This document shows positions 1 through 64,000 of a stretch of 64,000 nt of DNA, piece after piece. The stretch comes from Prosapia bicincta (Eukaryota > Arthropoda > Insecta > Hemiptera > Cercopidae). Location: positions 17,414,067-17,478,066 of the forward strand of contig JBAIZL010000002.1 in NCBI GenBank assembly GCA_036971475.1, read 5' to 3'. Below the pieces are notes generated by a model, which did not search any database, was not told the DNA's origin, and saw nothing but the letters and a program-made list of their open reading frames with translations. The first letter of the stretch is position 1; the number at the start of each line of letters is the position of its first letter. Made by a program: the position numbers and the translations under genes.

Positions 1-43
1 CTTAGCAAAAGCTCGTCATGAACAGCAACAAGATTTCGGCAAG

Positions 44-69
44 TATATATATATATATATATATATATA
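44..69. repeat. (TA)n microsatellite
   Basis: Thirteen TA dinucleotides next to a family A terminal repeat. The same pairing recurs throughout the first 18 kb. Confidence 0.9.
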
Positions 70-78
70 GATTATTTG

Positions 79-329
79 GACTAGGAGACTGACAGACTTA
101 CCTTGGTAAGAGTTCACTCTGTAGTCTTGAAATAGGAACACATAAAAGCACTTAAACAATGATATATTTCAACTACACAGTGGTCTTTGTCAATCAAAGA
201 GAAAACACAAAAAGAAATATGAGAGAATGAAATAAAATAATTATTTTATTTCATTCTCTCATATTTCTTTTTGTGTTTTCTCTTTGATTGACAAAGACCA
301 CTGTGTGGTTGAAATATATCATTGTTTAA
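79..329. repeat. Family A Penelope-type terminal repeats, head-to-head palindrome
   Basis: 79-243 is an antisense copy (AGGAGACTGACAGACTTACC..) and about 244-329 begins a sense copy, so the two form a long inverted repeat centred near 240. The sense copy is interrupted by a piggyBac at 330 and resumes at 2784-2880. The repeat also occurs at about 3500-3690, 11396-11570, 13098-13262, 16755-17125 (again a palindrome), 17376-17457 and 17545-17745. Confidence 0.85.
281..324 (+). ncRNA. Hammerhead-like ribozyme candidate, family A
   Basis: Core UUGACAA at 288-294, one linker base (295), stem II GACCAC/GUGGUU (296-301 with 305-310, loop UGU, one G-U pair), GAA 311-313, palindrome AUAUAU 314-319, then C320. 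Stem I is weak (UGAU with AUUG). Departures from the classical hammerhead are U3-A8 in place of C3-G8 and an extra base before stem II. Antisense copies include 161-200. Activity is untested. Confidence 0.45.
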
Positions 330-2783
330 CCCCTTACTGGTTTGTGACGACTATACGCGACACGAGCTGAATGCTAAAAACCGGCCGCTGCCGCGTATAC
401 ATGTCACGTCAATTGCCTGATCGTATTTATTCCGTTTATGCCGCGTTTGCTCGACAAAGTTCATCCGAATGCCGCTAGATCGTGTGCATATAACTTCAAG
501 CAAATATTTTGTAATATGGTACTATTTTTACCAATGTTTTTTTCGATTCAAGACGTTTGAATTGTCAGTTGCCAACGGTCAACCTGCTGTGCATTTGTGC
601 TTGTCTATTCGTTTGCCATATTGTTTCATAGTGTTATTTATGCAATTTAATTATTTTGTGTATAGTGTAGTTAGTGTTTGAAGTTATTTATAGTAATATT
701 GATATTTCTGTTTACTTTTTCAAGAGAGATATTTCTTGAACTTTGGCTTTAGGTTATTTATAGGTTATAAAGGTATTCATACATTCTATAAAATGGATGA
801 ATTTTTGAGTGACAGACAATTACATGAATTGTTGTTAGAAAGTGCTTCTGATAGTGATTCAGAAGATGAAATAGACGATTTAGGGGAGGAAATTGAGATA
901 GAAGACAATGCTCCTCTAGTATTAGGCCCTCAGGTGCAAAATCCAAACCCAGTAAATGCAGCTGCTGTCCTTCCAAATCTAAATAGCCTTGTTTGGGAAA
1001 ACTACCACTCTGCTGGAAAAAAATTAACTGAAAAAGTTTTCACTGGAGATCCAGGAATAAAGGTAACGATACAAAATCATAATGGTCCATATGAACTATT
1101 CAAGTTATTTATCACAGATGAGTTGGTTGATATTATTGTGCAACAAACTAATAAATATGCGGAACAGTTTTTAGCCAATCGTCCTCTTCTACGCTTTTCT
1201 AGATTTCATGCTTGGAAAGAAACAAACACCGACGAAATATTTATTTTATTGGCTGTGTATGTGCTGCTAGGTCTTATTTGGAAACCTGAAGTAGGAAAAT
1301 ATTATACAAACAAAAAATTGTTTTCCACCCCTGGTTTTACAAACCTCATCCCTCATAATAGATTAAAACTTTTGAACCGTTTCCTACACTTTGTGGACAA
1401 CACTACCCCAGTCATGGAAAATAAAAAAATGTTGAAAATAAAGCCAGTTTATGATTACATTACACAAAAGTTTAGCGAAGTTTATGTTCCTAGTTGCAAT
1501 GTCTCAGTAGATGAAAGCCTACTCTTGTGGAAAGGGCGGTTGAGTTTCTTACAGTACATAAAAATCAAAAGAGCACGATTTGGAATTAAATCGTATATAC
1601 ATTTTTTGAAAATAAATTTCCCAATCTGAGGCTAAAACAGGTTATATTTGGAAGGTAATAGTTTACACCGGAAAGGAAACTGGAATAGCCCAAAATACGC
1701 AACACCCTCATACAGTCAATGTAGTTCTGAAAGTAATGGAAGGTTTACTTGATCAAGGTTACTGTGTGTATACAGATAATTTTTATACCAGTCCAGAACT
1801 AGCACTTGTTCTAACTAGTAAAAAAACCGATGTTGTTGGAACTGTCCGAAGCAATAGAAAAGGTTTGCCAAAAGATGCTGTAAAACAAAAATTATCAAAA
1901 AATGAGTCACTTGCTGTTGTTGAAAAAGAAGGGAGGATGATCTATGTCAAGTGGGCTGACAAAAGGGACGTTCACCTTTTATCAACTAGACATGAAATTA
2001 GCTATGTTCCGGTTATAAGAAGAGGAAAAGAAGTTGTAATACCTGAAATAGTTCATGACTATAACAAAAATATGGGCAGCGTCGACAGGGTCGACCAGAT
2101 GTTGTCTGCCTATCCTATGGAACGTAAACGGCAGAAAATATGGTACAAAAAGGAGTTTCGGCATTTAGTAAATATGTGCATTTTCAATGCACATGTATTA
2201 CACCAAGAATCCAGGGGTTCAATGACTTCTCTCCAATTTAGAGAAAATCTTGTAGAGCAAATTGTCTCAAAGCATCTGGACGAATCAAATAAACCAAAGA
2301 AAGGAAGACCCTCCGCTGAAGATGATCCAATACGTTTACTGCAAACGCATTTTCCTGATTTTGTACCTTCCACAGAAAAAAGAAAAAATGCCATGAGGAG
2401 GTGTGCTGTGTGTTCCAAGCATAACATACGGCGTGAGTCACGTTATCAGTGTAATGAGTGTGACGTGGCACTCGTTTCGCCATGCATTAAAATATTCCAC
2501 ACACAGAAAAACTTCTAAAATGTGTAAAATTGTAGACTTGTGATGTACAGTTTTAGCCTAGTGTTTTTTTTTCTAGTATTAGTGAATATATGGATATGTA
2601 GAACTGAAATTCTGTAAAAAACGTCAAAATGTAAGTAAATTCACTTTCTTCCATAAAAATAATTTTTTAAAATTTTGATTTTATGTTTAATAGTTGTGTA
2701 ATATTATAACAAATAAAAATAAGTAATAAACAAATAAGCACTTTTGGGTTGTTAAAGTGAAATTTAAATCGACCGTTAAGGGG
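330..2783 (+). mobile_element. piggyBac-like DNA transposon with TTAA duplication
   Basis: A 2454-bp element bounded by TTAA at 326-329 and 2784-2787. The ends are inverted: CCCCTTACTGGT on the left and, reversed, CCCCTTAACGGT on the right. The flanks rejoin into an uninterrupted family A repeat, and intact family A copies elsewhere (for example at about 13135) give the empty site. It encodes a broken transposase. Confidence 0.93.
793..2518 (+). pseudogene. piggyBac transposase, frameshifted
   Basis: The first part starts at ATG 793 (MDEFLSDRQLHELL) with an acidic N-terminus, a PGBD-type core and the first catalytic Asp in VSVDESLLLWKG. A frameshift between about 1600 and 1628 ends this frame at 1629. 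The reading resumes in another frame (AKTGYIWKVIVYTGKET), with the second Asp in YTDNFYTS (about 1770) and the third region in GSVDRVDQML (about 2085). The C-terminus carries a Cys-rich zinc finger (CAVCSKHN...CNEC). One frameshift is the main visible lesion, so the copy is relatively young. Confidence 0.92.
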
Positions 2784-2887
2784 TTAAGTGCTTTTATGTG
2801 TTTCTATTTCAAGACTACAAAGTGGACTCTTACCAAGGTAAGTCTGTCAGTCTCCTAGTCCAAAAAATCTAAATAATCTTTACCAAC

Positions 2888-3056
2888 CAAAACTAACCTA
2901 AATATATATATATCGTGATATTTCACATTGTCCATTTTTTTCTCCGTTGCACTGACTTTATGAAGTTATTATTATTACTTGGTGGTGGAAAAACTATTAT
3001 TAGTGGTGGAAAAAATTATTTACATAAATAATGGACAACGTGAAAAAAAAGAAAAT

Positions 3057-3149
<93 letters not shown>

Positions 3150-3255
3150 TATTATTAGTAATTGTAAATAGTTTTTTTCCACCACTAAGTGCAATAATTT
3201 TACCTTATGTGGTGAGGCACCTTTCGGTCACTTGACCATTGCCGAATCACTATTG
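2888..3255. repeat. Family B repeat fragments around a (TA)n tract
   Basis: A CA/TA microsatellite at 3057-3144 is flanked by pieces of family B (CTGACTTTATGAAGTTA on the left, and 3155-3255 on the right). The right piece carries an antisense, slightly diverged hammerhead-like motif near 3209-3250 (stem III palindrome position AGGTGCCT). Confidence 0.7.
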
Positions 3256-3395
3256 TATTTATTTTGTGTTTTATTATGATTTGTTGTATCTTTTCGTGTA
3301 TTATAGGTGTAAATGTATCAAAGGTTTTCATAATTTCTAAATTGGTTGTGTACAGTTGAAGGTTAGAAGAGTTATAGGTTAGAAGGTTATATACT

Positions 3396-3505
<110 letters not shown>

Positions 3506-3692
3506 AGTTTTGTTTGGTAAAGATTATTTAGATTTTTTGGACTAGGAGACTGACAGACTTACCTTGGTAAGAGTCCACTCTGTAGTCTTGAAATAGAAAC
3601 ACATAAAAGCACTTAAACAATGATATATTTCAACCACACAGTGGTCTTTGTCAATCGAAGAGAAAACACAAAAAGAAATATGTCATATTACT

Positions 3693-6600
3693 ACTACTTA
3701 CTTACTTACTAGCCAACGCCCACTCTTGGCATTTCTGCCATTCGGTGACGCGCTGACCAGTAGAGTATGGCGATTCGCTCCTCAGGTTTTAGATGTGCGC
3801 CCTTCTTTCGCTCCTCCTCCAAGGCAGGACATGTGCGCAGGTGGCATGCGTCAAAATGAACATAGCTACACAGCGGGCATTCTGCAGAGCTCATGGTGCC
3901 GAAGCGATGCAGGTGGGCTGGTAAGAGGTCATGTCCTGTGAGGATACGGAATGAGGGGACCGCTACGAATCGATCTTCGTGTCGTATCGGTCCTGGTTTT
4001 GCCAGCCTTTCCCAAGATTTTCCATTGGCGATTTCGTGGTATGCTGCCATCATTGTCCGCTTTACTGAGGCATCGATTAGCGCTTTTGCGGCTGATAGGG
4101 GCATCTTGAGTTGTGGCTGCCACAGAGTGGTTCCTCTTTTGGCCAAGAAGTCAGCCCTTTCGTTACCCATTATATCTACATGACTTGGGACCCATTGGAG
4201 TTTTATGTTCCATCCATCTTGCAGAAATTTGTTTAGCGTCATTCTTGTTTCCAACGTCAGGCTGCTATCAGTTGGAGAATTCCCGGACAAGGCTGCTATA
4301 GCGGATTGCGAATCAACCAGGAAAACGATGTTTTTGAAGTTAGCGACAGATGACAATTTATTGTAGGCTGCATTTACAGCGGCTACTTCTCCCTCAAAAT
4401 TACTGCTAGGAGTGCCAACGGCTATCGCGCCTTCAAAGAGGTGGCAGTAGAATCCTGCACCTGTGTTACCGGTTTGAGGTATGGATGATCCATCGGTATA
4501 GACGTGTAGCCAGTGTCTACAAGGGTATAGGCTGTGTATTGTCTGATAGAAAGACTTCCTCAGTTCCACGCCAAGAGAATCAGTTTTCGTCCTGTGGTGG
4601 TCCAAGAGGTTGAAGTTCGGCTTAGGCAAGTTCGGATAAATTTGAGGAATTCTCAGCTGTTCTGCCGGTTCTCCCAGCGAGATATTATACTTCTTGATTA
4701 ATGACTCTGCGTGAGCTAGTGGCGATTTTTGTGTTTTTAACCTTTTACATGCTGGGCGGTAGTTTGACCAGTAGCGACTGTGCGCTCTTTTATTCCTTTC
4801 CCAGAATTTCAGACAGTTTTTGTCTCGTCGGTATTCGAGTGGTTCAATACCGCTTTGAAGTTCCATAGCAGCGATGGGCGTGGTCTTGACCGCTCCTGTG
4901 ATCGTGCGCAAAGCAGCGTTCTGGACTTTGTCAAGTTTAGACAAGATATTATTGCTGGCTGTTCCCACAACCTCGCTGCCATATTCCATGACAGGCCTGA
5001 CATATGTTTTGTATACTAAACTTAGTACATCCTGGCTTGCCCCCCACTTTGTTGCTGTTAGTCTCTTTAGAATGCGAGAGCGCCTGGAACCTTTTTGCGC
5101 TGCGTCGTCAACGTGTTGTTTCCAGGTGAGTTTTTTATCTAATTGGACCCCTAGATAGGTTGATAGATGCTCTTCTCTCAATTGGGTGCCATTATATTCA
5201 AGACTGGGTTTGATAGTTTTCTTTGTGGAAAGGGTAAACAGCTGGAATACGGTTTTGCTACCACTGACTGTCATTGAATTTTTGGTAGCCCATTGGTGTA
5301 GTTTAAGCAGTGCGGCGTTGAGGACCTTTTGAAGCCCGATTAGACCACTACCAGTGGCCCACAGGAGGAGGTCATCTGCGTAAAGAAGGGCATTGACTCC
5401 TGGGACTGCGCCGATGGCTGCAATAATATCGTTTATCATAACGTTGAATAGCATGCAACTTAGGACGGCTCCTTGGGGCAGGCCCTCCCTCTGGATTCGG
5501 AATCTTGAAGTGGAACCACTGAACCGGACTCTAATGTGCCTTTGCGAAAGGAAGGATCTTATCCATCTAAGCAGATTACCAGAAAGTCCACAGTTTATAA
5601 GTTTATGAAGGAGCATTTTTCTCCAGACTTTGTCATAAGCACATTGGAAGTCTACCAGAACTGCAAGAGTAGATTGGTGGGAATTAAAACCATCCTTAAC
5701 GTTCTGCGTGAATTTCATAATCTGATCCACAGTGTTCATTCTGGGTCGGAAGCCAGCTTGAGCGTCGCTGATGGTATGATTGTCATCCAAGAATTCTTTA
5801 AGCCTCTGGAGTACTAATCGTTCGGCAAGCTTACTGGTTATGCTTGTAAGCGCAATCGGACGGTAACTGCTAACCTGCTCAGCAGGTTTACCTTTTTTCA
5901 AGAGAGGTATGATTTCGCTTTTCCTCCATTGATCCGGAACGTGTGTTGTCCAAGTAAGATTTATGATTTTAAGGAGCGTCTTCTTTGCCTCTTCACCAAG
6001 ATTGATCAGGAACTCTGTGTAGATTCCATCCGGGCCAGCTGATTTTTTGCACTTGAGGGTTGAAAGAGCCATTTCTAGCTCAGCTAAGGTGAAAGGCTTA
6101 TTAAAAACCTTATCTTGCTTTTCGTTCAGACAGTTCGGCGGTGGATGCTTATTCAGGTGTCTTTTGACCGTTTTGTCTGCTGAGATCCGACTGACCTTGG
6201 CATAGTAGGAACAAAATGCATTTGCCATGTCTCTCTTGTCGGTGAGTGTCCGTGTGCCATATAGTAGGGGGTGTGTTTGACGAGGTGTCCCTTTGTTCTC
6301 AAGTGTTGTTATGAATTTATGTGCCTTGACACCATCCTTGCGAAAATCCAGTTTTTTCACGAAGGTCTTGTAAGCAGTCTTTTTCTGAAGTTTTATTTCT
6401 CTAGATAGTTGAGACTGTTTTCGTCTGAGAGTGGTACAGTCGATAAGGTTTCCAGATCTTTCAGCGGATCTTCTTGCTGTGTTACGAGCTTGCTTAAGCG
6501 ATGTTAGCGCTTTATTCCAGTAAGGTTTGAACCCCCTGACTTGTCCTCTTGGTACACACTCTGTTGCGCACCTCAGTATGGTTTGGTTGAACAGTTTAAC

Positions 6601-7545
6601 GGTTTCCTCTGGGTTGTTTTCCTTCAACAGATCTGTTGTTATTAATTGGTCTGTGACTGTTTTGTATCGCTTCCAGTTTCCTTTCTGGAAGTTCCAACGC
6701 GGGGCTCTGGTGTTTGAGTATGGCTTCTGTTTAAGTTTAACGGTTAAAAGAAGGGCTCTATGGCCACATCCAGCGGCGTCATCAAGAAGCTTGATTTGAC
6801 TGTTTCCATGTATATTTGAGTGGGCCAGGCACAGGTCTGGACGTGACAGACATCCCGCAAATGAGAGGAATGTTGGAGGCGTGTCCATTACGGTTAGGAG
6901 GTTATCATCCACGAAGTCTTCAATGCAGCGGCCAACAGGGGAAGTTCTGGTATATCCCCATCTTTTTGATGGGGCGTTAAAGTCGCCTATTAGGATACAG
7001 TTAGGCTGAATGTCATTAAAAAGGTTACTAATGCCAGGTTGGTTATTTGGCGGATTATATAGTCCGTGAATTACAAATTGTTTTTTGCCCTTCCATATCC
7101 TGGTTGTGACGGCTTCAAGCAGATCGTCGTCTTCCATGGCATGTGCTATTGAGAATTTGGCCACCACCTCGTTTTTAACTCCAGCCACTATTCCAGATGC
7201 CACCTGACGTGCTCTGGGAAGTATGTATATAGTGTATCCATTAAACTTATAAAATTCTTGGACCTCGGTTGCAAGACCTGCTTCATATATATAAAAAAGG
7301 TCAGCGTCCGATCGTAAGATCGTGTGTTTTAATTCTAAAAATTTTGAGTTGGTCAAGCCACCGGCGTTCCAGGAAATGACGCGGAGCTCTTCGTCCAGGT
7401 CCTGAGAAGGACCGTTGTTCGTTTTGGCAAGGTTCTTTGGTTTCTTCGACATAAACAACTGGTGTAGCGCGTTTTAGGCGAACCTTAGTTGATCGTTTAG
7501 ATTACGCAGGGGGCACCACGAGCAGGCGATCAACATCACCCCCCA
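3693..7545 (-). mobile_element. APE/RT/RNase H LINE, apparently full-length, 13-bp target duplication
   Basis: The target-site duplication ATGTCATATTACT occurs at 3680-3692 and 7546-7558. The 3' end on the minus strand is GGCTAGTAAGTAAGTAAG, a (TAAG)n tail shared with fragments ending near 23009 and 57150. The 5' end (GGGGGTGATGTTGATCGCC) is shared with the copy at 43148, suggesting the true element start. There is no room for an ORF1. The insertion lies between family A and family B repeats. Confidence 0.9.
3709..7452 (-). CDS. LINE polyprotein: AP endonuclease, reverse transcriptase, RNase H, Cys-rich C-terminus
   Basis: Uninterrupted reading frame of about 1247 codons from ATG 7452 (an in-frame TTG lies at 7458). 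Domains in order: APE-type endonuclease (VISWNAGGL near residue 27, ILIGDFNAP near 155); reverse transcriptase (AGPDGI, YRPIALT, AQAGFR, LPQGAVLSCMLFN, and LLYADDLL near 688); thumb with LKRLTATKWGA; RNase H (VYTDGSSIP near 985, then VDSQSA and WVPSHVDIMGNERAD); and a C-terminal CPLCSY...DACHLRTC knuckle near 1189. This architecture fits the I/R1/LOA/Outcast group of LINEs; the exact clade is not resolved. The role is target-primed reverse transcription. All catalytic residues look intact, so the copy may be recent and potentially active. Confidence 0.95.
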   Translation of the reverse strand: MSKKPKNLAKTNNGPSQDLDEELRVISWNAGGLTNSKFLELKHTILRSDADLFYIYEAGLATEVQEFYKFNGYTIYILPRARQVASGIVAGVKNEVVAKFSIAHAMEDDDLLEAVTTRIWKGKKQFVIHGLYNPPNNQPGISNLFNDIQPNCILIGDFNAPSKRWGYTRTSPVGRCIEDFVDDNLLTVMDTPPTFLSFAGCLSRPDLCLAHSNIHGNSQIKLLDDAAGCGHRALLLTVKLKQKPYSNTRAPRWNFQKGNWKRYKTVTDQLITTDLLKENNPEETVKLFNQTILRCATECVPRGQVRGFKPYWNKALTSLKQARNTARRSAERSGNLIDCTTLRRKQSQLSREIKLQKKTAYKTFVKKLDFRKDGVKAHKFITTLENKGTPRQTHPLLYGTRTLTDKRDMANAFCSYYAKVSRISADKTVKRHLNKHPPPNCLNEKQDKVFNKPFTLAELEMALSTLKCKKSAGPDGIYTEFLINLGEEAKKTLLKIINLTWTTHVPDQWRKSEIIPLLKKGKPAEQVSSYRPIALTSITSKLAERLVLQRLKEFLDDNHTISDAQAGFRPRMNTVDQIMKFTQNVKDGFNSHQSTLAVLVDFQCAYDKVWRKMLLHKLINCGLSGNLLRWIRSFLSQRHIRVRFSGSTSRFRIQREGLPQGAVLSCMLFNVMINDIIAAIGAVPGVNALLYADDLLLWATGSGLIGLQKVLNAALLKLHQWATKNSMTVSGSKTVFQLFTLSTKKTIKPSLEYNGTQLREEHLSTYLGVQLDKKLTWKQHVDDAAQKGSRRSRILKRLTATKWGASQDVLSLVYKTYVRPVMEYGSEVVGTASNNILSKLDKVQNAALRTITGAVKTTPIAAMELQSGIEPLEYRRDKNCLKFWERNKRAHSRYWSNYRPACKRLKTQKSPLAHAESLIKKYNISLGEPAEQLRIPQIYPNLPKPNFNLLDHHRTKTDSLGVELRKSFYQTIHSLYPCRHWLHVYTDGSSIPQTGNTGAGFYCHLFEGAIAVGTPSSNFEGEVAAVNAAYNKLSSVANFKNIVFLVDSQSAIAALSGNSPTDSSLTLETRMTLNKFLQDGWNIKLQWVPSHVDIMGNERADFLAKRGTTLWQPQLKMPLSAAKALIDASVKRTMMAAYHEIANGKSWERLAKPGPIRHEDRFVAVPSFRILTGHDLLPAHLHRFGTMSSAECPLCSYVHFDACHLRTCPALEEERKKGAHLKPEERIAILYWSARHRMAEMPRVGVG

Positions 7546-7560
7546 ATGTCATATTACTTA

Positions 7561-7685
7561 TGTCACTGACTTTATGAAGTTAATATATTACTATTGTAAG
7601 TAATTTTATCCACCATTAAGTGCAATGATTTTACCTTGAGTGATGAGGCGCCTTTCGGTCACTTGACCATTGTCGAATCACTGAT
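7561..7685 (-). repeat. Family B repeat, antisense copy
   Basis: Starts with the GACTTTATGAAGTTAATATA end, continues through ACTTAATGGTGG (read in reverse) and ends with the hammerhead-like segment. Other copies: 3155-3255, about 11110-11205, 11215-11345 and 34395-34550. Confidence 0.75.
7639..7682 (-). ncRNA. Hammerhead-like ribozyme candidate, family B (antisense copy)
   Basis: On the minus strand: stem I AGUGAU/AUCACU (6 bp), core UCGACAA, one linker U, stem II GGUCA/UGACC, GAA, palindrome AGGCGCCU, then C. The core differs from CUGANGA at positions 3, 4 and 8, while 3-8 remains a U-A pair. Confidence 0.45.
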
Positions 7686-7893
7686 TATTTTTTCTTAATT
7701 TTTCTGGTGCGGATGTTCGGTCCGTTGTGTTGGTAATTGTTGACGTCATATACGTTTCCTCTTGAGTATTATGTTTTTGAATAGTATGTCTTCTGTATAT
7801 GTTGTTTGTAGATTCAATAAATTGTTGTGTATGTTTTTATAAATGTGGTTATAAATGTTACAACCCAATAGAACTAAACTCACTAGAAAAATA

Positions 7894-7926
<33 letters not shown>

Positions 7927-7929
<3 letters not shown>

Positions 7930-10486
7930 TCGGCGCCGCTTATTGTGATCACGTTTAATGTTATCATTCGGTTATTGTTATCGTTTCATTGAAAAACAAA
8001 CACGAACATATATTAATACATTGTAATTAGGCCGCTTATTGTAATCATCTGTTCGCTTATTATTATCATTTAATTTGCCATTCAAAATCATATGCGTCAA
8101 CGTATACTAGCATGGACCAAGTAAAAATGTCTACAAAGTAGTGTAAACAGCACGTGCAACACACAAATGACGCCCAATTCATAGAATGTTTATTTTTAGA
8201 ATGACAGAAATACTTTATAATGGTTTCAGCACTTAGCACAGTTCTCAGAATGTCTCCCTTACTCTTTGTTTACGCAAACAACCTAGACTCGCTGAGTCGA
8301 CCTTAGTTGTTTGTTAACATTAGTTGATGTTACTACTGAACCATTTACAGTACAGTCCTACTCTATTTTTTAACAGTGAATTTTTATGAACGTTTATTAC
8401 AGCATTTCAGTGTGATTTTACATAACTTATTTTTTAAAGATCTTTTTTGTTTGTTTTGTAGAGGTTAGTGTCACTTGAAGTCTCAAAGGACAGTATAGCA
8501 AGATGTCCGAATCGCAAAAGAAACGACGTGATTTAAGTCTTAAACAAAAACTTGATATTCTAGATAGGTACAGTAAATTACCAAAAATGAGTAAAAGAAA
8601 CGCTGCTTCTCAACTTGGCGTTTCTCAACCTCTCTTATGTAAAATATTGAACAACAAAGAAAAAATCTTGTCATTATCAAAGTGTAATGCAAATGTTGAC
8701 AACAAAAGACATCGTTCTGGGAAGGATCCGCAAGTGGAATCAGCTTTGAAATTGTGGTTTAAAAATGTTCGCAAAAAAGATGCTCGAGTTGATGGCCCAC
8801 TAATGCGTCTAAAAGCTGAGGATCTTGCCAAAAAAATAGGAAAACAGGATTTTAAAGCCACAGATGGATGGTTCAATCGATGGAAGAAAAGGGAAAATAT
8901 TATTTACAAGAAAACGTGTGGTGAAAAAAGAAATGCTGATTTTGTTGGAGCTGAGGACTGGTTACAATACGAATATCCAAAGATTTTGGCCGAGTATTCT
9001 CCTAGCTGCATATACAATGCAGATGAGACAGGACTTTATTATCGTGCTTTACCCGAACATACTTACTTATTTAAAAATAAAATTGCTAACGGCTGTAAAA
9101 TATGTAAACAAAGAATAACTGTTTTGTGTTGTGTTAACATGGTTGGTCATAAAAAAAAACTCTTAATTATCGGTAAATCTAAAAATCCACGTTGTTTTCA
9201 AGGTATCAAAAAGCTACCGGTTGAATATCATTCAAACTCCAATGCTTGGATGACATGAAAAATTTTTAATGAATGGCTGACTAAATGGGATACCAGCCTC
9301 AAACGCAACATTGTCCTTCTACTAGACAACTGCACTGCACATAATGACATAAGCACTATGCTAAGACACATCAAAGTGATTTACCTTCCGGCCAATACTA
9401 CATCAATTATTCAGCCATGTGACAATGGCATAATTAAAAATCTCAAAAGTTTTTATCGACGAGAGATGCGTGCTAGAATTATAAAAAATATGGATGAATT
9501 TCAAACACTTACCTCAAATGAATTGGCTAAAAAAAACTTCTTTACTCGATGCTATTCATCTGATAGCAAAATCTTGGAATGAAGTTTCTGAAAAAACTGT
9601 GAAAAATTGCTTTAGAAAAGGTGGTTTTTTTGTTGAAGAAAATCAAGAGCAAGCTACATCTGAGGAAGACTCTGAAGAGAACTTGAAGCCTTTCGATTTG
9701 TCCTTAAAAGAATATACTGAGTGGATGGAAGTTGACGATAGTATTGAAACAGCAGCGGAAATGACTGAAGACGATATTTGTGAGGTAGTTGCTTCAACAT
9801 CAAAAGTTACTGAAGAAGAAGAAGGCACCGATGATGACGAAAATGATAAATGTGTAGCGCAAAGATCTAAGCAGGAAGTTCACCAAGCTCTTGAGATTCT
9901 AAGACAGTTTGTTCAACAAAAAGCAGAAAATTTCAACAAACATTATGAATATGAACAATTTATAAACAATATTTTACGAGAAGACTACAGACAGTCACAT
10001 ATAGAGGAATTCTTCGAGAAAAAGTAAATGTAAGTTTGAAGTGTAAATAAGATTGAAGTGTTTTATAATGAAGTTTTATGTGTTAAAATGTTTTGATCAA
10101 GTGTTTTACCTAGTTCTATATATTTTTTTTCAATTATGCTAGATTCAGTGTTTTAAAAAAAATCTACAGTGGAATAAAATAAACTGACATGAAATGTGCC
10201 CACTAATTTTAACAAGTAGAAAACTAAATTACAGAAATTCTACTACTGTACATAAAACTGTCCGGATTAGCATCAAAATTTGGTAAGTACAGTTTAATTA
10301 TAGTGTTACAGAATTAGAATTACTTAATGTAATGATAGGCTTACATATCGTTCAGAACAAACAGTTGTGGCAATAATACAGTGAGTTCAATGCAGTACGG
10401 CTGTAGACTACATCGTGATTAAGCGTTCGGTTATTGTTATCAAATATGCTTCTGACAAATATGATCACAATAAGCGGCGCTGACTG
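7927..10486 (+). mobile_element. pogo/jerky-like (Tc1/mariner superfamily) transposon with TA duplication
   Basis: A 2560-bp element flanked by TA (7925-7926 and 10487-10488). Inverted ends are CAGTCGGCGCCGCTTATTGT and, reversed, CAGTCAGCGCCGCTTATTGT. Subterminal GTTATTGTTATC motifs occur at both ends. It carries a CENP-B/DDE_1 transposase pseudogene and is inserted next to a TA microsatellite. Confidence 0.92.
8503..10027 (+). pseudogene. pogo/jerky-type transposase with a premature stop and a frameshift
   Basis: ATG 8503. The N-terminal CENP-B-type helix-turn-helix (DLSLKQKLDILDRY...RNAASQLGVSQPLL) is followed by a second HTH_Tnp_Tc5-like region (WFNRWKKREN). The DDE core has YNADETGLYYR, LLLDNCTAHN and IIQPCDNGIIKNLK. 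An in-frame TGA at 9256-9258 splits a continuous homologous reading (NAWMT then KIFNEWL), and one extra base in the A-run near 9530 shifts the frame (ELAKK to TSLLDAIHLIAKSW). The C-terminus is acidic. These are the only two obvious lesions. Confidence 0.92.
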
Positions 10487-10488
10487 TA

Positions 10489-10916
10489 TTACTAGTCTAG
10501 GATCGTCATGTGAGAATGACAAACGCGTTTCTTGGATGAGTTAGGCCTACTGGGCAGTATTTTTACCACACTGCTCTAAAAACAAGTAACAGAAACATTT
10601 TTCAAGAATTCTTACTTATGTTAACAAAGGAAAATTTCATTATAGTTACTTTATATTAAATAATTAAAATTAATATAAATATGTATATGTAGCTTACATA
10701 TACACAGTATCACGTGGCAGATTAAAAAGCGAAATTAATTATTAAAACTATTTAATTATATTTAATTAATTAATTAATATTTGAAAAAACTGTATTGACA
10801 TCAAATGTCCTCCACTAAAAGTTTAAAAAATGTGTTTGACCTTGATTGGATGAATAACAAGTATTTTATTAACGATTGAAAATTTGAACAAGATATATAG
10901 GGAGAGTGTAAACGAA
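10489..10916. repeat. Intergenic stretch containing dispersed repeat G (copy 1, about 10755-10916)
   Basis: The right part (ATTGACATCAAATGTCCTCC ... GGGAGAGTGTAAAC) matches copies at about 15827-15985 (inverted), 24118-24292, 37180-37370 (inverted) and 42885-43065. No coding capacity was seen. Confidence 0.65.
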
Positions 10917-10917
10917 T

Positions 10918-11102
10918 AGTGTTACAGAATTAGAATTACTTAATGTAATGATAGGCTTACATATCGTTCAAAACAAACAGTTGTGGCAATAATACAGTGA
11001 GTTCAATACAGTATGGCTGTAGACTACATCGTGATTAAGCGTTCGGTTATTGTTATCAAATATGCTTCTGACAAATATGATCACAATAAGCGGCGCCGAC
11101 TG
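10918..11102 (+). mobile_element. Solo 3' end of the pogo/jerky-like transposon
   Basis: Nearly identical to the last ~185 bp of the element at 7927-10486, ending in AATAAGCGGCGCCGACTG and followed by TA. No matching left end is present, so this is a deleted copy or a local duplication. Confidence 0.85.
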
Positions 11103-11109
11103 TATATAT

Positions 11110-11336
11110 ATGAAGTTAATATATTACTATTGTAAGTAATTTTATCCACCATTAAGTGCAATGATTTTACCTTGTGTGATGAGGCGCCTTTCGGTCACTA
11201 GACCAAAGAACAATGAACTGAGAAAAAGTAACAGTGATTCAACAATGGTCAAGTAACCGAAAGGTGCCTCATCACACAAGGTAAAATTATTGCACTTAGT
11301 GGTGGATAAAAGTATTTACAATAGTAATATATCAAC

Positions 11337-11345
<9 letters not shown>
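11110..11345. repeat. Family B repeats, inverted pair
   Basis: An antisense copy (about 11110-11205, truncated in the ribozyme region) faces a sense copy (about 11215-11345). The sense copy has GUGAU-UCAACAA-U-GGUCAAGUAACC-GAA-AGGUGCCU-C-AUCAC, a mutated version of the family B motif. Confidence 0.7.

Positions 11346-11398
<53 letters not shown>
11340..11398. repeat. (TA)n microsatellite
   Basis: About 59 bp of TA joining a family B repeat to a family A repeat (11396-11570). A further TA tract lies at 11781-11838. Confidence 0.9.
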
Positions 11399-11399
<1 letters not shown>

Positions 11400-11400
<1 letters not shown>

Positions 11401-11779
11401 TTTTTTGGACTAGGAGACTGACAGACTTACCTTGGTAAGAGTCCACTCTGTAGTCTTGAAATAGAAACACATAAAAGCACTTAAACAATGATATATTTCA
11501 ACCACACAGTGGTCTTTGTCAATCGAAGAGAAAACACAAAAAGAAATATAAGAGAATGAAATAAAATAATTGTAATCACAGATTGTGTAGAGTAGAAATC
11601 AGATGTCACAGATGCATAGATTAAAGATATATATATATATCTGCGTTCGCGCTGTCCCTACCCATGTTCTCAAATAAAAGTGTATTAAGTGTTTTATATG
11701 TGCTTATTTCCAAGAGATTGCAGTTTTGGACTATTGCCTTTAGGTAAGTCTGTCAGTCTCCTATCAAGTCCAAAAAATT

Positions 11780-11780
<1 letters not shown>
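11400..11780. repeat. Family A repeat (antisense) and a diverged sense copy
   Basis: 11396-11570 is a standard antisense family A copy. 11690-11778 is a diverged sense piece that still ends GGTAAGTCTGTCAGTCTCCT. Confidence 0.7.
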
Positions 11781-11842
<62 letters not shown>

Positions 11843-11942
11843 TCCATGAACATATGAGTGATTATAGTTTATATAAGTCTGTCAGGGGAAAAGAGATAAG
11901 GCTATTTGGAAAAAAAAGAGAAAAAAAAAAAAATGAATGGAT

Positions 11943-13097
11943 TTATCTGATGTTGAGGTTAGGGGATTCTCTGGACTTGGTATACCACTGGTATGATAGT
12001 TCCCATCTTCTCAGTTCTGAGGGATTGCAATCAGGGGGGAGTGATTTAATTATTTTTGTGGTATAGCAGTCATCAAAAGTTGTGATGTTGGGACTCGCAG
12101 CATGTTGAGCTGTTGGTCTATCCATATTCATAATTTTAACATCATGTCTGTGGCCATTCATTCTGATATTCAGACCATCCGTGGTCAGGCTTTTGTACTG
12201 TGCTGAGCAAAGTTTACATTGTAGCTGGTATATGACATTTTTCGATGTACAATTATGATGACCCTGTATTTTGAAGACCATTTTTGTTGTTTGGCTGTTG
12301 AAACTATTTGCTGAGGGGTGTATTGGACACGTCTTGCATCTAGGTCTATTGCATGGGAAGGAACCATGAGGAAGTTTGTGTGGTTTCTCTGCATCAGGGT
12401 CTGGTAGTTTAGGATGTACTAGGATGTTTTTCAAGTTGGGAGGTTGCTTGTACCAAATTTGCGGTGGATCGGTGAAAAGATTTTTGGTGTGGACGGAAGC
12501 TTGAAGAATTTTGAAGCCATCTCTCAATGTCTTGTTGAGTTTATGTAGACCAGGATGGTAGTCTGTTATTAAAGACAGTTTATTTTGTTCTGTTTGTGGT
12601 TTATGGTGAACCGAGGATTGTGCTGAATGAATTTGGTTTTCAATGAGTTTTTTTGGGTATCCTCTTCTCTGGAAGGCTGTTGATATCTTTCTATTAAAAT
12701 CTTCCAATTCCCTATCATTCGAACAGATTCTCTTACCCCTGATTGCTTGACTGTATGGAATGGATCGTTTTATGTTTATTGGGTGGTTGCTGTCGAAATG
12801 GAGATATTGTAGGTGGTTTGTCGGTTTGATGTGAATTCCTGTGTTGATATTTCCATTCTGGAGTGTTACCTCTACATCCAAAAAGGTGATGGCTGATGTA
12901 GATTTCTCCCAGGTAAATTGAAGTGTGGAGAATTGTGTCAGGCTGTCTAAAAATGCCTCAAGTGTTGAAGCACCCTGTGTCCAAATTAGGAAGATGTCAT
13001 CTATATATCTATACCAACATAATGGCTGGTGTGTTTGTGTCTTTAGAAAACTTTCTTCCAACAATCCCATGTACAGATTTGCGTACGATGGTGCCAT
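11943..13097 (-). CDS. Penelope-like element: partial reverse transcriptase plus GIY-YIG endonuclease
   Basis: A 384-codon open frame starting in the middle of a Penelope-type RT (MAPSYANLYMGLLEE) and containing the catalytic YRYIDDIFLIW near residue 29 and the FLDVEV thumb region. A Cys-rich linker (CNRPRCKTCPIH) follows, then a degraded GIY-YIG domain (NVIYQLQCKLCSAQYKS, RMNGHRHD) in which the usual YVG/YIG is YKS. The RT fingers and earlier palm are missing: upstream, the sequence switches abruptly to a family A repeat at 13098. The downstream side is A-rich and (TA)n. It is 5' truncated, and endonuclease activity is doubtful. Confidence 0.9.
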   Translation of the reverse strand: MAPSYANLYMGLLEESFLKTQTHQPLCWYRYIDDIFLIWTQGASTLEAFLDSLTQFSTLQFTWEKSTSAITFLDVEVTLQNGNINTGIHIKPTNHLQYLHFDSNHPINIKRSIPYSQAIRGKRICSNDRELEDFNRKISTAFQRRGYPKKLIENQIHSAQSSVHHKPQTEQNKLSLITDYHPGLHKLNKTLRDGFKILQASVHTKNLFTDPPQIWYKQPPNLKNILVHPKLPDPDAEKPHKLPHGSFPCNRPRCKTCPIHPSANSFNSQTTKMVFKIQGHHNCTSKNVIYQLQCKLCSAQYKSLTTDGLNIRMNGHRHDVKIMNMDRPTAQHAASPNITTFDDCYTTKIIKSLPPDCNPSELRRWELSYQWYTKSRESPNLNIR

Positions 13098-13262
13098 TCT
13101 GTGACAAAGACCACTGTGTGGTTGAAATATATCATTGTTTAAGTGCTTTAATGTGTTTCTATTTCAAGACTACAGAGTGGACTCTTACCAAGGTAAGTCT
13201 GTCAGTCTCCTAGTCCAAAAAATCTAAATAATCTTTACCAACCAAAACTAACCTATAAATAT
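13098..13262 (+). repeat. Family A terminal repeat abutting the Penelope ORF
   Basis: A sense family A copy starts directly at the 5'-truncated end of the Penelope ORF, which runs on the opposite strand. The junction is ..CTGTGACAAAG. This is the main evidence that family A is the terminal (pLTR-like) repeat of this Penelope family, present here in inverted orientation. Confidence 0.75.
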
Positions 13263-13264
13263 AT

Positions 13265-13595
13265 ATATAATTTTGTGTGATATGAGTGTTTTGAAGATTT
13301 CTGGATTTGATGGGTTGTTCTGGAAAGTCATGAGACATATGATAGAAGACCTTAAAGTTCTCTGGTGTTGATATCTTATGGAGACGAAGGAGAAACTGAA
13401 CCCCGGGGATATTCTCTAGAGGTCGAACTTGAGCACAGTAGTCAGGAATCACTGTTCTGGGACAGAACAGTTTTGGAGAGGGTAGTGTAACGAGCAAGGC
13501 CCCACCCATGATTTGTAGTACATGGCTTGACAAGTTTACAAGTCCTTCACACTTTAGCACAACGACAGTGTCTTTCTCGTAAAGTCTAGAACCTT
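13265..13595 (-). pseudogene. Unidentified exon-like ORF cut off by a repeat
   Basis: A minus-strand open segment preceded by a strong polypyrimidine acceptor (TTACTTCTTAG). It encodes GSRLYEKDTVVVLKCEGLVN, then LSSHVLQIMGGALLVTLPSP and, further on, FYHMSHDFPEQPIKSRNLQN. It is more GC-rich than its surroundings. I do not recognise the protein. It starts in the phase left by exon 12 (2 nt), but its sequence does not look like the expected kinase continuation, apart from a weak ALLVTL strand. Its 3' side runs straight into (TA)n and a family A repeat, so the end of the exon has probably been replaced by the insertion. Confidence 0.4.
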
Positions 13596-14086
13596 CTAAG
13601 AAGTAAAATAGCAAGAAAGAACAAGAAATTACTAGAAACAACACATTAATGTATAAAGGTTTTGTTTTGTAAGCAGAAGGATATAAAGGTAGTGAAGAGA
13701 ATAAAGCTTTAGTGTTTAATGACTTGCGTGTTAAGTGTAAATAGCGAACTCAGTATTATTAGATGTAATTAAACAGTATTTGGATACTTTTATAAATGTT
13801 GTGTGTAAATAATAGCTGTAAAAATATGTATATTAATAAATCAGTTATTTTGATTTAGTCCATAACTGCCTTATAATTTATTGGGCCCTACAAAGATAAA
13901 TTTTGTAATAATTTGATTTTGTTAGTCAAATAAATAACATTCCAGATAAAGTTAGCAAATAAAATATTAAAGTTTAGTAGGATCATAAATTACACTACAA
14001 GAAATTGGCAGATTAATTAGCTGGGCAAAAATTTTACAATTTAAAGCCATATACAGTATGAGTAAAAATACTTGTAATTTAAAATT
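13596..14086. other. Intergenic/intronic, nothing recognised
   Basis: AT-rich sequence without coding signatures or a recognisable repeat. Confidence 0.4.
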
Positions 14087-15350
14087 CAGTAGAACTTGGA
14101 TAATTCCAACGTGTTTAATTCGTAATTGCCAATAATTTGAAGTTTTGGGTTGGTCTCTTGAACTTTATATGCTATCAATGTAAAAAAATTATGGATAATT
14201 CGCGGTAGAACTTCTTTAATTCGTAATTATTAGTTTGAATGTGGGCTCGAATTCCAGTGGCACTAGTGATTGCCTTCCAAGATTTCTCTACATTCATATC
14301 GAGATCACGGAATTTGGTGAGTAATCGTTATCGGAAGAATCAGTTGCCCATCGACACTCTCTATTTAGTCATCAGTTTGTTGTTATTGGTTTGAGGTCAT
14401 GGTAAGCAGTGACTGGAATTCTGCGTAAGGGGTGTCAAGGAAGCGATCGACAGTTATAGCGGTTTACTGAATAAGTCAGCTAGTTACGACAATTTATTTG
14501 TAGCAGTTATAAGTACTAAACCAACTAGCATTGAATGTCGAAATTATTTGATTGATTTGTTTGCTTCAAGAGAGTTTATTTTCTGATATGTCATGTACAA
14601 GACTAGACGTTTGTGCTTTATAAGGAATATTTATCAACTCTAGATACTTACAGCATAAATAAGGAAAGATATTTATGTCCCATTGACCTGTCATACGTCT
14701 AAACAGTCTCTTTAGTAGTTTTTATGTCAGCTGGAGCGAGAAGCTCAGTAGGGCTACAGATTTTACTCGATGTTGGTCAGTAGTGTAAATATTTTTTTAA
14801 ATAGTGTATTCTTGTGTGAATATGAAATGAACAATAATGCGAGCCTAGATTCTAAAACAAACTTAAAACCGTAAGTAGCTTTTAATTTGTTTTTACTAAT
14901 TATGATTACACATAATAATCAATTAACAAATAATAAACTAAGGTAAAAAAAATGAATGAGAAAATTGCACCCGGATAAAAATATAATATTGAGTGCTTTA
15001 TAAGTGAGAATATTTTTGAAGTGAAATACAACTAAATTATGCGAGAAATTAATTTGTACCTGCTAGTGTCCGTGGCGCGCATGCAATTAGATCCACAACA
15101 GGTTCACTGCTAATAATTATGTTTTATAATTCCTCTATGCCTAAGTTTATTGCTTATTCAAATTATAGCGTTTAACATAGGACAGTGACACGATACTTGA
15201 AAACAGGCAAAACTGTTGTCGTAGACACAAAAAAATATAACTGAACTGTTCTGACTGAAAGGATATTTTCCAACTTCCATATTTTGAAGTTTTGCTTAAT
15301 TCGTATGTTTTTATTGGCCACTTCTGCTTCGAATTATCCAAGTTCTACTG
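14087..15350. mobile_element. Non-autonomous pogo/Tigger-type element
   Basis: A 1264-bp stretch with inverted ends CAGTAGAACTTGGATAATTC and, reversed, CAGTAGAACTTGGATAATTC; TA follows on the right. Internal copies of the end motif (GGATAATTCG..GTAGAACTTC) lie near 14190. No transposase was recognised. Confidence 0.75.
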
Positions 15351-15580
15351 TATATGCTACTATAATTTATTAAACATAATTATTAAAATTATTTATATAA
15401 ATTTTAAACACTAATAACAAAGAGACCAGCTAAGCGCATTTATAAAACTGTATAATGCCATCTATTCTCAATAACATAATACTAGTAAATGACAAATCAA
15501 ACTATTTAACTTTAGAATTACTCACTCCAGGTCATTATTTTTAAAAAACTCTGAAATAAGAGTTTATAAGAATGTATTAC

Positions 15581-15686
15581 CTGGAATTTGTTTTTGTTGA
15601 CAAAATTCTAAAACAAGATGAATACTATCTATGGGTAAATTTCCATCCATAATTACCATTGGCGACTCAGTTAAAAACTGCTTCAC
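15581..15686 (-). CDS. Exon 12: pfkB kinase, last recognised exon
   Basis: A 106-nt exon encoding [20 protein letters not shown] and then [15 protein letters not shown], corresponding to the 'xxxxDGNLxxxxLxxxLxxAxxxxxP' strand-helix of pseudouridine kinases. The acceptor is TTCTTCAG and the donor CCAG|GTAATA, phase 1. The expected next piece (FEPTD, SPN..EL, GAGD) was not found to the left. Confidence 0.88.
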
Positions 15687-17122
15687 CTGAAGAAAAACAT
15701 CCATTTAATCAATTTAGCTAAAAAGACACATTTCCTTTATTTATTCATAAAAGTTAACTTCTGCAAGACTAGTTATTTTTTCCATTCTTACTATTACTTC
15801 TTCATACTTTCCTTATATATATATATTTATATAACTTGTTCAAAATTTCAATTGTTAATAAAATACTTTCTATTCATCCACTCAAGTTCAAATACATTTT
15901 TTTAAAATTTGTAGTAGATGACACAATGTTAATACAGTTTTTTCAAATATTTATTCAGTAATTAAATTAAATTAATTAATTTAGCTTTCTGTTTTGCCAC
16001 TAATAATTCTGTCATATGTATATACATATTTATATCAATTGTAATTATTTAATAAAAAGTAACTAAATTAAATTTTTCTGTGTTGACCTAAGTAAGAATT
16101 GCTTAAATTTATTCCCTGTATATTACTCGTTTATACTTCCTCAACTAAAGTAGATACTGATGTTGAATAACAGAAAAATATTCATGTTCAAGTAATTTTT
16201 AGTAGTTTTTTATTATATTAAGTAACATGTTTTACATATTCTGAAATAATACAATTGTTTTCAAATTTTGAACTGAATTCACATAGATTTCTTTAGCGTA
16301 AAAACAAAATGTCCTTTACACACTCATTATGTGATTTACACAATTTTTTCGTGCAAATTATTCAGCAGAAAAAATCTAAACAGTTTTGTTTTGAAAAAAT
16401 TACTTTTGAAAGCAATTTGAAAATAGTTTTTTAAAAAAGATCCTATTTTTTAGTTGCTTATTTACATCAATATTTGGGTCTAATCTAGCAAGCAAAGTTA
16501 ATTTGTTTTCAAACTTTGAATATTATAATAGATTAAAACTAATAAACAAAATAAAATGAAAAATCAAATCATTTGTGTTCAAAGTGATTTTACTTTCTAC
16601 CTCATAATTAATTTTTTTCTTTTTTTTAGGTTCAGGCCATATTTGAATTAAACAGATTTGCTTAAGAACCCAACCTTATTTTTTAACATTTTCTGTTAAT
16701 TTATAATTCAATTTTAGTGATTAAAAAATTATAATATATACACACATATATATAGATTTTTCGGACTAGGAGACTGACAGACTTACCTTGGTAAGAGTCC
16801 ACTCTGTAGTCTTGAAATAGAAACACATAAAAGCACTTAAACAATGATATATTTCAACCACACAGTGGTCTGTGTCAATTAAAGAGAAAACACAAAAAGA
16901 AATATGAGAGAATGAAATAAAATAATATATTCTCTCATATTACTTTTTTTGTTTTCTCTTTGATGGACAAAGACCACTGTGTGGTAGAAATATATCATTG
17001 TTTAAGTGCTTTTATGTGTTTCTATTTCAAGACTACAGAGTGGACTCTTACCAAGGTAAGTCTGTCAGTCTCCTAGTCCAAAAAATCTAAATAATCTTTA
17101 TCAACCAAAACTAACCTAAATA

Positions 17123-17177
<55 letters not shown>

Positions 17178-17496
17178 TATGGTGATATGTTTTCTTGTAA
17201 TATAGTTAATAAATTAAAAATATTTCAAAAACAAGATAAAAACATTAGATAATTATTTTCCTGAAGATGCTGGTACTATTTTATCGGCGAAAAGCTTTGA
17301 ATAAATATATTCATTAAAAGTATTCTTGTTTTTGAAATATTTTAAATTTATTAATTATATATATATATATATATAGATTTTTTGGACTAGGAGACTGACA
17401 GACTTACCTTGGTAAGAGTCCACTCTTATGAAATAGAAACATATAAAAGCACTTAATATATATATATATATATATATTAATATATATATATTAATA

Positions 17497-17556
<60 letters not shown>

Positions 17557-17772
17557 GGTTAGTTTTTGTTGGTAAAGATTATTTAGATTTTTTTGGATTA
17601 GGAGACTGACAGACTTACCTTGGTGATAGTCCACTCTGTAGTCTTGAAATAGAAACATATAAAAGCACTTAACCAATGATATATTTCAACCACACAGTGG
17701 TCTTTGTTAATCAAAGAGAAAACACAAAAAGAAATATAAGAGAATGAAATTAAAAAAAAAAAAATAATAAAA

Positions 17773-17838
<66 letters not shown>

Positions 17839-17840
17839 TG

Positions 17841-17916
<76 letters not shown>

Positions 17917-20900
17917 TGTACTAGAAATATTTTTGTATTACATGTTCAGGTACTATAGACTTATGGATGTCCATATCACCAACACCCATACGGAATTCTC
18001 CATCACTGTCTATGATGGCAGAGTATCGAGCAGTAGCCTTGTCTTTAGATATTAAAATGCCGTCACAATTCTGTAATCAAAAGTTTTTAAATTTAATGCA
18101 TTCTATATTCTCACCTTGCAGTAATTTGTATTGCATAGTTCACAGTTTGATAAACCAGTAAAATTAATAACTATATTTATTAAAACGTTTGTAAATATTT
18201 TACAACTTGCCTATAGTAGCACTTACTTATATTCATTTCGGGAGATGTGTCCCATTGTCAACTCAGATAGTAACTGATCTCAAGGTTTTTATAGGTTAGG
18301 GTGAGGGCGTGGGTGTATTTGGTGAGTATTAGGAGGTATGATGTCGAAAAGTATGTGTGAGTTATAATGTAATTGGGTGTTGAGTATGAGTGTAGTTATA
18401 TCTAGCCTATGTAAAAACTGGGGCACGACCTGCAAGTTAGTTTGTAAAATCCAGCGGCATTGTAAATGTCGTTCACTTTGTTGTTAGGTTTAAATTGTTT
18501 ATTGAGAGTGGTGTATGTGGAGTAGGCTATTTTGTAATTGCATTTTCGTAGTGTGTTGGTTAGATTGATGGTTTTGAATGATCTGTATGGTTTGTTAAGT
18601 ATTTTATGGGTTTGATCATCTCATATCCACAAAACATGGCTACTTAAACATAACATTCAACCTAAAATTCTTCATAAACAATACAAAAATAACCAACGAT
18701 ACACAACTGAACAATACAAAATAAACAAACATTTCAAACTACACCCTACATACATACACAACACCCAATTACATTGTAACTCTCACATACTTTTTGACAT
18801 CAATATTCACCAAAATACACCTACACCCCCACCATAATATCCCACCCTGCCCTAACACCCTAACTTACGAAAACCTTGAGATTAATTACGGTCTGAGTTG
18901 AGAATGCGACACATCTCTCGAAACAGCCGTCCCCAACAAATATAAGTAAGTGCTGCTATAGGTAAGTTGTAAAATATTTACAAGTGTTTTAGTGAAAACT
19001 AGTAGCTGACATGAAGATGGAATCAACAAACTATATTTACTTACACATAACTGTTAAAGAGATAAGTCTTCTGAAATGGTTATCTACAAAATAAGAGCTA
19101 CTTTAAGAAAATGTTTCTAAATTAGGAAGCAAGTAAGTGAAAGTTTTGTTTTATTTATATCTGTTCTACAATATTATTATTAAATATACATTTGTAATCT
19201 TCTTGATAGGGATTAAAGTGATGGTGTTTAGTATGATTTATAGGTAAGAAATATTTTTTTTTGTTTAGCTGCTGGTCACAATATTGGCGTTTTCCCGGAG
19301 AATTGCCAGATTATTTGAAGCTCATTTTTGAATAATGTGTACTTATTTTTTGTTCCCCTTTAATATCTAAGTACGAAAATATGTTTCTTATGATAATATA
19401 TATATATATATATAAACATGTGTCGGGCCAACATAGTTTCTTTATAGGGTAAATTACACCTAAATAAACTCCGTCCGGCCAATCAGCCTGACATTGTATT
19501 TGAGGTATTTATATTCTCTTATCACTCCAACACACTATTCATATTTTTTTATTTGTGTAAACAGCAAAAGCACATTTTCATGCTCTGTTTTCCCACATAA
19601 TAAGCTGACTGGCCAGTAAAGTGTTTTGGCGCTTATCACGAAGAGACGTAAACCTCTCACTTGTGATTGATTTGTGAGTTTATAATTATTTTGTATATAG
19701 AACGGAAGTGTATACATATTCTCTGTCTGATAAGTATTGCTTCAGATACGATAAATACTACACAAGATTTCAAAACAAGCAAAAGTTTTGAAACTTAGTA
19801 ATTTACTTTTTAAGGAATTTACGTTATAATTTACTTTTAAGTATGTATGAGTTTATCTAAGTGTACCAATGTTTGTACTTAACTTCAACCAAGACCATTT
19901 TTGTAAGAATTATTATACAACTAAATATTTAGTTAATACTTCTGACTTATTGTTTAGCTTTTGTGAAAGTAAATAAAGATAAACTTTCTTCAACAAACTA
20001 ATTTGTTTGATTAGCATAATCAACTCAACTTCACTAAAATTGTTAAGAAATATGTGTGTCGAACCGTAAATCCCGACGAAAAGTTCCTAAAATAACATCA
20101 TGTTTATAATACCGTCGGCATTTATCTATCAAACAAAAACAATCATAATTATATCTGTAAGTAGTGTGAAGCTTGTTGTTTAATACTTTGCATTTCCAAA
20201 AGTAGCAACACCGGTTGAGTAGTACGAATAAACATAAAACGTTACTAGACAACAATGTCCCAGGCCCAACGGTATTCGATTCAGCCTATTGTACCGTCGG
20301 GCCAAATAAAATTTTAAATTTTATTAATGTTATAAAGTCATTAAAATTTTACTTGAAAATCTATTTGCCCTTTCAGAATTAAATAAAATATATTGTCTTA
20401 GAATTAGTTTAATTATAGAAAATCTGATATAGGTTTTTAAAACATATTGAAAGTTAACTGATTTTAACCCATTTCCTACCACTGACGAACCTATCTCGTC
20501 CCTACAAAATGTCTTTAGTGGGCATACAAACACCAGTTTCTTGTCATCAATTTTTGTCGTCACTTCATAGAACTACGTTCCTTTTTTGAATGTTTAGTCT
20601 GCTTGACCCTTGTCAATGTGTTATCGTCTTCATGCTTCACATAGAACAAATTTCTCATATCTAAACAATTGTTTTTTTTTGTGTGCAATTATCTGTGATC
20701 ACTTGACGCGACAAATTAATTCGTGCTGCTGGATCGCTCGGATTGCGACTAATTTAATCTAGTTGATGATATTTTGACTCTTTATACAACTTTTTATTTG
20801 TATTTGAAACATGAAACACATTTTAAATATCTTATACAATCATAAATTTTGTAATTTGTAGCTGGAATAAAAAAAATGATTCATGGATTGTATTTAAAAC

Positions 20901-23900
20901 CTGTCAAGGCCTCTAAAATGTTGTTCTGTTGGAATGGTAAAGAGCTATCAGCAATCACCATAAGATAAACAAAGTTAGCAAACCTACATTATACATATAC
21001 TGAATTTAAAAGTGGGTTCACACATACCTCACTCCATCCAAGACATTTTTGATATTTTCCTTTTTAGCTTCAGCTGGGCTCAATTTCACTAGTTTTGCTA
21101 TCCTAAATTATTTAAAAATGATTCAATGTACAGGGCTATCATAAAAGAATGGTGCGGTTTCGAACATGGTTTAAAGAAAACCCGAATTACTTACAGTTAA
21201 TGTTGTTTATTCATCTAATTTGTCATCTGAAACATTTTTTTTAAACATAATTAATAAATTTCAGTCGCTAGACAAATGTCCAAACTTAGTCGCTAGACAA
21301 ATGTCCAAACGATACTAAACTTCTCTCCAAACATTTGTTAACATTTTTTCAGTTAAGGTTGTCATTGCTTCATTAATTATGTTTTTTAAGTGGTTCAGGT
21401 TACAAATTTTTTGAGAATAAACAATGCTTTTGATGTACCCCCACAAGAAAAAATCACAAGGTGTCAGGTCTGGACTCCTTGAAGACCACAGCATAGGTCC
21501 TTACCAACTTATCCATCGATCTCCAAATGTTTTGTTCAAAGCGTCCGTGACCAACGCACTGAAGTGTGGGGAAGCACCATCTTGTTGGAAATGAAGTTGA
21601 TGAATGTTTTCGAGTTCATCTAGATGAGGAAAGCAATATTCCCTACAATCTTCCTATGAATTACTAAAACCGCACCATTCTTTTATGATAAGCCTGTATT
21701 TTCTCAAGGCAGGGACCAGTTATAATTCAATGACAGTAAGCTCCACAAAAACCACTTTTTAACTGGTCACGCTTTCCACCAAAGTACCCAGCATCTCTTT
21801 TCATTACAAAAGCGATCCGTTGGAAGAAAGTAATCTCTCCAAATACCTGGTTGTAGTACTTGATAGATGTCTGACATGGAGTCCTCATGTCGAACAGTGT
21901 GCGGAAAAAGCAACAAAAAGAACAAAAATATTAAAAAGACTGACAGCTACAACATGGGGTGCAAGTCCTAATAACTACCTAAAGTCATATATCCACGGAA
22001 GTCATACATATAAGTCTTTGACCACACAAGTGAAGTGTCCATCACAAGCAACTGTAACATCCTCAGTAAATTGGCCAACTGAAGCTCAAATAACCCCAAT
22101 GGCGTCCTATGAGAGGGTGGCCTTAAAGTATGGAATAGCCCTAGAGAAGCCAGCACTGCTTGCAGATTGCCACGAGTTTTTCCACAATTTACCAAAAGCT
22201 AATTCCAGATTGAAGAACCACAGTCAGACGAAATCAGCATCCCTGGACATAGAACTGAAGCATGCAGCCCTGCATACAACCAATGAAGAGTATTGCAACC
22301 AGATTGGTTACATGTATACATGGATGGGTCATCAATACTGAAAACAGGTGCAAATGGAGCTGCCTACTACAGTCGCAATTTTGAGGGATACCTAGCAGTG
22401 GGAGCTCCCGAGACCAACTACGATGGAGAAATAGCAGCATCACAAGCAGCAGCAGCCGAAATAAACAAAATAGTCGCTACACAGACAATTTTCTTCATCA
22501 AACACAAGCGGCTATCCGAAACCTATCGCAGAAAACAGATACAAACTGCAAAAGAACAATGGAAACAAGAAAAGTCCTGGAACACCTGGCAAATAAAGGT
22601 TGGCATAATACCTTACAATGGATCCCAAACCATGTTAGCATCTATGGAAATGAGAGGGAAGACTTTCTGGCCAAAAAAGGCACATCCATGGCACAACCAG
22701 CAATCAGCAGGAAGAAAATGGGAAAACCTAGTCACCACAGGACCCATCGACCACAGATTTCCACAAGCTGTAGGCGTTGCCAAGTTCAGAATACACACCA
22801 GCCATGACTACCTGGCCGCCCATCTACATCGCATCGGTGTGCTCCCAACACCGGAATGCCGTCTCTGTGGACACGATATGATGGATGCAGATCATCTGAT
22901 GAAATGCAATGTGCATCCCATCCATTTCGGAGATGATGACCCACTTGTTCGTCTATACTGGTCAGCGCGTCACCAAATAGCTCAACAGCCAAGGGTGGCT
23001 AGTAAGTAAGTATTTTCTCAAGGCAAGGCAGGATTATTCAGGGTAAAATTTCATTAACTTTCGTTTTCTTTTATAAACCACAATTTAAAATTACTTTAGA
23101 AGGAAAGGTAAAATAAAGTTTACCTTCAAGAAATTTTTTAAATTCATATCAATTATAGCTGTTAAAACAAATCAATATTTATAACAGATAAAAATATTAA
23201 AAAAGCCCTTCAACGATTTCATTTTAAAATATATTTATTAAACTTGTACTTACAACATGACTGAGAGACTCCAACACAAATTTTCCAAATGTATCGTCTC
23301 CTACAGCTGAAACAAATTTCGGAAATATGCCTAGTTTGCCTATAGCATCAGCCAAATTACGTGCAACCCCGCCAGCACACTGAGTAATATGTCCAGTTAA
23401 GGTACAGCCTTCAATCTGCAAAATTTGCTTACTTATAAAAACTGATAAAAAGAAATATAAATTTTGATAAAAATTTTAAATATGCCTATGAATACTAAAT
23501 ATATGTTTGTGTATTTATTTTAAAATAAACTTGTGTGAGGTTAATAATTGTTAGTAAAAATAAGGCCCTAAGTAGCTTTAGTTTCTTACCTTTAATGGTT
23601 CTGTTAGATTAATGACAAAGTCAACTACCGAGCCTCCAAGCACAATCTACAACAAACAAAACTGTGTCATTTCCTTATAAATGAGGAAAATACTCTTATA
23701 TTTTACAGAAATAAATGAATATTACAGTAGAACCTCAATATAACAGACTATTTGGGGCCTGAAGGTTAACTGTTTTTATGAAAGTTCATTATAAAGAAAA
23801 TTTTACACTAAAACTGAAACAAATAATCAACAATTTTATTAAAAGTAAATTTCTACATACGTCAACATAGAAATTTTTATTGTAGTTATTTTTTTATTAA

Positions 23901-26900
23901 ATATTTACAATTTATAAAGATAAAATAACATATCCTATACATTAAAACAGCTGTTCTACCACAAATCTATAATCACATAACATAAAATCACCTGTTTTAT
24001 GAAATCATATGTTATCACTTATTTGAAGCCAAATGGAACGAAAAAACTATATTGCATACGTTGCCCCTTTTCAGAAAAGTTTTTATTCCATACAAAACTA
24101 AAATTAATTCATTAAATTTAATTATTGAATTAATACTTGAATAAACTATATTAACATCAAGTGTCATCCACTACAAGTTTTAAAAAATCTATTTGAACTA
24201 GAGTGGACGAATAAAAAGTATTTTATTACGGTTATTATATATATAGGGAGAGTGTGAACTAAGAGAAGGAATTGAAAAAAAGAAAGAAATAATTTAAAAC
24301 ACGTGAAAATAAAATTAGCAGTGTGCTAAACCTTTTTATAACATTACTTATAACAGAAATCATCATACAGAAAGCATTTTGAGGTTGATTTTTATAACAG
24401 AAGTCAAGTTTTAGCAGGTGAACTTCTGGGTAGTATTTGTTAACACTTGTTTAGTATTATTAATACTACTGATATTACTAAATTATCATTTATGATTCTG
24501 CATCATTTGAAGTACTTTTAATACAGGTGCCATATCAGATGAGTGACCTTTTGGCTACAACAGTGTAAAACATTATTTCTGAAAAGTTTTTGTTCAAAAT
24601 ATATTTATTAACACTAGATAAAATTGTATATAATAATTAGTGATATACTAATGTACAATACATGCAGTTCTATAGCATCAACCTTTTGGAGGAGTATATC
24701 ACTTGACAGAAGATATATGCAACCATGTCAGTAGCAGTTTAAGCATTACACTGACTGCTTAAACATATGTCTGTGGCATATGTTTACCTGGCTGGCAGAT
24801 GGTGTGAGATATTTTCAAAACACAGTCTTTTATAAGCAACATGTGGTTTAATAGGGTATGTTAGATGGAGGTTCTATCATACTACAAATATTATTACAAC
24901 AGTATGTCCAATGATAAAACATTATTAAGATATCTCAAGACTTTTGCTCTTAAAACCAGAAACTATTGGAATAGCTAAATTTAACAACAAAAGCACTACA
25001 AAATTTATTTATTTAATTAAATAATAATCAATTAGGTAAAAATAATATAATCAATTATACTGACTACACCGCAATACATTCTTTTTAACTAAATAATCTT
25101 GCTGTGTTGTCTACTTACAGGGGAAGCGATGGGAGTCTTATACTTTGAACACAGCGCAAGAGCCCTGTCCTCTCTTCCTGCAATCCTAGAAATTTTGAAA
25201 GTTTTTTATTTACTGTAAAAAATTGCATAAAATCTTTGGAAATTGTTTATTACACCCACGAAACAGAGAGAAAATATTTAAATTTCAGAAGGTTGAAGTC
25301 CAACGAAAGAAAATAGATAGTTTTTTATTATTTCAAATATATGAGCTAAGTTCATTGTATTATTTTTAAAAGTAGACAAAAAACAATTAAGTAATGGTAA
25401 AATAATTTTATAAACACATCAAGATACATTTAGACCATGTATTTTTTCTTTAAATGTGATGTGTTAAATTAATGGTTGGAGTATATTGATCCAAATTGTG
25501 TGGAAAATTATTCTACTGTAATCCTGGTATTTCAATATACAGTAGAGTCTCGAAATTCCAAGTCCCGATTTTTTGAGCTTTAGTTACATTCGGGCCCGGC
25601 TTCGAGTCGGCTAAGCCACGGTATTAATCACCTAAGCCACCGGTGTTTAAAAACATTACCAAGTCAGCAATGCCGGTTTAATATAACAACTATAGTGGTG
25701 ATCAGATGGATAGAGAACTATTCAAAGAGTGTTTTTTAAAATAATTTTGTGCCCAAAACTGAAAGTTTTTAATAGCAAAGAATTTGCCTCGGAAGGCTAT
25801 TTTACTGTTAGGAGATCAACTGAAAATCTTTTTACACTATTACTGAAGATCAACTGTGATCTGATGATATCCATGATTTGTATCTTCCTGCAAATGTTAC
25901 GAGCCTAATCCAGCCGATGGTTCAGTATCCTGGAATGTTGAAAAAGAAATACACGCGTTACCTTTTACAATCCCTCTTGGAAGTGACTGAAGGGGGAGAA
26001 AGCATTGTATAGGGTTTCTAAAAAAAATTACAGTTAAGGGAGTTGTGTATTAGGTAGCCAAATCATGGATCAAAATAAAAGAAGAAGCATCAACTATGTC
26101 ATGGAATAAAATTCTGATGGTGACAAAATTGATAAGAGACACAAAAATATTCTGCTTTGATGAAAAAATGTGAAACAAAGGTCCTCTCCATTGGAAAAGA
26201 ATTTTACAAAATGTTAACGAGTATCACTGTGTCATTAGAATAGATGTTAACATTTTAAAATTCTCCTAAGCCATGAGTATAAAGGAATTTCTCTCGAAAG
26301 TTGAGGAATTTCTCATGAAGTTTTGTTTTCTATGCAGATCAGGACTTGTTAGGGATGGGCCAATACCTAAAATTTTTTATTCTGATTCTAAAGTTTTTCT
26401 ATCAATTCTCAATTCTCGTCAATTCTTGATTCTTTTAAGTTATTTAGGCCTACATGATATACTCTAATAATGATCTTAGTTAACATCTTGGTCAAATGTT
26501 GAAGTTTTTTAAAAGTTCTGTTTTAATGATAAACATATCAGATAAAAGTAATGATCTATTTAAAATTACAAATGTAAACTTCAGTTCACAATTACAATAT
26601 AACTTCAGTAATAGCAATTTCAATTTGTATAGCTGGAGAAATTCTAACTACTTATTCATTGTGGTTTTTTTTTATATCTATAAACCAGGTGCGTAGTAGT
26701 GTCAGCCAGAGATGTGGAGAGAGAGTGTCAAACCCACCCGAATGAGGGTGAGATAGCACAGGGAGACGAGCAGTGCCGATTGTCTTTGTTGTTTCATCAT
26801 AAATAATAATAATATTTTTGTTATCTCAAATCGGTATTTGCCTTAATAGTTTAATCTATTCACCTATTTGCTATAATAGTTTAATAGTTAAATTACACCG

Positions 26901-29900
26901 CACACGTATTTTATCTGTTGAAAAAACAAGAATCGGAAACAGCACTGTAATCAATGGAGAATTGAGTATCGACGATTGCTCAATACCATTAGAATCGACA
27001 ATTCCTGGAGTCGAGAATCAAAATCAGCCGATCCCTAGTTTAATATGAGAGCACCAATACTTACATAATTTTATGGAGTTCAACAGCAATCTGAGTCCCT
27101 ACAACTGCATTGTTTTTGACCAATGCAATGTATGTTCTTAGTTAAGGAAAAAATAATCACACAATTAAATAGCTTTTAAATGTTATCAAATTAGTTTTAG
27201 GCATTATATAAAACTTTCAAATTACAAGTGATGAGTTTGAGTAAATGGTAAATAGGCTTTTTATAACATAAATTAGTGCTAGATCAAAATTAATAAAAGT
27301 TTCTTAACATGCCAGCAAAAGTAGCTGTACTTTTGATGAAATTTTTAAGGATTTACAAAAAATTTGTAACTGCTAATTTTTTTATTATTTTTTTTAATTG
27401 TTACTGATTCTACATAAACTTAAACAAATGGTACTTGAAATAAACAAGAGAAATATATAAAACTTTAAATTACAAAAAAATCCATTTTTTCAATTTTATT
27501 TATAAACACAATAACTCTATTTACAATAAAAATATTAGACAAAAACCCCAATACCACATATAACTAAAATTACAAGTTACCTAGTTATAAGATTAAATCC
27601 TTAAGTACATTTCAATGACCATGTTATAATTATCAGAGCGCCCTAATAAAAAAATTACAATCTACAATACCTTCAGGCCAGTCAACTTTGAAAATTATTG
27701 TATTCTAAGTTGTAATTTTGTAAAAAGACCCTCTGATGATGATATGGTCATTGAAATGTACATAAGGATTTAATTTTAGGCAACTTGTAATATTAGTTAC
27801 TTTCGATTATTTTTGTGATATTGGGATTTTTGTTAATATTTTTATTCTAATATAATGACCACTGAGCTATTGATGTTATATAAATAATGTTTTGAAAAAT
27901 ACATTTTTACTGTAATTCAAAGCAAATGCATTTTAGATATTTAGTCTTGGCATTTTCAAGGATGACTCTACAGTAACAAGTAGCTAAAATTTTGTTCTTA
28001 AAGCTCATTACAAAACCTATCAACAATCTTTATATAATGATGGGAGTGCAAGGAGGTAAAAGTTTCTTTATGTACGGAAGTTTAATTTTCTCTTACTACC
28101 GCTTGCCAGAGTATTTAACATGCAGCCATAACAATATATATTTTGAAGGTAACTATTTTATAAAGTACGAGGTCTGTTCAAAAAATACACGGACTGTTTG
28201 AATTTCGCGGCTCTAGTTAGTTTCAGGAGAATCTGCTTGGTGTTGCTAGGTTTGTATAACTCAGCTGATTAAAACGCGGTATTTCAGTCGTAGATATCTT
28301 CATTTGTTGATGAGTTACACGCAGTTTAGTAAAGAGTGTTTTTTTCATTTGTCGGATTGTAAAATAGACATTTCCACTTTTGCAAACAGTGCCTTTAGAA
28401 TCACATTGCCAACTCATTCTTTTGTTCATTGTGTAACATATGTCAATGTTATATTGTCAATGTCCACTGATTTATAACACAACTCTTTTTGACCATGTTG
28501 TTATATAGTCAACCACAAATTATTTTTAGAAATAAATAAAAGGGACTGATTTTGTAATGTTTGTCTAAACAGATGCTGCCTTTTTATACACTATTTTCTG
28601 TCTTCTGTATATGTGGGTACTGTAATTTTTTACAGTATGTGGTTATGTTGTATATGGATTGAATAATGAAGAAATTCTATTGTGTTACCACAAGTCTACA
28701 GTTTTTGCCTATAGTGTTTACAGATCGTTTCGAAGATGTGCGGTATTTTACAATGAATAAGTATTTTACAAAAAAAAAAAAACATAATTTTTAGTTTTTG
28801 AATTTTGTAGTCCATTACGTTCTGTGAATCTTATTAATCACTTAAACAATAGTTTATGTCTATCCGAACTTTATATTTAGTAAATGTGTTAAAACTTACT
28901 GAGACAGAACGTTTTCGATCGCTATGTGCCTATCTTCATCAGTGTCTTCTGCTTGGAGATGTTGGGTCAAGCGGTGACGGTTTTAAAGGTAGGTTTTCGA
29001 TAGTATAAAAGAGTATGTGTGATTTGTATTGTGTTTGTTCGTTTAATGTGTTTGTACTTTGTGTTTTTGTGTGTCTGTAAATTTCATATTGTTCTAGTGT
29101 GTTGAGATGTGTGGTATTTTACAATGAATAAGTATTTTACAAAAAAAAAAAAACATAATTTTTAGTTTTTGAATTTTGTAGTCCATTACGTTCTGTGAAT
29201 CTTATTAATCACTTAAACAATAGTTTATGTCTATCCGAACTTTATATTTAGTAAATGTGTTAAAACTTACTGAGACAGAACGTTTTCGATCGCTATGTGC
29301 CTATCTTCATCAGTGTCTTCTGCTTGGAGATGTTGGGTCAAGCGGTGACGGTTTTAAAGGTAGGTTTTCGATAGTATAAAAGAGTATGTGTGATTTGTAT
29401 TGTGTTTGTTCGTTTAATGTGTTTGTACTTTGTGTTTTTGTGTGTCTGTAAATTTCATATTGTTCTAGTGTGTTGAGATGTGGTCCAATTCTTGTTGATA
29501 TGTAGGATTTCTAGGTTATGGTAAATATCTGTGTATTTGTGTCCTGTTTTTTTTAATGTGATTATAAAATGTTGAGTTGGTATTCTGTTTGTGTTCTTCG
29601 ACTCTTTGTTGAAAGCTGCGACCTGTTTGTCCAATGTAGAATTTGTTACATTTGTCGTAGTTCAGTTTATATACGCCTGGTGCTTGTAGTTTATCTTTGT
29701 TGTTGGTGTCTTGTTGTATTTTGTATTGTAACTTGTTATTAGTTTTGTATGCTATTTTGTATCCTATTTTTTGAAATTTGCCGGCTATTTTGTTTGTTGT
29801 TTTGATTATGTATGGTAATGTGATGTTTTTGTTTTCCCTGTCTGTAGTGTTAATTTTAGTGTTTTTTTTTTTTGTATTTTGTACCATAGTTTGTCTATTA

Positions 29901-32900
29901 TTGAGGTGTTGTATCCATTTGTGTATGCTGAATATTTAATTGTGTCTAGTTCTTTGTTTATGTTTTCTGTGGTCATTGGGACTTCTTTAAGTTTAGGAAG
30001 CATGGATCTGAAGGCAGCGTGTTTGTGTTGGATAGGGTGGTTTGAGGTGTTGTGGATAAGTGTCTCTGTTGTTATGGGGTTTCTGTAAATTTTTGAAGCT
30101 GTGTTTTTGTGTGTGGCTTTTTGTTATGGTTAGGTCGAGGAAGTTTAGGGATCGGTTGGTTTCAATTTCTGAAGTGAAGTGGAGTTTTAGGTGTATTTTA
30201 TTAGTGCAGGTGAGAAGTTTTTCGCATTGACGGGAGTTGCCTCTGTATAGTGTTATGATATCATCGAAGTATCTGTACCAGTAAATGATTTTGTGTGCAT
30301 GTGTTGTAGAAAAATTCCACTTAGGACACTATTGATAGGACTTCCCATTGGTAGGACATCAAGTTTGAGTTGTGGGTGAAATAGTTTTGTTTGGTGATGG
30401 TTTGGAGGATGTTTATGATTTCGGTAACATGGGTTTTAGGTATGTTGTTCTGTATTAATCGGGTTTCTAGGATGTTGAGCGTTTCGGGTATGGGTATGTT
30501 GGTGTACATATTTGTTATGTCGTTTGACAGTAATGTTGAATTGTGTGGTATGTTTATGTCTTTTATTTTATTTATGAGGTTTGTTCTGTTTTTTATGTGT
30601 GTTTCTGTGTTCAAGTTTATGGATTGTCTGATTATTATGTCCATGTATTTTGCTAGTTTATGTGTAGGGGCATTCTGGTAGTTGATGATGGCTCGGATGG
30701 GGACATTGGGTCTGTGAATTTTGGGAAGAGCGCGGAAGGTAGGTGCTTCAGGGTGGATTTGTTTTTGTTGATTATGTATTTAGATGTATTAATTGGTTCT
30801 GTGATATTTCTCTGTTGGGTCTGTATGTAGTTGTACTATATTATTATTTATTATGTAATCATTGATTTTGTCATTTAGGCTGTCTGTCATATTAAACGAA
30901 CAAACACAATACAAGTCACACATACTCTTTGATACTATCGAAAACCGCCAACGCTTGACCCGACATCTCCAAGCAGAAGACACTGATGAAGATCGCCACA
31001 TAGTGATCGAAAACGTTCTGTCTCAGTAAGCTTTAACAAATTTACAAAATTTAAAGTTCGGATAGTCATAAACTATTGTTTAAGTGATTAATAATTTTTA
31101 GCAAAGAAATTGTCAGTAAACGTAAGTTAAAGTTAGGTTAACATGAAAAGTTAATTGAATTTTAAAAATATTAACAAATATGACTATAATTTTAAAAATT
31201 AGAAAAAATAAAGAAAAGATTAGAAAAAATAAAAAGTGTAAAAATGTTTCAAGAATATCAACATAGCTCCCAGCGGCCATATCAGGGCAGGCGCATGTTG
31301 CTAATCAAAGGGTTAAGAACAAATATCATTTACTTGGATAAATACTAATGACACAATAAATATGGAATTACTGCAAAATTATCTATTTTATATGCATCTC
31401 ATAAGTACAAGTATTGTAGCATCATGCCCAATCCTTAACCATCTCTTATTTTGTGGCAATAACAATCTAAATATGATCTCCAGTTTAAAGTATGATATTT
31501 CTTGATTCCATCTTCTCATGAACTACTAGTTTTTAACTAAAAACACTTGTAAATTGTTATACTTGCCTATAGTAGCACTTACTTTGTTGAGGACAGCCGT
31601 TTTGTCCCATTGTCAATTCAACATTCTTAACAAACAATTTAAACTCAACAACATATACAACTCTGCTGGTATTTACAAACTAACTTGCAGTTTGTGCTTC
31701 AGTTTTTACATAGGCCAGCATGAAGGTCATTTTATACACGCTACCAAGAACACATAAAACACTAACACACAAAACTACCCAATCGAACTTCGCTGAATAT
31801 TTCTTATCCACAAACCATAACTACACAAACATAATATCTAACCTAAAAATTCATCACAAACAAAACAAAAATAACCAACGATACACAACTGAACAATATG
31901 AAACATACAAACATTTTAAACTACACCCTACACACACACACTCAAGACCCAATTACATTATAGCTCACATACACTTTTTAACATCATAACTTCTAATACT
32001 CACCAAAATACACTCACATTTCTACCCTAATATCCCACCCCACCCTAACCTACAAAAACCATGAGATCAGTTATGGTCTGAGTTGACAAAGGGGCACATC
32101 TCCCAAAACGGCCGTCCTCAACAATATAAAGTCAGTGTTACTACAGGCTAGTGTAACAATTTACAGGTGTTTTTAGTTAAGAATGCCAGTGAAGTGAAAT
32201 AATAATTTTATGTTATATCATAAAACTTACGAAACTTTTCATATTAACTACTGTGCAACAATAGATCATTTCAACAATAAAATAAAGGTTTACTTTTTAA
32301 ATAACCTGGAATAAACTGAAAAAGAAGAAAATGGGACACTCTGCTACAATGAGATATACAAGATTATAACAAATTTTAAATTATAAGAAATATGAATATT
32401 GTTTATTTTATATTTTTCTCCGTTCTGCCAAAGAATTACTTACAAAACTGAAAACTCTTAGATAAACAGTGTTAACATTTGTATTCCAATCCTTCAACTA
32501 ACAACTGCTCTTTCTGAATTGAAACCAATTTTCTGTCTGCATTTTGTTAAATTAATAGGTTTAAAAAAATATTATCCCTATTTTTATATTATAATAGTAA
32601 GTAAAAAAATGTGGTTTGCTACCTAAGCTAGTAACCGATAAGATACATTTAAAATAATAAAACAAATGGCAATCTAAATTAACTCTAGTTCCAATTAATT
32701 TATTTTGTAATTTATACTGTAAAAATAGCAAACTTACTGAAAACTAAATTTTATATTATTATAGAATATTGGCAATTTTTTCGACGACTATATTCAATAA
32801 TTTCATTTGAAGAGATATATTTGAAAGATGTTATTTGTTACTGTTAAAAATTTTGACCCCATATATTATTTCAAAAGAATTGTTAGAGGATACTAGTGTT

Positions 32901-34676
32901 TAGAGATATGCCTTCAGTCAGGTGTGCCAACTTTTCCAACACAAATGGTGTTACTGCTTTACCTTTCATTCCACATTCATCGGCTGATTTTAGGGCTGAT
33001 TCTATGTTCTGTTCCATAACATCATCTGAAAAAAAAACCAAAAAGATATTTTATAAGCTTGTGAGTGCTCCTTCCATAAAGATCAATGAAACAATAATCA
33101 TAGGTTTATGATATATCAAACTTTTGATTTTAAGGTAATTGCTTACTAAATGTTTATAGGTTTCCTGGATGCATACTTTTTTAAATTGTAGAACTCACAA
33201 AAAAGTAGTAAGTGAAAAACAATTCTCGCAAGAAAAACAATATGCAAAATCATTGTTAACTCACTACACAGTTTCACATTGTAGAATTTACTTATTTTTT
33301 TTAACGCTTAAGCCACCTGTGACTAGCTGTAAATGTTCTCAAACAGTTCCAACAATATTAAGAATGAATAATGAAATAATAATCATCAGCATTATTTTAT
33401 TATTCATTCTTGATAGAGATGGTCAATCCAGTGACTTTATTGGATCGGTGATTTTAGTGACAGGGCCAGGTTTGGATCAGTGACTTTAGTACTGGTGACA
33501 AGGGATACTGAGACAGATCTGTATGTGCCAATAACAGGCAGGCATACACACTAGTAAAATGATTTCACACCTTGGTGTTTTTCTTTTTTTGAAGGCTTGT
33601 TTTTTTTAAAATAAACCCTTACGAAATTAAGAACAAACTACTGAGTGCAAAGTTACATCTACTGTACACAACACTCACTTTCTCAAAATTTGACATAAAT
33701 TGACCATCTACAGACTACGTAAATGAGTATAACCAGTGACAGTGACAAATAAACCAATGACAAACCTTGGTATAAGGCCCAAAGCTGTGTTCCTAGCACA
33801 TCTCTAGGAATTCTGATATTTGTAATTTTTAGACCCACTAAAACGTCACGTATAGTAAAACCAAGAAGTTTGGGCTCAGCCATTCTTATTATTTTTGCTT
33901 GTAAGAAAAAAAAACCAGCCTATAACTCAATAGGTTCGTGAAATATCCAATTGAAATTAATATCTTGAAATTGTTAGAAATATCCATTTATATTTTGTTG
34001 AAAATCTGAATGTCTAAGACTCGTTTCTTAATCAACCTTTCAATACAAAGGAAACAGCCCTCCGTATCTCATGTCTCTGTCTCTAATAGTGATCAACGCG
34101 CCTTGCTTGGCATCACTGGTTTCAGTATTGGCCCAATCACAACAGAGACAATCCCCTCTCTCTCCTTCAGTCAATGACACTGCACATAATCGGCGCCGTG
34201 AGCCGAGCAGTGAGAGCAGAGTCAGTGACAGCGACAATGAACCAATGACAGCCATTTAATTCAGTGACTGCGACTTTTTGTCCAATCACAACAGAGAGAA
34301 CTTCCGCTCAATTCCTTGTCACTGGTACCACCAGCAACAAACGAATATCAGTGACAGGTCACCCTAACAAAATATTGACCACCCCTAAATCCTGATGATA
34401 TATATTACTATTGTAAGTAATTTTATCCACCATTAAGTGATTTGACAATGGTCAAGTGACCGAAAGGCGCCTCATCACACAAGGTAAAATCATTGCACTT
34501 AATGGTGGATAAACTTACTTACATTAGTAATATATTAACTAGTACAATATACCTTAAGGTAGCAGCGCTTCGAGCAGTTTAAACCCGCTCCCAAGTTAAT
34601 AAAAAAAAAATATATATATATTAACTTCATAAAGTCAGTGCAACGGAAAAACAATGGGTAACCTAAAATATCAAGA

Positions 34677-34707
<31 letters not shown>

Positions 34708-37700
34708 AACACATTTTAGATGGTGTTACATATTAAAAATAAGATTCAGAAAACAAACATGAATTAATTGCAAAATGTAACAATAAAAAAGTATATAAAA
34801 AAATTGTGAAGTTGTAAATTTTAATCTATGGGGGATACTGACCTCTAGCGAGTAAATCTGAAACTAATAATATGCGCAGATCGCTGCGCGGTAATTAGGA
34901 TGGAAGCGTGCTGGCCATGATTAAACTCTCTCAATATAAAAATGTAGCTGGGAAAGCACGTCTCGAAAACCGAGGAGCAAAGAAATGTTTTTATTTTAAA
35001 GTGTAAAGTTATTTAAAGTTTTATTTTATTTGAAGAAATGCTACGTATAATATATTTGTGCTAAATTTCTGTCTCGTCCAAACCATGGAGTCAACTGCAC
35101 GTGCATTAAGATAGCAGAGCGAGGAAAAGTTTAATTTTTTTAAAGATGTAACAGTTTCTTATATTCTTTTTGTTTAGTAGATGAAATGCTGTGTTACGGT
35201 ACAATGCCGAGACCAAATTCATAATTACGAGCGAGATGATACAATCAGCAGAACAGGGAATCCAAAGAACAACGCATGGCTTCACCAGTTGTAACAAAAA
35301 CAGCGAAGTTGTAAAAAATTAAGCAGTTTAGTGAACAAGTTGCGAATTTAACTTTTAAAACAGTAACCATTCAAAATTTAAAACTCCAAACGTTCAATGC
35401 TGTATTTCTTTTATTAATAATGAATTAAATGTAATTTTTTGGCATCATGTTGTAGATTTTTTATAAGTTGAAATTATAAAATTAAATATAAAATGAACAC
35501 GCACAGCAAACTCGAAAAAAGGGTCATTTCTCAGCTGTAGATTTGTAGACATTAAAGCTCTAAATAAAAAATTAATCTGTAAAATTTATAAAATATGTAA
35601 CTAGAGTAGTATTTCTCTAATATGTTTGTTTTATGATCTAATACATTTTTCTCAATAAAATAACGTTGATTGTTTGAATTAAAAATTTGTGAGTTGAATT
35701 ATTTAACGAACACATAACTCTTGCATTTCAATTAAATTTGACATTGCAGGTCAACTAATTAATTATGTAACTAAACCACTGCAATATTTAATATCAGCCT
35801 TAATTCCTCAGGGATTAAAGTTTAAAACAAAATCAGTTACATAAATTGCGCAACTCTGCTGGTTTTGTTGTTTTCTAAATATGAGTCACATAAATTGCGC
35901 ATAAAAATTCTAGAGGAATTAATGTTCTAAAATAAATTTGTTACAATATATACCGTCCAAATTCGCATAAATATAATGATATAGTCACACAAAAAAAAGA
36001 TTCTACTTACGTTTAATATGTTCGTCAGCTTCAGGGACAGGTACAGCTAAAAGAATTCCTGATTCAAGTTTAAGTTGTTGCAATGAGTGTACTAGCTCTG
36101 CAGCTTCATTTACACTGCTCACATTGTATGGTGCAAGATGACCACTCTGTCGAGTGTAGAAGGCAGGGAAATCTTTTGTGGAACCAAATGTTGCAACACA
36201 TACACCCTGAGTCTCCTTTACAAGAAAATACCATCAAATTAAAAGCATTAAATTTATAAAACCTTTACAAGATTGTAACAATGACTAAATATATTTCTGA
36301 CCAAAATAAGTTAATTACTGTCATAGCTAAATGTTTTAGCATTTACTGATGGTATCTAAACATATTTATCAAATAAGATAAAACAGTTATATACTCACAC
36401 ATTACCACTCAAAGTTTTAGTAACTTGTACAGATTACATCAAGCTATTTGATAAACATACAAAATATAAAATTGTTAGTACACTCATCTTCACTTCTGTT
36501 AGGAATATTTGTATATATTTGAGTACATTTTTCTGCCTTCCCTAACATTGCTATATTTTCCTTTGTTGACATGTTTCGGAATGACTCCAAAATATGGGAA
36601 ACATGATTATAATTATGCTACATATCTATTTAAAGAGGGCCATACACTGCAAGAAATGAAAAATACAATGAAAATTTTACATTTGTTAATAAAAGAAGAC
36701 GTTAGAATATTGTAGAAAATTTGGAAATTTTTAAAGCAAAGTTAAAGAAAGAAAATATAATAAATGAACAAATAAATACAAAGTTGGATATTATTTTTAA
36801 AGGTTAAAGTTAATAATTAGCTAAATGGGAGGAGTCAAGAGAAGGCGTTTAGCAATAGGAAGTGAGGTCTGCAAGTGATGGGGGCATGGCTAAGGGTATA
36901 TAAAGACAAACTCAAGATTTGGGCAAAGAGTACTATTTAAGTTTTGAAAATTGACTCATTCCAAAACGTGTCAACAAAAGAGAATATTGTAATGTTAGGA
37001 AAGTAGGGAAATGTACTCGAATATATACAAATATTCCTAACAGAAATGAATTTCTTAAATAAGTTTATTATAAATTTCAACTCGAATTTGTATATTGACT
37101 CAATAGATGAGGGTTATTTTACAGAAATAACAATATGTTGTGATGTTATATGATAGGCATATAACCTACACTTTTTTCAATTCCTACTATTAGTTTACAC
37201 TCTCCTTATATATCTTGTTAAAATTTTCAATCGTTACGAAAATATTTTCTATTCATCCGCTCAAGTTCAAATACATTTTTTAAAACTTGAAATGGATGAC
37301 ACTTGATGTGATAACATTTTTTTTCAAATATCAATTCATTAATTAAATTTAATGATTTAATTTTAGTTTTATATGGGAGAAAACCTTTTCACAAAAGCAG
37401 CAAGGTATGCAATATAGTTATTTCGTCCCATTTGGCTTAAAATAAGTGATAACATATGATTTCATAAAATAGCTGATTTTATATTATAAGTTATGGGGTA
37501 GAACAGTTGTTTCAATGCATTGGTTATGTTACTTTATTTATATTAAGTGTAATTATTTAGTAAGAAGTAATTAAAATAACATTTTTCTTTGTTGACTAAG
37601 TAGGTTGATACTACATTATGTTCATTTAAACAGTTTGTGCTCTACTTATTAAAGTAAAAATAGTTATTTAGCCTTATCTAGAAAGATTATTCACATTTAA

Positions 37701-40700
37701 TTGTCTAATTGAGAAGTATGGTTGTGTTAAGTACATTAAAACTGAAAAAAAAACTGAGTCGCTTTTTAAGGGGGTGATTTAATAATTTCTTTTAGTGATA
37801 GTTTTTTTTTACTATAAGCTTAATTCCCATTTTTATTTTGTCTACATTAAAATCAATAAATATAATATTTCTTCAACATATTCATTAAGGAGAGGCTACT
37901 TTTGCCAGTGGTATACTATGAACATCAAACCATTGGGATTATCTAAGCTTGCTTTTAAAAAAAGTAAGTTGATAACATTCTTATAATCTATGGTTTATTT
38001 CTAAACTGTATTCAAAAGTATAGTATTTAATTACTCTGAAAATTTTAAATTGGTCTTCAGGCACATGCAATTACTCATTAACATACAGTATAACCTCTCT
38101 AATTCGTCACCTTCTGTAATTTGTCACAATAATAACAAACATCATCTGCCCTGTCACATAGTATAGGCGCCATTAGATAAGGCTCCTGATGAAAGAAAGA
38201 CATGAGTCTTTCAATTACTGAAAAAATTTCTCAGCACATTCGTTGTTCTCACACACATGATAAAATGTATTAGAAGTTTTCAGCAGTCTACTGACCACAG
38301 ATTAGTAGACAGGGTTGAGTTGCAGGAAATGTCTAAATGAGGTAATTATAAAACTGTAACATTGGTTGAAAAGTATGACATTCTTCAACAGCGAAAGTGG
38401 GGTTAAGTAGCTCAGAAACCTCTTCAAATGAATTTGGTGTTGACAATTTTAAGGGTAGTAAAGGGTGGCTATACAAATTCAAAGCAAGACACAGAATTTG
38501 CCGGCTTAAAGTCGATGGTGAAAAATTGAATGCAGACAGTGAAGTGTTAGTAGATTATTCAAAGAGATTTGTTGATAAAATTAAAAGATTAAATTTAACT
38601 TGAGATCAAGTATACAACTGCAATAAAATTTAAACATAAATAGATTTAATACACCGTATTTTTTCTTGCTAGTGTTATTGTTCTTGCAAGGTACTGTAAT
38701 ATGTTTTTTTATGTTTTTATGAAAATAAAATAATGTACTGTATTTGTAGTTATACTGCAGGCTACTAGTGATTTTATAGTGTTGTTGAGCTTTTCGGTCG
38801 ACATAAATCATGTAAGTACAACATTAAATACATTACTTACTTATTTACATATTTATGTGCTAAGTTTATCCACAATTACATGTTAATTTCATGAGTTTTG
38901 TAAATCGTCTTTTTCTCGAATTCATCACCCTCTTGGTCTCAAACATATTGAATTAGAGAGGTTCTACTGTACTTTCTTTATGTGTGATGTGAGGTTCTGA
39001 ACGTTCTTTCTGTCTCCTTGATATTAGTAATGTTAGTATTGGCAGTTCATAGATCCTAAACAGCAAGATAACAGTAAAAAAAAATTATCGAGTGTTATTA
39101 CCAAATACTCAAGAGTACGTTGAATATCCAATATAGACTTGACCCCTCCACACACTACGGTGATTGAATTTCTGCCAAGTTCAATTAGATCAGCACTGAT
39201 ATCAAAAGTGTCTTGGCCTCCCCGATGAACTCCGCCAATACCTCCTGATAAGATAAGATCAAGTATGAATAAATTTAATTTAACACACTATTAAGGTTAA
39301 TGGAATAAAAATATTAAAAAAATACCCAATTTTTGTCAGAAATTAAACATTTATGCCTGCAATTTTATGTATGTAATTTATGTCGCTATTTTAAAGTTAA
39401 TGACTACATACATACATATCTGCCTGATACTTACCACTGAGATCCAGACTTTCATTTTATAGGGTTTTTTATAGAGATGTATCACCAAAACTGTTTTGGC
39501 ATTTTTAAACTGATAAAATATTGGCAGAAAATCTTACCTTTCTGAGAAATTAATCAAACCCCAATGGTTTCTTTATAGGCGAGAATTACATGTTTATATT
39601 ATCTAAAACTTGGCAATTTGAATCTACAAGGATTGAAATTCTATCCAGCTAAACTAAACTCCTGTTTCAACTGGATGACCTGGTCTAATACTGATCACAA
39701 ACTATTAGACTTTTCTTACTTTGTGGCTCTGAATTTTAAAATTAACAATATTTCAGAAAACTAAATAATTTTGGATTTCCTGAAGTGGAAGGTAGTTTAT
39801 AAAACTGCTTTTATTGTTTGTTCAAATTCAGAAGTAAAGGGTGATTCAAAAAGAGCGCCGGTTTCGATGTATCAAATTAGGAGATTTATTTTAGTGAAAA
39901 ACTGAAATTAAATATTAAAATGTTGATCTAACCTTCTGACTTTATGTCTGAAAAATGATGTCATACATGTGTCCTCCTCTACTACGCTGGCACGCAACAA
40001 CTATGACTGCATGACAAGTTTCGACTTCCATTTTGCTGATAACCCGTTGAATTTAATCCTTCAAGTCATTGATGTTTCGTGGTTTATTGGCATACACCAA
40101 TGACTTCAGATGACCCCAAAGATAAAAGTGAAACGGTCTCAAGTCACACGACCTGGGTGACCATTGATGGTAGGAATTACGAGAAATGACGCGATCCTGG
40201 AACCTTTCATGGAGCAAACTCAATTGTTTCGCGGGCAGTGTGGCAGGTGGCACCATCCTGCTGAAACCACAACTCATCAATTTCCATTTCATCCAAATGA
40301 TGCCACAAAAACTCCTTAATCATTGTACAGTATTGGTCTCCCTTTAGTGTCACGACTTGCCCTTCCTGATCTTCAAAAAAATTAGGACCAAAAGCCGCAC
40401 CAATCTGTCACTCGTTGTGCAAACATTTCCTTTTTTTCATCATGCAAGGGTTTTCTGAACCCCAGATACGGTAGTTCTGTTTGTTAACAAATCCATTTAA
40501 GTGGAAATGCGCATCACTGAAGATGATTTTCTTTGCGATGCTGTCATCCTCCTGCCATGTTCTCAATACCCAGTCAACAAACTGTCTCTTTTGGTGATCT
40601 ACCATTTTCAAAGAATGCATCGACTGAATTTTATAGGCATGATAATTTAGATCGTACCGAAGAATTTTCCATACAGAAGAACATCTTAACCCCAATTGTT

Positions 40701-43700
40701 GAGAACAGTGATGTATTAAATTCGTTGGGGTAACAACCACACTGTCACGAACCAAAGTAATGTTCTTTTAAGTTTGGTCAGAACAAAGATGTCCAGGACT
40801 TTTAAGGTCGACTGTTAAAACGTCGTCTCAAAGAACTTTTTATAAGTCTGCGAACTGTTCATTCATTCGGTGCTTCATTGAGCCCTAGAGTACTACGAAG
40901 TTACCTGACAGTAGCCGCATAGCTCTCTCCACTCTGATAAAACGTTTTAATGATTAACACTTGCTGCGCACAAGAAAACTTCACCATTGTTGGTCATTCA
41001 ATCCAAGAACGAAAGAAATACCCTGTGTGTTAAAAATCGGAATGATCCTAGAAATAGAAACGAGGACAAACACTGTTGCTAACCGATAAACAAAAATTTA
41101 CCAACCGTTTAAAAACCTAAGTTTAAGTAACAGAAGTACTTCTAGAATGCATCATAGTCTAAAGTAGTAACAAGTAAGATTTCTGGATATTAACTTAAAG
41201 TTAACAACTTAAGTTGGTTTTCCCATTCTAATTACTTTTATATAAGCTTATTTCAAGTACAGTAAAATCTCGAAAATCCAAATCCCGATATTTTGAGCTG
41301 TCGTATGATTTGAGACTATTTTATTTATTTGAAAGAAAATTAGTCGGGATCCAAGAAATGTTTACAAACATAAAGAAAATGAGTCAGGCTTTCAAGAAAT
41401 GTTTATATCAATACGGTATTTTTCTTCATCCCCATTCTGTTGTTATGCTGTTGCTCATGCTCGCTGTTATGTCGAGTTTAAAAGTCAGTATCAGTTATGT
41501 TTAGATGACAGAAGGTTAGTGGGCCGTAAAAACCTTTCTTTATTTACGCTGTAAGTTTTGACAGTCATCAAATATACCTCCACAAATGTCTAGTCTTGTG
41601 CATGACATATCAGAAAATAAAATCTCTGGAAGCATATAAATCAATCAAACAATAACGACACTCAAGATTAGATGGACTGGTCTTTATTCCTGCTATTAAT
41701 AAAACTGGATCGGGCTGTCACCACATTGATCTGGATATGAGAGGTTTTACAGTGTTTGGGTTCATTAGAAGTAATATTTTTTCTAATGCACAGGAACTTA
41801 TTTCCATGTAATCTGAGTTTTCGGTAATCCAAGGAGGTCTATGTCCCATTCATCTCGAATTACCGAGACTCTACTGTACATTTACATACACATGACTTTT
41901 TTCTTGAAAAATCTCCATTTTTACATTATTTAAAAAGTCAATCATTAATTTTATAGACTTCATTTTGTATCTTACAAGCTTTTTGTTAAAACGTAAGGTT
42001 TTGAATTGCTTCTGAAAAATTTTTCAAAAACATGACTTTTTTAGATGAAAACCAGCGTTTTTAATCACAAACAACTCAAAAAAATATTGACTTATCTCCA
42101 TAGGACATATTTAGTAGAACTAAACCCCTATGATTTTCTTCAATTTTTTTAGTGTAAAATTTTTCATTATTATTAAGAACAATAAATTACCTGTTACAAA
42201 CAGTTTAATGCCAGCATATTTTGCAGCTATTATTGTAGCAGACACAGTAGTTCCACCAGATAAGAGCTGTAACATTACATACGATGTTAAACAATGCACC
42301 CATGATTGTAATTGGTCAAAACATTTACCTGCTAACAATTAAAGGAATAGAATGACCAATTTACATATTGTTCTAAGGCACCAAATTAAGACATATCTTC
42401 ATCACATCTTTGCCAGATTATCCCATCTTTGGACAGTATTTGACAATTGATTTTTTTAATTTATGATAGGATTAGGTTTACGTATTTTTAAACTGGTGAT
42501 ATACTCTTACTTATACATTTAGTAGTGTACATTATTTTAAAGTATTTACAAGATTTTGGACAATGAAATTTTCTTATCATTTAGGCTCACAAACAAGTAA
42601 CATAAAAAACAATTTTTAAATAAATTCCAACAAGGTTAACAAAGAAAAATATTATTTTATTTACCCTAGAGCACTATTTTTTATATTGTGTGGTAACCAT
42701 GGCAAAAGTTTAAGGTTGTACAATGTAGGTTTCAACGGCAACTAGATGGGTGAAAACATTCATATATTTCTCTAAAAAAAATATTTCTAGGTATTGGAAA
42801 GTTGCCGCAGTGCCAAGGCATGCTAGACTTCGGACATGAAAATCCTCAGTTTGAATCTGGGTGGACCCCACACATTTTATAATTTAATTACTGAGTCAAT
42901 ATTTGAAAAAAACTTTATTAACATCAATTGTCATAAACTATAGGTTAAAAAAATGTTTTGAACTTGATTGGATGAATAAAAACCTATTTTATTAATAATT
43001 GAAAATTTGTACAAGATATATATCAAGAGAGTGTGAGCTAATAGAAGGGATTTAAGGAGAGTTCATTCAACCAAGCTCAGAAAAATGATGGTTATATAAA
43101 ACCTTTTAATAAAATGCTTTGATTAGATTTACAAATAATTGTATGCAGGGGGTGATGTTGATCGCCTACTCGTGGTAAATTTTTACAATTCAAATGAAAC
43201 GTCTACCATGCAGACATGAATGTTTACTTTATGGTTGAAGCAGGAGCAGCTACAGAAACTCCTGACTTTTATCAGACAAAGGGCTACATGCAGTCACTGC
43301 TTTAAAGAGATCACAACAAATAGCATCTGGTATCTATATAGGAGTCAGAGATAGTCTCACAGCAAATTTTAAGATCGTGCATGAGATGGATGATAAAGAT
43401 AAACTGGAAGCGGTTTTGATTGAAACATGGAAAAACAAACAACATTTTAATATTGTCAGTCTCTATAATCTCCCAGGAAACACACAATATTTTGAAGGAA
43501 AAGAGGAAGAGATTTTTACAGTCTGTCACCGTGATGGGGCTACACATATTTGTCACCGGTTGGAAGGATAACCCAAAAATTAATCGATAACAATCAACTC
43601 CAAGTCATAAATAACACTCCAACATTCTAATCATATACTGGAAATTTATCAAGACCAGACTTAGTAATACCCATCTAAATATTGCTGACAGAACCAATGC

Positions 43701-46700
43701 AAAACTACTGGAAGATTCAGGCAGTTGCGGCCACAAAGCTATACTCATAAACATAGGGACAAATAAAACCGAATACATAAATATCAGAGCTCCCAGATGG
43801 AATTTTAAGAAAGCATATTGGAACAAATATCAAAGGGTTACAGATGAGGTTCTGGATAACTTAGCGATTCCAAAAATACCCAAGAAAGCTACCAGCCTTA
43901 CAAATCAAATAAATATCGAATGCGCTCTTAAATGAGTACCCAGAGAAGAAGTAAAAAAGTTTAGACCCAACTGGAATGTGACACTAACCTCGCTAAATAA
44001 AAAACGCAATCAATCACGTAAAATAGCCGAAAGAACAAAAACTCAACAAGATTTGAGATGCCGTAGAAAACACCAGGCTGAATTATACCGCAAAGCAAAG
44101 ACATCCAAACGATTGGCCTACAAATCTGTTACTACTAATTTAGACTATTGGAAGGATGGCACCAAAGCCCATCGCTATATATCTTGGCTAAATAACCATG
44201 CCCCCAAATAAATTCGACAGCCTATACAGTACCCAAGTAAATCCTTCACAGACCCATATGAAGCTGCAAATGCACTAAATAAGCATTACGCACCAGCCGC
44301 ACAAGTGTGAACAAAACTGTCATTAAGACCACTGAAGTAAAACGCCAATACCATCTTGCCTCGAAGAGAATACACACGAAATCTTCACATCATCTTTTAC
44401 AATCACCGAACTAGAAAAGGCTCTAGCACGAACTAAACTTAAGAAAGCTGCAGGTATTGATGAAATATATCCGGAATTCATTGTGAACTTGGGAGACGAA
44501 GCCAAGAAAACCTTTCTGGCCATGGTGAACCTGACCTGGAAACATTATGTACCTCAGCAATGCAGAAAAGCCAAAATATTACTTATTCTGAAGAAGGATA
44601 AACCCCCTAATCAACCCGAAAGTTACAGGACTATATCCCTAACCAGCGCCAGCTGTAAAGTGGCAGAAAAGATGGTGGTCCACCGATTTAATCAATACAT
44701 CGAACAAAAAGGTATGCTAGATGATGCTCAAGCTGGGTTTCCAATACACCATAGTACAATGGATCATGTAATGAGTTTTACACAACTCGTCAAAGATGGA
44801 TACCACAAAAGGATGTCTACTTTAGCGGTTCTAGTGGATTTCAAGGCCGCTTATGATACCGTATGGAGCCCAATGCTTTTACTCAAATTGGCAACAAATG
44901 GCATATCCAGAAACCTTTTTAGGTGGATCAAATTGTCGCTGTCACAAAGACTATTTCGAGTGCAATATAGAAACCAAAAGTCAAAGTTTCGTATTCAAAA
45001 ATAAGGCCTCACTCAAGGAGCTGTGCTTAGCTGCACGCTGTTTAACATGATGATTGATAACGTACTTGACGCCGTTATGGAAGTGCCAGGAATCAAAGCA
45101 CTATTATATGCAATTACTTACTTATGTGGGCAACAAGCAGCAGTAACCTAGCGCTTGAAACAGCATTAAATGATGCTCTCAGAAAGTTGGAAATGTGGAC
45201 CAGTTAGCTCCATGAAAACCACTTTTCAACTGTACTCGCTTTCCACCAAAGTACCCTGTAACTCTTTGTATTACAAAAGCGATCTGTTGGAAGAAAGTAA
45301 TCTCTCCAAATACCAGGGTGTAGTACTTGATAGACGTCTGACATGGAATCATCATGACGAACAGTGGACGGAAAAAGGAACAAAAATATTAAAAACACTG
45401 ACAGCTACAACATGGGGTACAAGCCAGGATGTCCTAATAACTACCTATAAGTCATATATTAGACCTGTCCTTGACTACGGAAGTGAAGTGACCATCACAA
45501 GCAACCGTAACACCCTCAGTAAATTCGACATTGTGCAGAACACAGCATTAAGGATCATAACGGGTGGACCTAAATCCACACTCATTGCAGCAATGGAGGC
45601 ACAAATGAAGTATAGTTCAATGGAAAGCCATAGAGAGAAAACAGCTTTCCGATTCTGGCAGAGACACAGAGGAGTATACACTTATTGGACAAACTACAGA
45701 CAAGCCACGGCCCGACTGAAGACTCAAATAACCCCAATGGTGTCCTATAAGATAGTGGCTCTAAAGTATGGAATAGCCTTAAAGAAGACAGCACTGCTTC
45801 TTTTTTCACGGATTTTTCCACAATCTACCAAAAGCTAATTGCAGATTGAAGAGCCACAGTCAGCCGAAATCAGCATCCCTGGACATAGAACTGAAGCATG
45901 CAGCCCTACATACCACCAACGAAGAGTACCCACTACCAGAATGGTTACATATATACACGGATGGGTCATCAATACCGGAAACAAGTTCACCAGAGCTGCC
46001 TACTACAGTTGCAATTTTGAGGGATACCTAGCAGTGGGAGCTCCACAGACCAACTACGATAGAGAAATAGCAGTAGCAGCTGAACTAAAGAAAGTAGCCC
46101 CTACACAGGCAGTTTTCTTTGTTAATTCACAAGCGGCTATCCGAAACCGATCACGCAATACAGATACAGACTGCAAATGAACAATGGAAACCAGAAAAGT
46201 CCTGGAACACCTGGCAAATAAAGGTTGGCATATAACTTTACAATGGATCCTAAGCCATGTTAGCATCTATGGAAATGAGAGGTCAGACTTTCTGGCCAAA
46301 AAAGGCACATCCATGGGACAACCCATTTGCAAAGCATGAAAGCCCTTATCAATGCAACTATCGATAGGGCCAGCAAACTGCACCTCACACAGCAATCAGC
46401 AGGAAGAAAACAAGAAAACCTTGTCAGTGCAGGACCCATCAACCACAGACTTCCAAGAGCTGTAGGCGTTGCCAAGTTCAGAATGCAAACCTGCCACGAC
46501 TACTTGGCCGCCCATCTACATCACATCGGTGTGCTCACAACACTGGAATGCCCTCTCTGTGGACGCAGATCATCTGATGAAATGCAACGCACTCGACCAT
46601 TCCAGAGATGATGATGACCCACTTGTTCGTCTATACTGGATCGCTCGGATTGTGACTAATTTAATCTAGTTGATGATATTTTGACTCTTTATACAACTTT

Positions 46701-49700
46701 TTATTTGTATTTGAAACATGAAACACATTTTAAATATCTTATACAATCATAAATTTTGTAATTTGTAGCTGGAATAAAAAAAATGATTCATGGATTGTAT
46801 TTAAAACCTGTCAAGGCCTCTAAAATGTTGTTCTGTTGGAATGGGAAAGAGCTATCAGCAATCACCATAAGATAAACAAAGTTAGCAAACCTACATTATA
46901 CATATACTGAATTTAAAAGTGGGTTCACACATACCTCACTCCATCCAAGACATTTTTGATATTTTCCTTTTTAGCTTCAGCTGGGCTCAATTTCACTAGT
47001 TTTGCTATCTAAATTATTTTAAAATGATTCAATGTACAGGGCTATCATAAAAGAATGGTGCAGTTTCGAACATGGTTTAAAGAAAACCCGAATTACTTAC
47101 AGTTAATGTTGTTTATTCATCTAATTTGTCATCTGAAACAGGTTTTTTTAACATAATTAATAAATTTCAATACGTGCGCCCTTAGTCGCTAGACAAATGT
47201 CCAAACGATACTAAACTTCTCTCCAAACATTTGTTAACATTTTTTCAGTTAAGGTTGTCATTGCTTCATTAATTATGTTTTTTAAGTGGTTCAGGTTACA
47301 AATTTTTTGAGAATAAACAATGCTTTTGATGTACCCCTACAAGAAAAAATCACAAGGTGTCAGGTCTGGACTCCTTGAAGACCACAGCATAGGTCCTTAC
47401 CAACTTATCCATCGATCTCCAAATGTTTTGTTCAAAGCGTCCGTGACCAACGCACTGAAGTGTGGGGAAGCACCATCTTGTTGGAAATGAAGTTGATGAA
47501 TGTTTTCGAGTTCATCTAGATGAGGAAAGCAATATTCCCTACAATCTTCCTATGAATTACTAAAACCTCACCATTCTTTTATGATAAGCCTGTATTTTCT
47601 CAAGGCAGGGACCAGTTATAATTCAATGACAGTAAGCTCCACAAAAACCCCTTTTTAACTGGTCACGCTTTCCACCAAAGTACCCAGCATCTCTTTTCAT
47701 TACAAAAGCGATCCGTTGGAAGAAAGTAATCTCTCCAAATACCTGGTTGTAGTACTTGATAGATGTCTGACATGGAGTCCTCATGTCGAACAGTGTGCGG
47801 AAAAAGCAACAAAAAGAACAAAAATATTAAAAAGACTGACAGCTACAACATGGGGTGCAAGCCAGGATGTCCTAATAACTACCTATAAGTCATATATCCA
47901 CGGAAGTCATATATATAAGTCCTTGACCACGGAAGTGAAGTGTCCATCACAAGCAACTGTAACATCCTCAGTAAATTGGCCGACTGAAGCTCAAATAACC
48001 CCAATAGCGTCCTATGAGAGGGTGGCCTTAAAGTATGGAATAGCCCTAGAGAAGCCAGCACTGCTTGCAGATTGCCACGGGTTTTTCCACAATTTACCAA
48101 AAGCTAATTCCAGATTGAAGAACCACAGTCAGACGAAATCAGCTTCCCTGGACATAGAACTGAAGCATGCAGCCCTACATACCACCAACGAAGAGTACCC
48201 ACTACCAGAATGGTTACATATATACACGGATGGGTCATCAATACCGGAAACAAGTTCACCAGAGCTGCCTACTACAGTTGCAATTTTGAGGGATACCTAG
48301 CTGTTCGAGTTAGCGCTCGAAGTTTCAATTTGCTTTGACCTACCTAACAGCTGTACCGTGACGTATTGGTCACGTGATCTCTGACCCGCTAATCGATATC
48401 CGAAAACTATTGATTTTCTTGGATGAACTCTATGCACCCCCACTCCCTTCTTATTTTCTACGTTAATTTCCGCTTCAACACAAAGGAGAATCGTTCTGAC
48501 CCTCGAATAGTGCAGTCCTACGTTAAACCTCGTAGCCTATTCCGCATGGCTTTTGTTTCAGACAATTTAAAGTACCGCTTTCGTTCGTTAATTGTGCTTA
48601 AGGTGCGGACCGCGTTAATGAACTTTTAATGAACTTTTAATGAACATTTTAATGAACATTTTAACTGTATATTTTCGCCGTGTTAGTAAAAGTGTCGCCC
48701 GATTTCGCCGGTTGCGCAATCTTAGTGCGTGTACTCGCGGCAATAAACTAAGTGCTTTGTAAGCTTAACTTTTACGTTTACTCATATTTCAATTGAGTTT
48801 TTTAGTTGCGTGATCGCCTTCAAGAATTCTACACTGCCTGAGACGACCACAGTACTGTGGAGACTTCACCTCGATTCCAACGTTGCATCACTTCTTACCT
48901 AGGGTAAGTGCGTAGTTAAGGAATATGAACAATTTATAATTTATTTGTATTAAATTCAGTGTCGTTGCGTTTTTATTGTTAAATGACTCTATTTTGCTTA
49001 GAACAGTGCTTAAGCTTGCTATGTTAAATATTAACGTAAATTACGCAATCCAGAGTAACCTTGTTAACAATAGGGCTTACCGCACCTCGTGGTTTTAATT
49101 CTAACCTTTTTAATCTGCGGATTAAACATTGGTCCTCCGGGCCGGATTATTTGAATTATTTCAGTGACCTAGGGTTGTTCTTTAAATTTCACGATAATTG
49201 TATTAGTGACCACGTGGTTCCTTTGTAACCAAATTAAACATTTGTTGAGTTATTTCAGCGATAAAAATTTATAAATTTTTAAAATTTTTAAAGCTGTGAC
49301 TAACGTAAGCATGTGCTTACCGCGACGTGGAGAAATGTGCGTCACATCGATACAGGAAAATGGTAACGATAATTACCGGTGCCACATTGCGCAATAAGCC
49401 ACGTGGCTCATAGTTGCACGATTACGAGCAAGGAAGTGTTTATGCTTGCTACGACTTACAAATTTTATACAGTCCACTTTATTATCGCGTTTGAACTTAT
49501 AGTGAGGTTTTTTAATTTCAATTGTTTGTGGTTTTGAAATTTATTAAAATGGAAATTAATACGGAGTATTATTTGTCTAAATTGAGAGATATTGTAGGCG
49601 AGCTGGAACAAGTGAAAAATGTGCTTAACGATAAAGAAATACCAGAAGGCCTCGCACGGGAAATTCGACGAATTCAATCTAATTTTATCGAAACTTATGA

Positions 49701-52700
49701 GATACTAGAGAAAACGTTCGCCAGTCAAGTTGCCGATCTTGCTGAAAATGCCTTTAAAATTAAAAAGCAATTTCAGGACACGTATTTGCCAATGTTGGCT
49801 AAATATCCGAACATTATTAAGACCGAGGTGAAGTTAACCTCGCAGGTCAACCCCGGCACAAGTTCGCCTCACTTACCTAACCTTACAATGCCTAGCTTTT
49901 CAGGCAATAGTAATGAATGGATTGACTTTATAACAATGTTTGACTCAATGGTGCATTGCAATAGCAATATTAATGCCATACAGAAATTTCAGTATTTGAA
50001 GTCAGCGCTTAAAGGAGACGCTTTAGCCATCGTTACGGGACTTACAATATCTGAGCATAATTATGATATCGCATATCAAGCCTTACGCAATCGTTACGCT
50101 AACCCTCGCCGTTTAGCCGATCATTATTTTCAAATCATTAAAGACTTTAAGCCTATTAAGAACGCGTCTCAGAGTGAACTTAACCGATTTTTAACCGCAC
50201 ATTCAAATGCTGTGTGCGCACTAAAGGCTGTCCAGTTAGACGACTTAGCGGACTTCTTACTTTTTCAAATGTCTGTTGGTAACTTAGATGCACAGACTCG
50301 ACTTAACTTTGAAACCAGATTGGGAACAAATCAAATGCCCACGTACAGACTTTTAAATGATTTCGTCACTGAGCAGGCTAGAGCAATGGAGTTGCTCAAT
50401 CAACCCTCTGCCGCGACTGCAGTTAACTCAGGATTAGGTCAGCAACCTCGAGTGATGGTCTCTGCGTTGAATGACTCAAATATCAGCGGTGCCCCTAATT
50501 TAAATATTGACCATGTCGAAGCTAACCTCGAAGCTGAACATAGTCCAACGGTCCAGCCGTCGACGTCTTATGTTAGTACGGCTACGTCTCAAATGCTACC
50601 ACGCACTTATGCGCCCAGACCTGTGATGCAGAGCCCCATACGGCCGTCTGCAGGAGGGAGACAAGGAAATGTGCTGCCAATTATGAACGCGCCTAGGCTT
50701 TCAGTTTTCCGACATCGGTTGCCACCGCTTCACATGGCTCAAGCCAACATATCAACCACTCATACTGGGATGTGTTATTATTGCGGCTCAAACCATAATG
50801 TTTTTAATTGCCAGTCGTTTCTGGAATTAACTGTGTCCGAACGTAAAAGTGCCATTGGAAAATTACGACGTTGTTTTAACTGTCTTGGATCACACTTTCA
50901 GTCCAAATGTAAATCTATGAAACAGTGTAAACAGTGTGGAGAGTCACACCACACATTGTTACACGACAACTCTCCTGCACAACAACGACTATTTTCACCG
51001 CGACATACTCGTTCAACAGCTAGACCTAACCTTTTGGGTCACAGCCCTAGATTTCAATCAGTAGCGTCAAATGACAATAGCCATCAGAATAAGGACGCCC
51101 AAGGTACTATTCAGTCCAAACGTGCTGCGCCAGTCACTATGCAACCGGTTAATCAACCACTACAACCTAACTTGTTGCCTATTATGAGTGCGCCTAGAAC
51201 GTCAACATTTCGCAATCGCTCGCCACCGCTTAACCTCAATCAGTCTAACATGCCTACCACGCGTGTAGGTAAATGCTACTACTGCGGAGAAAGTCACTGC
51301 ATCATTAATTGTCAACGATTTATTTCTCTTACCATAGCGGAACGCATTAACGCTATTTCAAAATTACAACGGTGTTATAATTGTCTCGGCTCTCATTATC
51401 AAGCTCAGTGTCAGTCTCGTCATCGTTGTAGACAATGCAGCCAAGCACATCACACACTGCTGCACAACGACGCACCGCCGCAGCAATGACTAGCCGCCCC
51501 ACAACGCCTTAGGCCGACCGCTAGCCATCCAATCGATACTAAAGCTCAACCTCGTTCTTTGTCATGCAACATTACCTCGTCTCTCGCCCTGTTGGGCACC
51601 GCGCAGGTCATCATTCAGGACCAATTTGGCCGACCGCTTCCATTTAGAGCACTTATAGATCCAGGCAGTCAAATCTCTGTCATAACTAAGCATGCGAGCA
51701 CTCTGTTGAATTTACCCGCTCGGAAATCAAATCTTTCTTTGATTGGTGTCGCAGCCAAGACAACCCGCATTCATGAGTACGTCACTTTGCTTATTTTCTC
51801 GAGACATGACCCAGGTGTCATGCTCACCGCAGAAGCCGCTGTGCTTCCCCGCATTACTGACCCGCTTCCATCTACCGCTTTGGCGCCTTGCATACGCGCT
51901 CAATATCAGCACTTACCGCTGGCTGACCCTCAGTTCGACACCCCTTCCGGTGTTGACATCATTCTAGGTGCTGACATTTTCACACAGATACTTGTGAACG
52001 GACCTTGTAATATTATCCACGGACAACCCTCGGCACTCAACACCAGGTTAGGTTGGGTCATCATGGGTCCCATACCTTATAGCATGCCTCAGCAGCCACG
52101 TGTATTCATCACTACTCTGAAGTCAATCGATGACAACATTAGACGCTTTTGGGAAGTTGAGGAAGTCGCACCAGCAAATCACCTCAGCCCTGAAGATCAA
52201 CTGTGTGAGGAACTGTTCGCAACCACTACTGATCGTAACGCAACGGGAAGATACATCGTAGCACTTCCATTTAAGCCGGAAGCTATCTCGCTTAAGTCTA
52301 ACCGTAACACTGTTCTTGCGAGTTATCATGCGTCAGAAAGACGTTTAAGCCGCCAGCCTGAGGTAGCCATACAATATCATCAGTTTATGGCCGAGTATAT
52401 CGCTCTCGGGCACATGTACCCTGCCCTCAAGGCTTCTGACTATCTTATTCCGCACCATTGCGTATTTAAGACCACCAGCTCTACTACTAAGCTTAGAGTG
52501 GTATTTAACGCGTCATCACCCGATTGCCACGCAAACACTCTGAATCAGCAAATGTTATCCGGTCCTAAACTGCAAAAGGACTTGGCTAATTTAATCATCT
52601 CTTTCCGTTTATATACTTACGCTGTTTGCACCGACATCAAGATGATGTACCGTCAAATTTTGGTCCGACCTGAGGATCGTTCGTATCAGCACATACTTTA

Positions 52701-55700
52701 TCGGTCTTCACCTCAATCACCGTTAATCGAGTATGAGCTAGCTACGGTCACCTATGGCCTAACTCCTTCCGCTTACTTAGCTCTGCGAACGCTGGAACAA
52801 CTAGTAAAGGATGAAGGAACCCGCTATCCTACAGCCTCCGAAGCAATCCTTCATCAGACCTACGTAGATGACGTCGTCGCTGGAGCCGACACGCCTGAGG
52901 CCGCTAAGACGCTAATACAAGAACTTATTGACATTTTCGCTCGCGCCGGCCTGGAACTCAGAAAATGGTCGTCGAATGAACCCTCGCTACTCGCAACGCT
53001 ACCTTCCTCTCACTTGGAAAATCCGCTGTTGTTTCAGGACGAATCCGCTGCAATTAAAATATTGGGTTTGCAATGGAACCCCTCGTCAGACTCGTTCTCA
53101 TATCAAACTCAAACTTTCACGCTGGTGCCTACCAAACGCACCATCTTATCCTACGTCGCTCGCACTTTTGACCCGCTTGGCTTCTTAACGCCTATTACCT
53201 TTTGGATTAAGGCTTTTCTTAAACGCTTGTGGTTGGAGAAACTGGACTGGGACCAGCCTCTGCCAACCCCTCTACTCGATCAATGGGACAGCTTCCTTGT
53301 CCATTTCGCTTGTTTGTCCGATATTCAAATTCCTCGCCATGTAGGCACGCGATCAGCCAGTCATCGCATCGTTGGGTTTTGTGATGGTTCCGAGGCAGGC
53401 TATGCTGCTTCTATCTATTTGAGATCTGAGCTTAACGGGTCCGTCAACGTCAGCCTGTTGAAAGCTAAAAGTAAGGTAGCCCCTGTTAAATTACTTACCA
53501 TACCTCGTTTGGAACTTTGCGGCGCAGTACTGCTAGCTAAGTTATACAAATCAATTCAACCAGCTCTTGATTTCATTCCAATCGCTAACACTCTCTTCTT
53601 TACTGATTCTGAGATAGTACTTCATTGGGTTCAGACCCCGCCTCATCAATTGAAAACTTTCGTAGCTAACCGCATCACTGAGATTGTGTCAATCACCTCC
53701 ATGGATCATTGGTTTCATGTCTCGACTCTTGATAACCCCGCAGACGTCGCGTCTCGCGGTTGTTTGCCTGATCAACTTGCTACACACCCGCTCTGGTGGC
53801 ATGGACCTCCTTGGTTAATACATTGTCCTACCACTTGGAATCTGTCTAGGCCTAAAGGCACTAACCCGGATCAGACGGAAACAAAGGTTGAGGCTAAGGT
53901 TAATTGTACCGCTGTGCAAGAGCCCAACCGTCTTATGGAAATCATTGAGCAACATTCGAGCTTAACTACTCTTCATCATGTCTTCGCGTATGTATTACGA
54001 TTCATCGATCACTGTCGCAACAAGAGCCTGGCGATCGGCCATCATCACAACACACGCTATAAGGCCAAAGCAGCCTCAGTTAAACCTACGCTACGACCGC
54101 TGTCAGTACAGGAGTTGGATAACGCAAAAGCTGTATGCGTTAAACTGGTACAAACCTCTGTCTTCAGTGAAGCTCTGCAAAAGCTTCAAACTGGTAAACG
54201 CGTCAACGACCATTTACGTAGCCTAACACCATTTATCGACGCCCATGGTCTACTCAGGGTGGGCGGTAGACTTGATCATTCGTCTCTTAGTTACGATTCT
54301 AAACACCCGCTTCTGTTACCAAAGCGCCATCATTACGTTGACCTCATCTGTGACCATTATCACAAGCTGGCCTTGCATGCCGGACCGCGTACCACTCAAG
54401 CCTTGATCAACAGTGAATTTTGGGTCATAGCTCTGCGATCATTACTTCGCCAACGCATCCATGCGTGTATTCGATGTTTCCGCATGCAAACTAAACCACG
54501 CCAGCCCATGATGGCACCTTTGCCCTCATCAAGAGTTACGCCGTCTCCACCTTTCTATAGAGTCGGAGTAGATTTCGCTGGACCTTTTGACACAAAGGCC
54601 AACCATTTGCGCACCTCCAAGCTATTGAAAGCTTACCTCTGCTTATTTGTATGTATGACTACTAAAGCAGTTCATTTGGAATTGGTGACCGACTTATCTA
54701 CTGATGCCTTCCTCGCCGCATTACACCGCTTCACCGCTAGACGAGGTTTACCTTCAGAAATTTATTCCGATAACGGCACGAATTTTACTGGCGCTGCTAA
54801 CCGACTTAACGATGTCTACAAGTTTCTGGACCGCTCTAGCTCACTTATTGAACGCAAGCTAGCTGACCAACGCATCAGTTGGCATTTCAACCCTCCGGCT
54901 GCCCCTCATTTTGGAGGACTTTGGGAAGCCGCTGTCAAATCCGCTAAGTTGCTATTGCGACGCACTGTAGGCAACACCACCCTCACCGCTGAAGAGCTAT
55001 CTACTCTGTTCATCCGGATAGAAGCCATTTTGAACAGTCGTCCTATTTTCGAAGTTTCGCCAGACCCCAGTGAAGGAGCGTCCTTTCTCACTCCTGGACA
55101 CTTTCTGATTGGCCGTCCACTACTGTCACTTCCCGAAGAATGTTATACTGAGCCTCCGCTTAAATCTCGATGGTCTATGCTCCAACAGATGTCCAACCGC
55201 TTCTGGAAATTTTGGTCCACTCAGTATCTACACACTCAGATTCAACGACACAAGTGGAATAAGGACTCGACGCCACTCAGGGAAAATCAACTCGTCTTCA
55301 TAACTGGAGAACACTCAAGCCCCCTTCATTGGCCTATGGGAAGGATCATCAGTCTGCATCCTGGACAGGACCACGTCTCTAGAGTAGCCACAATCCAGAC
55401 CGCTCACGGACAGCTGAGACGACCAGTCAACAAGCTCGTCGGCTTTCCGCATCATCCTTGGTTTTCACCGCTTTTATACAGCCTCTTTCTTCGGCGCTCT
55501 TGCCCCTGTTGTTTCTTTTGGTTGTCTTCGTTTTCCCTACCACTTTCTTCTTCGGCACCCTCGGGTCCCGGTGCTTTATGGTTCTTCGCCCCCCACCCAC
55601 CTGGCGGATTAAAAACATTCGTTTTGGTGGGCGGTATGTTCGAGTTAGCGCTCGAAGTTTCAATTTGCTTTGACCTACCTAACAGCTGTACCGTGACGTA

Positions 55701-58700
55701 TTGGTCACATGATCTCTGACCCGCTAATCGATATCCGAAAACTATTGATTTTCTTGGATGAACTCTATGCACCCCCACTCCCTTCTTATTTTCTACGTTA
55801 ATTTCCGCTTCAACACAAAGGAGAATCGTTCTGACCCTCGAATAGTGCAGTCCTACGTTAAACCTCGTAGCCTATTCCGCATGGCTTTTGTTTCAGACAA
55901 TTTAAAGTACCGCTTTCGTTCGTTAATTGTGCTTAAGGTGCGGACCGCGTTAATGAACTTTTAATGAACTTTTAATGAACATTTTAATGAACATTTTAAC
56001 TGTATATTTTCGCCGTGTTAGTAAAAGTGTCGCCCGATTTCGCCGGTTGCGCAATCTTAGTGCGTGTACTCGCGGCAATAAACTAAGTGCTTTGTAAGCT
56101 TAACTTTTACGTTTACTCATATTTCAATTGAGTTTTTTAGTTGCGTGATCGCCTTCAAGAATTCTACACTGCCTGAGACGACCACAGTACTGTGGAGACT
56201 TCACCTCGATTCCAACGTTGCATCACTTCTTACCTAGGGTAAGTGCGTAGTTAAGGAATATGAACAATTTATAATTTATTTGTATTAAATTCAGTGTCGT
56301 TGCGTTTTTATTGTTAAATGACTCTATTTTGCTTAGAACAGTGCTTAAGCTTGCTATGTTAAATATTAACGTAAATTACGCAATCCAGAGTAACCTTGTT
56401 AACAATAGGGCTTACCGCACCTCGTGGTTTTAATTCTAACCTTTTTAATCTGCGGATTAAACACCTAGCAGTGGGAGCTCCACAGACCAACTACGATAGA
56501 GAAATAGCAGTAGCAGCTGAACTAAAGAAAGTAGCCCCTACACAGGCAGTTTTCTTTGTTAATTCACAAGCGGCTATCCGAAACCGATCACGCAATACAG
56601 ATACAGACTGCAAATGAACAATGGAAACCAGAAAAGTCCTGGAACACCTGGCAAATAAAGGTTGGCATATAACTTTACAATGGATCCTAAGCCATGTTAG
56701 CATCTATGGAAATGAGAGGTCAGACTTTCTGGCCAAAAAAGGCACATCCATGGGACAACCCATTTGCAAAGCATGAAAGCCCTTATCAATGCAACTATCG
56801 ATAGGGCCAGCAAACTGCACCTCACACAGCAATCAGCAGGAAGAAAACAAGAAAACCTTGTCAGTGCAGGACCCATCAACCACAGACTTCCAAGAGCTGT
56901 AGGCGTTGCCAAGTTCAGAATGCAAACCTGCCACGACTACTTGGCCGCCCATCTACATCACATCGGTGTGCTCACAACACTGGAATGCCCTCTCTGTGGA
57001 CACGATACGATGGATGCAGATCATCTGATGAAATGCAACACACTCGACCATTCCAGAGATGATGATGACCCACTTGTTCGTCTATACTGGTCAGCGCGTC
57101 ACCAAATGGCTCAACAGCCAAGGGTGGGCGTTAGCTAGTAAGTAAGTATAATTGTATGCAAAGAAATATAACAAACATTAAGAATTAAAAACATATTATA
57201 TACAAAATTATAAGAATATTTGAAACTCACCTAAATAAGACAATCTCTGCAGCATGTTGGAAATAATTTATTAAACACTAATATCATTCCCTTATTATAC
57301 ATACATCTTAATTCATAAAAAATCCTTACAAATATTGAATGAAATCATGAATAAAGAAACAAAAGCCTTTGTAAATTGCAAAGCCACAATTAATTACCTT
57401 TGCAATCAATCAAACTAAAAATAAGAAATAATTTATCAAAAAAAATTGATAATGTATAATTGTTAATGAAAAAAGCAACCAATGTTTACTAAAAACACTA
57501 GGATAGCTCAATCATTAATAATTTCTGTTTAAACAATTCATTCCCTACATTATATTCTTTATTTATTAGACCCAAAAACAAAGGATAACAATTATCATCT
57601 ACAATACATCAGTGCCAATTATTATGCCATGTTTGTTCCATTTTGTGCCATTATGCCACTTTTTTCACTGTTCAAAAATAATCTTAACTGTTTCTGATAA
57701 CTTGATGAACTCAACAAACAGGTAAGCGGGATGTAAATTACTGCCTTTATACGCCCACTATAGTGATTTATAGAGAATAAAGGTCACTATAGAGAATATA
57801 TATTATAATATTAAAGATATCTATATATGTTACCTTTATATTATATTATTTAATAACCTTACCTTCCTTATAGTCACACCTTTAGATTTCTAAATAATTA
57901 AACAGCCATATAAATTTAATACCACCTACATTTATTTATCCGACATCCAGTAATTACAATTTGTACCTTCAAATACATTAATATGATGGAATGACAAAGT
58001 TGGATTGGATACCTAGTACTAAAGTTACTATAAAGGCGGACTCTTGAGGCTTTTGGTTCTTAATACAATCAAATTTAATAAATACAGTGTTATATTGCTC
58101 TCTCTCAGGTCGTTATTTTGGGATCTTCTATAAAGTAGAAATGGTGATAAAAAACTTTATTAAAATTTATAAAGACAATGAATTAGAAAAACTGCAGTAA
58201 CAAGAGAGATCAAAAACTTAGTCAAACTAAATTAGGACAACCTGTTCCAAAATAAGAGCAAAAAATATAAGAAGGTGATGTAATAAAGATTTATAATTAA
58301 TTTTTTTGTATTAAAAAACTTTAATTATTTAATAAAGTATTTAGATTTTACCAACCAGACTTTGGTCCCCTTATAAGTTTATAAAATTAATGATAGTTAC
58401 AAACTCTATATTAGAAGCACAGTTGCTTAACTAGTTGATGTGACAACATCAATATAATATTGGGTTCCTTTTTTAAGTTTATTTGGAAAAAAATCTTTGT
58501 TTAGAAAAAAAGACTGAATATACTTGCCTGTGATCTATCTAGAAACATAGAAGCTCATAGAAGTAACTATAAACCTTGTATATCAGTTACTAATTTTTGA
58601 ATTTACCTTACTTGTAACAATAGGCAAATCTCTTCTGGATGTTTTTACGGTTTTATGAGAATTTTTTAAATCAGAGAGCTGAGCTATTTCTTCCTTACAT

Positions 58701-61046
58701 AGACCAATCTTGACTACACCATTTATAATGCCCACAGTTGCTGGAATTCCTCCCTGGAAAGCAATTTTTATAATATCATTCATTTATAATACAGTAATAC
58801 TAATTACTGATCATATTTTTCATATCTGGTTTTAAGGGAAATGTAAACTCAGTCTGAGTTGACAATGGGATACATCTCTTGAAATAACCGTCATCAATAA
58901 TTAAAAAAAAGTAAGGGCTTCTATAGGCAAGTGTAACTTATCAATATATGTCCAAGGGTTTTAGTGTAAACATAGTAGCTTCAAGTGAAGAATAAATAGA
59001 TAGTATTAAAATATTTTTATAAATCCTAAAAAATGTAAGTCTACAATCTAGAAATAAGATATAAAAATATTATTTGACATTTATAAACTCTCACAGTAAT
59101 AGTAATTTTAGGTAATTTTTAACAATATAAGTCATCTTTAGGTAATTTTTATCTGAAACCCAGTGTATTGATTTCATTTTTTAGTAACAGAATTCTTTTA
59201 TGTTTTTAAGAAACTATCAAAATTACTAATGGAATATAAATAAATATTTTTACTACCTATAACAATTTACTGTTTCTTTATACTAAAATTCTTTTCTCTC
59301 TAATATTTTTTATTGATTCTATAAAGTTTTCAATAAGTTTAATGAAATGGAACGTCAGTATATTTGTGATTCATAATGAAATAACAGCTACACACACACA
59401 TACCCACACACACACACACACACTATAACAGTTCCAAAATGTGAAAAGCTATGAAATTTTTTTTTTAATTTTGAATAATTTTAAAAAATAATTTAAAATG
59501 TTTTCTCTTAAATTAAAACCCCAAAGTAAAGTCATTTTGAAAGAGACGCAATGTAATTTCCCAATAATAAAAGCCGTGTTTAATATGTTAAATGGCAATT
59601 TTCACATAGAAAAACCATCGACATTTCATTGTGATCAGTGGAAGAAATCTGACAGAATTGAAGATATAAAAAAATCGTTAAATCGTACCAAAAGAAAGTT
59701 AGAGGAATTGAAGTGAAAACAAATCATTTGTTCATAAAGAAGAAGGGAGTGGAAATATGGAACACCCGCTGTTATAAGAAGTGCATAGTAAAAGATATCA
59801 AAAGCTACTATCTGAAGTGATGCTAAGGCTAGAGCAGTCTGAAAACAACACTTAAGAAGGTAAGATGTCAGGTTCAGAATTGTTTTTAAACTGTGAGTGA
59901 TAAATAGACAATGAGAAGCTAAAGGCTAGTAGTGATGTCGAAATGTAGAATTAGAGATTTCCCGGAATAAGTTTTAGGGGAATCCCACCCCCTTAAAACT
60001 AAACATTTAACGTTTGTGTTCAAAGTGCTTTCTGTTTTCCAAAATTTAAAACAATATGTTTCGCGCATTGTTACATGAATGCTAAATTATAAAAATAAGT
60101 TTAAACACAAAATAAAATGTAAGTAGGCATAAAGTGGTTCTGTAACGCCAAAATAAATATCAAGAACAGTTAAATCAAATTTAAAAGTTTAATAAAATTT
60201 TTGCAAAGTAAACTTTATAAATTTATCAGAGAAAAATTAGGCGAGAATAAAGAACTTTAAACAACAGACTTTTATAAATGTATATAGAAATAATCTAATT
60301 AAAACACAAAGATCAAGACAAAGAAGATATCCAGTGCTGCCAAACCAAAAAGTGAGTGAGAGGGAGATTCTACTCCGGACCAAAGACAAACCGGATCTAG
60401 AACCCAAACGACGAACCGAGGGCTGATTGAAGGAGAGGATTCCCGTAGAAGTGAACTGGCAAAACAAGTTAGCACTGACTTTGGTTGTCAATGGCACAAA
60501 TCTCCTGAAACAGCGGTCCTCAACAATCTTAAAAGTAAGTGCTACTATTGGCAAGTTTAATATACCATTTTATGTAAAACTGCTTTTAGTTTAACGTATA
60601 ATTATTTAAGGGATGAGAGAGATTAGAAGGGTGTGGAATGTATAACACTGCAGGAGGGATAAAAATGTCTTGACCAATTGAAATTATTATTATATTTAAT
60701 AAGTGATCAGTCATATTATTACTCTTCTAACATTATTTTCACCTTTTCAAGGTAATACTATGTATTTGACTTAAACATTACATTTCATTATTTTATAAAA
60801 GCTTCTTTCATCAGCTTCCCTAAGTGAAATAAACAATTCATGTTACATTTAAAAAATAAAACTTACATATTGCCGCACAATATCTTCTACTTGTACTGCT
60901 GTATCGTAATTATAAGGGTAAGGCATTCCATGTGTAATAATTGCACTTTCCAGAGCTACAACTGGCATGTTCTCCTTGATAGCCTGAGTTATTTCATCAC
61001 TTATTTTAAAACGACTAACAACTGTATGAAGTCTTCTTAGCATCAT
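15581..61046 (-). CDS. Bifunctional pseudouridine-5'-phosphate glycosidase / pfkB-family kinase, host gene in 12 recognised exons (3' end missing)
   Basis: Twelve exons read in order on the minus strand. Exons 1-7 give an IndA/YeiN-type pseudouridine-5'-phosphate glycosidase, with [51 protein letters not shown] and [15 protein letters not shown]. Exons 8-12 give the start of a pfkB sugar kinase, with [27 protein letters not shown] and GVGDMDIH. Known family roles: the kinase phosphorylates pseudouridine and the glycosidase splits the phosphate into uracil and ribose-5-phosphate; the fusion is known in animals and fungi. The kinase C-terminus (expected GAGD motif) is not seen to the left, so the gene is incomplete here. 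The Arg-rich N-terminus ([14 protein letters not shown]) could be a mitochondrial presequence (inference). Introns of up to about 16 kb are full of transposons. All junctions are phase-consistent except 6/7. Identification is by motif recognition only. Confidence 0.9.
15687..16754. other. Intron 11 region with repeat G (inverted copy)
   Basis: AT-rich intron. About 15827-15985 is an inverted copy of repeat G (ATTCATCCACTCAAGTTCAA). Nothing else was recognised up to the family A palindrome at 16755. Confidence 0.5.
16755..17125. repeat. Family A palindrome (antisense copy then sense copy)
   Basis: Two near-complete family A repeats in inverted orientation meet near 16923. The sense half contains the hammerhead-like segment at about 16962-17007, slightly altered in the core (UGGACAA). 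Confidence 0.8.
17204..17350 (+). repeat. Short inverted-repeat element with hammerhead-like motif, family F
   Basis: About 25-bp inverted ends (ATTTCAAAAACAAG and CTTGTTTTTGAAAT) enclose the motif at 17258-17304. TA tracts lie on both sides. Confidence 0.6.
17258..17304 (+). ncRNA. Hammerhead-like ribozyme candidate, family F
   Basis: Classical-type core CUGAAGA at 17261-17267 (N7 = A), linker U, stem II GCUG/CGGC (17269-17272 with 17285-17288), GAA 17289-17291, palindrome AAGCUU 17292-17297, then U17298. Stem I is weak (UUC with GAA). Confidence 0.4.
17376..17941. repeat. (TA)n tracts and two antisense family A copies in intron 11
   Basis: TA tracts at 17457-17553 and 17778-17911 separate a truncated (17376-17457) and a fuller (17545-17745) antisense family A copy. 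The tract ends about 30 bases from the exon 11 donor. Confidence 0.8.
17942..18070 (-). CDS. Exon 11: pfkB kinase
   Basis: Encodes 43 residues: [20 protein letters not shown], then [20 protein letters not shown] and PEH. TA.Y.A..D.DGE...G.GDMD is the typical pseudouridine-kinase block. The acceptor is GATTACAG and the donor CAT|GTAATA. A (TA)n tract starts about 30 bases beyond the donor in the next intron. Confidence 0.9.
18190..18985 (+). mobile_element. Family D Penelope-like element remnant (GIY-YIG part only)
   Basis: An antisense terminal motif (18237-18275, TCCCATTGTCAACTCAG) and a sense one (18895-18935, GAGUUGAGAA..CACAUC..GAAACAGCCGUC) bracket 650 bp whose middle reads like the tail of a GIY-YIG ORF ([21 protein letters not shown] in the + strand at about 18690-18770). 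The paralogue at 31550-32170 is more complete. Internally deleted and non-functional. Confidence 0.6.
18986..20730. other. Intron 10 stretch, nothing recognised
   Basis: AT-rich sequence with a short TA tract near 19400. Small open frames have no recognisable content. Confidence 0.4.
21028..21102 (-). pseudogene. Exon-like cassette of unknown gene (copy 1)
   Basis: A 75-nt open stretch with a good acceptor (TTTAG|G) and donor (GAG|GTATGT), phase 2 at both ends, encoding [20 protein letters not shown] then LDGV. It lies between host exons 10 and 11, which join perfectly without it in phase 0, so it cannot be a constitutive exon there. It recurs at 46935-47008. It might be a displaced later exon of the kinase (inference, weak). 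Confidence 0.45.
21131..21696 (-). mobile_element. Deleted mariner element with TA duplication
   Basis: Inverted ends CAGGGCTATCATAAAAGAAT and, reversed, CAGGCTTATCATAAAAGAAT, flanked by TA. The minus strand still reads a transposase piece with [16 protein letters not shown] and [16 protein letters not shown] (catalytic region of mariner-type DDE enzymes), broken by a stop. The N-terminal part is lost. Copy in the duplicated block: 47037-47592. Confidence 0.85.
21753..23009 (+). mobile_element. LINE fragment, 3' portion
   Basis: Related to the LINE at 3693-7545. It reads the RT thumb ([17 protein letters not shown]), a deleted connection, RNase H pieces ([37 protein letters not shown]), the C-terminal knuckle [17 protein letters not shown] and [12 protein letters not shown], ending GGCTAGTAAGTAAG. 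Frameshifts and stops separate the pieces. It lies in intron 10. Confidence 0.88.
23254..23415 (-). CDS. Exon 10: pfkB kinase, substrate-binding part
   Basis: Encodes 54 residues: [40 protein letters not shown], then [14 protein letters not shown]. GGVARNxAxAxxxLG and SAVGDDxFG are pfkB family signature regions. The acceptor is TTTGCAG and the donor GTT|GTAAGT, phase 0. Confidence 0.92.
23590..23646 (-). CDS. Exon 9: start of the pfkB kinase domain
   Basis: A 57-nt exon encoding [19 protein letters not shown]. The VxGGSxxD strand is the first conserved element of pfkB kinases. The acceptor is TTGTAG and the donor AAG|GTAAGA; both ends are phase 0. Confidence 0.88.
23723..23780. mobile_element. 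Pogo-type terminal end, partner not found
   Basis: TA followed by CAGTAGAACCTCAATATAAC, typical of pogo/Tigger ends. No convincing opposite end was found in the intron. Confidence 0.4.
23870..24292 (+). repeat. Dispersed repeat G (long copy)
   Basis: Matches 37180-37600 in inverted orientation (shared ATCATATGTTATCACTTATT and GTTCTACC segments) and the shorter copies at about 10755, 15827 and 42885. It ends GGGAGAGTGTGAACTAA. No ORF; origin unresolved. Confidence 0.6.
24293..25080. other. Intron 8, nothing recognised
   Basis: AT-rich intronic sequence without recognisable features. Confidence 0.4.
25119..25185 (-). CDS. Exon 8 of the glycosidase/kinase gene (inter-domain linker)
   Basis: A 67-nt exon completing Met from exon 7 (AT|G), then [20 protein letters not shown] and SP. 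It links the glycosidase end to the kinase start. The acceptor is TTTCTAG|G and the donor CCT|GTAAGT, phase 0. Confidence 0.82.
25541..26270. mobile_element. Degraded pogo/Tigger-like element (left end visible)
   Basis: Starts CAGTAGAGTCTCGAAATTCC, close to the end of the element at 41260-41876. The following sequence is compatible with a decayed transposase, but no reading frame survives and the right end was not located. Confidence 0.4.
26350..27037. mobile_element. Non-autonomous hAT-like element
   Basis: The ends TAGGGATGGGCC and (reversed) TAGGGATCGGC are inverted hAT-type termini. Internal subterminal repeats GATTCT/AGAATC are abundant. I could not find a clean 8-bp duplication. It ends 28 bp from the donor side of exon 7. 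Confidence 0.65.
27065..27136 (-). CDS. Exon 7 of the glycosidase/kinase gene
   Basis: A 72-nt exon encoding [20 protein letters not shown] and then HKI. NIxLVxNNAxxxxxIA is the end of the glycosidase domain. The donor AT|GTAAGT is strong. The acceptor AACTAAG|AAC leaves one base before the first full codon, which requires a phase-2 exon 6. It lies just left of, and outside, a hAT-like element ending at 27037. Confidence 0.82.
27560..27840. repeat. Family E Penelope-type ends, inverted pair
   Basis: A left copy (antisense, hammerhead-like segment near 27600-27645) and a right copy (sense, 27730-27767) with shared flanks (CCAATACCACA / GTGATATTGG) form an inverted repeat of about 280 bp. Confidence 0.6.
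27730..27767 (+). ncRNA. Hammerhead-like ribozyme candidate, family E
   Basis: Stem I CCU/AGG, classical core CUGAUGA at 27733-27739, then a weak stem II (AUGA..UCAU or GA..UC), GAA 27753-27755, palindrome AUGUACAU 27756-27763, then A27764. Stem II is the weakest part. Confidence 0.4.
28165..28460. mobile_element. Mariner-type end fragment
   Basis: TACGAGGTCTGTTCAAAAAA with CGGACT a few bases later resembles mariner termini. The rest is too decayed to read and no opposite end was identified. Confidence 0.4.
28903..28946 (-). ncRNA. Hammerhead-like ribozyme candidate, family C, tandem copy 1
   Basis: Minus strand, sense to the Penelope ORF: stem I GACA/UGUC, core CUGAUGA, linker A, partly mispaired stem II (GAU..AUC outer pairs), GAA, palindrome AACGUU, C. 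Tandem copy 2 lies at 29274-29317. Confidence 0.5.
29274..29317 (-). ncRNA. Hammerhead-like ribozyme candidate, family C, tandem copy 2
   Basis: Same sequence as 28903-28946, exactly 371 bp away. Two sense ribozymes in tandem could release a 371-nt RNA (inference). Confidence 0.5.
29516..30790 (-). pseudogene. Penelope-type RT and GIY-YIG endonuclease, several frameshifts
   Basis: Pieces in order: [20 protein letters not shown] (about 30715-30660), [14 protein letters not shown] (about 30530), the catalytic [15 protein letters not shown] (about 30285-30240), [10 protein letters not shown] (about 30130), and a GIY-YIG domain [20 protein letters not shown] (about 29690-29610) followed by R..EH. 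The GIY-YIG motif (GVY..FYIG) is preserved, unlike in the family A element. Frames change at least three times, so no intact protein is made. Confidence 0.88.
30979..31022 (+). ncRNA. Hammerhead-like ribozyme candidate, family C, inverted copy (best-paired)
   Basis: Stem I GACA (30979-30982) with UGUC (31019-31022); core CUGAUGA 30983-30989; linker A30990; stem II GAUCGC/GUGAUC (30991-30996 with 31003-31008, one G-U pair, loop CACAUA); GAA 31009-31011; palindrome AACGUU 31012-31017; C31018. It matches the hammerhead consensus except for the extra A before stem II. Confidence 0.55.
31550..32170 (+). mobile_element. Family D Penelope-like element, GIY-YIG part with terminal repeats
   Basis: Opens with an inverted, internally deleted terminal motif (GTTGAGGACAGCCGTTTTG, then TCCCATTGTCAATTCA). 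The + strand then reads [29 protein letters not shown] (a GIY-YIG domain with intact GIY and YIG) and, in another frame, [13 protein letters not shown] and [21 protein letters not shown] sense terminal motif follows at 32080-32119. The RT is absent and the GIY-YIG frame is broken near 31755. Confidence 0.8.
32080..32119 (+). ncRNA. Hammerhead-like ribozyme candidate, family D
   Basis: Stem I GAG/CUC; core UUGACAA 32083-32089; linker A; stem II GGGG/UCCC (32091-32094 with 32101-32104, loop CACAUC); AAA in place of GAA; palindrome ACGGCCGU 32108-32115; C32116. Other copies: 18895-18935, 18237-18275 (antisense, GAA present), 58856-58896, and decayed about 60485-60530. Confidence 0.45.
32894..33025 (-). 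CDS. Exon 6 of the glycosidase/kinase gene (3' boundary uncertain)
   Basis: Begins in phase with exon 5, giving His split C|AT, then [38 protein letters not shown] and ISLNT. KG+..TPF.L..+..LT.G.SL is the family's C-terminal signature. The acceptor is a long T tract plus CAG. The only nearby GT (CACTA|GTATCC) would leave phase 1, which does not fit exon 7; see the finding on this junction. Confidence 0.8.
33414..34387. mobile_element. Non-autonomous hAT element
   Basis: Ends TAGAGATGGTCAAT and, reversed, TAGGGGTGGTCAAT. Flanking octamers ATTCTTGA and AATCCTGA agree at 6 of 8 positions, as expected for an aged hAT target duplication. Many internal GTGAC/GTCAC motifs. No transposase. Confidence 0.78.
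34395..34550. repeat. Family B repeats, inverted pair (best copy)
   Basis: An antisense piece (about 34395-34436) meets a sense copy (34437-34550) that ends ..CATTAGTAATATATTAACT. Confidence 0.75.
34437..34478 (+). ncRNA. Hammerhead-like ribozyme candidate, family B (best copy)
   Basis: Stem I GUGAU (34437-34441) with AUCAC (34474-34478); core UUGACAA 34442-34448; linker U34449; stem II GGUCA/UGACC (34450-34454 with 34457-34461, tight 2-nt loop, or 4 bp with a 4-nt loop); GAA 34462-34464; palindrome AGGCGCCU 34465-34472; C34473. Confidence 0.5.
34705..35945. mobile_element. Possible solo LTR or TGTAACA-bounded repeat
   Basis: A 1241-bp AT-rich stretch starting TGTAACA and ending TGTTACA, next to a TA tract on the left and ATATA on the right. 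These 7-bp inverted termini suit a solo LTR. The target duplication cannot be judged because of the TA context, and no internal region is present. Confidence 0.35.
36011..36215 (-). CDS. Exon 5 of the glycosidase/kinase gene
   Basis: A 205-nt exon encoding [20 protein letters not shown], then [14 protein letters not shown] and [18 protein letters not shown]. These match the family's ETxGV, PAFx, SG and NPIPE regions; here the last is VPVPE. The acceptor is TTGTAAAG and the donor AAAC|GTAAGT, ending in phase 1. Confidence 0.9.
36492..37045. mobile_element. Inverted-repeat element of about 550 bp (MITE or paired Penelope-type ends)
   Basis: About 100-bp inverted ends (TGTTAGGAATATTTGTATAT on the left, its complement on the right). 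The inner parts of each end carry CCGAAACATGTCAACAAA (minus strand, near 36560-36580) and CCAAAACGTGTCAACAAA (plus, near 36965-36985), resembling the GAA-palindrome-C segment of the ribozyme candidates. No ORF. Confidence 0.6.
37180..37600 (-). repeat. Dispersed repeat G (long inverted copy)
   Basis: Reverse-complement counterpart of 23870-24292. It includes TTAGTTTACACTCTCC and CTCAAGTTCAAATACATTTT. Confidence 0.6.
38086..38969 (+). mobile_element. Non-autonomous pogo/Tigger-type element with a transposase remnant
   Basis: An 884-bp element flanked by TA. Ends are CAGTATAACCTCTCTAATTC and, reversed, CAGTAGAACCTCTCTAATTC. The centre (about 38440-38600) reads [31 protein letters not shown]: the CENP-B/HTH_Tnp_Tc5 domain of a Tigger transposase. 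The DDE part is deleted. Confidence 0.88.
39102..39244 (-). CDS. Exon 4 of the glycosidase/kinase gene
   Basis: A 143-nt exon beginning with the second and third bases of Gly: [20 protein letters not shown], then [22 protein letters not shown]. This is the most diagnostic part of the glycosidase (GGIGGVHRG and DTFDISADL). The acceptor is TTATCAG and the donor TTG|GTAATA, phase 0. Confidence 0.92.
39839..41022 (-). pseudogene. Mariner-type transposon with broken transposase
   Basis: The minus strand reads the transposase from about 40985 with several stops: [12 protein letters not shown], then an intact stretch [20 protein letters not shown] ... [28 protein letters not shown], then [12 protein letters not shown] and [12 protein letters not shown]. 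The usual DEAHF reads DAHF, losing the Glu. The QQDGA region keeps the second Asp. End sequences AGGGTGATTC and (reversed) AGGGTATTTC are weakly inverted. It lies in intron 3. Confidence 0.85.
41260..41876. mobile_element. Pogo-type MITE
   Basis: 617 bp flanked by TA. Ends are CAGTAAAATCTCGAAAATCC and, reversed, CAGTAGAGTCTCGGTAATTC. No transposase content. Related to the end at 25541. Confidence 0.8.
42191..42266 (-). CDS. Exon 3 of the glycosidase/kinase gene
   Basis: A 76-nt exon encoding [19 protein letters not shown] and then IKLFVTG, the conserved ATTVSATM..AGI.VFVTG block of the glycosidase. The acceptor is TTACAG|CT and the donor is ACAG|GTAATT. It ends with one nucleotide of a split Gly codon that exon 4 completes. 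Confidence 0.9.
42790..43066 (+). mobile_element. Possible tRNA-derived SINE joined to repeat G
   Basis: The head contains AGTTTGAATCT (42849-42859), 8 of 11 matches to the pol III B box, with a GGCATGCTAGACTTCGGA region upstream that could be a decayed tRNA anticodon arm. The body from about 42885 is repeat G. The other G copies show no tRNA-like head, so the link may be accidental. Confidence 0.35.
43148..46637 (+). mobile_element. Degraded LINE copy, 5' end present, 3' end cut
   Basis: Begins GGGGGTGATGTTGATCGCC, like the intact LINE. It reads pieces of endonuclease, then RT ([49 protein letters not shown]; the YADD box is destroyed), thumb ([12 protein letters not shown]), RNase H ([36 protein letters not shown]) and the C-terminal knuckle. 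Many stops and shifts. At 46637 the LINE sequence stops at CTATACTGG and continues with the duplicated block. Confidence 0.9.
46935..47008 (-). pseudogene. Exon-like cassette (copy 2, one base lost)
   Basis: Second copy of the cassette at 21028-21102, inside the duplicated block. It has lost the G next to the acceptor, leaving 74 nt, so splicing would shift the frame. It sits between host exons 2 and 3, which also join directly. Confidence 0.45.
47037..47592 (-). mobile_element. Deleted mariner element (second copy)
   Basis: Same element as 21131-21696 with the same TA flanks. It was carried along in the duplicated block rather than independently inserted. Confidence 0.8.
48302..49128 (+). 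repeat. Left LTR of the BEL/Pao element
   Basis: TG...CA boundaries (TGTTCGAG .. ATTAAACA). AATAAA at about 48744 may be the polyadenylation signal. The sequence is the same as the right LTR except for G/A near 48396. Confidence 0.93.
49130..49147 (+). promoter_or_regulatory. Primer-binding site
   Basis: TGGTCCTCCGGGCCGGAT directly after the left LTR. Its complement ends in CCA and resembles a tRNA T-arm/acceptor end; the tRNA identity (perhaps Tyr) is not certain. Confidence 0.7.
49549..51489 (+). CDS. gag: BEL/Pao Gag (646 aa) with two zinc-knuckle modules, ending in UGA
   Basis: ATG 49549 lies in a good context (TTAAAATGG). The N-terminal coiled-coil-like region (about 1-100) precedes the DUF1759-type capsid ([33 protein letters not shown]). 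Two modules follow, each with three Cys/His knuckles: about residues 405-475 ([39 protein letters not shown]) and about 570-645 ([39 protein letters not shown]). Flanking sequence is duplicated too (LPIM.APR...FR.R.PPL). It ends at TGA 51487-51489, followed at once by CTAG, with pol in the same frame. Function: virion-like particle assembly and RNA binding. Confidence 0.95.
   Translation: MEINTEYYLSKLRDIVGELEQVKNVLNDKEIPEGLAREIRRIQSNFIETYEILEKTFASQVADLAENAFKIKKQFQDTYLPMLAKYPNIIKTEVKLTSQVNPGTSSPHLPNLTMPSFSGNSNEWIDFITMFDSMVHCNSNINAIQKFQYLKSALKGDALAIVTGLTISEHNYDIAYQALRNRYANPRRLADHYFQIIKDFKPIKNASQSELNRFLTAHSNAVCALKAVQLDDLADFLLFQMSVGNLDAQTRLNFETRLGTNQMPTYRLLNDFVTEQARAMELLNQPSAATAVNSGLGQQPRVMVSALNDSNISGAPNLNIDHVEANLEAEHSPTVQPSTSYVSTATSQMLPRTYAPRPVMQSPIRPSAGGRQGNVLPIMNAPRLSVFRHRLPPLHMAQANISTTHTGMCYYCGSNHNVFNCQSFLELTVSERKSAIGKLRRCFNCLGSHFQSKCKSMKQCKQCGESHHTLLHDNSPAQQRLFSPRHTRSTARPNLLGHSPRFQSVASNDNSHQNKDAQGTIQSKRAAPVTMQPVNQPLQPNLLPIMSAPRTSTFRNRSPPLNLNQSNMPTTRVGKCYYCGESHCIINCQRFISLTIAERINAISKLQRCYNCLGSHYQAQCQSRHRCRQCSQAHHTLLHNDAPPQQ
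51490..55719 (+). CDS. pol: BEL/Pao Pol: protease, reverse transcriptase, RNase H, integrase
   Basis: The frame is open from the codon after the gag TGA; no ATG lies near its start (the first open codons are CTA GCC). Domains: aspartic protease ([10 protein letters not shown], about 51646); RT ([20 protein letters not shown]; catalytic [10 protein letters not shown] about 52855); RNase H ([12 protein letters not shown] about 53377; [11 protein letters not shown] about 53600); integrase with a HHCC-type zinc region (about 54350-54480) and a D,D,E core (VGVDFAGPF about 54565, YSDNGTNF about 54766, [12 protein letters not shown] about 54912); and the C-terminal DUF5641-like region ([25 protein letters not shown]). 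It runs about 27 codons into the right LTR. No disabling mutation was seen. Expression is probably by stop-codon readthrough as a Gag-Pol fusion. Confidence 0.95.
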   Translation, partial: LAAPQRLRPTASHPIDTKAQPRSLSCNITSSLALLGTAQVIIQDQFGRPLPFRALIDPGSQISVITKHASTLLNLPARKSNLSLIGVAAKTTRIHEYVTLLIFSRHDPGVMLTAEAAVLPRITDPLPSTALAPCIRAQYQHLPLADPQFDTPSGVDIILGADIFTQILVNGPCNIIHGQPSALNTRLGWVIMGPIPYSMPQQPRVFITTLKSIDDNIRRFWEVEEVAPANHLSPEDQLCEELFATTTDRNATGRYIVALPFKPEAISLKSNRNTVLASYHASERRLSRQPEVAIQYHQFMAEYIALGHMYPALKASDYLIPHHCVFKTTSSTTKLRVVFNASSPDCHANTLNQQMLSGPKLQKDLANLIISFRLYTYAVCTDIKMMYRQILVRPEDRSYQHILYRSSPQSPLIEYELATVTYGLTPSAYLALRTLEQLVKDEGTRYPTASEAILHQTYVDDVVAGADTPEAAKTLIQELIDIFARAGLELRKWSSNEPSLLATLPSSHLENPLLFQDESAAIKILGLQWNPSSDSFSYQTQTFTLVPTKRTILSYVARTFDPLGFLTPITFWIKAFLKRLWLEKLDWDQPLPTPLLDQWDSFLVHFACLSDIQIPRHVGTRSASHRIVGFCDGSEAGYAASIYLRSELNGSVNVSLLKAKSKVAPVKLLTIPRLELCGAVLLAKLYKSIQPALDFIPIANTLFFTDSEIVLHWVQTPPHQLKTFVANRITEIVSITSMDHWFHVSTLDNPADVASRGCLPDQLATHPLWWHGPPWLIHCPTTWNLSRPKGTNPDQTETKVEAKVNCTAVQEPNRLMEIIEQHSSLTTLHHVFAYVLRFIDHCRNKSLAIGHHHNTRYKAKAASVKPTLRPLSVQELDNAKAVCVKLVQTSVFSEALQKLQTGKRVNDHLRSLTPFIDAHGLLRVGGRLDHSSLSYDSKHPLLLPKRHHYVDLICDHYHKLALHAGPRTTQALINSEFWVIALRSLLRQRIHACIRCFRMQTKPRQPMMAPLPSSRVTPSPPFYRVGVDFAGPFDTKANHLRTSKLLKAYLCLFVCMTTKAVHLELVTDLSTDAFLAALHRFTARRGLPSEIYSDNGTNFTGAANRLNDVYKFLDRSSSLIERKLADQRISWHFNPPAAPHFGGLWEAAVKSAKLLLRRTVGNTTLTAEELSTLFIRIEAILNSRPIFEVSPDPSEGASFLTPGHFLIGRPLLSLPEECYTEPPLKSRWSMLQQMSNRFWKFWSTQYLHTQIQRHKWNKDSTPLRENQLVFITGEHSSPLHWPMGRIISLHPGQDHVSRVATIQTAHGQLRRPVNKLVGFPHHPWFSPLLYSLFLRRSCPCCFFWLSSFSLPLSSSAPSGPGALWFFAPHPPGGLKTFVLVGGMFELALEVSICFDLPNSCTVTYWSHDL
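55637..56463 (+). repeat. Right LTR of the BEL/Pao element
   Basis: 827 bp, same boundaries as the left LTR, followed by CCTAGC. The purine-rich TTTTGGTGGGCGG just upstream is the likely polypurine tract. Confidence 0.93.
56464..57150 (+). mobile_element. LINE fragment, 3' part, continuing after the BEL insertion
   Basis: Continues the LINE interrupted at 48301. It reads [54 protein letters not shown] and [15 protein letters not shown], ending AGCTAGTAAGTAAG, the true 3' end. It is almost identical to 46027-46637 but keeps the CACGATACGATGG segment lost there. Confidence 0.9.
57151..58606. other. Intron 2 stretch, nothing recognised
   Basis: AT-rich intronic sequence without ORFs or recognisable repeats. 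Confidence 0.45.
58607..58753 (-). CDS. Exon 2 of the glycosidase/kinase gene
   Basis: Encodes 49 residues, beginning [18 protein letters not shown] and ending [11 protein letters not shown], both family signatures. The acceptor is TTTCCAG|GG. Of two possible donors, AAG|GTAAAT keeps phase 0 and joins correctly to exon 3 (TSK followed by LLSGGTTVS). The intron to exon 3 is about 16 kb and contains the BEL element, LINE copies and the duplicated block. Confidence 0.88.
58845..58945 (+). repeat. Family D Penelope-type terminal fragment
   Basis: GAG-UUGACAA-U-GGGA..UCUU-GAA-AUAACCGU-C at 58856-58896: a degraded copy of the family D motif, 90 bp upstream of exon 2. Confidence 0.6.
58946..60866. 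other. Intron 1, mostly unrecognised
   Basis: AT-rich, with a CA-rich microsatellite at 59390-59424 and a decayed family D end near 60485-60530 (CACAAATCTCCTGAAACAGC). Short open frames (for example 59498-59716) have no recognisable domain. Confidence 0.45.
60867..61046 (-). CDS. Exon 1 of the glycosidase/kinase gene
   Basis: Encodes 60 residues from ATG at 61046. It carries the glycosidase N-terminus ([19 protein letters not shown], then [11 protein letters not shown]), where the Glu of LES is typical of the family. It ends at a strong donor (AT|GTAAGT) in phase 0. A TTTCCTAG acceptor-like sequence lies directly before the ATG, so a 5' untranslated exon may exist upstream (inference). The N-terminus is basic and could be a mitochondrial leader. 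Confidence 0.9.
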
Positions 61047-61523
61047 CTAGGAAATATTGAGATATTATTAGTAAGATATTAACTAGAAACAAATACCATA
61101 ATAAAACTAGTCCAAATGGTATTTTTAGGCAAGCATAATTTAACTTGCTATTTAAAGTTATCCATTCTTGATGGAAATTGTGAATATTATTTGATTTTAA
61201 CTTTAACTTGAGATACCAGGTTTAAACTTCAATATAAATTAATATGTAAATAACTGTCTACAGAAGTTTTTACATTTTGTGCATATGAGTTTCAAAAGAT
61301 GTGCCCCATTCTTAATTCAGACAGTAATTTAGTTATCAGTTGTGTGGTAAAGTGCAAATAGAGAATGAGGCATACCTGAAATAGCCAACCTCATTTAAAC
61401 AAAAAATAAATTTTCCTTAAATTTTATTTTTAAAGAAATTACTGACGCAACTGTATTAACTTAATCGGTAAAAATATAGTCAACGTCGTTGGATTAAAAC
61501 TTTTTTTTATTTTTAAATTACTC
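61047..61523. other. Upstream flank of the host gene
   Basis: AT-rich sequence immediately upstream of exon 1. Apart from the possible splice acceptor at the ATG, no promoter element can be identified with confidence. A faint degraded family D Penelope end may lie near 61290-61340. Confidence 0.4.
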
Positions 61524-62522
61524 GTTTTAATGTGTAGAACACGAATATCAACTTTTTTCCCACGGAAAATACGGAAAGTTACTTTTTTCACATTTTAAAT
61601 GTTAGGTTGTAATGAAATGTATATCATAAACGAGTCTTATTGATATTGTTTTAAAAATTTTTTAAAATTTTAATTACACATTTCAATGTGTAGAACACTA
61701 AAATTAACTTTTTCCGCGAAAAATACAAAAAGTTAATTTTTCTGCACATTTTGAATGTTAGTCTGTAATAGCATGTAGAGCGTGAACCGACTTCGCAGTA
61801 CACTACTGACAGCGCACTTCACTACGTCAAAGTCAGTTTATTTAATACTAAACTTTAAATCTAAATATTTAACTTTTGGTTATAGTTTTATAGAACATTA
61901 CTATATACCTACATTAAAATATACCTACGAAGTATTCAGTCAGGATAGATTTGATTATAGTTTTATACAACATTACTATATTACCTACATTAAAATATAC
62001 CTATTAAGTATCAAGTCAGGATAGATTTGGTTATAATTTTACTCATCATTACTATCTACCTATATTAAAATATACCTATGAAGTATCCAGTCAGGATAGA
62101 TTTGGTTGTAATTTTCTGCATCGTCAATAAGTCTAAATATTTACCAAAATTATAACTAAATCTATCCTGACTGAATACTTCGTAGGTATACTTTAAGACA
62201 GGTAGATAATAATGTTGAATAAAATTATGACCAAATCTATCCTCTCTGGATACTTCGTAGGTATATTTTAATATAGGTAGATAGCAATATTGAATAAAAT
62301 TATTACCAAATCTATCCTGACTGGATACTTAGTAGGTATATTTGAGTATAGGTATATAGTAATTTTGTATAAAATTACAAATCTAGATGTAGCTACTGCT
62401 TGCCTGGTTCACGCTATAGGCCTAATGCCTTTACAACCTGACATTTAGAATGTGAAAAAAAGTAACTTTCCATATTTTTCGCAGGAAAAAAAGTTGATAT
62501 TCGTGTTCTACACAATAAAACT
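61524..62522. mobile_element. Foldback element with opposed tandem arrays
   Basis: Inverted ends of about 100 bp (AATGTGTAGAACACGAATATC on the left, its complement near 62500). The centre holds about four direct units of ~75 bp (61850-62115, each with TAAAATATACCTA..AAGT and CAGGATAGATTTG) followed by about three inverted units (62140-62390). The left end is also partly duplicated (61680-61790). No ORF. Confidence 0.75.
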
Positions 62523-62524
62523 AG

Positions 62525-62736
62525 GGTAAATGTTTAGTTTGCTAAACCGGGCCTATATTTGCATAAGACATTCAAAAACATGTAAAAAGGCCATTTTCAT
62601 GGAAAATTTTTTTTTTTTGGCCTGGAAACATTATTTTTTCTTTAATTTAAAAAAATTTCCATGAAAATAGCCTTTTTACATGTTTTTGAATGTCTCATGC
62701 AAATAAAGGCCCGGTTTAGCGAACTAAACATTTACC
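62525..62736. mobile_element. Near-perfect palindromic MITE
   Basis: A 212-bp element whose two arms (GGTAAATGTTTAGTTTGCTA .. GGCCATTTTCATGGAAA and the complement) pair over roughly 90 bp around an A/T-rich centre. It lies 2 bp from the foldback element on its left. Confidence 0.8.
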
Positions 62737-62739
62737 AAA

Positions 62740-64000
62740 ATGAATAACTTTCCAGAAACTTATGTACTACTTATTTTTGTTGATAACAAAAAACTACAAT
62801 TTTTAAGGTACCAAGTAGCAACCTACTACTAGTCTAGGCTGAACTACATTGAATAGAAAATCTGGCAAACCTAGTCTTCTTTAACCTCTAATAAATATTG
62901 GATATACCATAACAATTCCTAATATATTTTCTCCAAAATTTCAAATATGTATAAAGAGGACATTTTTTTAGTTAAAAATAATAAAACTAACATACTTTAC
63001 AATTTATTATCACCCTGTTTTACAATTGTATGCTAAATATTTAATTATGTTATTTCCTTCCGAGGATATCTTAATTATGATTTCCAAAATGGAATATATA
63101 CATCCACAGAATATCCAAGGTATTACCAAATTTTCATAATACTGTAACTTTTATTTCCTGGAGCATTCTGTGATTGTTATCTCAAATAACAACAGAAACA
63201 GCTGATTTGATATTATTTTATTAAAATTGATTTTTCACAGATTGAGACTGATACTATACGGAAAAACTATGCTAAATTTTAATAAATAAAACCGGTTAAC
63301 TACAAATAACCTATAAACAATATAATAAAATTGTATTTATAAGTTTTAGTTGTCAAAATTAGATATTAATTATTTAAACTAAAAATATACCATAGTAGCT
63401 TAAATTTATTTGATAATTATATATATATGTGTGTGTGTGTGTGTTAAATTTGTAGAAATATGATATAATACACTATAGTGGTTGATTAAAGTATGAATTT
63501 TATATGTGTATAATTAGGTATGGTAATTGATTACAATTAACTTTATATATACAATTAAATTATGTGTGATATTCTTCTAAATCTGAATACAGACTAAGTT
63601 GTAGTGTCACGAACTCTTTCATATGGACTAGAAATTAATTTAATTTTCTTGCTAATAATTTAAATTCACAGAAAAATTATGTTACACGGATTAACATGTA
63701 GGTTCCTTTCAATTCTTTGACACGTTCGTAAGCAACACAGATTATATACAGTTATACAGTTATACAGTTCATTCCATTGAATTAAGTTTGGAGAGGAGCA
63801 AATGTTGGTGAAGTTTTACTAATGGTTATAGGATATAGCTTATAATTGTATATAGGTAGGAGTATATTTTCATATTTTTAAAACGTTTGTTTTGTTACCT
63901 GAGTTAAAAAAATGGTAAATTTATTGATCTGTAAATAAAGGCAGTAATTAACTGAAATTCTTCTCAGCTTCTGTGGTATAGGTAATATATAAATATAGGT
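62740..64000. other. Right flank, nothing recognised
   Basis: AT-rich sequence with a short TA/TG microsatellite near 63418-63444. No gene, promoter or transposon could be supported. Confidence 0.45.

Follow-up and report, generated by a model that had tools for sequence, protein, structure and literature searches.

A 64,000-nucleotide stretch of the Prosapia bicincta genome (the window) holds several repeat families which share the order of a small hammerhead ribozyme, with one inserted nucleotide behind the core and a palindrome for stem III. The motif is genuine and far in excess of chance expectation, and some of the families have Penelope-like neighbours. The motifs are best read as additions to the known dimeric hammerheads associated with Penelope, with predicted activity. 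We put at close to four in five the probability that the motifs are minimal, type-I-like hammerheads from the pseudo-LTRs of several Penelope-like lineages, acting as dimers and predicted to cleave.

Motifs were sought in 355 kb of the 2.2-Gb genome, about 29 of the 49 scanned loci having been picked for similarity to family C. A scan on the stems only, in which the palindrome was no criterion and spacings of 0 or 1 alone were permitted between A9 and stem II, returned 50 sites; at this point 47 of them have a single extra base and three have none. Perfect palindromes were present at 36 of these 47, which bears out the view of the initial annotation that stem III is self-complementary across families. 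The other 11 comprised seven family members differing by one change, two copies of family A and two chance-like sites. Scanning for core, GAA and a palindrome of 6–8 nt alone gave 61 sites, 46 of them with a stem I of at least 3 bp; a stem II of at least 4 bp was found at spacings of 0, 1 and 2 in 0, 42 and 0 sites, respectively. With palindrome and stems both required, spacings of 0, 1, 2 and 3 yielded 0, 41, 0 and 0 sites.

A relaxed pattern may produce accidental motifs in AT-rich, repetitive DNA, and two observations lend this some weight: CTGATGA by itself occurs 16 times in the window, counting both strands, and no Rfam family reached its gathering score there. The controls point the other way. 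Within the window, the full descriptor with a stem II of at least 3 bp matched five sites with the canonical core (F, E and three C copies) and three with TTGANAA (B once, and A twice in an ATAT register), against means of 0.011 for permuted canonical cores (n = 179) and 0 for permuted TTGANAA cores (n = 59); for Markov-shuffled windows (n = 60) the means were between 0 and 0.017. Grid stretches totalling 200 kb had eight matches to the canonical core with a stem II of at least 3 bp, where 179 permuted cores averaged 0.006, while the single TTGANAA match, an A copy, was hardly over its control mean of 0.034. The permuted-core controls, together with the palindrome and spacing scans, largely rule out chance as the origin of families B to F, and as a general explanation we find it scarcely credible; family A may yet owe its motif to chance. 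Rfam likewise gave no family at gathering score in six loci and no hammerhead at E ≤ 10 over positions 1–36000. Scores to microRNA families at 173–308, which were under the gathering score, arise from a long inverted repeat and were set aside. Since the motif evades the Rfam models as used here, hammerheads of such type may be undercounted.

That several distinct families occur in one locus was confirmed, and of the six proposed to have a hammerhead-like order, C and F show it cleanly. The C motif at 30979–31022 (plus strand), recognised by sequence reading, descriptor scans and 48–49 aligned copies, is an exact fit, with stem I GACA/TGTC, CTGATGA, one A, a 6-bp stem II, GAA, AACGTT and C17. 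A first look across the whole genome produced 1960 candidates for this family, of which 40 were scored. Two more C motifs, found by scan and reading at 29274–29317 and 28903–28946 (both minus strand), occupy the first and second units, respectively, of a tandem pair which we read as pseudo-LTRs (28734–29482, minus strand; Tandem Repeats Finder). The initial annotation regarded the motifs as active or recently active; this tandem alone looks recent, judging by its two 371-bp units with 99% matches, and both of its motifs have a stem II damaged to 3 bp. The F motif at 17258–17304 (plus strand; reading, scan and self-match) fits as exactly, with stem I TTC/GAA, CTGAAGA, T, a 7-bp stem II, GAA, AAGCTT and T; it sits within an inverted repeat and has a TA tract on its downstream side. 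The canonical core, C3 U4 G5 A6 N7 G8 A9 with G12 A13 A14, is satisfied by families C, E, F, G and H.

Families B and D do not match this core: both have U3 and A8, and B mostly C4 besides. The exchange of C3–G8 for U3–A8 is a natural hammerhead covariation already on record (PMC3088659). The B motif at 34437–34478 (plus strand; reading and scan) comprises stem I GTGAT/ATCAC, TTGACAA, T, a 4-bp stem II, GAA, AGGCGCCT and C; it fits and folds well. Position 4 is C in the remaining three complete copies of the window, at 7640–7681 (minus strand; reading and scan; core TCGACAA, palindrome AGGCGCCT), 11234–11275 (plus strand; reading; TCAACAA, AGGTGCCT) and 3209–3250 (minus strand; reading; TCGGCAA, AGGTGCCT). 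It is also C in a copy at another locus, L038, whose palindrome AGGTACCT is changed from the AGGCGCCT of the window yet self-complementary. The D motif at 32080–32119 (plus strand; reading and 37 aligned rows) has core TTGACAA and palindrome ACGGCCGT, and is damaged in that G12 is replaced by A, giving AAA for GAA. A further damaged copy was read at 18895–18934 (plus strand), and two clean copies are present in locus L002. Among readable rows, D position 12 is G in 26 of 36, A in nine and T in one; U3–A8 is found in 35 of 36 rows, A9 in 36 of 36, and A13 and A14 in all 37, while the inner palindrome pairs are kept in only 31 and 29 of 36. The whole-genome first look offered 2516 candidates for D, 40 of which were scored.

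The proposed order also looked damaged in the window copy of E and did not suit family A. At 27730–27767 (plus strand; reading and scan) E has the canonical core, GAA and ATGTACAT, with a weak stem II of just 3 bp; versions with a 6-bp stem II occur at loci L010 and L036. A divergent E copy lies head-to-head to it at 27588–27638 (minus strand). The A motif at 281–324 (plus strand; reading and scan) has TTGACAA, a 6-bp stem II, GAA and ATATAT, and its stem I/core register is ambiguous. With ATATAT followed by one base, the register in which it was originally described, stem I pairing is absent (0 bp in six of six copies from the core, GAA and palindrome scan); another register, ATAT and then A, gains 2–3 bp. 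Two A motifs stand head-to-head (157–197 minus, 284–324 plus) in a 178-bp near-perfect inverted repeat at 152–329, identified by self-match. Homology between A and H was considered and the alignment was ambiguous.

The initial annotation ascribed all these families to Penelope lineages, an association which is clearest for C, extends to A and H and, less directly, to B, F and D, and finds no such evidence for E. The two tandem C copies lie downstream of a frame-broken, Penelope-like RT fragment (29996–30833, minus strand), recognised from an open frame, six-frame reading and tblastn with Penelope homologues; by eye, the frames from this fragment to about 29480 resemble its continuation, including a GIY-YIG-like stretch. 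Similarly, an A copy is downstream of a 5'-truncated, Penelope-like ORF of the A lineage (11943–13163, minus strand), many of whose 59 homologues carry PF26215, RT or GIY-YIG domains. Pfam gave no match on the Penelope frames of the window, this ORF included. An H motif is also downstream of a Penelope ORF. At locus L038 B is near such an ORF, a link less direct than those for C, A and H; F is located 5' of a truncated Penelope ORF at locus L008, and D is 0.4–0.6 kb away from weak Penelope matches at locus L048.

How such motifs might work is suggested by their geometry. A lone motif would have no usable stem III, the 4–8 nt after GAA being unable to form a closed hairpin. Its self-complementarity, however, allows pairing at this point between two transcripts or between two units within a tandem transcript. 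The paired strands would then give a double hammerhead, each core being composed of both strands and stem I likewise arising between them, and cleavage after the base next to the palindrome would split a read-through tandem RNA into units. For folding in the cell, dimerisation, cleavage and a role in processing, this is what we infer. Stem III pairing between two motifs, as first suggested for these repeats, is in line with the available portions of published accounts of Penelope hammerheads, which describe a near-absent stem III, a palindromic loop III and likely dimer action (PMC6466107, PMC7761336). By fold energies, both D sequences have the double hammerhead as their dimer minimum. This structure is more favourable than two monomers in B, D, intact E, F and G and level with them in C; relative to the dimer minimum it is 2–7 kcal/mol higher in B, C, intact E, F and G. 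For A, window E and H it is no better than two monomers and 12–20 kcal/mol above the minimum. Compensatory changes in the stems were sought within families C (48–49 rows) and D (37 rows) and proved scarce, an outcome which the initial annotation had named as one half of what would speak against ribozymes.

The changes in C and D are mostly one-sided, as would be expected of fossils, that is, descendants of working Penelope ribozymes whose copies are dead here and whose order is kept solely by shared ancestry within each family. Decay is visible in the window: D lacks G12, and stem II is down to 3 bp in E and in each of the tandem C copies. We consider this a real possibility, at somewhat less than even odds. 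It is countered by intact versions at other loci, by the 99% matches of the C tandem, and by the spacing and palindromes shared among families unrelated by sequence, an agreement which decay does not make.

Retrozyme-like circles seem unlikely. In such a scenario small, non-autonomous units would give rise, via the ribozyme, to circular RNA and borrow a Penelope enzyme; the many short copies with no adjoining ORF would suit it, as would the likeness of the tandem 371-bp C array to animal retrozymes of ~170–400 nt. The latter, however, have more complete type I hammerheads arranged in tandem, as far as the accessible part of their description goes (PMC7229834), while here just one tandem pair was seen (C, 28903–29317), many other copies form head-to-head inverted pairs, and RT genes are close to some copies. 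The inverted pairs, being common, raise the alternative of a DNA-level feature, under which palindromes and inversions would either assist integration or arise incidentally from template switching, with no RNA function behind the hammerhead likeness. TA tracts within 400 nt favour it too: they occur downstream of 24 of 50 copies and upstream of 19 of 50, compared with 7.2% for random positions when one direction is considered. Of 29 copies of A, B and F, 22 have such a tract within the same distance downstream, and these tracts may explain the pile-up of families at the locus. Yet this alternative leaves the hammerhead core, GAA and both stems unpredicted, and permuted cores yield almost none of them; we hold it to be very improbable.

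For the preferred reading, dimeric hammerheads of Penelope-like lineages, two details stand out as the most interesting, the palindromes specific to each family and the extra base after A9. The latter is present at almost all good sites and absent from canonical hammerheads, whose stem II directly follows A9. The hammerhead of Chrysanthemum chlorotic mottle viroid has a fuller stem III and an extra A which presumably lies between A9 and stem II. This plus-strand hammerhead differs in its viroid origin and, in the part of the report available, is described as having a natural extra core nucleotide (PMC3705267). As to the palindromes, we would entertain, as a doubtful proposal, that each lineage's own palindrome is a private docking tag by which ribozymes mainly pair with and cut their own kind, drifting via G–U intermediates to new tags (in B, AGGCGCCT, AGGTGCCT and AGGTACCT) beside a re-tuned core with a fixed post-A9 base. 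The sharing of AACGTT by C and a second type, and of ATAT by A and H, runs counter to this.

Much of the pattern is already known from the portions of the literature available: minimal hammerheads in Penelope pseudo-LTRs, their likely dimer action, the palindromic loop III and the C3–G8 to U3–A8 swap. The small variants of Lunse, Weinberg and Breaker (2017), which cleave as dimers, are alike in Penelope setting, near-absent stem III and palindromic loop III (PMC6466107, PMC7761336). The minimal type I hammerheads of Penelope pseudo-LTRs reported by Cervera and de la Pena (2014) are alike in their almost absent stem III; here, in contrast, are eight sequence types in one genome, a count which leaves out A and includes types seen once, and two of the eight have the U3–A8 core (PMC6155905, PMC7761336). 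The Anolis Penelope/Poseidon PAc ribozyme, in the text available, has stems I and II alone, as here, and its cut site is 26 nt past an ORF start at stem II (PMC11167929). Family B has an equal cut-site spacing when counted from the ATG made by A9, the extra U and G, a putative start only. Repeat hammerheads of Aedes aegypti are alike in their interspersed repeats, palindromic loop III and proposed dimer; the example assayed matched the consensus yet showed no cleavage, and the available part of that study makes no mention of an extra base after A9 (PMC3088659). It also reports no cleavage in a monomer assay for two hammerheads, of insect or anemone origin, whose loops are palindromic (PMC3088659).

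No role is settled for Penelope hammerheads: despite their conservation, ribozyme mutants in one in vitro system left insertion unaffected, according to the available part of the Anolis study, and cleavage was dispensable for it (PMC11167929). The eight or so motif types of Prosapia bicincta, mostly with a self-complementary stem III of their own, provide a natural panel on dimerisation as a selected property. The same panel suits the questions of whether lineages exclude one another and how far the core tolerates a U3–A8 pair and an extra base.

Two scans that each relaxed part of the hammerhead-like motif were run over a 355-kb set comprising the window, 29 loci fetched by similarity to repeat family C and 20 grid loci (L001, being the window itself, was left out). 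Core, GAA and a palindrome of 6-8 nt, with no stems required, gave 61 sites; stem I reached at least 3 bp in 46 of them, and stem II at least 4 bp in 0, 42 and 0 at spacings (bases between A9 and stem II) of 0, 1 and 2, respectively. With stems I and II of at least 4 bp, no palindrome required and spacings 0 and 1 alone allowed, 50 sites were found, 3 at spacing 0 and 47 at spacing 1. A perfect palindrome was present in 36 of these 47. Among the other 11, seven were copies of C, D, E or F that differ from their own palindrome by a single change, two belonged to A, and the remaining two (window 26412, minus strand, and L024:915) look like chance matches. Requiring both palindrome and stems left 0, 41, 0 and 0 sites at spacings 0, 1, 2 and 3. 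Because similarity to C was the criterion for fetching 29 of the loci, many scan sites are C copies and are non-independent.

The excess over chance was gauged with a descriptor comprising stem I of at least 3, core, spacing 0-1, stem II of at least 3, GAA, and a palindrome of 4-10 beginning with A and followed by a non-G base. In the window it matched five sites with the canonical core CTGANGA (F, E and three C copies) and three with the U3/A8 core TTGANAA (B, and A twice), while 60 Markov shuffles of the window averaged, depending on the core set, 0 to 0.017 matches. Permuting the core letters is a sharper control, as the real repeats are kept: 179 permutations of CTGANGA averaged 0.011 matches in the window, against 5 for the true core, and in twenty grid stretches of 10 kb from this chromosome the true core yielded 8 against a permuted mean of 0.006. 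For TTGANAA, 3 window matches compare with 0 over 59 permutations, and only 1 grid match with a permuted mean of 0.034. A looser core with stem II of at least 4 found 10 sites in 4 of the 20 grid loci; extrapolation to 2.2 Gb would be of order 100,000 motifs, a figure resting on clustered sites of one chromosome.

The initial annotation had proposed a common order for families A-F: stem I, a 7-nt core, one base, a stem II hairpin, GAA, a palindrome, one base and stem I again, and had taken it to mark Penelope hammerhead ribozymes acting as dimers. Letters read at all six places bear the order out for C and F, for B with a caveat, and for D and E as families but not as cited copies; A is ambiguous. 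Read directly, the C (30979-31022) and F (17258-17304) motifs match the order exactly, and additional F copies lie in L027, L038 and L040 (flanks or grid stretches, as are the other L-numbered loci of this genome named in this paragraph). The B copy at 34437-34478 fits, with core TTGACAA, but flatters its family, because position 4 is C in each of the three remaining complete copies of the window, and two of these carry another core substitution. In the E copy (27730-27767) the core is canonical and the palindrome is ATGTACAT, but stem II has just 3 bp; clean copies lie in L010 and L036. The cited D copy (32080-32119) has AAA in place of the claimed GAA; two clean D copies lie in L002. For A (281-324), the proposed register leaves stem I at 0 bp in all six copies found by the no-stem scan; an alternative register (ATAT, then A) gives 2-3 bp, and alignment to type H makes even the core uncertain. 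Further types outside the window are G (palindrome ACGCGT; L034:371, minus), H (ATAT; a single occurrence at L038:9964, plus) and a second type with the palindrome AACGTT, whose stem I reads CCTCC and whose stem II measures 3 bp at L034:913 (plus) and 0 bp at L034:828 (minus).

Within C (48-49 rows), positions 3 and 8 pair as C-G in 45 of 48 rows, the palindrome pairs are intact in 46 to 49 of 49, and 21 of 49 rows have lost the sixth stem II pair. The D set of 37 rows joined 14 earlier ones to 23 from twenty places chosen among 44 rows of a genome search; U3-A8 is kept in 35 of 36 rows and G12 in all but 10 of 36, while the two innermost varying palindrome pairs are intact in 31 and 29 rows of the 36. 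Two-sided, compensatory changes are scarce in both C (48-49 rows) and D (37 rows), and the pattern, judged from sequence, has the look of decaying insertions. Support for the motif is found in between-family agreement and the controls. The B palindrome is AGGTACCT in L038 versus AGGCGCCT, and two window B copies have AGGTGCCT, where self-pairing is still possible through G-U pairs; this variation is the best sign of change preserving self-complementarity.

Stem III of a single motif would be unable to close. In a dimer, the palindromes would pair over 4-8 bp and stem I would form between strands, with cleavage predicted after the base following the palindrome. In RNAcofold, the double hammerhead was the minimum for both D sequences, beat two separate monomers yet was not the minimum for B, intact E, F and G, tied with two monomers for C, and failed for A, the window E copy and H. 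Self-pairing, near-inevitable for palindromes, was best for seven of eight, ATAT being too weak to score. Dimer folding and cleavage are predictions of the model.

Several motifs neighbour Penelope retroelements. For an ORF at 11943-13163 (minus), 59 homologues were found; many carry reverse transcriptase (RT), PF26215 or GIY-YIG domains, and the closest of the named homologues are from the leafhopper Macrosteles quadrilineatus; an A copy lies ~0.4 kb downstream on the same strand. Family C sits within a tandem pair of 371-bp units downstream of a broken Penelope RT (29996-30833), on the same strand. In C, the open frame upstream (30925-31023 for the window copy at 30979-31022) crosses the motif and stops directly after it; the stop is kept in 42 of 43 gap-free copies and an earlier one occurs in 1 of 43 (19 codons read). 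We infer that the Penelope ORF ends here. Minor-letter rates in the C rows are 0.028, 0.040 and 0.046 at codon positions 1, 2 and 3. In L038 a Penelope match (6843-7921) precedes a B motif (8543); then come a TA tract and, beyond it, a Penelope ORF that is truncated (8855-9718), with the H motif at 9964. As the tract stands between them, the B motif and this ORF may have inserted separately. A truncated Penelope ORF in L008 has an F motif immediately 5' of it, in L048 D lies 0.4-0.6 kb from weak Penelope matches, and for E no Penelope neighbour comparable to those of other families was found. The window also contains a piggyBac-like transposase split over two frames (703-2518; DDE_Tnp_1_7 in the second part), a LINE with endonuclease, RT and RNase H domains (3709-7473, minus), a transposase with Tc5/CENP-B and DDE_1 domains (8479-9258, plus), a Pao-type retrotransposon (51490-55719, plus) and a facing pair of 75-bp tandem arrays forming an inverted repeat (61875-62377).

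A (TA)6 tract lies within 400 nt downstream of 9 of 12 A, 4 of 6 B and 9 of 11 F copies (partial copies counted), of 2 of 21 copies of C, D, E, G and H together, and of 7.2% of random positions. TA tracts stand upstream of 19 of 50 copies, all families considered. Insertion of an Anolis Penelope element into AT-rich DNA is shown in a section of PMC11167929. If insertions recur in the same TA tracts, lineages would become stacked there; copies inside one stack are non-independent.

Motifs often form close head-to-head inverted pairs, mostly separated by a few to about 35 nt, such that both strands would read a motif (L027:1823-1936, L038:5320-5435, L036:669-791 and 1689-1814, L043:1625-1747, L011:3046-3148 and window 152-329); template switching at the 5' end is our guess at their origin. 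MicroRNA families matched at 173-308, in the A inverted repeat, scored below gathering, and we read them as a hairpin artefact of that repeat. By eye, copies of E and F often become similar just a few bases before stem I, as though copying had used RNA that started at that point and not at the predicted cleavage site. Also by eye, a splice-donor-like GTAAG (often GTAAGT) closely follows the motif in many C copies and many D copies (the latter in L051-L070), and lies further on in window A copies, as if the motif were the end of a 5' exon.

The extra base of the P. bicincta motifs follows A9. A viroid hammerhead gives a precedent for an extra core nucleotide (PMC3705267). In several natural hammerheads, C3-G8 is replaced by U3-A8 through covariation (PMC3088659, section 8). 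That paper's legend to Figure S8 sets out a dimer for Aedes, with palindromic sequences in stem III, and the paper reports no cleavage of the tested Aedes and Nematostella examples in the assay used. Sections of PMC6466107 and PMC7761336 describe minimal type I hammerheads in Penelope elements which act or may act as dimers, whose loop must be palindromic and whose role in vivo they call unknown. Core swap, palindrome, dimer and Penelope setting are all already known, since they are described in these sections and in PMC3088659; the window motifs are varied, new members of an already known kind of hammerhead.
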